Positions 1 to 41,865 of a DNA stretch of 41,865 bases are shown here, one piece after another. A program made the translations under genes and the position numbers. Position 1 is the stretch's first letter. Each line of letters begins with the position of its first letter. The DNA lies in NCBI GenBank assembly GCA_002050455.1, contig MWZA01000064.1:1-41865 (forward strand), written 5' to 3'. This stretch comes from Acidobacteria bacterium 5-1 (GTDB lineage: Bacteria > Acidobacteriota > Blastocatellia > Pyrinomonadales > Pyrinomonadaceae). Below the pieces are notes generated by a model. That model saw nothing but the letters and a program-made list of their open reading frames with translations, did no database searches and was not told where the DNA came from.

Positions 1-137
1 TTGCCGGGCTGATTATCTGGAAATAAATTGGCAAAATCACATAAAAAAAGATTAAACTACTCAATAATGTTAAAGTGAAAAGCAAAACTTGATATAGTTT
101 TGGAACAAGCGAAATCGGTAGAAAATCAGTCGAAGAA

Positions 138-776
138 ATGACGATGGTCAAGCGTTTATTAGTGGTTGACGATGAACCGAATCTGTTGCGGGCGGTTGCC
201 GTCGTTTTGCGCGGCGAAAATTTTGAAGTTTCAACCGCCCGCAACAGCAGAGAAGCACTCGTTTCAGTGGCTCAAAATCTGCCGGATTTAATTGTCAGCG
301 ACGTGCGAATGCCCGGCATGGACGGCTATGATTTGGCGCGAAAATTACGCGCCGCGCCGCATTCGGCGATGATTCCGATTGTTTTTTTAACCGCCAAAGA
401 TGAAACCGAAGACCGCATCGAAGGCTTGCGTGCGGGCGTTGATATGTATTTGACCAAACCGTTTGAGCCGGACGAACTCGTGGCAGCTATCCGAAATATT
501 TTACAGCGCGTCGAGCGCACGCATTCGACGATTGCCAGACTTGTCGGCAGTCAAGAATCGGAAGAAACGGTTTTTGTCCGCGACGAAGAATTGACCAAAG
601 CCGAATGGCGCGTCGCCGAAGCCGTCGCCCGTGGTTTGAGCAACAAGGAAATCGCCGCCGAACTGCATCTCAGCATTCGCACCGTTGAAAATCACGTCAG
701 TCGGATTTTAGCCAAAAAGAACTTTTCCAACCGCGTCGAAGTCGCCTGCCACGTTATTTCGTGCCAGACGGAATAG
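138..776 (+). CDS. Response regulator, REC plus LuxR-type HTH
   Basis: This is a cytoplasmic two-component transcription regulator of 212 residues. Residues 5-120 form a receiver domain: the acidic pair D11/D12 follows the strand KRLLVV, D55 in VSDVRMPG is the phosphoacceptor, T85 lies in FLTAK and K107 in LTKPF. Residues 150-212 are a NarL/FixJ (LuxR) helix-turn-helix with the signature GLSNKEIAAELHLSIRTVENH. Length and domain order are normal for the family. A second ATG two codons downstream (144) is an equally possible start, because no strong Shine-Dalgarno separates them. A stem-loop just downstream (797-825) looks like its terminator, so it is probably monocistronic. The sensor kinase at 1509 is a plausible but unproven partner, since one unrelated gene lies between. 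The targets cannot be read from the sequence. Confidence 0.93.
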   Translation: MTMVKRLLVVDDEPNLLRAVAVVLRGENFEVSTARNSREALVSVAQNLPDLIVSDVRMPGMDGYDLARKLRAAPHSAMIPIVFLTAKDETEDRIEGLRAGVDMYLTKPFEPDELVAAIRNILQRVERTHSTIARLVGSQESEETVFVRDEELTKAEWRVAEAVARGLSNKEIAAELHLSIRTVENHVSRILAKKNFSNRVEVACHVISCQTE

Positions 777-796
777 CGACGGCTTGCCTTTTGAGT

Positions 797-825
797 GAAA
801 ACACTTAGTCAATATAAGTGTTTTT
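797..825 (+). terminator. Probable intrinsic terminator after the response regulator
   Basis: A perfect 10-bp stem pairs AAAACACTTA (798-807) with TAAGTGTTTT (815-824) across a 7-nt loop, and the 3' arm runs into a short T tract. The stem is AT-rich, so strength is uncertain. The position, 20 bp after the stop codon and before the strong ribosome-binding site of the next gene, is what a transcription terminator would show. Confidence 0.6.
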
Positions 826-885
826 GTTGATTCGCCAACTGACATTTTCTCCTAAAATAACTGTAGAATTTATAAGGAGGCGGAA

Positions 886-1419
886 ATGTTAAAGAGAACA
901 AATCAAAAAATTTTGAAAACGGCGGGCTTATTTAATGCGACTCTGGCGATGCTTTTATTGTTCGGGCTGACGACTTTTGCACAAACCACAAATATGCAAG
1001 CCGCAACAATGCAAACTACGAGCGAAAAGAGTGTGACTCAGATTTTGCAGCCCGTTTTGACAAATTATAAAAATGTCAAAATCGGGACGACCAGCGAGGA
1101 AGTGCGCGAAAAGCTCGGCAAAGCGAAAATTGATGACAAAGACGGTTTTTATTACGAAATTTCCGATGATGAAATAGTTCAAATCAGGATTGATAAAGAC
1201 AAAAAGGTACGATTTATTTCTGTCACCTATTCCGACGAAATCGCGCCGAAATTTGCTGACGTTTTCGGAAAAGATATTATGATTGAATCGGCTGCCGACG
1301 GGAAGATTTACAAGCTTGTCAGATACCCTGAAGCTGGTTATTGGGTGGCTTATGCACGGAGTTCGGGAGAAAAGCCGACGGTAACGGTAACGATGCAGAA
1401 AATGCGGAAGGTTAAATAA
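886..1419 (+). CDS. Small exported protein of unknown function (SmpA/OmlA-like?)
   Basis: This 177-residue protein starts at an ATG preceded by a near-perfect Shine-Dalgarno AAGGAGG (874-880), which fixes the start. Residues 1-32 form a Sec signal peptide: a Lys/Arg-rich start, a hydrophobic core around AMLLLFGLTTF and a likely cut after the Ala of FAQ, giving a periplasmic or secreted product. The mature part contains the phrase KIGTTSEEVREKLGKA near residues 61-76, which resembles the repeat-opening motif of SmpA/OmlA (BamE)-like small domains. That similarity is suggestive only. No catalytic motif is visible. The gene stands alone between a terminator and the kinase gene. Confidence 0.75.
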   Translation: MLKRTNQKILKTAGLFNATLAMLLLFGLTTFAQTTNMQAATMQTTSEKSVTQILQPVLTNYKNVKIGTTSEEVREKLGKAKIDDKDGFYYEISDDEIVQIRIDKDKKVRFISVTYSDEIAPKFADVFGKDIMIESAADGKIYKLVRYPEAGYWVAYARSSGEKPTVTVTMQKMRKVK

Positions 1420-1508
1420 GCGTGAAATCTCGGCGGGAACTTTGGCGATTAAAAAATTCGAGCGTAACCGCTTGAAGTCGAACGGTTTCTGGCGGGTGCT
1501 GAATTTTT

Positions 1509-3320
1509 ATGAGATTTCAATCTTTAACGATTCGCGCCAGGTTGTTGTGGTTGACGCTTGGATTGGTGATTCCGCTCGTTCTGGTCGGGTTTTTCAATCT
1601 GTGGAATTTTTGGCAAGTCAGCCGAGCGCAACTTAACGAATCGCTGGAGCAGCAAGCCAAACTTGCGGCGCGGGCTTTTGAGCAGCGGATTTTGGCGCAC
1701 CGGCAAACATTGGAAACAATTTCCGCGTTGGCAAGCAGCGGCGAAAACACTTTTACGCTCGAAGATTATCTCAACTCAATTGTCAAAACCCGTCCAAACT
1801 GGCTCGACGTGCAAATTGTTAATACCAACGGCGAAGTCGTTTTGTCGCAATCGAGCAAAACGACGAATTTGCCTGCAATTTCAGTTAAGGAAATCAAGGA
1901 CAAAGCCGAGCGGGAAAATTCTTTTGTCATTTCGACTGAAGAATCCGCCGACAAAAAACTGAGTCTTTTGTCGCTCGCCCTGCCGATTGCCAATCGAAAT
2001 TTCGTCGTCGCGCGGATTGACGGCGCAAGCGTCAACGATGTTTTTGAAAGGCTCAATTTGCCGGATGATAATCTTATCGCCGTTTTTGACGAGAACAATC
2101 GCCTGCTTTACCGCAATCACGGTCTGTCCGAGCAAATGTCGCTTGATGCCGGTGAAACGCCGCTTTTTACTGCCTTGCGCGAAAAGCGCGAAGGCACGAT
2201 TGAAGTCGAAAGTCCGTACGATAAAGTCCGTCGCGTCTATGGTTTGGCGCGAGTTGAAACGGCAAACGGCATAGTCGCCGTCGGCATTCCAAGCGCGAAA
2301 CTTTATGAATTGACGCGGCGACAATTCGTGCGCCAATTGCTTTTTGGCTTGCTCATCGCGGTTTTGGCGATAACGGCGGCGTTCGTGATTGCGCTGAGTA
2401 TCACTCAACCGATGCGGCGTTTGACCAAAGCGGCGCGGGCTTTCGGAGCGGGCGATTTGACGGCGCGAACCGAAGTTACGCAAGGCGGAACAATCCGTGA
2501 ATTAGGACTGACTTTTAATCAAATGGCGGAGGAAATTGTACAACGCGAAGAAGAACTCCAAGCACTCGACCGCTTGAAGTCTGAATTCGTCAGCAGCGTT
2601 TCGCACGAACTGCGAACGCCGCTGACGACGATTAAAACTCTCACGCGCGTTTTGCAGAGCGATAAAATTTCCGCCACCGAGCGCGAAGAGTTTCTCGGAA
2701 CAATCGCCGCCGAATGCGACCGGCAGATTGATTTTGTGCAAAACCTGCTCGATTTGTCGCGCATCGAATCCGGCGCGTATAAAATTTCTTTAGCTCCGAC
2801 TGATGTCGTCAAAATTTTGTGGGAATGTGTTGAGGCGCAGCAGCGAGCAGCGATTTCCCGTAAATTAAATCTGAAATTCAATTCGCCGCCGAGCGATTTG
2901 CCGCCCGCGTTGACCGATTCGGGAGCGTTGCGGCAAATCGTGTCGAGCCTCGTCGAAAACGCAATGAAATACACGCCCGAAGGCGGCGAAATCCGTCTCG
3001 CCGCGAGCGAAAAAAACGAACGAATTGCAATTGAGATTTCCGATAACGGCTGCGGAATTGCGGCGGAAGACATGCCGCATATTTTTGAAAGGTTTTATCG
3101 CGGACGACCGCTCGACGCGCAGAATTTGTCGAAAACGGGCGGCGAATTTTCCGACGAGGACGAATACGTCGCCGTCAATGAAACCGCCGGAGTCGGTCTG
3201 GGACTTTATCTCGTCCATAATTTAGTCGAGCAAATCAGCGGCGAAATCACAGTCGAAAGTCCGGTTTATAAAAATACGCACGGCACGAAATTTACCGTTT
3301 TGCTGCCGATTTCAAGGTGA
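1509..3320 (+). CDS. Membrane sensor histidine kinase with HAMP domain
   Basis: A 603-residue sensor kinase. Two membrane segments (about residues 13-33 and 277-297) flank an extracytoplasmic sensor region of roughly 240 residues with a Cache-like look. A HAMP linker follows (298-350), then HisKA with phosphoacceptor H366 in SSVSHELRTPL, then HATPase_c with the N box at N484 (LVENAMKY), G1 box DNGCGIA (512-518), F box FERFYRG and G2 box GVGLGL (561-566). All catalytic elements are present, so it should autophosphorylate. The start ATG has no clear Shine-Dalgarno. The stop is 8 bp before the lipoprotein signal of the L,D-transpeptidase gene, suggesting co-transcription and a possible cell-envelope stimulus (inference). 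Its regulator could be the REC-HTH protein at 138. Confidence 0.93.
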   Translation: MRFQSLTIRARLLWLTLGLVIPLVLVGFFNLWNFWQVSRAQLNESLEQQAKLAARAFEQRILAHRQTLETISALASSGENTFTLEDYLNSIVKTRPNWLDVQIVNTNGEVVLSQSSKTTNLPAISVKEIKDKAERENSFVISTEESADKKLSLLSLALPIANRNFVVARIDGASVNDVFERLNLPDDNLIAVFDENNRLLYRNHGLSEQMSLDAGETPLFTALREKREGTIEVESPYDKVRRVYGLARVETANGIVAVGIPSAKLYELTRRQFVRQLLFGLLIAVLAITAAFVIALSITQPMRRLTKAARAFGAGDLTARTEVTQGGTIRELGLTFNQMAEEIVQREEELQALDRLKSEFVSSVSHELRTPLTTIKTLTRVLQSDKISATEREEFLGTIAAECDRQIDFVQNLLDLSRIESGAYKISLAPTDVVKILWECVEAQQRAAISRKLNLKFNSPPSDLPPALTDSGALRQIVSSLVENAMKYTPEGGEIRLAASEKNERIAIEISDNGCGIAAEDMPHIFERFYRGRPLDAQNLSKTGGEFSDEDEYVAVNETAGVGLGLYLVHNLVEQISGEITVESPVYKNTHGTKFTVLLPISR

Positions 3321-3328
3321 ATAAAAAA

Positions 3329-3469
3329 ATGAAAATTAAAAACTATATCTTGCTTGGATTGCTGTCGCTCACGCTGGTTGGCGGCGCGTGTCAACCGCCG
3401 TCAACCAGCGTGGCGACAAATGGAAATAAAACAGCTGATGGAAACCGCGTGTCGGAAACGGCACAATAG
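3329..3469 (+). other. Interrupted N-terminal signal segment of the L,D-transpeptidase
   Basis: From ATG 3329 the frame encodes MKIKNY followed by a hydrophobic stretch and the sequence LVGGAC, a lipoprotein-type signal peptide with Cys at codon 21. The -3 residue is Gly rather than Leu, so the lipobox is not canonical. A polar linker follows, then TAG at 3467-3469 (codon 47). The same frame continues without any further stop into the transpeptidase at 3578-4741. A single C-to-T change (CAG to TAG) would explain it. As written, the signal peptide is separated from the enzyme. Confidence 0.75.
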
Positions 3470-3577
3470 CCAACCATTGAAGCCGCGCCGGTTACGGCGG
3501 GCGAAGACAATTACAAAATCATCACTGGCGACGATTTTCGGCTTACCGTTCGCGCCGCCGACACGCAAAAGGTTGAG

Positions 3578-4741
3578 TTGTTTTATCAACCCGTTATCGC
3601 CGTTGACCGCGCTTTGAAATTAAAAACGCTGAACGCGCCCGCCGAAGCGTCAAAGGACAGTTTTGTCGCTGACTTGAAAATCCCCGAAGATTTTAACGGC
3701 GAAGTTTGGGCGCGAGTGAAATATCCGAACGGCGATGTGAAGGAAACTGAGCGTTTGCTGCTGGCAAAGCGCGGCGAACCCGAAAACGAAACGAGTCAAA
3801 CGCCAACGAACTTAAATTCCAACACAAACGCAACAAATTCAATCACAGCCGCGCCGAATCAAACCGCCGACACAGAAGAATCGGCGCGGTCAGATAAATT
3901 AACCGGCGGGCAAATCGAACGCGCCGCGCTGAAGGCGGGCGACGGCGATATCCGCATCACGGTTAATGTTCCGGCTTTTACGTTGACGCTCTGGCAAAAC
4001 GGTAAGGAAATCAAATCTTACTACGTCGGTGTCGGGCGCAAAAAATTTCCGATTCCCATCGGAATGCGCTCGGCTGACAAAATCATTTTGAACCCGGACT
4101 GGATTCCGCCCGACAGCGAATGGGTGCGGCAGTCTTCGGATGTCGAGCCTTACGAGCGAATTCCGGCTGACGACCCGGACAATCCGCTCGGCAGAATCAA
4201 AATTCCGCTTGGGCAGGCATATTTGCTGCACGAAGCGCAATCGCCTTCGGACATCGGCAATCTCGTTTCGCACGGCTGTGTCCGTGTTCTGCGCGACGAC
4301 ATTTTCGAGCTAACCAAGATGATTGTCAGCGCACGTAATCTACCGATTTCAAAACAAGAGATCGAAGCGGCGCGGAAAAATTCCGAACGTCAAGTTATCA
4401 GGCTTAACGGCGACATTCCGGTTGATATCAATTATGACTCGATGGTTGTCGAAAAAGGCATTTTGTCAATTTATCCTGATGTTTATGAGCGCAATACAAA
4501 TACGATTGAAAATTTACGCGCGAAACTCGAAAGTTACGGCGTTGATGCCGCAAAACTCGATGATGAAACGCTTAAGGAAATGTTTGAGCGCGTCAACCAA
4601 GACCAGAAATTCGTCGTCGCGCTCGCTGATGTAAAAGCCGGAAACGCGCTTGCCAAAGGCAAAACCGAACCGCTTACTCCGCAGCCAGCGAAAGGAAACA
4701 GCAAGGAAAAAGATTCGACGCGCCGAAAGTCGAGCGAATAA
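3578..4741 (+). CDS. L,D-transpeptidase (YkuD family), separated from its signal peptide by an amber codon
   Basis: YkuD-family L,D-transpeptidases make 3-3 peptidoglycan cross-links or attach proteins to peptidoglycan outside the cytoplasm. Here residues about 125-255 form the YkuD domain, with H218 in LLHEAQ and the catalytic motif SHGCVR containing C234. The N-terminal part looks like a small beta domain followed by an Asn/Thr-rich linker. The listed start is a TTG and is only the first possible start after the stop at 3467. The real gene almost certainly begins at ATG 3329 and would be 470 residues. Without the signal segment the enzyme would stay in the cytoplasm. It follows the kinase gene by 8 bp. 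The options are a true null allele, amber read-through, or a base error. Confidence 0.88.
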   Translation: MFYQPVIAVDRALKLKTLNAPAEASKDSFVADLKIPEDFNGEVWARVKYPNGDVKETERLLLAKRGEPENETSQTPTNLNSNTNATNSITAAPNQTADTEESARSDKLTGGQIERAALKAGDGDIRITVNVPAFTLTLWQNGKEIKSYYVGVGRKKFPIPIGMRSADKIILNPDWIPPDSEWVRQSSDVEPYERIPADDPDNPLGRIKIPLGQAYLLHEAQSPSDIGNLVSHGCVRVLRDDIFELTKMIVSARNLPISKQEIEAARKNSERQVIRLNGDIPVDINYDSMVVEKGILSIYPDVYERNTNTIENLRAKLESYGVDAAKLDDETLKEMFERVNQDQKFVVALADVKAGNALAKGKTEPLTPQPAKGNSKEKDSTRRKSSE

Positions 4742-5068
4742 GCGAAATTACTAAATTCCTTTGAGTGTTTTCATGAACGTTTGCCGGAACTTTGACAGAT
4801 AAGATAAAGAAAGCAACGGCAAAATTGAACGAGCGTAACAAACTACGGAAACGGAAAATTTGTTTTGGAAACGCGGTAATGAGCGAGGCAAAAAATTTGT
4901 TAAAATTTCAATACTGGTAGGTGAGAGAAGTTTTGACCTGCTACCAAAATTTAATGACCAAAAAATCAGAAAAGAGAAAATAAACAAGATTGTTTTCAAC
5001 AGTTTAGATGAACAGGTGAAATCATCCTCAGCCAAAGAGTTTTCGGTATTTCGATTTATGCACAGTCT
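4742..5068. other. Gene-free interval, 327 bp
   Basis: This lies between two convergent genes. Both strands hold open frames of 70-94 codons, but their predicted products are low-complexity, rich in Lys, Ser and Phe, lack recognisable motifs and mirror each other, so I do not call a gene. A weak 6-bp inverted repeat (TGGTAG near 4915 and CTACCA near 4941) is the only structure seen. Confidence 0.5.
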
Positions 5069-6232
5069 TTAATTATCTTTGTAGACTTTTAGTACGAACT
5101 TATCTTGTAAAAATTCCGACGGTTGAATTTGGCTCTGCAAAATCACGCCTTTGTAATTTCCCGTGAGCAGCATCATTGCCGATGCAATTAAAGAAACGGC
5201 GGTAGTTGTTTGAATCGCCCGCAGTTTGTGTCCGTTTATTTCTAAAGGCTCGACGAAAAACGCTTTTTCCAACAATCGGCGCACGCCCTTCGAGTCGAAA
5301 CCTTCAACCGAAGCGTGAACGAGAACAAAATCGTTTTCGACGGCAGGAATTTTTTCCAAAAATGCGGCTAAAAGTTTGTTCGATAAATCCGGGTCGGGTC
5401 TTAATTTTCTATCTACAATGTTTTTCGCAAATTCTTCCATTACACTTTCAACCCAAGTGTAATGCCCGGCGTGGCGCAGAGTTTTATAATCCAGATTTCG
5501 TGATTTGCCGCGAAAAAATTCTGGCAAATCCGCCGCGCCGCCGCTTGTTAAATCTGCTTCGTAAGTTCTGCCGCCGATTATAATTGTTTCGCGTTCTGAT
5601 AATGCGGGAACTTGCCGAATTTCGTAATCACGAATCACGCGGGAATTTTTGACATATTCGGTTGCCACGCCAATCGGCGACCAAGTGAAACCGTAAAAAT
5701 GCGGCTGATGTGCGTGGGCGGTCAGTGCGCCGACTTTCATTCCGATTTTTTCAACTTTTTCCACGCTGAACTGCCGCTCGAAATTTTGATAAAGCGACAT
5801 CGCCAGAACATTGACAAAACCGGGCGCAAGTCCAGTCTGCAAAACAAAACCCGTTTCGGCATTTTTGGCAAGTTCGATAATTTCGTCGGTTTCCGCGACG
5901 TATTCGGTCAAATTTGCGTAGTGCATTTTGAAATCTCTGGCGAAACGCGCCATGCGCGGAGCTTGGCTTCCCGGCGAACAATCGAGCAAAACATCACATT
6001 CATCAAATGCACTTCCCATCGCATTGTTGAAATAATCTTTTGACATCAACACAGTTTCAACTTTTGAGGTTTTTTGCGAGTTTTGTAAAACGAACTCTTT
6101 TGCATTTTGTATGTTTGCTTGGCTTATATCGCCGAGGAAAATATCTGTTTCAAAATCCGACCATTCACGAATTAAAAGTGCCGCCGCTTCACCGATTCCA
6201 CCTGAACCGGCTATAAAAATTTTTCGATTCAT
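5069..6232 (-). CDS. Saccharopine dehydrogenase-like NAD(P)-dependent oxidoreductase
   Basis: A cytoplasmic protein of 387 residues when started at ATG 6232 (an in-frame GTG lies two codons upstream). The N-terminus KIFIAGSGGIGEAAALLI is a Rossmann dinucleotide-binding loop (GxGGxG), followed by an acidic residue at the end of the second strand (GDIS). DVLLDCSPGSQAPRMARFA and the central ETGFVLQTGLAPGFVNV segment match the saccharopine dehydrogenase / lysine 6-dehydrogenase superfamily. A C-terminal alpha/beta domain follows, as is usual. The exact substrate cannot be assigned, and lysine-pathway neighbours are absent. It is a single transcription unit on the reverse strand, and the IS element begins about 240 bp upstream of it. 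Confidence 0.82.
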   Translation of the reverse strand: MNRKIFIAGSGGIGEAAALLIREWSDFETDIFLGDISQANIQNAKEFVLQNSQKTSKVETVLMSKDYFNNAMGSAFDECDVLLDCSPGSQAPRMARFARDFKMHYANLTEYVAETDEIIELAKNAETGFVLQTGLAPGFVNVLAMSLYQNFERQFSVEKVEKIGMKVGALTAHAHQPHFYGFTWSPIGVATEYVKNSRVIRDYEIRQVPALSERETIIIGGRTYEADLTSGGAADLPEFFRGKSRNLDYKTLRHAGHYTWVESVMEEFAKNIVDRKLRPDPDLSNKLLAAFLEKIPAVENDFVLVHASVEGFDSKGVRRLLEKAFFVEPLEINGHKLRAIQTTTAVSLIASAMMLLTGNYKGVILQSQIQPSEFLQDKFVLKVYKDN

Positions 6233-6431
6233 AAACACAAAATTTCAACATAAAGTTATCAAGAATACAAAATCGGAAATAAACTATTTTTTCGGTAGAA
6301 TAATAGAAGAATTGTTTGATTAACATTTTGAATAAGTATTTAAGCCAAACAAAAAATGACGGAAGGCGGAAATGACGGGACGAGCTTTTACAGGCGGCTT
6401 TTGGAAAAGGAATTCGCCTATGAAAGGTTTT

Positions 6432-6456
6432 TCTGAACAGTTTATTTCTGTTCAGA
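6432..6456. repeat. Perfect 9-bp hairpin beside the IS element
   Basis: TCTGAACAG (6432-6440) and CTGTTCAGA (6448-6456) are perfect reverse complements around a 7-nt T-rich loop. The hairpin ends 13 bp before the left end of the IS element. No clean T run follows. It could be a terminator remnant, a protein-binding palindrome, or the feature that attracted the insertion. Confidence 0.6.
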
Positions 6457-6469
6457 CGTAAGTTTATTT

Positions 6470-6496
6470 GGTCGTGTAACAGAAGAGATGTTTGAA
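6470..6496 (+). repeat. IS left terminal inverted repeat
   Basis: The 27-bp outer end matches the complement of 7203-7229 except at positions 5, 13, 22 and 24. The transposase start lies 26 bp inside it. Confidence 0.85.
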
Positions 6497-6522
6497 AAGT
6501 CGGACAAGTTAAGATTTCAAAT

Positions 6523-7227
6523 GTGCATTATGAAACAATAACTTGTCCTGTTTGTTCAAGCCTGAACATCAAGAAGAATGGCATAAACAAACAGGGAAAA
6601 CAACGCTATCGCTGTAAAGAGTGCGGTCGGCAGTTTATTCTGAGATATAGTTATCGGGCATATTTGAACTCGATTCGAGAACTGATTGTGCCGATGTGTT
6701 TGAACGGTTCAGGCATTCGAGATACGGCACGAGTTCTGCGAATTTCGGCAACCACCGTCATGAAAGTAATTAGCCAAGCGGCACGCCAACTTGCGCCGGA
6801 GACACTTCCCGAACGGATTGCCGATGTCGAACTTGATGAAATGTGGTCATTTGTCCAAAAGAAAAAGAATCAATGTTGGTTATGGCTGGCATATTCACCG
6901 AAAGAGCGACAAATGCTGGCTTTTTCGCTTGGAAAAAGAACCGACCAAAGCCTGCGAAACTTGCTTAGTAAAGTGTCTGGCGTGCAAGTTACGCGCTTTT
7001 ACACTGATAATTGGGAGTCATATCAAAACTTGATTCCCGAAATTCGTCATTGGATTGGAAAAACTGGAACACAGAGAATCGAAAGACAGAATTTGAACTT
7101 TCGGACGCACTTAAAAAGATTGCAGCGAAGAACGATTTGTTTTTCAAAGAGCAAGAAAATGCTGGAAGCCGTCGTGAAACTTTATGTTCATCAGATAAAT
7201 TCTTCCAGCATCTCTTTTGTTACATGA
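6523..7227 (+). CDS. IS1-family transposase, single-frame type
   Basis: A 234-residue transposase that catalyses movement of the surrounding element. The N-terminus has a zinc-ribbon/InsA-like region with CPVCSS and CKECGRQF, then a helix-turn-helix around residues 60-85 (GIRDTARVLRISATTVMKVI). The InsB-like catalytic part carries the acidic residues of a DDE nuclease in DVELDEMWSFV, FYTDNWESY and a final RIERQNLNFRTHLKRLQR segment, typical of IS1. Classical IS1 makes this protein by frameshifting between insA and insB. Here both parts lie in one continuous frame, as in several non-enterobacterial IS1 relatives. The start is GTG 6523. The stop codon overlaps an ATG (ATGA, 7224-7227) that opens the mod remnant. 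It appears intact. Confidence 0.92.
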   Translation: MHYETITCPVCSSLNIKKNGINKQGKQRYRCKECGRQFILRYSYRAYLNSIRELIVPMCLNGSGIRDTARVLRISATTVMKVISQAARQLAPETLPERIADVELDEMWSFVQKKKNQCWLWLAYSPKERQMLAFSLGKRTDQSLRNLLSKVSGVQVTRFYTDNWESYQNLIPEIRHWIGKTGTQRIERQNLNFRTHLKRLQRRTICFSKSKKMLEAVVKLYVHQINSSSISFVT

Positions 7228-7229
7228 CC
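7203..7229 (-). repeat. IS right terminal inverted repeat
   Basis: Reads GGTCATGTAACAAAAGAGAT outward-to-inward on the reverse strand and pairs with the left end. It overlaps the transposase stop codon, and the ATG that restarts the mod frame is inside it. Confidence 0.85.
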
Positions 7230-8558
7230 ATAATTTTTTATTACAGTAAAACCTCAGATTATATTTGGAATCAGCAATACAAACCATATAGCGATGATTA
7301 CATAAAGCAGAATTATCGTATGAAAGATGAAGACGGACGAGCTTTTCAAACGGTTGATTTAACAGCGAGAAAACCGGGCGGAGATACTTCCTATGAATGG
7401 AAAGGTTATACGTTAAAAAGCGGCAGATATTGGGCGTATTCCAAAGCGAATATGGAGAAGTTCGATCAAGAAGGGAAAATTTATTACACAAGCAGCGGTT
7501 TGCCCAGATTGAAATACTATCTTGATGAAATGCCCGGAGTTTCACTTCAAGATATGTGGACGGACGTAAAACTTTTAAGTTCACATTCAGGAGAACGAGT
7601 TGATTATCCAACTCAGAAACCCGAAGTGTTACTTGAAAGAATTATCAAAGCATCATCAAATCCGAATGACATCGTTTTCGACTGTTTTATGGGAAGCGGC
7701 ACGACGCAAGCCGTCGCAATGAAACTCGGACGGCGGTTTATCGGCGCGGACATCAATCTCGGCGCGATTCAGATTTCAACCAAACGGCTGATTTCCGTCG
7801 CCGAAGAACTAAAGCCGGAAAAACAACGCCAACTTATCGCGGAAGAAGACGAAACGACTGCAAAATACACCGGCTTTGAAGTTTATAACGTCAATCATTA
7901 CGACGTTTTCCGCAATCCCGTGCAGGCGAAGGAACTGCTCATCGAAGCTCTCGAAATTCAGCCGCTTCTGGCATCTTTAGTCTGGGACGGCGAAAAAGAC
8001 GGGCGATTGGTCAAGATTATGCCTGTCAACCGCATCGCCACACGCGCCGATCTTAACGAACTTATCGCCAATTTCGATTACAAATCTTTTCAAGCCAAGT
8101 TTAACGAAAGTCCGCACAAAGCGGTCGAAAAAATTCTCCTCGTTTGTATGGGACACGAACCCGACCTGGCGGCGCATCTGCAAAAAGAAGCCGCGCCGTA
8201 TAAACTCGACATCGAAGTCGTTGATATTTTGAGAGATCGTTCAAAATTAGAATTCAAACGCGATTCGGAAGCGAAAATTACGGCGACGGAAACCGAACTC
8301 GAAATCGAAAAATTCTACCCGATGAACCTTCTGCAAAAACTCTCGCTTTTTCAGGAAAATGTCGAAGATTGGCGCGAATTGGTCGAATCGGTAATGATTG
8401 ATTTCAACTACGACGGCGCGATTTTCCAACCGACATTTTTGGACATTCCCGACAAAAACGAATTAGTGAAAGGCGTTTACGAAATCCCTTCGGATGCCGG
8501 AAATATCCGCGTCAAAATCACCGATCTTTTAAGCGAATCTTTGGAGATTGATTGTTGA
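7224..8558 (+). pseudogene. mod: Type III modification methyltransferase, N-terminally truncated by the IS
   Basis: This is the C-terminal 444 codons of a beta-class, adenine-specific type III Mod subunit. It keeps the segment before the target-recognition part (IIFYYSKTSDYIW), then YPTQKPEVLLERII (motif X region) and the S-adenosylmethionine-binding motif FDCFMGSGTTQ (residues 153-162), and a long C-terminal extension. In beta-class enzymes the catalytic DPPY motif lies N-terminal to these, and it is absent: homology stops exactly at the IS end (7229/7230). No upstream fragment is visible left of the IS. The ATG at 7224 overlaps the transposase stop, so the stump could be translated by coupling, but it should not methylate DNA. 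Full-length Mod proteins are usually about 600-700 residues. Confidence 0.88.
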
Positions 8559-8576
8559 ATTTTCCCGTGCTATCAT
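8548..8576 (+). promoter_or_regulatory. Candidate promoter of the toxin-antitoxin pair
   Basis: TTGATT (8548-8553), a 17-bp spacer and TATCAT (8571-8576) preceded by TG at the extended -10 position form a plausible sigma-70 promoter across the end of the mod remnant. It would start transcription just before the AGGAG ribosome-binding site (about 8590) of the antitoxin gene, letting the pair be expressed independently of mod. Confidence 0.45.
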
Positions 8577-8606
8577 TTTGCAAGCAAAAAGGAGTTTTAT
8601 AAAAAT

Positions 8607-8840
8607 ATGCCGAATGTTTTAGTCAGAGATGTCGAACCGGAAGTTCTCGAAAAAATCAAAAAACGCGCCGCCAAAAACGGGCGTTCCCTGCAAACCGAAG
8701 TGCAGATTATTTTAAAAGATGCCGCCGCCAAACCTGAGCCTTTATCCGATCTCGAAACAGCGCGGAAAATCAGAAGTATGTTGAATGTGAAAAATCAAAG
8801 CGACAGTGCCGAACTTCTCCGTGAGGACAGGCAGCGATGA
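8607..8840 (+). CDS. FitA/VapB-like ribbon-helix-helix antitoxin
   Basis: A 77-residue antitoxin that should bind and neutralise the PIN-domain toxin encoded next and repress its own promoter. The N-terminal strand MPNVLVRDVEPEVLEKIKKR followed by AAKNGRSLQTEVQIIL is the ribbon-helix-helix pattern of FitA-type antitoxins. The Lys/Arg-rich tail ending LLREDRQR would be the toxin-binding region. An AGGAG sequence lies about 12 bp upstream. Its stop overlaps the toxin start (ATGA), the usual coupling in such pairs. The pair is unusual in lying between the two subunit genes of a type III restriction-modification system. Confidence 0.9.
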   Translation: MPNVLVRDVEPEVLEKIKKRAAKNGRSLQTEVQIILKDAAAKPEPLSDLETARKIRSMLNVKNQSDSAELLREDRQR

Positions 8841-9253
8841 TAATAGTTTCGGACGCTAGCGTCGCGGTGAAATGGTATGCCGCCGAAATTTATACTGCCG
8901 AAGCCGAAAAAATTTTAGACGGCACTTATGAGATTCACGCGCCGGAACTGATTATGCCGGAATTCGGAAGTATCATCTGGAAAAAATTTCGCCGAAACGA
9001 TTTAACCGAAAAGGAAGTGGACACGATAATTACCGCTTTTAGTCGACAAAACATCATTTTCCATTCTCATAAACTTTTATTGAAATCGGCTTTTACGCTG
9101 GCGCGGCAAACAGGGCAAACCGTTTATGATTGTTCATATCTGGTCTTGGCGGTTTCCTTAGCCTGTGAATTCGTAACCGCCGACGAGCGGTTTTATAAGG
9201 CATTGGAGAAAACAAAACTCAAAAAACATCTGCTTTGGATCGGCGACATTTAA
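8837..9253 (+). CDS. VapC-like PIN-domain toxin
   Basis: A 138-residue PIN-domain ribonuclease. PIN toxins coordinate metal with a cluster of acidic residues. Here D6 in VSDASVAVKWY, E42 in LIMPEFGSIIWK, D98 in TVYDCSYLVLA and D116 in TADERFY occupy the expected places, so it looks catalytically intact. Likely targets are tRNA or rRNA, as for other VapC proteins, but this cannot be read here. It overlaps the antitoxin by 4 bp and is followed 12 bp later by the restriction subunit. The arrangement could stabilise the restriction locus by post-segregational killing (inference). Confidence 0.92.
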   Translation: MIIVSDASVAVKWYAAEIYTAEAEKILDGTYEIHAPELIMPEFGSIIWKKFRRNDLTEKEVDTIITAFSRQNIIFHSHKLLLKSAFTLARQTGQTVYDCSYLVLAVSLACEFVTADERFYKALEKTKLKKHLLWIGDI

Positions 9254-9265
9254 GGGCGAAAACAA

Positions 9266-11914
9266 ATGGCGAAAAAAACAAATCAAGTCAGTTTGGATTT
9301 TGCGTTTTATCAAAGTCTGAAACAATTTTACGACGAAAATCGGCGTTTTATTCGTTCGCACTATAAAGATTTGTCAAAAAAGTTTCTCGATTTTAACGAT
9401 CCGAAGGAAAACGACGCTTATTTGAGAGAACCGCAGTTTGAAGCGTTGGAAATTTATATTTTTCTCAAGGAATTCTGCAATAACACTTCCGTTCATCGCC
9501 TGTTCCGCGATTGGTTCGAGAAAAAAGACATTTTTGAGCGGCGTTCCGCGATTTCGCATCGCGCTCTGCAAGGCTCGCTTTTCGATACCGTTACAGAACT
9601 GCAATACGAAAATCTTTACAAGCGAATGCAGAAAAATTCGCGCAAATACTCGAATTACATCTACGCGCTGACAATGGGAACGGGCAAAACGATTCTGATG
9701 GCAACGTGCATTTTTTACGAATTTCTGCTCGCCAACAAATTCCCGTTCGACGAAAAATTTTGCCACAACGCGCTCGTCTTCGCGCCCGACAAAACCGTGC
9801 TTCATTCGTTGCGGGAAATTGTCGAATTCGACAAATCGCTCGTTGTGCCGAAGGAATATGTCAATTGGCTCGACACGCATCTGAAATTTCACTTTTTGGA
9901 CGATGCCGGAACGACGTTAAATCTTTTGGATAAATCGAAATTCAACATCGTTATCTCGAACACGCAGAAAATAATCCTAAAAAAACAGCACAAAGAAAAA
10001 GCCGCCGCCGACAACTTTTTCGGCTCGGAAAAAGACACGCACGAAAGGGAAAACGCCGAGCCGACCATTTATGACGACATCGCCGCGCTGTTGGCGGAAG
10101 AACCGGAAGACGAAAAAGACCTTGCCACGAACCAGCGTTTTGAAAAACTAAAACGCCTCAGCCAACTCGGAATTTACGTTGACGAAGCGCACCACGCCTT
10201 CGGCGACGCGCTGGCAAAAGATATGGGCATCAAAACCGCCAAAACGAGTTTGCGCCTGACGATTGACGAACTCGCCGCAAGTTTAGAGCGGAGCGGCACG
10301 CGCATTGTTGCCTGTTACAACTACACGGGAACGCCATATGTCGGCGATCAGGTTTTACCGGAAGTCGTCTATGCCTACGGATTGCAGGAAGCTATCGAAA
10401 AAGGAATGCTCAAAAAGGTGAAACGGCACGGCTACACGAATCCGAAATCCGAAGAGTTCGTCCAACTTGCGATTGATAATTTTATTGAGAGCGTAACCGA
10501 AAACGGAGAATTTATTCGCCCCGAAGGGATTTTGCCGAAAATGGCTTTTTTCGCGCCGACGGTTGAAGATTTAAACAGCGAACTGCGTCCGGCAGTCGAA
10601 AAAGCCATCGCTAAACACGGATTTTCTTCCGACAAAATTCTAATCAACGTCGGCGATCCGAAGCTAACGACAAATGACGAAATCCGCGAATTTAACAATC
10701 TCGACAAACCTTCATCAGACAAGCAGTTTATTTTGCTGGTCAACAAAGGACGCGAAGGCTGGAACTGCCGTTCACTGTTCGGTGTTGCGCTGTTCCGCAA
10801 ACCGAAATCGAAAGTCTTCGTTTTGCAAGCGACGATGCGCTGTCTTCGCTCCATTGGCGACCGCCAGCACACCGGACAAATTTATCTGAGCGACGAAAAT
10901 TTGCAGATTCTCGAAGACGAACTCCAGCAGAATTTCCGCATCAGCGGCGAAGAACTAGAAAATGCCGGAAAGGACAAGGAAACAGTAGAAGTCCGCGTCG
11001 TGCCGCCGCCGGTGAAAATTAAAATAAAAAGAATTTCCACGCGCTACGAGATGCGCGATAAAAAAATAAAAGACGGATTTTCCCTCGACCTTGAACATTA
11101 CGATACGAGCCGCTACAAACTTCTACACATCGAACAGCAAGGCTTACAAGAGCATACTTCCGCCGCGTTCAAAAAGATCGAAGACTTAACCGATTTGCGC
11201 CAAAAAAGAGTTTTTGGTGAATTAACTTTAGTTGCCGAAATCGCCCGTTATCTGAATTTGCGCCCGCTCGAAGTTGAAGAAATTCTCGCCAAAACAAAAG
11301 AAGGAATCGAAGGCATTTTAGAACATATAAATGAGTTCAACGAGGTGCTTTACGATGCCGTCATCCCGAAAATCTTCGACGCGCTTTACGATTTGCGCGA
11401 ATTCAAATCGGAAGACGAACACGAAATCGAACTCGTCAAACAGCCACCGTTCGGCAAGGATTTTTACTCAATCCGTGCCGCGCAAGATAAGATAATTCGC
11501 AATATTGACCAAAAAGTAGGCGTTCTCGCACCGAAAAGTTTTCACCTCGATGCTTATTGCTTCGACTCAAATCCCGAAAATGCTCTATTTCTCGATTTGC
11601 TGTCGGACGAAAAAGTGAAAAAAGTTTATTTCACTGGAATGCTGACGCACGGGCAGACAGACTTTTTTATTCAATACATTGATCCCGAATCACACACCGT
11701 CAAACGATATTACCCGGATTTTCTCGTCCAGCTCGAAGATGATTCGTGGCTCATCGTTGAAGTCAAAGGCGATAATCTCATCGAAGCATCCGTCGTGCAG
11801 GCAAAAGCACAATACGCCCGCCAACTCGCCTCAGCCAGCAATATGACTTACAAAATCATCAAGGGAACTGATGCCGAGAGCGGTAATTATAATCAGCTTT
11901 TTAGCATAGATTAA
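9266..11914 (+). CDS. res: Type III restriction enzyme Res subunit (SF2 helicase-nuclease)
   Basis: An 882-residue DNA translocase and nuclease that, together with Mod, cuts unmodified DNA. The Walker A motif TMGTGKT lies at 136-142 and the Walker B/DEAH box VDEAHH at 305-310. Later helicase motifs are seen in NYTGTPYVG, NKGREGWNCRSL and MRCLRSIGDRQHTGQIY. The C-terminus has a PD-(D/E)XK nuclease core: YYPDFLV (D818) and LIVEVKGDN (E832, K834). Length is normal for Res, and no stop or shift is seen. Because the cognate Mod has lost its catalytic half, and Res relies on Mod for site recognition, the protein is probably idle unless Mod activity is provided elsewhere in the genome. Confidence 0.92.
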   Translation: MAKKTNQVSLDFAFYQSLKQFYDENRRFIRSHYKDLSKKFLDFNDPKENDAYLREPQFEALEIYIFLKEFCNNTSVHRLFRDWFEKKDIFERRSAISHRALQGSLFDTVTELQYENLYKRMQKNSRKYSNYIYALTMGTGKTILMATCIFYEFLLANKFPFDEKFCHNALVFAPDKTVLHSLREIVEFDKSLVVPKEYVNWLDTHLKFHFLDDAGTTLNLLDKSKFNIVISNTQKIILKKQHKEKAAADNFFGSEKDTHERENAEPTIYDDIAALLAEEPEDEKDLATNQRFEKLKRLSQLGIYVDEAHHAFGDALAKDMGIKTAKTSLRLTIDELAASLERSGTRIVACYNYTGTPYVGDQVLPEVVYAYGLQEAIEKGMLKKVKRHGYTNPKSEEFVQLAIDNFIESVTENGEFIRPEGILPKMAFFAPTVEDLNSELRPAVEKAIAKHGFSSDKILINVGDPKLTTNDEIREFNNLDKPSSDKQFILLVNKGREGWNCRSLFGVALFRKPKSKVFVLQATMRCLRSIGDRQHTGQIYLSDENLQILEDELQQNFRISGEELENAGKDKETVEVRVVPPPVKIKIKRISTRYEMRDKKIKDGFSLDLEHYDTSRYKLLHIEQQGLQEHTSAAFKKIEDLTDLRQKRVFGELTLVAEIARYLNLRPLEVEEILAKTKEGIEGILEHINEFNEVLYDAVIPKIFDALYDLREFKSEDEHEIELVKQPPFGKDFYSIRAAQDKIIRNIDQKVGVLAPKSFHLDAYCFDSNPENALFLDLLSDEKVKKVYFTGMLTHGQTDFFIQYIDPESHTVKRYYPDFLVQLEDDSWLIVEVKGDNLIEASVVQAKAQYARQLASASNMTYKIIKGTDAESGNYNQLFSID

Positions 11915-11922
11915 AATGATGC

Positions 11923-11965
11923 TTCTTACGCATACAATTCTAAATTAAAGAGAGAAGCGTAAGAA
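11923..11965. terminator. Possible bidirectional terminator between convergent genes
   Basis: TTCTTACGC (11923-11931) and GCGTAAGAA (11957-11965) form a perfect 9-bp inverted repeat with a 25-nt AT-rich loop. It spans the 25-bp gap between Res and the convergent peptidase gene and enters the last codons of the latter. No strong U tract is present, so terminator function is tentative. Confidence 0.4.
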
Positions 11966-12692
11966 CTCCGTTATAGTTCGGCATAGAAATAGATTCTTCC
12001 CAAATCTGTAAATCCGATTGAAGATTGTCATCAGAAACCCACGTTTCAGCATAGACAGCCTTTTCACCTTCTTGATTCGAGTTGTCCTTAAATAGTTGAT
12101 AGGCTACGGAATCGTTATCTAAATCTTTTTTTGGAATAAAAAAATTGAAATTCTCATTTTTCTTAACCCATTCAATTCTGCCATCAATGCTCCAAATAAC
12201 CGCACAAGATTCGTCCGTAACTTCCGAACATTTTAATAATGTTGCAGTCAGTGAAGTATTAAAGTTTTTTGCTATTGCTTTTGCAGTTTCAATACTAACT
12301 TTGTTATTAATTATTTGATAAATTTCATTTTTTGGAAGTAAAAGCTCTGAAGCAAATCTGTTAGCCTCAATTTCCTGCAAATTTATTCTATTGCTCCAAG
12401 ACTCAATTTCTTTAGACTTACATTTTACCGAACCGTGACTTGGCAAAACGAAATGCGCAATTTCGTGGCAAATTGTAAAATTTCTTCGACCTATTTCTCT
12501 AATATTTTTATTTATTGAAATGATGCCCTTTGCTCTATCAACCCGAAATACTAATGCCCCTTCCAAATTTTCAAAATCAACTTCCTCAATCCTAAGCCGC
12601 AAACGCGCAGCAACTGCTTCAGGATTGTCAGCGCGTTTTATTTTAAGTTCTGCTAGTAGAGAACGGGCAAAATCTTCCGGTTCATAGTTCAA
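11940..12692 (-). CDS. ImmA/IrrE-family zinc metallopeptidase
   Basis: A 250-residue protein. The zinc-binding motif HEIAH is at 76-80 (TICHEIAHFVLP), and the third ligand region is EIEANRFASELLLP near 107-120, the classic ImmA/IrrE (COG2856) pattern. Family members cleave repressors or other regulators to switch on mobile-element or stress genes. The start is a TTG at 12692, supported by an AAGGAG sequence 9 bp upstream that overlaps the stop of the preceding gene. The C-terminal ~100 residues have no motif I recognise. It is last in a three-gene leftward unit with a sigma factor, so its substrate may be a regulator of this island or the 141-residue neighbour (inference). The DNA here is visibly more AT-rich than Mod/Res. 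Confidence 0.85.
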   Translation of the reverse strand: MNYEPEDFARSLLAELKIKRADNPEAVAARLRLRIEEVDFENLEGALVFRVDRAKGIISINKNIREIGRRNFTICHEIAHFVLPSHGSVKCKSKEIESWSNRINLQEIEANRFASELLLPKNEIYQIINNKVSIETAKAIAKNFNTSLTATLLKCSEVTDESCAVIWSIDGRIEWVKKNENFNFFIPKKDLDNDSVAYQLFKDNSNQEGEKAVYAETWVSDDNLQSDLQIWEESISMPNYNGVLTLLSLI

Positions 12693-12698
12693 ATTTAT

Positions 12699-13124
12699 TT
12701 ACTCCTTAATCTTGTCTTTCATATCTTCAATAATATGTTCATCCTTTTCTGATGCTTGTTCAGAATCTTTTGGACGATGTGCATAAGCTATTTGGCTGTT
12801 ATTGCCTACTGCTCCGGCAATTATTCCGGGAATCCAATTGTCCGGCTCGGTTTCAACGAGCGACTGTTTTTGATAATTTGTGATACTCCTTATTGCTCTG
12901 TTCAAATTATCTATATTGTTATCACCGTTTGCATATCGCTCCCTTACTTCCTCTTGCATTTTGGATTTCAGTTTTTCTACTAAACTTTCAGCCGAAAGCC
13001 CGTAAGATTCGATTATTTCTTCTGCAAGCTCCTCATCAAAATCATCTTCACTTCCAAATATTGCGTCCTCGATTTTTTCCCGTTCTGTTTTTCCATCTAA
13101 GAACGAGTCTTTTTTTTCTTTCAT
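12699..13124 (-). CDS. Acidic protein of unknown function between sigma factor and peptidase
   Basis: This 141-residue protein is not recognised. It is strongly charged: a Lys/Glu-rich start, an acidic stretch (GSEDDFDEELAEEIIES), a predicted helical middle, a Gly/Ala/Asn segment near residue 105 and a charged C-terminal helix. No signal peptide, membrane helix or cysteine is seen. A purine-rich AAGGAAGGA ribosome-binding site precedes the ATG. It lies 28 bp after the sigma factor gene and 6 bp before the ImmA-like peptidase gene, so the three are almost certainly co-transcribed. By position it could be an anti-sigma or adaptor protein and a candidate substrate for the peptidase. This is a guess from context only. 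Confidence 0.7.
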   Translation of the reverse strand: MKEKKDSFLDGKTEREKIEDAIFGSEDDFDEELAEEIIESYGLSAESLVEKLKSKMQEEVRERYANGDNNIDNLNRAIRSITNYQKQSLVETEPDNWIPGIIAGAVGNNSQIAYAHRPKDSEQASEKDEHIIEDMKDKIKE

Positions 13125-13152
13125 ATTTCGTCCTTCCTTTTATTTCACTTAA

Positions 13153-13716
13153 TCAATTCGTTTTTTTATGATTGCGATTGTAATTCAATCTTTTTTTTCG
13201 CCTGTGAAATTCGTCAACTGAGATGCCAAGCAAAACTGCAATGTTTCTTGGCTCTAACTCTTCACAATGAACAACTGCATCAACAATATCTTTCAATTCC
13301 GTTTCACCATTTGTAAATTGATAGTAATGTTCCGCAGTTTCAAGTTTTTCAGCATCCTTTAATGTCTTTGTATCAATCAGAATATTTTCTACTTCCGCTT
13401 TTTTGCTGTCATCCATATCCTCTATAGGATTTGTTGTTTTGTGAGATGATTTGCGAAACAAATCAATGACCTTATTTTTCATTATTGTTTTGGTCAGGTA
13501 AAAACATTCGTCTTGAGATTTCGGACTGTAATTTTTTCCTAATTTGTCAAAAAGCTCTATTACGGCTGCAACAGCAACATTATCAATTGTTTCGCCCGTT
13601 CCGGTTATTACCAAATCTTTACTGACTTTAAAGTGTCCTATACCCCAATCAGTTAACCTTAACATCAGATTTTTCCAATCAATCGTATCAACTGAAATGT
13701 GTTGCGAAGATTTCAT
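13153..13716 (-). CDS. ECF-like RNA polymerase sigma factor
   Basis: A 187-residue protein with the two-domain layout of extracytoplasmic-function sigma factors. Region 2 is suggested by DNVAVAAVIELFDKLG followed by CFYLTKTIMKNKVIDLFRKSS (about residues 47-92). Region 4 is the helix-turn-helix ELEPRNIAVLLGISVDEFHRRKKRL near the C-terminus. A charged linker separates them. Similarity is clear in pattern but divergent, so this may be a specialised phage-like or island sigma factor. It opens the leftward unit with the 141-residue protein and the ImmA-type peptidase and is transcribed divergently from the ubiquitin-like operon. It may control that operon (inference). No anti-sigma factor with a membrane helix is adjacent. 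Confidence 0.75.
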   Translation of the reverse strand: MKSSQHISVDTIDWKNLMLRLTDWGIGHFKVSKDLVITGTGETIDNVAVAAVIELFDKLGKNYSPKSQDECFYLTKTIMKNKVIDLFRKSSHKTTNPIEDMDDSKKAEVENILIDTKTLKDAEKLETAEHYYQFTNGETELKDIVDAVVHCEELEPRNIAVLLGISVDEFHRRKKRLNYNRNHKKTN

Positions 13717-13875
13717 ATTTGATTCGGCTTCATATTTAAAAAGCGTATGAGAAATGTTTTTTTGGAGAAATTTTATTTTTTCGTCAAAAGTGACTTTCTG
13801 AATCGCTTAGATAATAGGGGACAGTGAAAATACTTTCCTCAAATTTAAATAATTATACACAGGACGGTTAAAATT
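13717..13875. promoter_or_regulatory. Divergent control region of the sigma/ImmA and Ubl operons
   Basis: This 159-bp AT-rich interval separates two divergent start codons and must hold promoters for both. On the plus strand an AGGA ribosome-binding site precedes the Ubl start, and TTATACA near 13852-13858 is a possible -10 element without a good -35. I cannot identify a convincing sigma-70 pair, which would fit use of the neighbouring alternative sigma factor. Confidence 0.4.
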
Positions 13876-14418
13876 ATGAAAGTAACAGAAAAAACAGAAA
13901 AAACAGAAAATAACGAAATTCAGTTGTTCGTCCAAGGCGAAGGCATTACCGAAATACAGCTTGTGCGTATTCCCGAAAAATCTACTTTGGGTGAACTTGT
14001 CAGGAAATTAAATTTAGTTTTTATGGAAGCCAATGCAACGGCAGGCGATGATTTTATATTTCTGCTCGAAGATTCCGAACGCGAATTGAAATCCGATAAA
14101 ACTATCAAAGAACTCGGTATTAAAAACCGGGAACGCATTCATATTCACAGTTGCCGCAAAATAAAAGTCGGCGTGAATTTTAACGGAAAAGAAGCCGGTC
14201 ATTCATTTCCGCCGTCGAAGACAATTGCCAAAGTTAAACGCTGGGCGGATAAGCAATTTGGAATTGAAGGAGTTGACGCGACCGAACACGCTCTCCAAAT
14301 CTGCGGAACAGCTAAACGACCGGACGAAGATGTTCATATCGGGTCGCTCGTCCAAAGCCCGAATTGTCAAGTTAGTTTTGACTTAGTGCCGAAGAAACGG
14401 GTCGAGGGGGCAATTTAA
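13876..14418 (+). CDS. Tandem ubiquitin-like (beta-grasp) protein
   Basis: A 180-residue protein made of two beta-grasp units, about residues 14-92 and 93-175. Each begins with paired strands (EIQLFVQGEGITEIQLV; KIKVGVNFNG) followed by a helix (TLGELVRKLN; TIAKVKRWADKQFG), as in prokaryotic Ubl modifiers. It should be activated by the E1 and passed to the E2 encoded downstream. The C-terminus is KKRVEGAI: a single Gly (178) followed by two residues rather than an exposed Gly-Gly, so either the JAB peptidase trims the tail or attachment differs from ubiquitin. The start follows AGGACGG. The stop overlaps the E2 start (TAATG). It lacks an export signal, so it acts in the cytoplasm. Confidence 0.85.
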   Translation: MKVTEKTEKTENNEIQLFVQGEGITEIQLVRIPEKSTLGELVRKLNLVFMEANATAGDDFIFLLEDSERELKSDKTIKELGIKNRERIHIHSCRKIKVGVNFNGKEAGHSFPPSKTIAKVKRWADKQFGIEGVDATEHALQICGTAKRPDEDVHIGSLVQSPNCQVSFDLVPKKRVEGAI

Positions 14419-14903
14419 TGGCTACGCTCACACCTGACGAACGAGTCTTCCGCGAACATCTCGAAGCCGGTCCTTTTCAGAGTGGGGTTGACCGAGGACG
14501 TTGGAACTTGGTTTCAGTCAACTGGTCACATTCTGTTATCGCGGTCAGCGCAGCGTCGCGCCCAAATGCGCCTGATGAGTTTGATTTTCGATTTGAACTT
14601 ACCAATTATCCAGCTGTGCCGCCAACGGCACAGCCTTGGAATTCGGAAAAGAATGCTCCTTTGAAATCTGATAAATGGGCATCGGGCAATGGGCGTGTAT
14701 CGCATGCTTTCAATTCAGGCTATAAAGGCGGAACTTGCTTGTATTTACCTTGTGACCGCGAAGCATTTGATCAAGGACACCAAAATTGGATTCATCAACA
14801 CCCGGAAATGATTTGGTCGCCTGATGGCGACATCACGCAATATTTGAGGATTATTTATGATCTCCTTAATTCAAAAGACTATACGGGGCTTCATAGCTCC
14901 TAA
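14418..14903 (+). CDS. E2-like ubiquitin-conjugating enzyme
   Basis: A 161-residue UBC-fold protein. FDFRFELTNYPAVPP (55-69) matches the strand and YPxxPP turn of E2 enzymes, GGTCLYLP (104-111) places C107 at the catalytic cysteine position (GxxCL), and a Trp-rich segment with WSPDGDITQYLRIIYDLL corresponds to the WSP...I..LL helix after the active site. It therefore looks active rather than an inert variant. The Asn/His normally just before the Cys is less clear. It should accept the Ubl from the E1 as a thioester and transfer it to a target. It sits between Ubl and JAB genes, overlapping both, so the four are translationally coupled. Confidence 0.85.
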   Translation: MATLTPDERVFREHLEAGPFQSGVDRGRWNLVSVNWSHSVIAVSAASRPNAPDEFDFRFELTNYPAVPPTAQPWNSEKNAPLKSDKWASGNGRVSHAFNSGYKGGTCLYLPCDREAFDQGHQNWIHQHPEMIWSPDGDITQYLRIIYDLLNSKDYTGLHSS

Positions 14904-15378
14904 TCACAAACTCAGTTGTTCTGTGAAGCTCTGGAACGAAGGGCTTACAGAATTACGCCGGCGCACGGAAGGCTATCACGAAAGCGGCGCATTTCTGCTC
15001 GGAGCAGAAGACGGTGAGCGGCGCAGAGTCACGCAATTTGCTTACTACGACGACCTCGATCCGAATTCTCTTGAAACAGGCATCGTCGTTTTCGACGGCT
15101 GCGGCTACGGACCGCTCTGGCAACTTTGCCGCGAAACCGGGTTAACGGTCGTCGCCGACGTTCACGTTCATCCGGGCGCGGCACGTCAAAGCCATTCCGA
15201 CTGCACGAACCCGATGATTGCCACAAAGGGACACATCGCTTTGATTGTTCCCGATTTCGCGGAACGAGTTTTTCAACCGTCGAGCTTGGGCGTTTACCAA
15301 TACAAAGGCTCACATAATTGGGATAATTTTACCGGCGCAAAGGCAAAAGATTTTTTCTACGTCGGGTTTTGGGGATGA
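14857..15378 (+). CDS. JAB/JAMM-domain isopeptidase
   Basis: A 173-residue JAB1/MPN-type zinc peptidase. The metal-site residues are in place: E42 in ESGAFLLG, H103 and H105 in DVHVHPG, then S112 and D115 in QSHSD, giving E...HxH...SxxD. In related conjugation operons such enzymes mature the Ubl precursor and remove it from targets. The fact that the Ubl ends with extra residues after its last Gly makes the first role attractive here. The ATG start lies 47 bp inside the E2 gene in another frame; no better start exists before the conserved core. It overlaps the E1 start by 4 bp. It is cytoplasmic. Confidence 0.88.
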   Translation: MISLIQKTIRGFIAPNHKLSCSVKLWNEGLTELRRRTEGYHESGAFLLGAEDGERRRVTQFAYYDDLDPNSLETGIVVFDGCGYGPLWQLCRETGLTVVADVHVHPGAARQSHSDCTNPMIATKGHIALIVPDFAERVFQPSSLGVYQYKGSHNWDNFTGAKAKDFFYVGFWG

Positions 15379-16762
15379 AAATTATGAAAAGTGTCGAATC
15401 AATCGGCGACGAATTAAACCGCACATTAAAAATGGTGCTGGACAGCGGCGAAGCCTCTAGTATTGAGGAAGCACAGCAAATCTTTGAAGGTTATCGGCTG
15501 CAAATTCACATCGGAGGCGATGTCGCTTTCTCACCGACGCTGCAAGCCGCTCTGCTGACCGCCGTCAACACCGGACGACGATGTTTCTTAGGCGGCGTAA
15601 AAGTTATTGGAAAAACGGACGTTGATTTGCAGATTCCGTGGCGACATTGCCAAACTCTGCGCGAAGCGATTCTTAATTTGCAAGCTGAAACAAGCGAAGA
15701 CTTGGATGAAAAATCACCACAAATTTTTATCGGTGACACCGATTCAAAAATTCCAGTGAACGAGTTTGCTGTGCGAGCAACCTTCGACGGCTGGCGCGGC
15801 GGCGTTGTGCCGATGGAAGATAACATTAGATTAAACGAACGTCAGCAGTTTACGCCCGCCGGAGTTTTAGTCGGTTCGCTCGCTGTTTCCGAAGCGTTTC
15901 AATTCGTGCGCGGTCGTAACGCTTTAGCCGGTCACAGAGCGGTTGGTTTATCTTTATGGCGACCAGACTCAGAAGCGTCGTGGCTCGATGAAAAAGAAAA
16001 CGGACCCGCGCTCGAAATACTGCCGTCGCGCCTGTGGCTAATCGGACTGGGACATTTAGGGCAAGCTTGTCTCTGGACGCTTGGTTTTTTGCCGTATGCC
16101 AATCCAAGTGAAGTGTTGCTAGTTCTTCACGATTTCGACACGCTGGTTGCGGCGAACGACAGTACTTCGCCGCTCACAAATAAAAAAATTGTCAGTCGAA
16201 AAAAGACGCGGGCGATGGCTGATTGGTGTGAAGAACGAGGCTTTCGCACTTCAATTGTCGAACGCCCTTTCGCCCCGAATTTAAGATTGAGGGCGACGAC
16301 CCGCGCATCGCTTTGTGCGGCGTTGACAATGAAAACGCACGGGCAATACTTGAGGATGTCGGCTTTGCCAAGATAATCGAAGCTGGGTTAGGAAAAGGAA
16401 CAGAAGAATACTTAGCCTTTCAATTACACACTTTTCCGGCAAGTAAAACGGCGCGACAAATATGGGGTAACGACACGATAACCTCTCCCCAATCGCCCGC
16501 GTTGGAAAAACCTGCTTATCAAGCTCTGGTTGCCGAAGGCTTGGACAAATGCGGTTTGACGCTGCTCGCCAACCGCTCGGTGGGAGCTTCTTTCGTCGGC
16601 ACTTTCACTTCTTCGCTGATTGTCGCCGAGCTTTTAAGAATTACGATGGGCGAATGCAGTTACGAAGTAATAGACGGCACACTACGTTCGCTTGAAAATA
16701 GAAATGTGTTCGTCGCTCAGAAACAGTCGTCTTTTAATGCCGGTTTTACGACAGCCGGATAG
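15375..16762 (+). pseudogene. E1-like (ThiF-fold) activating enzyme with a one-base frameshift
   Basis: This enzyme would adenylate the Ubl C-terminus and load it on the E2. A unique ~215-residue N-terminal region precedes a ThiF Rossmann domain: nucleotide loop GLGHLG (about 224-229), then VLHDFDTLVAANDS with the acidic residues of E1 strands. After ERPFAPN the frame is lost near 16280-16282, where TTT appears to replace TTTT. The downstream frame resumes with FKIEGDDPRIALCGVDNENA and continues to LDKCGLTLLANRSVGASFVG, whose Cys is the best candidate for the thioester. Restored, the protein is 462 residues. As read, translation gives a truncated 333-residue product. ATG 15375 overlaps the JAB stop. 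It could be a base error, a null mutation or, less likely, programmed -1 frameshifting. Confidence 0.88.
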
Positions 16763-16791
16763 AGATATAAAAAATAAAAAGAATTGAGTTT

Positions 16792-16980
16792 ATGACTAAA
16801 AATTGCAAAAATTGTAATCGGACTTTCGATAACGAAAATGTTTTAATTGATTTTGTCGGCATCGGCTACGGCGAAAAAATAGAGCGTGAATTTTTCGAGC
16901 GTCACAAAACATCGAACTTGTGCGACGACTGTTTGCTGGATGAAATAATTGCAAAGTCGCAGAGTACTAAAACATCATGA
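16792..16980 (+). CDS. CxxC/CxxC zinc-ribbon-like mini-protein
   Basis: A 62-residue protein with two Cys pairs, CKNC near residue 4 and CDDC near residue 44, a spacing suited to a treble-clef or ribbon zinc site. Between them is a hydrophobic-acidic segment (VLIDFVGIGYGEKIEREFFERH). It has no signal or membrane helix. It follows the E1 gene by 29 bp on the same strand, so it is probably part of the conjugation operon. Small binuclear zinc proteins accompany several prokaryotic ubiquitin-like operons, where they are suggested to be E3-like adaptors. That role here is inference. Confidence 0.65.
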   Translation: MTKNCKNCNRTFDNENVLIDFVGIGYGEKIEREFFERHKTSNLCDDCLLDEIIAKSQSTKTS

Positions 16981-16983
16981 AAT

Positions 16984-17013
16984 ATGGGCAATAACGGAAA
17001 TCAAAATTGGTAG
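16984..17013 (+). other. Amber-interrupted start of the nuclease-like gene
   Basis: ATG 16984 opens a frame that reads nine codons to TAG at 17011-17013, and then continues in the same frame with no stop to 17493. After the TAG it encodes HLAWAVGGLVAGSWLARNE, a likely membrane anchor. Changing TAG to CAG would join everything into one protein of about 169 residues. Confidence 0.55.
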
Positions 17014-17100
17014 CATCTGGCTTGGGCGGTCGGCGGTTTAGTCGCCGGCTCCTGGCTGGCGCGAAATGAAATTGAAGAATCGAAAAAAAACCGCGCTGAA

Positions 17101-17493
17101 TTGGATTACCCGGAAGACGCGAAAGAAGCCTATGACGAAATCGGAGACCTGCTCGATAACTGGGAGACTGACGAGGATTGCGAGACAGAAGACGATTACA
17201 CACAGAACTTGGCGGATTATTTGGCTGCAAACACAGATTGGGAAATTGAAATTTATCCCAATACGCCCGAAGGGAAACCAGATATTTTGATTGGTGATCT
17301 GATAGCTCTCGAACTCAAAATTAATCCTTCAAAAAATGAAAGCAATAGGTATATCGGTCAATGCGCCGGATGCTCACGCTTATGGATTACTTGGATGGTA
17401 ATTATAGATGCTCCTCAGAGCAAAACCGGAAGATTAGAAGAATTACTTGTTGACAAAGGACTTGAACAAGTCCTAGTTTGGAATTTCTCTTGA
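17101..17493 (+). CDS. PD-(D/E)XK nuclease-like protein, N-terminus cut off by an amber codon
   Basis: The readable part is 130 residues from TTG 17101, the first usable start after the in-frame TAG at 17011. The upstream frame adds a short hydrophobic segment and a charged linker, so the intact product was probably a membrane-tethered 169-residue protein. The core has an acidic helix-rich start, then KPDILIGDLIALELKIN, which fits PD-(x)n-ExK of the restriction-like nuclease fold (PD, then E and K ten or so residues later), followed by RYIGQCAGCSRLW and a strand WMVIIDAP. Function is inferred only from this motif and from its place directly after the Ubl operon and the zinc mini-protein: a candidate nuclease effector. 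It may now be inactive. Confidence 0.6.
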   Translation: MDYPEDAKEAYDEIGDLLDNWETDEDCETEDDYTQNLADYLAANTDWEIEIYPNTPEGKPDILIGDLIALELKINPSKNESNRYIGQCAGCSRLWITWMVIIDAPQSKTGRLEELLVDKGLEQVLVWNFS

Positions 17494-17617
17494 TTCTCAA
17501 ATCCGTTAAAGCCTTTATTTTATACAATTATTCATTTTTTTAATGACATATCTCAATTCAAGTCAGCAACAAATTATTCGATAATGGCATACGCTTGAGT
17601 ATCTCGCGCCATTTAAC

Positions 17618-18060
17618 TTGGAACAACAGATTAAAGCTGATTCAAACAAACAGGAAGCGACCGGAGAAAACGGCGGTTTCCCAAAAACCTATATAATTTC
17701 TCCGTTTCGGGATGTTGCGCGTGAGCTAAAAAATTTAGTCGTGAAGGAAAGAGCGGATTGGTTGCCCAACCCACAGTCTCGACAAAGTGACGTTAAATCT
17801 TGGGCGGCAAAATCAATCGGAATGGTTCATATTTTTCAGGGCAAGTAAGAGGAAATAGTGATTTTCGTGTTTGGAGCAGATGTAAGATTCAAAAGGTTCG
17901 GCGCAATGGTCGGCAAATAAACCTAACATGCTGAATGTTGCCGCAACCCGAGCTAAATACGGATTTTATATGTTCGGCAATAGTCAATGTTTGGGGAAAA
18001 TTAACGAATTTTGAAACTGCTTATCGAGAATTGAAAACGAATGAAATGATGTAATTTGTC
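17618..18060 (+). pseudogene. Degraded C-terminal remnant of an SF1 (UPF1-like/AAA_12) helicase
   Basis: Pieces of one protein lie in succession on the plus strand. The first frame gives YIISPFRDVARELKNLV and GMVHIFQGK, then a TAA, then in the same frame EEIVIFVFGAD. A second frame gives KPNMLNVAATRAKYGFYMFGNS, and a third gives LTNFETAYRELKTNEM. These match the order of motifs V and VI in UPF1-like DNA helicases (TVHxFQGKE, LNVAxTRAK, WG...F..). Several frameshifts and stops show that it is a relic. The N-terminal helicase half is not visible upstream, so the 5' end was deleted. It indicates earlier turnover of the island next to the integrase. Confidence 0.8.
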
Positions 18061-18159
18061 GAAAACCTGAAAAAACCGGCATTCATATTCGCTCTACAAT
18101 CGTTTTTTAGAAGGTAGTCCTTGCCAGAACCATTCGCTCAAAATGCCATTTTTTGACGA

Positions 18160-19092
18160 TTAACTTATTCTCAACCCCAAATGATCGCACGGCGCGTCGG
18201 TCAAATCCTGCTCGACTCCCAAATATTTCTCCGTCGTTTGAATAGAGTCGTGTCCTAAGGATAGTTGAATCTGGTCAATCGGCGAGCCGCCTTTGTGGGC
18301 GAGTTTGGCAAAAGTTCGGCGCAGATCGTGCGGCGCGATTCCTTGATTTTGTAATTTTTCAGCGTAACCGGCAACAATATCTCTAATCGCCTGCGGTGTA
18401 ATTGAGTCACCCATCAAATTATCGCCTTTATTAACACGACGGAAGACAAAACCTTCTTCCAAATGCGCGACCGTTTTCCAGGCATCCACGCAAGCCTTTG
18501 CCCACGAAGGCATCGGCACGGTTCGCATTTTATCGCGCTTTCCCACAATATCAACAATCGCCCAGCGACCTTCGCGCTGCTCGATATGTGAAAAAGACAA
18601 AATCGAGGCTTCGGCGCGGCGCAGTCCGCAGCCGATTAAAATTGCCAAAACAGCGCGATCACGCAAACCTTTCAAAGTTTTTATGTCGGGAGCATTCAAC
18701 CAAATCTGCGCTTCTTCACGGGTGAGCCAATTGCCGGTGCGTCGCCCGCGAAACGGAACGCCACGAACGGCGCGGATTCCATTGGCAATTCGTGAATCAA
18801 TCAAATTATTATCTTCAGCTTCAGTGGCAAGTTTTCTAATCGCCGAAAGTTTTTGATTGATAGTTGAAGATGAAAGTTTCTGTGCTCTGAGGGTTTTGAC
18901 ATAACGGTTTATTAGCGATTTATTTAGTTCGGGACGATTTTCCGAGACGTGCCAAAAGAAAAATTCCTGGAGATGCCGATTATAAGCGCGACGCGAATTT
19001 TCACTCGGCAGCCCGTCAATGACCATCGCAATAATTTTCTTTTCGGCAGCGGTTAATTTTGGTTTGATTAAAGCTGTGGCGGAATTTTCCAT
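18160..19092 (-). CDS. Tyrosine recombinase/integrase
   Basis: A 310-residue site-specific recombinase. The N-terminal SAM-like DNA-binding domain covers about residues 18-110 (LPSENSRRAYNRHLQEFFFW, SSTINQKLSAIRKLA). The catalytic domain carries R158 (GCGLRRAE), a Lys in the GKRDKMRTVPM hairpin, H255 and R258 (APHDLRRTF), H281 (LSLGHDSIQ) and nucleophile Y290 (TTEKYLG), so it is complete. It resembles XerD-like and integron- or island-type enzymes. It stands at the right edge of the defence genes, pointing toward them, next to the degraded helicase, and is the most likely agent that mobilised the island. No attachment repeat or tRNA gene was recognised nearby. Confidence 0.93.
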   Translation of the reverse strand: MENSATALIKPKLTAAEKKIIAMVIDGLPSENSRRAYNRHLQEFFFWHVSENRPELNKSLINRYVKTLRAQKLSSSTINQKLSAIRKLATEAEDNNLIDSRIANGIRAVRGVPFRGRRTGNWLTREEAQIWLNAPDIKTLKGLRDRAVLAILIGCGLRRAEASILSFSHIEQREGRWAIVDIVGKRDKMRTVPMPSWAKACVDAWKTVAHLEEGFVFRRVNKGDNLMGDSITPQAIRDIVAGYAEKLQNQGIAPHDLRRTFAKLAHKGGSPIDQIQLSLGHDSIQTTEKYLGVEQDLTDAPCDHLGLRIS

Positions 19093-19202
19093 TTGTGAAA
19101 TAAAACTTTCGAGATAATAAATTTGAAAAACGAACAGATTTTGAAAAAGATCTCAAAATATTCGAAATCAGATAAAAATTTAGCACACGATTTCTCTTTT
19201 GT

Positions 19203-19243
19203 AAATAGCTTTCGAGAATTACTATTATCATAAGCTATTTTTT
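19203..19243. repeat. 9-bp inverted repeat upstream of the integrase
   Basis: AAATAGCTT (19203-19211) and AAGCTATTT (19232-19240) are exact reverse complements 20 bp apart, the right arm running into six Ts. On the plus strand it could act as a terminator. Its position about 110 bp upstream of the integrase start also fits an operator or recombinase-binding site. Function is unknown. The rest of 19093-19359 is AT-rich with no gene. Confidence 0.45.
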
Positions 19244-19359
19244 GATTGTTTAAAACTCAGCTTTTATTTGTGTACTCGTTTGAAAGGAGGTTTGAAAACA
19301 GTCATTAACACTGAAATTATAAACCTCGCTATTCTTTTTCCGTTTAACGGCTGGTTGAC

Positions 19360-20157
19360 TTAATTAGGCTCAATCACGACTTGTTCCGGCAGCAAATCGC
19401 TTAACAGATTCTTTTTAGGATAAGCGTGTCCGAGGTGCTGGCGAAAGGATTCGGCACAGATGATCGATCTGTCCGAAAGTTGCGACGCTCTTTGCCCAAG
19501 GTCTTCGTTCCAACGAATCATATTCTCGATATATTCATCTATGCCATTATGCGAACGCAGCCAGTTGCGCTGGCTCTTGTGACAAGCAAGCATCTGTATT
19601 TTTGACTTCATACAATCGCTGACATCCACATAAAACTGCGGCGCGATTTTCTGACCGAAGATGTCAACGCCTTCCATTGGAGAGGCATAAAACAGATTAG
19701 GAATCGCTGAAGTATGAGTTGCAGTTGTAAAACTCGATGTCTCGTAGTTTGGTATGGGAGCGTAGAAGCAGGCATTGCGGACGAGAAGGCTGGTGGTTTC
19801 GTGATCCGACATATAATCCTGTGGCGAATGGGTAATAACTAAACACGGGTCTATTTCCCGAAGCAGGGCGGTTACTCGGCGATTGGAAATGTCATCGTTG
19901 AAGATGCATAAATCTTTAAATCCTCCGAAGTGATAAGTAGCACCAAGGACTTCACAGGCGTTTTGTGCTTCCTGCTGGCGAAGACGGCTTATTTCCTCTG
20001 CCGGATGTTCAGTTGAGCCGCAGGCGACTGCCGTCAGTGAAATCACATGAATTTCATAACCGATTTTTTTCAGTAGAAAAAGCATCCCCGAGCACATAAT
20101 CTCTACATCATCGGGATGCGCTCCGACAGCTAAAATTCTCTTGTTTTCTAAACTCAT
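19360..20157 (-). CDS. PIG-L/LmbE-family N-deacetylase
   Basis: A 265-residue metal-dependent deacetylase of the LmbE superfamily, which removes acetyl groups from N-acetylglucosamine-type substrates. The zinc-site signature AHPDDVE is at residues 13-19 (H14, D16, D17), and a later His region in SPQDYMSDHETTSLLVRNACFY supplies the third ligand (HxxxxxL). Length is normal. ATG 20157 is the clear start and no signal peptide is present, so it works in the cytoplasm. It is divergent from the GH92 gene, sharing the 522-bp control region, and would fit amino-sugar processing together with the catabolic cluster to its right. The exact substrate is unknown. Confidence 0.9.
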   Translation of the reverse strand: MSLENKRILAVGAHPDDVEIMCSGMLFLLKKIGYEIHVISLTAVACGSTEHPAEEISRLRQQEAQNACEVLGATYHFGGFKDLCIFNDDISNRRVTALLREIDPCLVITHSPQDYMSDHETTSLLVRNACFYAPIPNYETSSFTTATHTSAIPNLFYASPMEGVDIFGQKIAPQFYVDVSDCMKSKIQMLACHKSQRNWLRSHNGIDEYIENMIRWNEDLGQRASQLSDRSIICAESFRQHLGHAYPKKNLLSDLLPEQVVIEPN

Positions 20158-20377
20158 TAACTAAAAGGCGGCACTATCGCCCTTGATTATCAAATAAACC
20201 TTTATCCTTTCATAGCTCACAACCTAACAAGAATAGTTTTAAAAACCAAACATTTTACCTTTATGCGAATAAGATTAACTGTTAAATTCCACTTATACAA
20301 AATTACTTTCGGTTTCACTTCTTAACGCAACAATTCCACAAATTGAAATGTCTTGGAGCTTTATTTCATCATACTCC

Positions 20378-20407
20378 TTGACATGGGTGAATTACTCCAT
20401 ATATAAA
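20378..20407 (+). promoter_or_regulatory. Sigma-70 promoter candidate for GH92
   Basis: A consensus TTGACA (20378-20383) is followed by overlapping -10 candidates: TATATA (20400-20405, spacer 16) and TATAAA (20402-20407, spacer 18). It is the best promoter in the 20158-20679 intergenic region and would give a leader of about 265 nt before the GH92 start. The remainder of that region (522 bp) shows no gene. Confidence 0.6.
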
Positions 20408-20540
20408 AAGCAGATAAAGATTAATTTTGGTTGCGTTTCTAATTACGGTTAAGTTAAGACAGTCTAATAAACTGCGAGGCTACATTAATGGACGAGTCAA
20501 TGCTAAGTAAAATAGCAAGCCGATTTAAACTGCGATGGTA

Positions 20541-20579
20541 AGATAAAGATCCTCTCAGTCGCTAGTCGTATCTTTATCT
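20541..20579. repeat. 10-bp inverted repeat in the GH92 leader
   Basis: AGATAAAGAT (20541-20550) and ATCTTTATCT (20570-20579) are perfect reverse complements around a 19-nt loop. It lies within the predicted leader of the GH92 transcript, 100 bp before the ATG. It may be an operator for a dimeric regulator or an RNA hairpin. No U tract suggests termination. Confidence 0.55.
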
Positions 20580-20679
20580 CTTAACCAACTCATCCGAGTC
20601 ACTTATATTACCTCTGGAAACGGCAAAACTGTTCGAGAAATGAAATAGAAGGCAACTCAAAGATGACAAAAAACAGCTT

Positions 20680-23367
20680 ATGAAAAGTCTCCGATTCGTT
20701 TTAACTATCTTCTTGCTGATAACCGGATTACCATGCGCTTTTGATGCTCATCAGCCCGTCGCTTTCGGAAGACAGAATAGTGCTGACCTCCCTGTTAAAG
20801 AAAAGGTAGATCTTACCGACTATGTGAACCCGTTCATTGGAACTGACAGCTCCGGAAATACTTTCCCGGGAGCCGCTTTGCCTTTCGGCATGATACAGTG
20901 GAGCCCGGACACAACCAGCAATGGCTTTTACAAATATCAGGGCTCGACAATTCGGGGTTTTAGTTTGACGCACCTGAGCGGCGTCGGATGTCCAATTTTC
21001 GCGGATATCCCTCTTCTGCCAACGATCGGTCCAATCAAGACGTCACCTGCAACAAATCCTTCTGATTATGCGCAAGGCTTTTCGCATAGCAGCGAGCATG
21101 CTACGCCCGGCTTCTACAGCGTTAATTTCAATTCCGGAATTCAAGTAAAGCTTAGCGTCACGGCGCGAACAGGGCTTGGAGTCTTCACATATCCTTCAAC
21201 CGAGGAAGCGAATCTGTTGATTAACGCCGGCGGGAGCGCTACAGGCAATAGCATGTCTTCGGTGCAGGTAATCGGCGAAGACCGAGTCGTCGGGTCAGCC
21301 ATGAGCGGAGGGTTTTGCGGCAGTAATACTGTCTATACGATCTACTTCGCAGTACAGTTTGACCGCCCCTTCAAATCGTTTGGCACCTGGAATGCAGGAG
21401 CTGTCAATCCCGGTTTGCGGAGCAGCACGAGCAAGCAGCCAGGCGCGTTCCTGACTTTCGATACAAGTCAAAACCCCGTGGTCAAAGCCAAAGTCGGAAT
21501 CTCTTTCGTGAGCGTCGAAAATGCCCTTCTGAACCTCAAAACTGAAAACAGCGGCTGGAATTTCGATGCTGTACGTCGAAAGGCTCATGCCATATGGAAT
21601 GAGTGGCTCAGCCGTATCAGAGTAGAGGGCGGCACGCGCGAGCAGAAAGAGATCTTTTACACGGCGCTCTATCACTCCTTGCTTAGCCCAAACGTCTTCT
21701 CAGATGCGAACGGAGATTACATCGGTTTTGATCGGATGATCCATCAAGCGCGCGGCTACCAGCATTACACTAACATTTCCGATTGGGACACCTACCGCAG
21801 CCAGGTTCAGCTTCAAGCCCTTCTGGCGCCCCGCGAAACAAGCGACATGGTGCAGTCGCTCGTCGTTGATGCCGAGCAGAGCGGCTGGCTTCCGAAATGG
21901 GCGCTCGCCAACGATGTTACAGCAGTAATGGGCGGCGATAACCCTGTCCCCTTAATTACCTCTGCATATGCTTTCGGCGCTCGGAATTTTGACCAGCGTT
22001 CGGCGCTAAAATATATGCTTAAGGCTGCAACCCGACCCGGAGTTGGAATACATGGTTACAGGGAGCGCCCCCGCCTTGCCGAGTATTTAAAGGGCGGTTA
22101 CGTTCCTTATTCCTCAGGCTTCGATAGTGCGGGAGTGAACTCGGCATCTGTGACGCTCGAATATGCCACTGACGATTTCTGCATCGCGCAATTCGCCAGA
22201 TCCCTCGGCGACGCTAAAACTCACAACGCATTCATGCGGCGCGCTCAGAACTGGCAAAATCTCTTTGACGCGGAGATCGGATTTATCCGTCCCCGGCGAG
22301 AAAACGGCGTATTCCTTGAGGGCTTTGACGCCGACGCCGTTCTTCCTCGCAGCGAAGTGCCCTGGGACAAAAACAATCAGGCGGGATTTCAGGAAGGCAA
22401 TTCCTGGCAATACACTTGGATGATTCCCTACAATTACAAGGGGCTATTCCAGGCTATCGGCGGAAACGCGGAAGTTACCCGCAGACTCAACAGATTCTTT
22501 ACCGAACTGACCGGATGGGGTCGTCCGCATTTCAATATGGCTAACGAGCCGAGTTTCGTTTCGCCCTACGCATATACCTTTGCCGGATCTCCATGGAAAA
22601 CACAGGAAACGGTGCGGCGGATTATGACCGAAACTTTTAAGGCGACTCCCGACGGACTGCCCGGCAACGATGATCTCGGCGCGACATCCGCATGGTACGT
22701 CTGGAGCGCCATCGGGCTTTATCCCGCAATACCCGGCGTCGGCGGCTTTGTCATCGGCAGCCCGAGTTTTCCATCCGTTAAGATCAGACTGGGTAACGGA
22801 CGACAGATACAGATCGTTGCCGATGGAAAGCCTGCAAACAACCCATATGTCCGGAGTCTGACGTTAAATGGCAAACCTTATACCCGAACATGGCTGCCGG
22901 TTGAGTCTTTCAGGTCGGGCACAAGTATCTTGAAGTTCACACTGGCGGAGACGCCCAATCCTTTATGGGGAAGTGCCACCATCGACTTACCCCCATCATT
23001 TACCAATGGACAGTCGCCCGCTATAGGTTTCATCTATGGCGAGGACTATTTGTCTGTTTCGCCCGGGGGCGAGGCAAACTTCTCCCTCGGAGTGCAGAAG
23101 ATTGTTCCCGAATCGCTGACGCTTAAATGGAGCGCGGTCGCCCCGAAGGGGTTGGAGCTGCGTCCATCCTCCGGATTGATACGAATTAGTGGTAATGAGA
23201 AACCGAAAGTTGATGTGCAGGTAATCTCTTCAGCTCGGATGCTTCCAGATAGTTATATAATCCCAATCCGTTTTCAACTAATATCCCCGGTTACCTTAAA
23301 AGATGTTAAATTTCCTGAGACAATAGTAGAAATAAAAGTCGGCGACAGTATTGCAAAGACGAGATAA
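20680..23367 (+). CDS. Secreted GH92-family alpha-mannosidase
   Basis: An 895-residue exo-acting alpha-mannosidase of glycoside hydrolase family 92, a calcium-dependent inverting family acting on alpha-mannosides such as those of N-glycans and yeast mannan. A Sec signal peptide covers about residues 1-25. The N-terminal beta domain has DYVNPFIGTDSSGNTFPGA. The catalytic (alpha/alpha)6 region includes EGNSWQYTW with E572 at the general-acid position and PGNDDLGATSAWYVWSAIGLYP with D664/D665 at the base position. Length is usual, with an extra C-terminal beta-rich tail of ~130 residues. The stretch after QYTW reads MIPYN rather than the common VPHD, a small substrate-site change. It is a single-gene unit facing the catabolic operon. 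Codon use is slightly more G/C-rich than the neighbouring intergenic DNA. Confidence 0.93.
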   Translation: MKSLRFVLTIFLLITGLPCAFDAHQPVAFGRQNSADLPVKEKVDLTDYVNPFIGTDSSGNTFPGAALPFGMIQWSPDTTSNGFYKYQGSTIRGFSLTHLSGVGCPIFADIPLLPTIGPIKTSPATNPSDYAQGFSHSSEHATPGFYSVNFNSGIQVKLSVTARTGLGVFTYPSTEEANLLINAGGSATGNSMSSVQVIGEDRVVGSAMSGGFCGSNTVYTIYFAVQFDRPFKSFGTWNAGAVNPGLRSSTSKQPGAFLTFDTSQNPVVKAKVGISFVSVENALLNLKTENSGWNFDAVRRKAHAIWNEWLSRIRVEGGTREQKEIFYTALYHSLLSPNVFSDANGDYIGFDRMIHQARGYQHYTNISDWDTYRSQVQLQALLAPRETSDMVQSLVVDAEQSGWLPKWALANDVTAVMGGDNPVPLITSAYAFGARNFDQRSALKYMLKAATRPGVGIHGYRERPRLAEYLKGGYVPYSSGFDSAGVNSASVTLEYATDDFCIAQFARSLGDAKTHNAFMRRAQNWQNLFDAEIGFIRPRRENGVFLEGFDADAVLPRSEVPWDKNNQAGFQEGNSWQYTWMIPYNYKGLFQAIGGNAEVTRRLNRFFTELTGWGRPHFNMANEPSFVSPYAYTFAGSPWKTQETVRRIMTETFKATPDGLPGNDDLGATSAWYVWSAIGLYPAIPGVGGFVIGSPSFPSVKIRLGNGRQIQIVADGKPANNPYVRSLTLNGKPYTRTWLPVESFRSGTSILKFTLAETPNPLWGSATIDLPPSFTNGQSPAIGFIYGEDYLSVSPGGEANFSLGVQKIVPESLTLKWSAVAPKGLELRPSSGLIRISGNEKPKVDVQVISSARMLPDSYIIPIRFQLISPVTLKDVKFPETIVEIKVGDSIAKTR

Positions 23368-23450
23368 GGCAAGCAGAGAGAGTCAGAGCCGCTTACTATT
23401 GCCGGAGAACCGGAAATAACACGCCCTTTTAACCTTTCATACTCTCGGCA

Positions 23451-25661
23451 TCAATCGGCAGAAGTTTCACGAAATTCAAGAGCACGAAAGCCGCCGCCAG
23501 GAATTTTCAACTTCAGCGAGAAATCTTCGCCCGTGTTCGCTATTTTTTGAGCCGAAACCAAATCAACCCACCCGAAAGCACGCTGCGTTCCGATCTTTAC
23601 TGGTCTTAATACCACTTCGAGCTCACTGGAGTCGTGATTGACGACGGCGACACGAAAACCGTTGGGTATTTCCTGAACCGCTACATCTTTCTTTTCGCTG
23701 CCTCCGATAATATCGACTAACGGTTTACTTCCTGCAGATGTTACAGCGTGCGCCATAACATCGCGCACGAGTTCGGGCATATTTTGCACTGCCGACTCCG
23801 CATTTGGGATAATAGTTATAACTGTTCCTTTTCCATATTTATTTAGTGTCACCGCGGGCGAGTTATCCTCAAAAGTTGCGATGACGCGCGCATTGTTTGT
23901 AATCCAGGACGGAAGTTGATTTTCGCCCAAAGTAAAATGGCTCCCGGCTTTTACGCGATCTCCGGTCGCGTCCTTAACAACAACTTTGCTGTATGTCTTC
24001 GTCTGAAGAGTTTCATCAACCCCGAAAATCTCTTTTCGCTCGTATGTCCGCCCCATCGGTATCTGCGGACCAAATGCGACAATCACGCCGCCGCGTTCGA
24101 CAAAAGCTTTTATCAGATCACTGTCGGTTTGCTGAAATCCTGAAACATTTGCCAGTACAAGCACAGTTCTCTCTTTGAGCAGACGCTCCAGAACATCCGG
24201 GTTGTGATGAATCGGATAATAAGGGTAAATTGATTCGTCCATCCGCGGCGCGTAAGGTAGTATATCGACCGGATAGCCGAGCGCTCGGAAAGCATCCAGC
24301 GCCGGCAGAAAATAATTGTTCCAGCGTTCGATGACAAAATCTGAATAAGGTACATAGAGCGCGACCGGATTTCGTTTATCAGTAATTTTTGAAGTTATCA
24401 ATTGATACGCCTTCAAGCCATCAACAACCGCATCGCGGCTCTTTTGCACCTGCTTAAACTTTTTCAAAGGCTCGTAGATAATCGCATTATGTGTAAACAG
24501 AGAGATTCCGTCGGTATCCGTGACCGTTGCGGCGCTCAAGATTTGCCCGTAGATGTCCTCATAACTTGCAGCCAAATGATCCGGGCTCTGCCGTTTTTCC
24601 AGGTATCCGAATAATTCGACATGCGTCAGCGTAATTTTATTTTGCAGACGCCTGGCGCCCGCGCCCAGCCCGGAAAAATCCCTGACGCGCCGGGACGGAT
24701 ATTTCTTTCGGTTGTCCGTGCGGTAGCTTCCCATCACGGCGCTCTGGTAGATCAGGATGTCCAGTTCCTCAATTACGCTGAGGTAGCTTGCCAACAGTGG
24801 ATCGTCAATATGTGGGGCGCAAGCCGTCAGCAAGCCCTTGTCGAGGTCTTTGACATATTCGCTAAACTCGCGCATAAACGGCGCGTAATAGGTTCCGCTG
24901 CCTTCCTGCCACGAATAAAACCCGGCGAGCGATGGGTGATGACGATAAAGCGCATACATTTCGGAAATGATGGCTTTGATTTCCTTCATCCGGTCTTTGT
25001 AGGGCGTGCTTCGCGTCACGTCCCAGCTAACCGAGAGCAAGACCCCGAAGCCTTCGCGGTCGGCTCGACTGAGAATGAGTTCGACAAAATCATTCGCATC
25101 GCCGCGCTTAACATCAGTTCTGGCGACTTTCGACGGGTAAAACGCACCGGCTGGAATAATCAGATTGTGTGCCACTAGAAAATTCCCGCCGATGGCGCGA
25201 AAATCCCTCAAATAATTATCCAGATCTTCGGCAGGTTTTTGTTTATCGAGATAATTGGCGACGAAAAAATCCGCCACAATATTGCCAACCCGAAAGGACG
25301 ATTTGCCGACCGCGGTTGGATTTTCTTTTTCGCCCATCCAGGTGTGAACGACGTATAAGCCGTCGGTCGCATTTTCTTTAAGGTCAATCTTCGCGTGATA
25401 AACGCCGTCTCCTCCGCTCTGCAAAATCAAATCTTCAGCGCCGACGGTAGGTTTGAGAAGCGAAGCGCGAACGCCCTTTTTGTTTTGAGCTTTGATGGTA
25501 ATTTCGACGCTTTCGCCGCGCCGCGCCTTTGAGCGAGAAACCGAAACATCAATGCTTTCATTATCTGCGGCAACGGTAAAACCAGGCGCGCAAAATGTCA
25601 GCACAAGAGCTGCGACTAATTTCAATAAAATTTTTCTTTTCGCCTTGCAATGTTTATTCAT
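23451..25661 (-). CDS. Secreted DUF4434-like putative glycoside hydrolase
   Basis: With the start at ATG 25661 the protein has 736 residues and a clear Sec signal (KRKILLKLVAALVLTFCAPGFTVAA); an in-frame upstream start at 25688 would add nine residues. After an Ig-like beta domain (about 30-125) comes a TIM-barrel-like region with DFFVANYL, GVLLSVSWD, FYSWQEGSGTYY and DILIYQSAVMG, resembling DUF4434/GH-like proteins. E in YSWQEG is a possible acid/base. A flavodoxin-like segment follows (VLVLANVSGFQ, FVERGGVIVAFGP), as in beta-galactosidase trimerisation domains, then a beta sandwich. The activity is not established. It is the last intact gene of the leftward glycan operon and converges with GH92. 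Confidence 0.75.
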   Translation of the reverse strand: MNKHCKAKRKILLKLVAALVLTFCAPGFTVAADNESIDVSVSRSKARRGESVEITIKAQNKKGVRASLLKPTVGAEDLILQSGGDGVYHAKIDLKENATDGLYVVHTWMGEKENPTAVGKSSFRVGNIVADFFVANYLDKQKPAEDLDNYLRDFRAIGGNFLVAHNLIIPAGAFYPSKVARTDVKRGDANDFVELILSRADREGFGVLLSVSWDVTRSTPYKDRMKEIKAIISEMYALYRHHPSLAGFYSWQEGSGTYYAPFMREFSEYVKDLDKGLLTACAPHIDDPLLASYLSVIEELDILIYQSAVMGSYRTDNRKKYPSRRVRDFSGLGAGARRLQNKITLTHVELFGYLEKRQSPDHLAASYEDIYGQILSAATVTDTDGISLFTHNAIIYEPLKKFKQVQKSRDAVVDGLKAYQLITSKITDKRNPVALYVPYSDFVIERWNNYFLPALDAFRALGYPVDILPYAPRMDESIYPYYPIHHNPDVLERLLKERTVLVLANVSGFQQTDSDLIKAFVERGGVIVAFGPQIPMGRTYERKEIFGVDETLQTKTYSKVVVKDATGDRVKAGSHFTLGENQLPSWITNNARVIATFEDNSPAVTLNKYGKGTVITIIPNAESAVQNMPELVRDVMAHAVTSAGSKPLVDIIGGSEKKDVAVQEIPNGFRVAVVNHDSSELEVVLRPVKIGTQRAFGWVDLVSAQKIANTGEDFSLKLKIPGGGFRALEFRETSAD

Positions 25662-25674
25662 AATAGTTTTCCAT

Positions 25675-25806
25675 CTACTTAACCGCAATCATGCTATATA
25701 TCGGCGCGTCTGTGATTGTGATGCCGGCGCTGCGCGTGATTGCCAGTTTTTTCGGAGCCGCCAATTCCGGCGCGTAAATTGTCGCCGTATTGCCCGGTAC
25801 TTTCAT
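25675..25806 (-). pseudogene. C-terminal scrap of a glycosidase (rhamnosidase-like)
   Basis: A 43-codon frame starting MKVPGNTATIYAPELAAPKK has the look of the last beta strands of alpha-L-rhamnosidase-like enzymes (pattern PxNTxATVYxP near the end). A stop lies directly before its ATG, and nothing else of such an enzyme is found upstream. Its stop lies just inside the start area of the next gene. It is best read as a leftover after deletion of a larger glycosidase gene. The family assignment is tentative. Confidence 0.5.
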
Positions 25807-25916
25807 TGAGTTTTAACAGCGACAATCAAAAAACAAAAAATAATCGCCCGGAGAACGTAATTTAGGAAAATTTTATTTATTCTCAAATCAGTCCTTCGAT
25901 AAACCTGGGCGAACAT

Positions 25917-27254
25917 TTACGAAGTTCTCCCGCTGCGGTTTATCATCCGGTCGAGGCTCAAAATATTGAGCATCAAATGACGCGGATGATGATAATTTTC
26001 GACCCGTTTGGGGCGCGTTTTGAATTCCTCGAATTCGACCTTACGATTGCCCGCATACATCCAAAGCGGCGAGCCGTATTTTTTGAGCGGATAAGTTTTG
26101 ATTACATATTCATACGTCCGATTAAACATCTCACTTGCCCAGTCCGCGCCGGTTTTTTCAAAAATATAAAGGCTGCCGATTAAAACTTCTTCCTGCGCCC
26201 AGAGAACTTTATCGAGCGTCCAACGGTTTTCATTGACATTCATCAGGTTGCGGAACACTCCACCGTAAACATCATCCCAGGCGACTTCCGTGTGGCGACG
26301 AAATCTTTCGGCAAAAGTATTGAAAAGTTGCTTGTTTTTCAGACGCTCTGCCTCAAAAAGCATCATCCACAGCGTTTCGATACCGTGCCCGGTATAGACA
26401 AGCTGCGCGTATTCGTTCCGCGGGCGCGACAAGTCGTGATTGAGAAGCTCGTTATTAAGCCCGAATTCGGGATTGAAATGATGATTCAAAACAGCATCAA
26501 CCGACCGCGCGGCAATACTTTCAAGCTGCGCGTCCGGTCGCATTCTGAGCATCTGCGTCGCAACTCTAACTAAGACCATCCACGCGCCTTGAATTCTTGC
26601 GCCGGGAAAAGGACGCGCATCTTTACCTAAGTAGGTCTGACCGATTATCGGGCGATAATCGGCGCGGTCATAAATTTTGACGCATTTGAGAACCAGATTT
26701 TTCGCCTCGTCCCAAAACTTCTTGTCGCCCGTCGCTTTTGAAAGCTCAGCTAAACCTTCCGCAATAAAAAGGTCGCCGTAAATTTCGCCGTCCGGCGGCG
26801 AAAGCGGTTTTCCGTCGCGGCTCAATTCCTTTGACCATAATTCGTTTTCATTTTTCGGCTTCGACTTGAGAACAAAATCAATTGATTTACGCGCTACATC
26901 CAGATATTTTTGTTCCCGCGCGAGATTGTTGTAGAGAAAGGCATAAACCCAACTTCCGCGCCCTTCAAACCAGCTCAATTTTTTATCGCTTTCCCGCTCG
27001 CCCGTGTAATCGGTCAAACACATAAAACCGCCGTATTCGTGGTCAATCACGTATTTGTCCATAAACGGAAGAAAATCGTCGAACAAATCACGGCGATATT
27101 TTTCGCGCAGATCACCTAACGTCACTCCGGCAAGTTCACTTACCGGACGCGAATTTGCTTTACCGCTTTTCGTTTGACTGAAAACGAGCGAAGGCTCGGC
27201 GGCAAATAGTCCGCCTATTCCGGCAGTCGCGCTTAAAAACTTTCTTCTGTTCAT
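25917..27254 (-). CDS. AGE-family (N-acylglucosamine 2-epimerase-like) enzyme with Tat-like signal
   Basis: A 445-residue protein of the N-acylglucosamine 2-epimerase (alpha/alpha)6 barrel superfamily, which interconverts N-acetylglucosamine and N-acetylmannosamine or isomerises free sugars. The N-terminus MNRRKFLSATAGIGGLFAA is a Tat-type signal. Repeats typical of the fold are EYGGFMCLTDYTG, GRGSWVYAFLYNNLA, DLFIAEGLAEL, HHFNPEFGLNNELLNHD and NYHHPRHLMLNIL with conserved His residues. Export is unusual for an AGE epimerase, suggesting a periplasmic sugar step or a different reaction. Its start overlaps the stop of the M20 gene (ATGA), so it is the last gene of the tightly coupled block. Confidence 0.85.
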   Translation of the reverse strand: MNRRKFLSATAGIGGLFAAEPSLVFSQTKSGKANSRPVSELAGVTLGDLREKYRRDLFDDFLPFMDKYVIDHEYGGFMCLTDYTGERESDKKLSWFEGRGSWVYAFLYNNLAREQKYLDVARKSIDFVLKSKPKNENELWSKELSRDGKPLSPPDGEIYGDLFIAEGLAELSKATGDKKFWDEAKNLVLKCVKIYDRADYRPIIGQTYLGKDARPFPGARIQGAWMVLVRVATQMLRMRPDAQLESIAARSVDAVLNHHFNPEFGLNNELLNHDLSRPRNEYAQLVYTGHGIETLWMMLFEAERLKNKQLFNTFAERFRRHTEVAWDDVYGGVFRNLMNVNENRWTLDKVLWAQEEVLIGSLYIFEKTGADWASEMFNRTYEYVIKTYPLKKYGSPLWMYAGNRKVEFEEFKTRPKRVENYHHPRHLMLNILSLDRMINRSGRTS

Positions 27255-28429
27255 ATCAATTTCGTTTCAAGTAATCGCAGCGCCGTCGCCGCTAAAACTA
27301 TGGCTCCGACAGGCAAGGCAGTTTCGTCTAAATCAAATTTAGAGCTGTGCCAGACGGGATGCGGAACTCGCTCGCTGGTCACGCCGAGCCAAAACATTGC
27401 TCCCGGCACCTGCGCCGTCAAATACCCAAAATCCTCCGCCCAGGTATCGAACGGCATTTCAATCACGCGCTCTGCTCCGAGAACCTGTTTCGCCGACGAA
27501 CGTATCGCGTCAGTTACACAAGCATCATTTATCGTTACGGGATAGCCTTCAAAAATATGCAGTTCGCACTTTGCGCCCCAAGCTCGCCCGACTTCCAGCG
27601 CGCGTTCGAGCTCGTCAATCAATCGCTTCCGCGCTTCGCCGCCCGTGCTGCGAATCGTGCCGCCGAGTTCGACCTGTTCGGCGATTACGTTCTCCTTTAT
27701 TCCGCCTTGAATTGTCGTAATGCTGATGACCGCTGGAGCAATTGCAGGCAGTCGCCGCGAAACGATTTGATGGATTGCATTGATGACTTGCGCGGCGATT
27801 GAAATAGCATCAAGTCCTTCCTCCGGGTGCGCGCCGTGTGATGCACGTCCGCGAATAATAATTTTGATGGTGTCATTAGCCGCAAGGGCTGCACCGGTTG
27901 TCACGCCGATTGAACCGGCGGGCAAGCCGCGCGTGTGAAGGGCGATTATTGCCGACACATTTTCAAGGGCGTTTTCTTCCAGCAGACGCATCGCGCCGCT
28001 TTTGCCTTCGGCGTTTTTTTGCTCTTCCGATGGCTGAAAAAGAAATCTTACCGTGCCTGCAAATTTTCTTTTCGCCAGAAGCATTGCCGCGCCAAGAGCG
28101 CAGGTAACGTGCGCGTCGTGACCGCAAGCGTGCATCATATTCGGAACCCTGGAAGCAAACGGTAAACCGGTTTCTTCCTGAATCGGCAAAGCGTCCATAT
28201 CCGCGCGAATGGCGACGATTGGCAAGCCTTCGCCGATTTCTGCAACCACTCCTGTCTTGGCAACCCCTTGCTTAACCCTCGCACCTGATTCACCGAGCGT
28301 TTCCGCGATAAGTTTCCCCGTTTTGAATTCGCAGAAACCGTATTCGGGCTGCGCGTGTATTTCGCGCCGCAGTTTGATTAGAGTTTCGCGCAGGTTTTCG
28401 GCATCGTGTTTTAATTCGTCCATTTTCAT
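27251..28429 (-). CDS. M20-family amidohydrolase
   Basis: A 392-residue member of the M20D/peptidase M20 dizinc family (hippurate hydrolase, N-acyl-amino-acid and IAA-conjugate hydrolases). Metal-site motifs are IVAIRADMDALPIQEETGLPF, HACGHDAHVTCALGA (residues 100-114) and LFQPSEEQ with the catalytic Glu, then HTRGLPAG, and WAEDFGYL near the end. All are intact. It is cytoplasmic with no signal. It removes an acyl group from an amide, and its position between the symporter and the epimerase suggests N-deacylation of an imported amino sugar or amino-acid conjugate (inference). It overlaps both neighbours by 4 bp. Confidence 0.9.
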   Translation of the reverse strand: MKMDELKHDAENLRETLIKLRREIHAQPEYGFCEFKTGKLIAETLGESGARVKQGVAKTGVVAEIGEGLPIVAIRADMDALPIQEETGLPFASRVPNMMHACGHDAHVTCALGAAMLLAKRKFAGTVRFLFQPSEEQKNAEGKSGAMRLLEENALENVSAIIALHTRGLPAGSIGVTTGAALAANDTIKIIIRGRASHGAHPEEGLDAISIAAQVINAIHQIVSRRLPAIAPAVISITTIQGGIKENVIAEQVELGGTIRSTGGEARKRLIDELERALEVGRAWGAKCELHIFEGYPVTINDACVTDAIRSSAKQVLGAERVIEMPFDTWAEDFGYLTAQVPGAMFWLGVTSERVPHPVWHSSKFDLDETALPVGAIVLAATALRLLETKLI

Positions 28430-28608
28430 TCCGAAACCTTTTCCGAGTCTTCCTGTAACTTTGCATCCGGTTTATCCCGATGCTTGGAATGCTGTAATAA
28501 ATCCTGCAAATCGGCAAAACCTTTGATCGAGACAATCACTGCAATTACGAAAAAGCAGGCGGCGGCAAGAGCAAAGATGATAAGCCAGATGATTACGCCG
28601 TTATTCAT
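28426..28608 (-). CDS. Small one-helix membrane protein, symporter partner
   Basis: A 60-residue protein. Residues 5-29 form a single strongly hydrophobic helix (VIIWLIIFALAAACFFVIAVIV), followed by a charged cytoplasmic tail rich in Lys, Asp, Glu and Ser. No homologue is recognised. Its start overlaps the symporter stop by 8 bp and its stop overlaps the M20 start by 4 bp, so it is made together with them. Such mini-proteins often accompany SSS transporters as stabilising subunits. That role is inference from size and position. Confidence 0.75.
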   Translation of the reverse strand: MNNGVIIWLIIFALAAACFFVIAVIVSIKGFADLQDLLQHSKHRDKPDAKLQEDSEKVSE

Positions 28609-30091
28609 TTATTTCTCCTCCCACAATCGGGCGCGGCGGTGACGAGCGCTGCGTCAAAATTGAGCCGAAATACATACCTGCCGCAGCGAGCACAAAACTG
28701 AGCAACCCGGAGACGTTTACATCGGTAAAGATTGCCAGCCAAGTCGGAAGAGTTTCGCGCGATTTTTCCAGCAACAGAAAAAGTAGCGGCGCAAGTGCGC
28801 CGAGCCCGAGAGCGGAATATGCTCCGACATTGTTCGCCTTTGACCAGTAAAGTCCAGCGGCAACACAGCCAAGCGCGCCGGCGGTGTACATCGCGCCCGT
28901 GATGAAAAGATATTGAAAAGCGGTATCGGGAATTTTGTACCAAAGCCCGAATATTAAAAGAAACAAACCGATCAGTCCTGCAAAGATGCGGGTAATAAAA
29001 ATCGTCCTGCGTTCATCGAAATCATTCGGACGCAGACAGGCGATCACGTCGCGCGTAATAACCGAGCTCCACGCCAGCAAATACGCGCTGTAGGTGGACA
29101 TCGAAGCCGCCAGCATTCCCGCCACCAGCAGCCCGAGAAATCCGCGCGGCGTCACAACTCCGAGCAGTTTCGGCATCGCGGCGGTTGGAGATTCATTCGG
29201 ACCGAAATAAGCGAGAGCGGCGACACCCAAAAACATCGGAATCATTGCGCGTCCGGCGAATGTCAAACTCGTATAGAAGAACACTTTTCGGGCGACCTGC
29301 GGATTTTCCGAAGCCAGAGCTTTCGAGGTTCCCGGCTGCCAGAGCGCCCCTGCCGCGATGTTACTGATAAGGATCCAGACGATAAACATCCAGCCGAAAC
29401 GCGGATTGACGAGCGGGTTAACTCCGGCTTCGCCATATTGATTAATAACGGCGTCGAAAATTGAACTCAAATCTACGTGCAATAGAACGGCGATCAGAGC
29501 AACGAATATTCCCAAGGAAAGCACGACAAACTGCATGTAATCGGTAACGACGACCGAAAACATTCCTCCTAAAATCGTGTAGAGAACAACGATTACAATC
29601 ATCAGAGTCATTATCAGAGCCAACGCGTCGGAACCAAAACCCATTACCTCCGATAAAAAAATGCCATCAAATTTGAGAAAAATGCCCATATTGAGCACAC
29701 CGCCGAGAAAAAGAATTATCCCGCCGAGAAGCCGGACATTTCGGCTGTAGCGAAGCTCGTAAAACTCCGGTATGGTCATCACTTCCAGGCGGCGCAGCGG
29801 CGCGATAATAAAACCCGTTTTGCCGACAAACATATAAGCGAGCAGCGCTAAAATGCCGATAATGAAACAGGAAAATCCCGAGACGTAACCGAGCTCGCTA
29901 AAATACATGAAAGTAATCGTGCCGATTTCCGTGGCGGCAAAAGTGGCAATGCCGAGCGACAATTTGATGCGCCGCCCGGCGACCATATAGCCGCTCAGAT
30001 CTTCTACATACCGCTTCGCCCAGAGACCGACGCCGACCGTAAATGCAAGATAGGCGACGAGAATAATCCAATCGATGATGCTGAAAGTCAT
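28601..30091 (-). CDS. Sodium:solute symporter (SSS family)
   Basis: A 496-residue inner-membrane transporter of the SSS family that couples Na+ to uptake of a small organic solute. About 13 hydrophobic helices are evident, beginning IIDWIILVAYLAFTVGVGLW, with the family-typical stretch YMVAGRRIKLSLGIATFAATEIG early on and AGMLAASMSTYSAYLLAWSSVITRDVI in the Na+-site region of helix 8. Length is normal. It is embedded in the catabolic operon and is the only transporter gene there, so it should import the product of the extracellular lyases and hydrolases, such as a monosaccharide or amino sugar. Its start overlaps the preceding gene by ATGA. Confidence 0.93.
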   Translation of the reverse strand: MTFSIIDWIILVAYLAFTVGVGLWAKRYVEDLSGYMVAGRRIKLSLGIATFAATEIGTITFMYFSELGYVSGFSCFIIGILALLAYMFVGKTGFIIAPLRRLEVMTIPEFYELRYSRNVRLLGGIILFLGGVLNMGIFLKFDGIFLSEVMGFGSDALALIMTLMIVIVVLYTILGGMFSVVVTDYMQFVVLSLGIFVALIAVLLHVDLSSIFDAVINQYGEAGVNPLVNPRFGWMFIVWILISNIAAGALWQPGTSKALASENPQVARKVFFYTSLTFAGRAMIPMFLGVAALAYFGPNESPTAAMPKLLGVVTPRGFLGLLVAGMLAASMSTYSAYLLAWSSVITRDVIACLRPNDFDERRTIFITRIFAGLIGLFLLIFGLWYKIPDTAFQYLFITGAMYTAGALGCVAAGLYWSKANNVGAYSALGLGALAPLLFLLLEKSRETLPTWLAIFTDVNVSGLLSFVLAAAGMYFGSILTQRSSPPRPIVGGEINE

Positions 30092-30894
30092 ATAGAATTT
30101 TCCCGCCTAAAAATTTGCGTCCAGAATTGTCGGTATGAATGCCACTTCATAAAGTTAATTCCCCAGTGCGGGCTGGCTCCCGTCATCCAGCAGGTGACGA
30201 ATCCCGCGCCTAACTTGTGCGACGCCAGAAGCGGATGCCAATGCCCTTGGTTTTCAATTTCGACAATAGAGTCACTTCCTTCTCTTACGCGGCATTCGTT
30301 GAAACCAAGCAGAGGCGGCGCGGTTGACCAATCGAGATTTTTAACTAACGGGTTGTCAGGTAGAGAGCAGCGAACATTATATCCGGCAGTTGATTCGATT
30401 AAATCATCGTGTTGAAGACATTTGACCGGAAGCGCGTCGTGAAAGCGCGAGCGTCCCCAACCGCCTTTGCCCAATTCTCCGGCGAAGCTGAGCCAGCCGC
30501 CGTTCATATGAAAATGCCCGCCGCGCATCACCCAATCGCGCAAAAGGTCGAATCTGTCCGGGAAAACCAAAGGCTCATCGCCCCATTTTGCCCGTTGAAA
30601 AAAGTCGGGGTGAAGCATCAAGCATTTCGTCTCGACATCAGCAAAAACAATTGTCGTCGCCCAATTCAATCTCTCGTCAAACGCCTCGGGCGACATATGA
30701 TATAACTCCCAAGAAGGTTGGGAGATGACTTCCGTTTCGGGAATTGTTCGTAAAGCATCAACAAAAGGCTGCGCGTAATTGAGCACCTCGACATCCTTGC
30801 TCGGCGCTTCAAACGGCGATTCAACATACTTTTGCCCGATGTGAATACACCAGTTGCCGACGTGCCAGATGCGTAATTTATTTGCCTGATTCAT
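30088..30894 (-). CDS. GATase1-like protein lacking the catalytic cysteine
   Basis: A 268-residue cytoplasmic protein with a class I glutamine-amidotransferase-like fold: a first strand LRIWHVGNW, a strand ending IVFADVETKCLM, the strand and turn LRDWVMRGGHFHMNGG, and later GHWHPLLASHKLGAGFVTCWMTGASPHWG. In catalytic amidotransferases the turn carries GxCxG. Here it is HFHMNGG, so no nucleophilic Cys is present and the protein is probably not an amidotransferase. Related uncharacterised proteins (the COG5426 group) show the same change and are often found in sugar operons. It lies between the dioxygenase and symporter genes. Its function is unknown; a sugar-modifying or sensing role is possible. 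Confidence 0.75.
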   Translation of the reverse strand: MNQANKLRIWHVGNWCIHIGQKYVESPFEAPSKDVEVLNYAQPFVDALRTIPETEVISQPSWELYHMSPEAFDERLNWATTIVFADVETKCLMLHPDFFQRAKWGDEPLVFPDRFDLLRDWVMRGGHFHMNGGWLSFAGELGKGGWGRSRFHDALPVKCLQHDDLIESTAGYNVRCSLPDNPLVKNLDWSTAPPLLGFNECRVREGSDSIVEIENQGHWHPLLASHKLGAGFVTCWMTGASPHWGINFMKWHSYRQFWTQIFRRENSI

Positions 30895-30924
30895 TGTCTT
30901 AAATTTTTATTCTCTTCGTTGCCG

Positions 30925-31809
30925 CTATTCATCAATCATTGCCGGGTCGAACAGCAAAGGAAAAAACTGTCCCGATAATTTTTCGCCTTTTGGTATTACA
31001 GAAACGCCGTCGAGCAAAGGCTCGTTTGAATCAGAAACAACGCCGTCACGAATAACATTTATTACTGCGGCGCGGCGCGGTCTGTCCGAGTTATTCGCAT
31101 AAGAACCGTGTACCATCATCGGGTGATGAAATGAACATTCGCCCTTCTTTAATTCAATGGCGACCGGCTTAAATTCCCTTTTCTGTTCTTCGGTCAGGTA
31201 ATTCAAAATCGTGTCCATGTCATTAGCGAAATCCTCGCGCGGCAGTAAGTTCCACCGATGGCTGCGGGGAACGTAGTGCAGACAGCCGTTTTCCGTCGTC
31301 GAATCGTCAAGCCCGATCCAGCACGTCAGGTGAGCCACCGGCTTAGTACGCATCCAGTAGGAGTAATCCTGGTGCCAGATGACCACGCCGCCATGCTGCG
31401 CGGGTTTGACAAAAAGCTGGTCGTGCCAGAAACGAACCGCACCGCCCAATAATTGCGATGCCGGAACGACGAACGCCGGGTTCCAGAGAAGGTCGTGAAA
31501 AGCGGACGAAAGGCGCCAGGCTCCCAGTGCGTGAAACAAAACTTTGTTCGGGTCGCTCGATTCGTTTGAGTTATATTCGTAAAAAAGATGATGCGCCGGA
31601 TGAGCTGGGTTCCTTATTTCGTCGAGTTCTTCGCTCAGCACTTCTACCTGTTCATTGTCGAGCACCCGAACTCCTTTGAGGTAACCGTTTTCATTAAAAA
31701 ACTCTACCTGTTCGTCACTTATCCGATATTGTTCCCATTGCGCCTGCGTCTTCGGCAAGGTGAACAACCTGCCGCCCGGCGCGTGTTCTGTTGACCAATC
31801 CTTAATCAT
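30925..31809 (-). CDS. Phytanoyl-CoA dioxygenase (PhyH)-family enzyme
   Basis: A 294-residue Fe(II)/2-oxoglutarate-dependent oxygenase of the PhyH family. The metal facial triad is visible as HQD in [11 protein letters not shown] and the distal His in [14 protein letters not shown], with an Arg shortly after (RPRRA) for 2-oxoglutarate. It is cytoplasmic and of normal length. PhyH enzymes hydroxylate or oxidatively cleave a wide range of substrates. In this operon it may act on a sugar or an acyl or methyl substituent (inference). Its start overlaps the CutC stop by 4 bp, and a 30-bp gap separates it from the next gene. Confidence 0.9.
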
Positions 31810-32525
31810 AATTCTCCTTCCTGATTCGCATTGAAGGCATCAGCAAGCGATGCTACCCGCTCAGTTTGCACTTCACCGTTTTCCCGTGCCGCGCTCCCAA
31901 CGTGAAATTCTCTAACTGATGATGTTGCTTTTAACAATTTAATAACTTCCGCATTAACCCCGCCGCCCGCTAGAATTTTGATTTCAGGTCGGGCTCGGCT
32001 TGCATATGCTTCCAGACGAGAGGCTTTCTCTACCCATCTGCCCTGTCCGCCGTGCGCTAAAATCCTGTCGACCTGGGGCAATCTTTTCAGCTTCTCAATG
32101 ACGAAAAATTTATCCGTCGAGTCTTCAAAAGCGTGATGAAACGTCGCTTTCAGATCTGGCGCACAAGAAAGAATCCTTTCCGTCAAACCGAAATCAATTT
32201 CTCCGTTTTTCAGAAAGCCCAAAACGATTCCATCCACTCGAATTTCGTTTAACTGACGCGCCACCGCGCAAAGTTTTTCTGTTTCTTCTTCGCCGGAAAC
32301 TCCGTAACCCTCGCTTTCGCGCAGCATCACGCGCAGTGGCACCGAAACTTTCGCTTTAATTTCACGAACTAAATCAAGCGACGGAGTAAGCCCGCCCACA
32401 TTAAATTGGCTAATGATTTCCAGCCGATTCGCTCCTCCCTGTTGAGCCCTGACTGCGTCTTCAACCGTGCAGGCAATGACTTCCAGCAAGCAGGTTTGAT
32501 TTTTTTGTGCGCCGCTGCTCATCAT
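31806..32525 (-). CDS. cutC: CutC-family TIM-barrel protein
   Basis: A 239-residue TIM-barrel protein of the CutC family, named for copper homeostasis though its enzymatic role is unsettled. Family hallmarks are [24 protein letters not shown] at the start, [51 protein letters not shown] and ILAGGGVN. It sits inside a sugar-degradation operon with no copper gene nearby, overlapping the SIS gene by 4 bp. That placement hints at a carbohydrate role, perhaps a lyase or epimerase. ATG 32525 and ATG 32522 are both possible starts. Confidence 0.93.
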
Positions 32526-33280
32526 TCAAATTCAGTCTCCAAATCCAGATACCTGATGCGGTCCCGGTAACGACTTAAAACTTCGCGAATAGTTTCGGCG
32601 GTTGTGCCGGGGACGTTCGCGCTGGTTAAAACGGGTACCGGCTGCCCGCTTTTTAGCAATTCATTTAACGATTCAATAATTATCGAATGTGCAATGGCGG
32701 CACCGGCGACAGTCGAAGCGGCTCCGGTTCTGGAATTAAGTCCGTCCAACGCAATTAGTGCGTCGCCAGTCGGCACGCAATTGTCAACCGATACGTCGGC
32801 AATTTCGTAAAGCTTTTTTCCCGATGAGTGGCGCGATTCCGCAGAACCGGATTGCTCAAGATTAGTAATCGCAATCACACTCACGCCCCGGTCTTTCATT
32901 TCGAGAGCCATCTCGACCGGCGCGGCATTACGCCCCGAATTTGAAATGATGATTGAGGCGTCTTCGCTTTTGACGTTTTCAAGCTCGATCAGTTTGCGCG
33001 CCAAACCGCTTTCGCGTTCAGCCCGGGTGCTTTCCAGCGCGCCTTTCAGGAAAATTAAACGCTCATCCAGAATCGGGTTGATGGCGGCAATTCCACCAGC
33101 GCGAAAAAAAATTTCTTCGGCGATGATGTGCGAATGCCCTGTGCCGAACGTATGAACGATGCCGCCTGCAGCCAGTGACTCGCTGATAATCTGCCCTGCC
33201 CGTTTGATGTTGTCCGCCTGCTCGCGTTTGATTCGTTCCAGTATCGCCAGCAAGCCGTCAATGTAATCGTAAAAAATCAT
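32522..33280 (-). CDS. SIS-domain sugar-phosphate-binding protein (UPF0309-like)
   Basis: A 252-residue protein of the SIS fold, which binds phosphosugars. Key pieces are VHTFGTGHSHIIAEEIFFRAGG (phosphosugar-binding Ser/His loop), DASIIISNSGRNAAPVEMALEMK (the SxSGxTxE-like turn, here SNSGRNAAPVE) and VTNLEQSG-type stretches. It resembles the UPF0309/SIS_2 group rather than GlmS or MurQ. Next to a BadF-type amino-sugar kinase, it is likely an isomerase, etherase or deaminase acting on the phosphorylated product (inference). Its ATG follows the kinase stop with no gap, and its stop overlaps CutC. Confidence 0.88.
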   Translation of the reverse strand: MIFYDYIDGLLAILERIKREQADNIKRAGQIISESLAAGGIVHTFGTGHSHIIAEEIFFRAGGIAAINPILDERLIFLKGALESTRAERESGLARKLIELENVKSEDASIIISNSGRNAAPVEMALEMKDRGVSVIAITNLEQSGSAESRHSSGKKLYEIADVSVDNCVPTGDALIALDGLNSRTGAASTVAGAAIAHSIIIESLNELLKSGQPVPVLTSANVPGTTAETIREVLSRYRDRIRYLDLETEFE

Positions 33281-34255
33281 TTACTTTTTCTCACTTTGTT
33301 CGTTCAGCTTTTTAAAAATGCTTTCGTCCGTTTTTAAGCCGAGTGAAGCGCGCCCCAAAAGGTACGCTCCGATAACGGGCGCGAATTTCGGCGGCAGGAT
33401 TTCGGCTTGCGGTTCGCGCTGCGTCAGATTTTCAATGAAACTTTCGCGCACTAGCGCGCACGATTCCAAAACGGAGCCCTGATACGAAACCTCTACAGTT
33501 TCGCCGCTCATCGAAAGCCGCGAAATCGCCGTCTCCACACTCTCAGCCAGTTCTTCGCCCGCTCCTAGAAAGATTTTTCGTGCTACCTCATCGCCTGCCT
33601 CCGCAACTTCGTAAGCGGTGCGACTCAGAGCGGCGATTTCACGTATTTCCAAGCCCTGGACATAAACAAGATTGACCGTTTCTCTGAAATCTTTGATACC
33701 GAGCGCATTTTTCACGGCTTCGGTCAAAGCGGTTTTCGCTCCGAATCCGTCAAAATCTCGCGCCGCCGCCCGCAAAGCCATTTGCCCGATGCGATACGCG
33801 CTTCCTTCATCACCGAAAATCGGTCCCCAGCCACCTACCTTTACGCGTTCGCCGTTCTTCCCGATGCCGAGAATCGAAGAGCCTGTTCCCGCTAAAGCCA
33901 TTACGCCCTGTTTTCCGGCAAGCGCGCCCGCGTGTGCGATGACCATGTCGCCGTTAACGACCGTCCGGTTGTAACCAAGTCCGCTCAAGACCCGTTTCAT
34001 TTCTTCTTCGCCCGCGCCGTCGTAATCAACTCCCGCCAAACCCGCCGAAACACAGGCGACATCGGCGCCTTGCAACTTGCCTTGAATCAACGCATTTTCG
34101 ATTGCATCTGAAAGCGAGCGCACGACTGTTTCGCGCTCGACCAGCAAATGATTTGACGCGCCGGTTTCGACCGCGCTGAGCGTTTGCCCGCAGCCATCAA
34201 TCGTCAGACATCGGGTGCGGCTTCCGCCGCCGTCAATTGCCAGAATGACTTTCAT
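33281..34255 (-). CDS. BadF/BadG/N-acetylglucosamine kinase-like ATPase
   Basis: A 324-residue ASKHA-superfamily kinase. It begins MKVILAIDGGGSRTRC (phosphate-1 motif DGGGSxTR), continues with VSAGLAGVDYDGA and GVMALAGTGSSILGIGKNG (phosphate-2 motif), GGWGPIFGDEGSAYRIGQ, and ends with GAYLLGRASLG. This matches N-acetylglucosamine/N-acetylmuramate kinases. The start is ATG 34255, four bases after the dehydrogenase stop; a TTG at 34270 is less likely. It probably phosphorylates the imported amino sugar (inference from family and the adjoining SIS protein). Confidence 0.9.
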   Translation of the reverse strand: MKVILAIDGGGSRTRCLTIDGCGQTLSAVETGASNHLLVERETVVRSLSDAIENALIQGKLQGADVACVSAGLAGVDYDGAGEEEMKRVLSGLGYNRTVVNGDMVIAHAGALAGKQGVMALAGTGSSILGIGKNGERVKVGGWGPIFGDEGSAYRIGQMALRAAARDFDGFGAKTALTEAVKNALGIKDFRETVNLVYVQGLEIREIAALSRTAYEVAEAGDEVARKIFLGAGEELAESVETAISRLSMSGETVEVSYQGSVLESCALVRESFIENLTQREPQAEILPPKFAPVIGAYLLGRASLGLKTDESIFKKLNEQSEKK

Positions 34256-34259
34256 AAAT

Positions 34260-35357
34260 TCAGGGAACAATCACGCTTTTTCCTGAAATCCAATGCGCTG
34301 TGGTCTGCAATGCTTCGTTTGCCTGTTCGAGCGGAAACCTGTGCGAGACCAGTCGGTCAAACGGGAATCTATCGCCCTGTTTTCTTAAAAAATCTATTGC
34401 CGCAGCCATATGGCGAGGCTCGCTCGCCCAAGAGCCGTATACTGTCAGTTGTTTTCTCGTAATCACATGCGGGTTAATTGGAGTTGATCCGGCATCTCCG
34501 TAGTGTCCGAGAACGAGGTACTTGCCCCCGTCGCGGCACATCTCGAATCCCTCAGGCACCACTGATGGGAATCCCACACACTCTATGACTACATCGGCGC
34601 CATAACCGCCGGTGAGTCGCTTCACCTGGTCGAGGCGCGCCGTTGAATCGGCGCTTTCCTCAATGTTAATCGTGTAATCGGCACCAAAATCTTGCGCCAA
34701 TTGCAGTCGCGCCGCTGGTCCACCAATCACAATGATTGTTGAAGCGCCAGAGCTTTTGGCGACTGTGAGCGCCGCCAGCCCGACCGGTCCGCTGCCTTGT
34801 ATGATAACTTTGTCTCCCCAACTGATTCCCATTCGTTCAAGCCCATGAATTGCTGTTACCAACGCGCAGCCAGCACCCGTAATAGCTTCGGGCGTGACAT
34901 CCGTAAGTTTGAAAATAGCCGTTCGCGGGCGCAGGTAAATGTATTCGGCATAACCGCCCGAAAAGTGCGGCTTATCGTCGCAATTGAAACTGATTCCGTA
35001 GGCGTTTCGATTCAGACAGCGCGTCGGTTGCCGGATTACGGTGCAGTGGTAGCAATGCCCGCAGAGCATCCCTGCGCTCCAGGTAATGCGGTCTCCCGCA
35101 CGAAGCGGAACGCCTGTCCAATCCGTTTCTAAACCTTTGCCTATTCGTTCGATGACGCCGACTGTTTCGTGCCCCATAATGATTGGACGCGGAATCGGCA
35201 ACTGTCCTTTCCACAAATGAACGTCGGTGCCGCAGATGCCTGCCATCTCGATTTTGACCAGCGCCGCGCCGGGTTCGATTTTCTCCGGTAATGAAAACTC
35301 GCGGATTTCCAAAGGTTGATGAAAATCTGGCATTACGGCTGCTTTTGCTGTTTTCAT
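34260..35357 (-). CDS. Zinc-dependent alcohol dehydrogenase (sorbitol/threonine DH type)
   Basis: A 365-residue medium-chain dehydrogenase. Catalytic-zinc ligands are seen in EMAGICGTDVHLW (Cys) and IMGHETVGV (His and Glu). The structural zinc loop is CGHCYHCTVIRQPTRC with four Cys residues. The coenzyme loop is IQGSGPVGLAALTVAKSSGAS. It likely oxidises a sugar or polyol with NAD(P)+ in the cytoplasm. Normal length and no signal. It lies between the exported esterase gene and the kinase gene in the same operon, so its substrate is probably a product of the pathway. Confidence 0.92.
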   Translation of the reverse strand: MKTAKAAVMPDFHQPLEIREFSLPEKIEPGAALVKIEMAGICGTDVHLWKGQLPIPRPIIMGHETVGVIERIGKGLETDWTGVPLRAGDRITWSAGMLCGHCYHCTVIRQPTRCLNRNAYGISFNCDDKPHFSGGYAEYIYLRPRTAIFKLTDVTPEAITGAGCALVTAIHGLERMGISWGDKVIIQGSGPVGLAALTVAKSSGASTIIVIGGPAARLQLAQDFGADYTINIEESADSTARLDQVKRLTGGYGADVVIECVGFPSVVPEGFEMCRDGGKYLVLGHYGDAGSTPINPHVITRKQLTVYGSWASEPRHMAAAIDFLRKQGDRFPFDRLVSHRFPLEQANEALQTTAHWISGKSVIVP

Positions 35358-35387
35358 AATTTATCCTTCATGACTCGAATCGCGTTA

Positions 35388-36629
35388 TTATTTCAACTGA
35401 CGCTCAAGCCAATTGTAGGCATTAGCCGACGCCTCAGCCGTAAAATTATGTCCACCGTTAAAAAAGTAACTCGAAAGTTTTTCCCGTGCGCCAAGCAGTT
35501 CATAAACAGGCTTGATTCTTTCAAGCGAACGGCGCGCACTCCAGCCGCCGTTGGGGAAAACAAAATCCTCGTCCGATGTTGAAAGCAGCAGAGGACGCGG
35601 CGCGATCAAAGCGAGAAGTTCGTGCATCTCGAAAGGAACGTCAATCACGCCTGAATCTGGTACTGCGCGATATACTTCCATATTCAGACGCGGATTTGTC
35701 GCGTAAAAACCAAGCAGAGGCATTAACGCCGTCGCTTTTGACCACCGAAAAGTATTGCCATCAATGCGAAAGGTATCAAAACCACAATTACTGACGCCCG
35801 CCTTGAGGCGTTCGTCAAAAGCCATCCCGAAAAGCGTTGTGTATCCGCCGTGCGAATGACCAATACTCCCGATGCGATTCGCGTCAACAAAATCAAGCGT
35901 CTGCAAATAATCGATTCCACGTTGCAGATCCCAAACCATTTTACCCATCAGAGACCAGCGCGGGTGTTTGCGGTAAAACGGAATCGCATCGCCGTAATGC
36001 CCGCTTGCCGCATCATGGCGTTCGCCAAAACAAAGGGCATCGTAAGTAAAAGTAACAAAGCCGCGCTCGACCAGATGCAAAGCCGTTTGCAGTTGCGGAT
36101 TACCAGTCAAACCGGCAGGCTCTTTTTTTCCGGCTTGTGTCGTCTGGTGCGGACAAAGAACGACCGGCGCACGAGCTTTTAAATTCTTGGGGATGAGTAA
36201 ATAAGATGGAACAAACTCGCCCGGCTCTGTTTGAAATACGAGTTTTCGCAAAATATGACTTTTCAGGGAAGTCTCTTCAATAATTTTTGCGTCTAACGAG
36301 GGCTTTAGTTTTGGCGGTTCGCCGAGAAACGCGTTCAGCACGTTTTTGATCGCTTCGCGCCGTTGTTGCCACGCCTGCGGGGTCGTGATTTTTTCTTTTC
36401 CACGGGCGAGTAGATCAACCAGCTCGGCTTGACCTGCTTGTCCGGTAGAAATCTTTGCCGGGCGGGCGGCTCTGGTGATTGAACGCCATTTTTCCCAACT
36501 CCAATCCACATAATCATATTCACTTTTGGGTATAGCGCGCGCTGTCGGCTTTTTCGTTTGACCTTTTATAGTCGTCGCTGCCAGAGCAATTCCCGCTAGC
36601 TCAAGAAATTTTCTGCGTTCTATCTTCAT
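35388..36629 (-). CDS. Exported alpha/beta hydrolase, acetyl-esterase-like
   Basis: A 413-residue protein with a Tat-like signal (MKIERRKFLELAGIALAATT). The nucleophile elbow is GHSHG in RIGSIGHSHGGYTTLFG, the acid residue region is LLLSTSDEDFVFPN and the His is in FNGGHNFTAEA, giving a Ser-Asp-His triad. The layout resembles acetylxylan-esterase/Abhydrolase_7-type enzymes. It is predicted to remove ester groups from a polysaccharide or oligosaccharide outside the cytoplasm. It overlaps the heparinase gene by ATGA, so the lyase and esterase are produced together. Confidence 0.87.
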   Translation of the reverse strand: MKIERRKFLELAGIALAATTIKGQTKKPTARAIPKSEYDYVDWSWEKWRSITRAARPAKISTGQAGQAELVDLLARGKEKITTPQAWQQRREAIKNVLNAFLGEPPKLKPSLDAKIIEETSLKSHILRKLVFQTEPGEFVPSYLLIPKNLKARAPVVLCPHQTTQAGKKEPAGLTGNPQLQTALHLVERGFVTFTYDALCFGERHDAASGHYGDAIPFYRKHPRWSLMGKMVWDLQRGIDYLQTLDFVDANRIGSIGHSHGGYTTLFGMAFDERLKAGVSNCGFDTFRIDGNTFRWSKATALMPLLGFYATNPRLNMEVYRAVPDSGVIDVPFEMHELLALIAPRPLLLSTSDEDFVFPNGGWSARRSLERIKPVYELLGAREKLSSYFFNGGHNFTAEASANAYNWLERQLK

Positions 36630-39600
36630 TTCAAAACTATTTTCAAATCGTGTTGACCGGCGGGAAGGTTTACCGAAATTGTTCCGTCTCCGCTCCTGAA
36701 ATTTGCCTTAACCGGGCGCCCGTCAATCATCACGCGCAACGGATTAGTGCCGACGAAAATTTGCATCTTGGTCGCGGTTGCGGCATAAGAAGCAACATCA
36801 ATGCTGTTTGCGTTATAACTTATAGCGGCGCTCGCCGGAGTTTCGCTCGCAAACAAGACGCGCCCGGTTTGCGCAAATGAACGGGCGTTCTGCACAGCGA
36901 ACAGTTTCATACCCCCTTTATCTTGCGTCACCGTCCAGGTGTCGGCATCCGTCTTCCAGCTTTCATAACTTGCCAAATCCTTCGACGCACCCGTGCGGAA
37001 CATCACTAAATCGCTTTCCTCGCCGCGCCGCGCACGCAAGCCCACGAAATCGCCGGTTTTAATTTCCGTCATTCCTGAAGCCAGAGCGCGCGCCGCATCA
37101 TCGGTCCGAGCAGGAACAAGTGCGACCAAAAATTGCGCGGCGTTGGTTTTCTGCGCTGTTTGCAAATCAAGAAACGCAGGTTGCGGCGGAACTTCCTGCG
37201 GAGTTCGGGTGGAAAACACGGGATAAGAAATACGCCCGTTTTGAACGCTCATCTTCGCGTCATTCGGAGCGAAAGCGCGGACAGCGAGCGAAGCCTTATC
37301 GCCTTTGTATAAAGTAAGTGCCGGTGCGTTTGTAATCCGTGCGCGATCCGGCAAATGCAGCAGCCAGGCAAAACCTGCGGGTTCGCCGTTCGTCGTCAAA
37401 TCGTCGAAAACGATAAAGTAATACGGCTTGACGAAAACAACTCGCCGCGTGTAGCGCCTCAGACGATTTTGATAAACGCTGGTCAAATCGCTGCCGACGC
37501 CATCATAAAATTCGCTGGTTACGGCATCGGTTATTTTCGGGTATGAATCAAGCGCGGCGAATTGCGGCGTGTCCGGCAGAACCTGGCTTTCTGGATTTCC
37601 GTCAACTAAAACGGTGTTGTGACCGACAGCTTGCGTGAAAAACGTTACGTAATGCGGGTCTTTGTAATAATCAGACCATCCGGCTTCGGTTATCAAAGGT
37701 TCGCCGAAGGCGGTCAACAAAAACGCCCCTTGATCAGCGTGGTTATGATTAAAATTCGCTCCGGCGCGAAAGAGAAAAACCAATTCATCTTTGTCCCAAC
37801 CCGTGCGAAAAGCGGCGTTGCCTTTATCCCAAAAGATGCGCGATGTCGGAAGTTTTGGCGGTTGCGGCGCGATTGATTCATCAAAGAAAATAAAATCAAT
37901 AATAGAGTTATGCGCAAATTGCTCAAAAAACCACCTGTCTGTCGGATCTTTTGTCTCTCTAACGAGAGGCGCGAGCGTCCGGGCAGACGGCGGGTGCGAA
38001 TCGCCCATATCGAGACTTCCCTTTACAGGCTGGGCGAAAGTGTACATCGAATACAAAAGCGATTTTTTTATATTCGTTCTGTCCCAGTAATCAATGCCGA
38101 AAACCCGGTTGAGGGCGACAAAAGCCGGCGCGGTCGTTTCCAAATCGAACTCTTTGTAGCTGATGCCTTCACCGTAACTGCCGTCGGGAAGATAGCTTGC
38201 GGCGACGTGTCTTTCCATTTTGAGCAGCAATCCGTTCAGATAAATGTTAAACTGCCCGCCCGCTTCCTCATCTTTCACATCGCTGGCAATTGCCGCCGCC
38301 GCGATAAGCGCGCCGCCAACCGTATGCCCGATCCAATTGCTGGTATTCGCCATTACCCGATTGTCCAAAACGTATTCTTTATAAACCGGGATGATCGCTC
38401 TTTCGACGAGCGCGCGCCGCACAAGCGAGCGTTCTGCTTCGGTCAAATCATCATAAAGCAGGTCATAACCGAAGGCGGCTTCGGCGGCTAGCTGACCCGC
38501 CGGATAATAAGTATGTTGCCCGTGAGCGTCAAACCAGGGCGGCTGCCAGCGACTCCATCGGGAAACGTCCAGCAGAGCCTTTTTAGCCGACTCCCGTGCT
38601 TCCCGGTCGTTCGTCAGATAAGCGACCAGTGCGTTGTATTCGATCCGCAGACGCGCCTGGTTCATAGCATCGAAATAACCCGTCAGCGAAGGAAGCAAAT
38701 ATTGATCGTCAAGCATTTCAAAGACTTGTCCGGCGTGCGAAAGATCGCCGCCCCGCCGAATTTTGGCATCAGCTAGAACTTTCTTCCAAATTTCGGCAAC
38801 TTTCGGATTTTGTGTTCGGGCGACGAGCGATTCTTTATCTTTCGCATCAAAATAAAGTCTTGGGTGAGAAAGCGATTTTGCGATGCGGTGAATGAAACGG
38901 ACGTTTGTCGCAATGCTTTCGCCGTTTGCGGTTGTGCCTTGCAGTTTGATTGTCCAGACGCCCGTCGGGTCGCCATTTCGTAAGGTGTAAATTGAATTAT
39001 TCGTCCAAACGCCGTCGCCTGCCTGTTCATCACCATTAGCTCCGTTATCGAAAAGCGGCTGACTAGTTATTGTCTTGCCGTCTTGATTTTCAATCGTAGC
39101 AGTTACATTTTTAATTTTTGCCGGCTGTAAAACCGAAAGCGAAACACGCTCGCCGGCAACATAGCTTTTCGCGCTTACGACAGCATTTTGCGATTCGATA
39201 TTGACGGCTTGCGGCTGACGCACAACAAAACGCGCCGGGCGGCTTGCTTGGAAGGCTAGGTCGTCAATAATGAAGCGATAAACAATATCCGCATCAGCTT
39301 GTTTGAGATCTGCAACAATGTAAAAAGCTTCAATTCCAACTCCCTTTGTTATCGCTTTATTTCCGTTGCAGCGAAAGTCTCGGAGCAGAATTTCTTCTCT
39401 TATCCAGCCGTTTGTTTTTGCCGGAATTTGTTTAACGTAACGGCAATCGTCGCTTCCGGCGATACCGATTTCTATTTGGTCATTAACCCGGGCGTGATTG
39501 AGGTAATAAGCAAAAGAAAGTTTTGCGTTTTCATTCATTTGCAAGAACGTCTGCCGGATAAAACCGAACCGCATTCGGTCATTACGGTTCGGTTTTACGA

Positions 39601-39883
39601 CGCGCATCAGAGCGCGTCCACCCGGGGCGTTGTAATCACTGGTCGGCGTTATCGAAGGCTCATAACCGTAATCCTGCGGCGGCGGATAACTTGCAAATTG
39701 CCCGAGGCTGTCGTGCTGAAATTTTTCCCGCAAAGTAAAAGGCTCGGACAGTGATTGCGCGAAAGACGGTGATTGAAATACGCCGAAACCGCATATTAAA
39801 CCAAAGGCGAACACGACAAAAACACGGTAAATCATTTTTCTGTCGGACTTATTTTTTTTCATACTTCTTGATTCAGTATTCAT
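36626..39883 (-). CDS. Secreted heparinase II/III-like polysaccharide lyase
   Basis: With ATG 39883 as start this is 1085 residues; the ATG overlaps the upstream gene's stop (ATGA). A signal peptide (KMIYRVFVVFAFGLICGFGVF, cut near SFAQ) is followed by two beta-domains, an (alpha/alpha)-toroid (AEAAFGYDLLYDDLTEAERSL, NTSNWIGHTVGGALIAAAAI, DGSYGEGISYKEFD) and a heparinase II/III-like beta-sandwich with FNHNHADQGAFLLTAFGEPLI, whose His residues are typical of the family. The C-terminal part is all-beta. Such lyases cleave uronate-containing glycans such as heparan sulphate or alginate. The actual substrate here is not known. Size is larger than the usual 600-800 residues because of the extra beta domains. 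Confidence 0.85.
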   Translation of the reverse strand: MNTESRSMKKNKSDRKMIYRVFVVFAFGLICGFGVFQSPSFAQSLSEPFTLREKFQHDSLGQFASYPPPQDYGYEPSITPTSDYNAPGGRALMRVVKPNRNDRMRFGFIRQTFLQMNENAKLSFAYYLNHARVNDQIEIGIAGSDDCRYVKQIPAKTNGWIREEILLRDFRCNGNKAITKGVGIEAFYIVADLKQADADIVYRFIIDDLAFQASRPARFVVRQPQAVNIESQNAVVSAKSYVAGERVSLSVLQPAKIKNVTATIENQDGKTITSQPLFDNGANGDEQAGDGVWTNNSIYTLRNGDPTGVWTIKLQGTTANGESIATNVRFIHRIAKSLSHPRLYFDAKDKESLVARTQNPKVAEIWKKVLADAKIRRGGDLSHAGQVFEMLDDQYLLPSLTGYFDAMNQARLRIEYNALVAYLTNDREARESAKKALLDVSRWSRWQPPWFDAHGQHTYYPAGQLAAEAAFGYDLLYDDLTEAERSLVRRALVERAIIPVYKEYVLDNRVMANTSNWIGHTVGGALIAAAAIASDVKDEEAGGQFNIYLNGLLLKMERHVAASYLPDGSYGEGISYKEFDLETTAPAFVALNRVFGIDYWDRTNIKKSLLYSMYTFAQPVKGSLDMGDSHPPSARTLAPLVRETKDPTDRWFFEQFAHNSIIDFIFFDESIAPQPPKLPTSRIFWDKGNAAFRTGWDKDELVFLFRAGANFNHNHADQGAFLLTAFGEPLITEAGWSDYYKDPHYVTFFTQAVGHNTVLVDGNPESQVLPDTPQFAALDSYPKITDAVTSEFYDGVGSDLTSVYQNRLRRYTRRVVFVKPYYFIVFDDLTTNGEPAGFAWLLHLPDRARITNAPALTLYKGDKASLAVRAFAPNDAKMSVQNGRISYPVFSTRTPQEVPPQPAFLDLQTAQKTNAAQFLVALVPARTDDAARALASGMTEIKTGDFVGLRARRGEESDLVMFRTGASKDLASYESWKTDADTWTVTQDKGGMKLFAVQNARSFAQTGRVLFASETPASAAISYNANSIDVASYAATATKMQIFVGTNPLRVMIDGRPVKANFRSGDGTISVNLPAGQHDLKIVLK

Positions 39884-41865
39884 TTCGTGAGCCCCCAATG
39901 TTTATCGAAGAAACCGCCGTCAACGAATTGCGTTTTTTCCCCCTTTAGAGTGCGATTGTCAAAAATCACGTAATCAGGCAATTCGTTCAAACGCAGCCTT
40001 CCGGCAGTTTGCATACTGCCGGCGCTCACGCCCCCGACAATCACGACGTAGCGGTTTTGGTTTAGTGGATTCGGGTAGACCAACGCCATTCCGACATCTT
40101 CATTCGTAAAAGTTTTATCGCCAACTCGAATTCCGCCCGCACTGAATTTAATCGGAAGCTGGTCGTTGATTCGGGCAATTAAAGAATTGATTTGCGGGTT
40201 TCCAAAAAGAATCAAGTTATATTCGTTAATATCCTCTTTCGTTATTTCCGAATCCGCTTTAACTTTCACGATTCCGTTTGCCCGCGCCATCCATTCATGC
40301 CGCAAAGCCTCAGCCGCGCGACGCGACGCCGCGACAATCGTCTGGTCTTTTGAATTTTTAGGATTTGTGCCGATGACAAAAAGAAACGGGCGATTAAAAG
40401 CATCGCTGATTGTTCCATAAATTTTTTCGGTCTTTTTCAATGACGCTGGTGAAACTGAAATTAATCGTGCCGGGTTTCCGCCTCCGTCGAGCTGCACGGC
40501 AATTCCGCCTAAACTGTTCCCCTCATTTTTGTCGGGTATGCGTAAATCCCTTTCGTTTAGTAATTGCAGATAACTCCCGTCTGAATAGCGCCGCAATGTG
40601 AGTTTTTTAGAAGTCGGTAATTCGCCATTAAAAATCGTGCGATTATCAACCGTGACTGTAACAGGCTGGTTTGTATCAACCAGTTTTTCATCAAGCGTTA
40701 AAGTAAATTGCGTTATATTGTTTTGCCGAACGGCAATCGTATTTGCGGGTTTTACTTCGGCTTCGATGCGGGCGAATCGGTTAGCTTCATCCAATTCATC
40801 TATGGCAACCCAATAAGCCTTCCGGTAACGCAAAGTGTCAGTCTTAAAAATCACCCGCTGCGGCGCGATTACTCGGCGATTGTGCTTCTGAAAATACGTC
40901 CAAATAGGCGGTTTATCCACGACTTCAACGCCGTAGTGTTTTCCGCGCGGTCCCCACCAGTGCCCGCCTTCGGGATTTTCGTCATAAATAAATTTGTAAT
41001 CAAGCTCTTTAAGCCGCGCAGCCATCTTGCGGCTGTGTTCGACCACCACGTTATCGTCTTTAGCGCCGTGAACGATGTAAACGGGAACGTGCAAAAGGTT
41101 TTCGGCAAAAAGAAGCGGACTCCAGCTTTCCAGAAGACGTTTTTGGAAATGTTGCTGCGATGAACTCGGGGCGCTGCTCATTGCGGGATGATAAAGAAAA
41201 TAATCCGCGTAACCCGCCTGCGGCGAAATGCTTGCCCATAGGTCTGGGCGACGCGACGCCTGAAACCACGCGCCGTAACCGCCCATCGAATGACCTGAAA
41301 GATAAATGCGGTCATCGTCTATTTGGTAACGGCGTTTTACTTCCGTCAGCACTTCATCAATATCAACTTCGCCGATGTCCCGGTAGCGGTTGTTTCCGCG
41401 GTCGTGAACGGCAACCTGAATTGTCCACTCTTTCGGCTCGAAAGAGATGATATTCTGCCCCCAATCAGTCACGTGCGCTCCGTGCATCAACAGAATTAAA
41501 GGATAGGTTTCACCGGATTTGTAAGCGGTCGGAAGCAAAACGGAAAAGGGCTGCACCGAACCATCTACAAATGAGCGGTAAGTTGTCACGAAATATTCGG
41601 CTGGTTTTCTGACGCGCGGGGTAAATCCGAAATCAAGCTTTTCCGCTCCGGCAGAAACGCGAACTTGCAAAGGTTTTATTACATTTCCGGGCGCAAAGGG
41701 TTTTCCGGCAACCCAGAAAGGTATCCGTTTAACTTCTCCGGCTGAAAGATTTACCTTTTCGCTCAAAGAAGGAAAAACAATTTCGTTCCCAAGCAATTCG
41801 ACAGTTACATTGTCAAGTTTTGTTCGGCTTGCATTTGCTACTTCAACCTGTCCCCAGGCTCCTTC
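39880..41865 (-). CDS. Secreted prolyl-oligopeptidase-like alpha/beta hydrolase (5' end outside window)
   Basis: The frame is open to the right edge, so the N-terminus is missing; 661 residues are visible. A beta domain comes first, then an alpha/beta-hydrolase core: LILLMHGAHV (oxyanion), YLSGHSMGGYGAWFQASRR with the nucleophile Ser, VYIVHGAKDDNVVVEHS (Asp) and EGGHWWGP (His). A C-terminal beta region follows. The pattern fits peptidase S9 or large esterases such as feruloyl/acetyl esterases. It would act outside the cytoplasm. A signal peptide is presumably upstream. It is the first gene visible in the operon and overlaps the lyase gene by 4 bp. Confidence 0.85.
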   Translation of the reverse strand, partial: EGAWGQVEVANASRTKLDNVTVELLGNEIVFPSLSEKVNLSAGEVKRIPFWVAGKPFAPGNVIKPLQVRVSAGAEKLDFGFTPRVRKPAEYFVTTYRSFVDGSVQPFSVLLPTAYKSGETYPLILLMHGAHVTDWGQNIISFEPKEWTIQVAVHDRGNNRYRDIGEVDIDEVLTEVKRRYQIDDDRIYLSGHSMGGYGAWFQASRRPDLWASISPQAGYADYFLYHPAMSSAPSSSQQHFQKRLLESWSPLLFAENLLHVPVYIVHGAKDDNVVVEHSRKMAARLKELDYKFIYDENPEGGHWWGPRGKHYGVEVVDKPPIWTYFQKHNRRVIAPQRVIFKTDTLRYRKAYWVAIDELDEANRFARIEAEVKPANTIAVRQNNITQFTLTLDEKLVDTNQPVTVTVDNRTIFNGELPTSKKLTLRRYSDGSYLQLLNERDLRIPDKNEGNSLGGIAVQLDGGGNPARLISVSPASLKKTEKIYGTISDAFNRPFLFVIGTNPKNSKDQTIVAASRRAAEALRHEWMARANGIVKVKADSEITKEDINEYNLILFGNPQINSLIARINDQLPIKFSAGGIRVGDKTFTNEDVGMALVYPNPLNQNRYVVIVGGVSAGSMQTAGRLRLNELPDYVIFDNRTLKGEKTQFVDGGFFDKHWGLTK

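Follow-up and report, generated by a model that had tools for sequence, protein, structure and literature searches.

What keeps immune operons silent until they are required has yet to be settled. Among their controllers, CapW, CapH+CapP and CapK+CapS are all repressor-based in the relevant part of PMC13373217, where CapP is an ssDNA-activated protease that cleaves the HTH repressor CapH at immune operons, and where CapK+CapS is reported at five Bil operons. The window, by which we mean the whole 41,865-nt stretch of Acidobacteria bacterium 5-1 DNA that was analysed, carries a Bil operon (BilA Ubl, BilB E2, BilC JAB, BilD E1) whose genes bilA-bilB-bilC-bilD run rightward and overlap head to tail. 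Back to back with it lies a leftward trio encoding a diverged sigma-70-like protein, a 141-aa protein here called u, and a CapP-type ImmA/IrrE peptidase. We lean towards reading this trio as a sigma-factor version of CapP control, that is, a proteolytic on-switch of the Bil defence operon. The features are as follows.

11940..12692, minus strand: CapP-type ImmA/IrrE (M78) metallopeptidase (PADLOC capP 7.6e-60; Pfam M78 1.2e-13; PDB 7t5t CapP 3.1e-16)
12699..13124, minus strand: u, acidic protein, 141 aa, net charge -15; no family above cut-off (Pfam, PADLOC, NCBIfam)
13153..13716, minus strand: diverged sigma-70-like protein, 187 aa (NF006550 9.9e-6; TIGR02937 1.9e-4; each short of its curated cut-off)
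13717..13875, no strand: divergent intergenic between sigma and BilA, 159 bp
13798..13809, plus strand: CTGAATCGCTTA element, 12 bp, 66 nt before BilA; candidate -10 region for a promoter on the defence side
13876..14418, plus strand: BilA, tandem ubiquitin-like (PADLOC BilA 5.7e-53; Pfam ubiquitin 5.6e-4, below cut-off)
14418..14903, plus strand: BilB, E2-like (PADLOC BilB 1e-58; Pfam DUF7665 6.9e-52)
14857..15378, plus strand: BilC, JAB/JAMM peptidase (PADLOC BilC 1.9e-68)
15375..16376, plus strand: BilD E1, N-terminal piece (PADLOC BilD positions 3-298, 5e-112); out of frame near its end
16235..16762, plus strand: BilD E1, C-terminal piece, read in a different frame (PADLOC BilD positions 290-451, 1.2e-51)
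16792..16980, plus strand: 62-aa protein with two CxxC pairs; no family above cut-off
17101..17493, plus strand: 130-aa ORF, PD-(D/E)XK-like by eye; no family match; in-frame stop upstream

An earlier, sequence-only reading had described overlapping tandem Ubl, E2 and JAB genes opposite divergent sigma-like, 141-residue acidic and ImmA-type genes, and both arrangements stood. Its interval of 13153-17493 was too short, the leftward unit reaching 11940. The gene set it called Bil/Bub-type is, by model match, Bil and not Bub, and the E1 gene it claimed is present from 15375 with its halves in different frames, and so is not intact.

BilA ends in VEG-AI, so that its terminal Gly is likely exposed after trimming; several homologues stop exactly at the Gly of RVEG. 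The candidate catalytic Cys112 of BilB (LYLPC) is kept in the L074 and L125 homologues, and alignment of BilC across six homologues showed E42, H103, H105, S112 and D115 to be invariant. The N-terminal piece of BilD aligns with residues 1-301 of the L074 BilD, and the split is, to judge from the two reading frames, one frameshift, which is either genuine or, the genome being a 223-contig draft, 79% complete, perhaps an error of assembly. With BilD frameshifted, the Bil output may be dead in the source genome. This frameshift and the in-frame stop upstream of the ORF at 17101 are what would be seen if the window locus were a decayed remnant without present function, a state compatible with our preferred explanation for the family. 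However, every other gene of the Bil operon and of the trio has an open reading frame, catalytic motifs are kept in BilC and CapP, and the assembly is a draft; we take decay seriously as a possibility while rather doubting it.

The two ORFs further downstream could not be tied to the operon. The CxxC mini-protein noted previously exists as a 62-aa protein, for which no homologue was found among the related loci searched with it. The PD-(D/E)XK-like label of the 130-aa ORF was given by eye: Pfam, PADLOC and NCBIfam gave no match, nor did Pfam for a longer reading, and the related loci searched with it held no homologue. Operon membership is unsupported for both.

The peptidase of the trio is well placed in the CapP family. 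Its gene has a TTG start, the match spans 5-241 of the 242 positions of the PADLOC capP model, and the match to 7t5t covers residues 36-180. The HEIAH motif lies at residues 76-80, and every one of the 27 proteases in the tree, the window CapP among them, keeps HExxH. No CapH was found beside it: P0002 and P0003 gave no HTH-repressor family, and its neighbours are u and the sigma-like protein. Searches with P0001 found no match in viral contigs and three records among phages.

By its position, its charge and one fusion, u is a candidate anti-sigma factor and CapP substrate. Its homologues were seen between sigma and CapP or fused to the peptidase, as in L032, where u and peptidase are joined to a macro domain beside a DUF7002 gene; in L058 a further, short copy of u also lies next to the trio. 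The u proteins of groups 1 and 2 are weakly alike (prob 58, E 1e-4), and the predicted structure of u alone reached pLDDT 54.

Evidence on the sigma-like protein came from profile comparison. The group-1 sigma profile matched that of group 2 at 2.2e-10 and the sigmas of large Bil operons at 2.6e-5. Sigma-70 region 2 was matched, always below cut-off, in five trio sigmas (L031, L036, L059, L065, L094) and was not found in those of L063 and L066; one trio sigma is annotated sigma-70. A structure model of the window sigma (pLDDT 65) proved unusable, the fold search giving a best E of 0.17, with CnrH sigma at rank 7 (E 6.3).

Comparison across genomes showed that the trio recurs. Among 20 CapP-family matches in 396 genomes of the phylum, 13 have the order sigma-u-CapP, five are CapH+CapP, one has a u-like piece only, at a contig end, and one is unclassified. 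Further trios were found in L031, L094, five plasmids and six more plasmids; the window sigma and u themselves had no tblastn match among plasmids. The 26 trio loci comprise 10 beside a Bil set (window, L094) or a ThiF-type E1 operon, partly with E2, multiubiquitin or DUF6527 (L036, L057, L065, L067, L071, L073, L167, L172), five beside CBASS (L059, L063, L066, L068, L169), and 11, a minority of whose neighbours were scanned, with no assigned defence operon. In other genomes, then, the trio does adjoin Ubl-type operons, the opposite of never co-occurring with them. Operons of these kinds can have CapH+CapP in that position instead: it adjoins Bil at L028, L030 and L121 and CBASS at L168 and L171.

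These data bear on whether the trio is instead an independent toxin-antitoxin or defence unit, gathered in defence islands and not regulating its neighbour. The L032 fusion beside a DUF7002 gene would fit such a unit, as would the 11 of 26 trios with no assigned defence operon alongside, though a minority of their neighbours were scanned. Against this are the divergent placement with paired outward sites (below), the fact that CapH+CapP fills this position at operons of these kinds, and the sigma-like genes that head Bil operons elsewhere; we consider an independent unit improbable.

In 43 of 80 Bil loci, genes for a sigma-like protein, a small protein and an ImmA-UvrD protein head the operon and run in its direction, so that a sigma/ImmA unit beside such an operon is not the oddity it had been taken for. 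Twelve of 15 sigma genes from large Bil operons matched Sigma-70 region 4 at E <= 0.01. Of 46 Bil loci, 20 have the motif TTCCGG-N16-19-CGAT close to their sigma gene, where 0.010 would be expected per 400 nt; this motif was picked out by eye in the set used for the count. Three Bil loci (L085, L090, L095) have the sigma and small genes without a peptidase. The small protein of the large operons had no detectable relatedness to u. One L100 protein matches both the small-protein and the u models (2e-24 and 3e-05). The Collimonas locus, a laboratory model, keeps only a UvrD remnant, so ImmA-UvrD/sigma control has perhaps been overlooked. It may be that CapP-type or ImmA-UvrD-nuclease sensors free dedicated sigmas to fire their own and the defence promoters, and that this activation-type family is the default Bil control across phyla; we put this broader proposal forward tentatively, with doubt and confidence in nearly equal measure.

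Analysis of the divergent intergenics identified promoter-like sites in the related trios. Sites of the form TGTCCGA-N16/17-GCAT, counted as [TC]GTCCG[AG]-N15-18-G[CT]AT, face both ways in nine of 14 group-2 loci, against eight matches in 488,870 nt elsewhere in group-2 loci, the motifs having first been spotted by eye in the same sets later used for counting. In all nine, each half is followed on its own side by GCAT or GTAT at 15-18 nt, the layout of a -35/-10 promoter. The strict pattern was absent from five of the 14, from L053 and L056, and from each of three CapH+CapP intergenics examined. In six held-out trios it was found both ways in three, one way in one and not at all in two. The sigmas of the three both-way trios are 79-89% identical to discovery sigmas, so only L169, L172 and L174 were independent; one of these three had a one-way match, which makes the test weak.

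The group-2 intergenics also contain, in six of 14, the inverted repeat TCGGAC..GTCCGA, as expected for a repressor site. The sigma-like protein might accordingly be a DNA-binding repressor that CapP cleaves directly, as it cleaves CapH, with u as adaptor or chaperone; the window sigma does lie below the sigma cut-offs, and CapP partners elsewhere are repressors. However, the -35/-10-like layout of the nine both-way loci, the region 2 matches of five trio sigmas (though L063 and L066 lack them), the one sigma-70 annotation and the region 4 matches in the large Bil operons point to a sigma factor, and we regard a repressor as unlikely.

The window intergenic has no TGTCCGA sites. Its 12-bp element is common to three of seven group-1 loci: CTGA[AT]TCGCTTA occurred only in the intergenics of the window, L057 and L032 (~4.0 Mb of loci, both strands, overlapping loci included). 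One further CTGAWTCGCTTA copy in its own genome has no ORF start within 200 nt on that strand and was rejected as a regulatory site, being likely due to chance. The group-2 pattern gave 12 matches in its own genome, two of them the paired sites at C193. A wider regulon was likewise rejected, as seven of eight loci examined (L157-L164, of the 10 non-C193 matches) lie inside ORFs, likely by chance. The L160 match is inside an ORF and also no more than 200 nt ahead of the start of a second one.

Under CapP control of a sigma factor, u would hold the sigma factor in the resting state. CapP would most likely be activated, as reported for CapP in CapH+CapP, by single-stranded DNA that arises when phage replicates or DNA is damaged, and activated CapP would cleave u. 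The freed sigma could then bring RNA polymerase to the promoters at either side of the intergenic, so that expression of the sigma operon would rise together with that of the defence genes. Inducible control by a peptidase-sigma pair, proposed previously, is strengthened by the recurrence of the trio at Ubl-type and CBASS operons and by the two-way sites of group 2; the roles of u, CapP and ssDNA within it we infer. Weighing against this explanation are the sub-cut-off matches and poor model of the window sigma, the lack of TGTCCGA sites in the window, the choice of motifs by eye, the group-2 loci without the strict pattern, the weak held-out result, the slight likeness between the u proteins of groups 1 and 2, the small protein of the large Bil operons with its lack of detectable kinship to u, and the three Bil loci without a peptidase. 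If true, release of a sigma by CapP would give ubiquitin-like systems and CBASS a common switch that reinforces itself by positive feedback, and from it follow predictions of a promoter sequence, of the substrate that is cleaved and of the trigger. Bil systems assayed without their upstream genes may, on this view, miss the native regulator. A literature search found no CapP described with a sigma factor, an earlier mention being possible in the Bil, Bub-structure or CapH/CapP primary papers or in two Aravind-group surveys.

In the type III-E CRISPR system of TPR-CHAT, Csx30 and RpoE, a protease is thought to free sigma from its partner, with a guide RNA as trigger. The trio shares the idea of a protease that frees a sigma, whereas protease and partner are unrelated; the window sigma matched NF041236, the sigma model of that system, only at 0.021. 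The window proteins resemble the ubiquitin-like antiphage system BilABCD in model matches and order, and differ in the frameshifted BilD and in having as regulator a compact divergent trio, where 43 of 80 loci have the set of sigma, small gene and ImmA-UvrD running with the operon. EACC2-caspase conflict systems also combine a peptidase and an ECF sigma in one proposed system; as presented in the relevant part of PMC8195603, however, the peptidase is a caspase, not M78, the sigma is coupled to a TPR protein, and no Ubl or CBASS operon is described opposite. CapK+CapS and CapW/BrxR sit at immune-operon promoters and are tied to DNA damage, yet as described in part in PMC13373217 they are repressor-based, without protease or sigma factor. 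CapH+CapP (PMC13373217, in part) has a protease of the same family (PADLOC capP 7.6e-60, 7t5t 3.1e-16) in the same divergent position at immune operons. In the window, the partners of CapP are a sigma-like protein and u rather than an HTH repressor, and its output would therefore be activation, not de-repression.

Each of the rightward proteins of the window was matched by its PADLOC Bil model (BilA, 5.7e-53; BilB, 1e-58; BilC, 1.9e-68; BilD, 5e-112, with a second BilD piece at 1.2e-51), in the order BilA-BilB-BilC-BilD with neighbouring genes overlapping. This bears out the overlapping Ubl-E2-JAB-E1 set proposed by the sequence-only reading. The identity of the E1 gene stood, but it is not a single open frame:

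15375-16376, + strand: BilD piece 1, PADLOC BilD model positions 3-298
16235-16762, + strand: BilD piece 2, in a different frame, model positions 290-451

As the genome is a draft of 223 contigs, 79% complete, the split may be an assembly error. The JAMM residues of BilC showed no variation across a six-member alignment. BilA ends in VEG-AI, and several homologues end at exactly the same Gly, which makes trimming of BilA by BilC likely. For the 62-aa and 130-aa ORFs downstream, no family match passed its cut-off and searches of related loci found no homologue, and the PD-(D/E)XK-like label once given to the longer was not upheld. A tyrosine integrase lies beside the Bil locus (18160-19092). 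At 7011-11914 are type III-like restriction-modification genes, in which a FitA/PIN toxin-antitoxin pair separates the methylase (7011-8558) from ResIII (9266-11914); towards its C-terminal end, ResIII also has a TnsA-like match.

Divergent to the operon lies a trio of adjacent genes:

11940-12692, - strand: P0001, CapP-type peptidase
12699-13124, - strand: P0002 (u)
13153-13716, - strand: P0003, sigma-like

By sequence comparison P0001 is a CapP-type peptidase, matching PADLOC capP end to end (7.6e-60) and PDB 7t5t 'CapP' (3.1e-16), in agreement with the ImmA/IrrE-type protease first proposed. P0002 gave no family above cut-off and has a net charge of -15. From its position, acidity, a fusion at locus L032 and analogy, we infer that u may be both anti-sigma and CapP substrate. 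We consider somewhat probable a sigma-factor form of CapP control, in which CapP would sense ssDNA, activated CapP would cut u, the cut would free sigma, and freed sigma would fire both promoters. The sigma factor originally claimed was sustained as a sigma-like match of P0003, but with scores under curated cut-offs; this shortfall would also suit a sigma-like protein that is itself a CapH-like repressor, which seems unlikely to us.

For the preferred sigma-factor reading, recurrence of the trio is relevant. Among 97 genomes (its own and relatives), the window sigma was found in one other, in two copies. One (L031) belongs to a sigma-u-CapP trio; in the other (L032), sigma is followed by a single protein fusing u, peptidase and a macro domain, the Macro match being below cut-off. 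Neighbours of the L031 trio (3045-7781) are a PD-(D/E)XK gene, a transposase that Pfam places in the Mu type, and a gene judged TnsC-like by eye; at L032 (9949-14609) the fusion is followed by genes of AAA/adenylosuccinate-synthetase-like and DUF7002 type. A CapP alignment search of 396 phylum genomes produced 20 matches in 18 genomes (13 trios, five CapH+CapP pairs, one u-like piece at a contig end and one not classed); the query came from two trio members, biasing it to trio CapPs, and some of these loci had served to build the classifying models, so the proportions cannot be read as a census.

On plasmids, the L036 sigma matched 13 records, six from Cereibacter; six regions from this search were read, with L069, which lacks annotation, left out of the trio count. 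Eight further regions (seven of 138 CapP-search records and one of the 13 sigma-search records) comprised six trios and two CapH+CapP pairs by HMM. Separate sigma, u and CapP genes thus occur at 26 loci: 13 from the phylum, L031 and L094 (the latter from the Bil scan), and five plus six from plasmids. The CapP tree requires at least two changes between sigma and CapH partners; the L073 peptidase, assigned by position and HExxH, lies far from the others. Beside the L058 trio is a second, short u-like gene (9503-9781) on the opposite strand.

A search of other genomes for the sigma factor, 141-residue protein and ImmA beside Ubl/E2/JAB/E1 genes, as earlier envisaged, was productive: 10 of the 26 trios adjoin a Bil set or a ThiF-type E1.

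Trio loci beside Bil or ThiF-type E1 genes.
Bil set: window, L094
ThiF-type E1 with BilC-like gene: L036
ThiF-type E1 with prokaryotic E2: L065
ThiF-type E1 with DUF6791: L057
ThiF-type E1 with multiubiquitin, E2 and DUF6527: L071, L167
ThiF alone recognised: L067, L073, L172

At L073 the E1 gene is downstream on the same strand, non-divergent. Five trios lie beside CBASS (L059, L063, L066, L068, L169), and 11 are without an assigned neighbour operon, the neighbours of most falling outside the scan. The window's own genome has another trio, at L066 (9958-14694; on contig C193). It is divergent from a SAVED-HNH effector and cyclase, with TGTCCGA sites in both orientations in the intergenic region. 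An integrase fragment beside it (9650-9889) shares its last 62 residues with the window integrase, the DNA being 84% identical over 191 nt. CapH+CapP pairs adjoin Bil at L028, L030 and L121, and CBASS at L168 and L171.

Bil operons at large were sampled by a genome-contig scan with six BilC proteins, the best 80 of 205 relatives being kept. At 43 of these 80 loci, three genes lie upstream and co-directional: one sigma-like, one small and one for an ImmA-UvrD protein (~1,100 aa; split into two ORFs in a few). The remaining 37 comprised three with sigma and small gene only, eight with a partial ImmA-UvrD gene (seven at contig ends, the eighth being L091), one divergent trio (L094), 13 with another divergent ImmA-family gene, eight with none of these types and four with a contig end too near. 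Pfam identified M78, UvrD and PD-(D/E)XK domains in the one ImmA-UvrD protein tested (L100), and Sigma-70 region 4 (E <= 0.01) in 12 of 15 sigmas tested from large Bil operons; these matches are independent, while the large-operon models match by construction at the 34-38 loci from which they were built. Tentatively, activation by sigma and protease (CapP-type or ImmA-UvrD) could be the default control of Bil operons across phyla.

In the BilD tree (FastTree, 71 rows; window represented by its first piece only), the window was placed beside L074 inside the large-operon class and away from L094, suggesting that the trio arrived twice, separately, at Bil operons, and that in the window one sigma/ImmA device was swapped for another. 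In Collimonas sp. OK412 (L091, 7549-8970), a laboratory Bil locus, a 473-aa remnant is all that stays of the ImmA-UvrD gene before BilA. In Trinickia mobilis (L100, 2642-5520), two stacked sigma/small-gene pairs precede the ImmA-UvrD gene and the Bil genes; the small protein of the first pair is matched by the group-2 u model as well as by that of the large operons. Three Burkholderiaceae Bil loci (L085, L090, L095) carry sigma and small gene with no peptidase found; control without protease is possible there.

TGTCCGA facing both ways was first noticed by reading intergenic regions. In group 2 (the window is of group 1), [TC]GTCCG[AG]-N15-18-G[CT]AT occurred in both directions at 9 of 14 loci tested (including L069 and L100, both outside the trio count and negative), with 8 matches in 488,870 nt elsewhere in them. 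It was absent from further loci L053 and L056, and from all three CapH+CapP intergenic regions searched. Six trios fetched later had it in both directions (three), on the defence side only (L169) or not at all (L172, L174); the 81,934 nt surrounding five of them, the first fetched, gave 0 matches. As the sigmas of the three full positives are 79-89% identical to discovery sigmas (L071, L070, L072), the independent part is one one-way match in three. By eye, other inverted repeats were seen in L172 (TTCTGAAA) and L056 (TTTCCGAC), and a TCGGACA/TGTCCGA repeat with an altered side element in L174, as if sigma and promoter had co-diverged. Near the sigma gene of large Bil operons, TTCCGG-N16-19-CGAT occurred at 20/46 loci (expected, 0.010 per 400 nt). 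The window has neither pattern. Its own element, CTGAATCGCTTA, 66 nt before BilA, recurred among the compared loci only at L057 (defence side) and L032 (sigma side), giving 3/7 group-1 loci.

Bil and CapP are already known. In the literature covered, which excluded the primary Bil and CapH/CapP papers, neither a sigma-factor form of CapP control nor sigma/ImmA-UvrD genes as common Bil operon heads were encountered; term-matched passages of Iyer 2006 and Kaur 2020 held nothing on such control or heads. In passages of PMC13373217, CapP is reported to be ssDNA-activated and cleaves CapH, CapW or CapH+CapP occurs in 219/544 Bub operons, and no sigma partner of CapP is named. Kaur 2021 (PMC8195603) offers a looser parallel to the CapP-sigma trio, describing systems in which a caspase occurs together with the gene of an ECF sigma factor. 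The closer likeness is with CapH+CapP beside Bil and CBASS, where the protease is of the same family but its partner is CapH, rather than the sigma and u of the trio.
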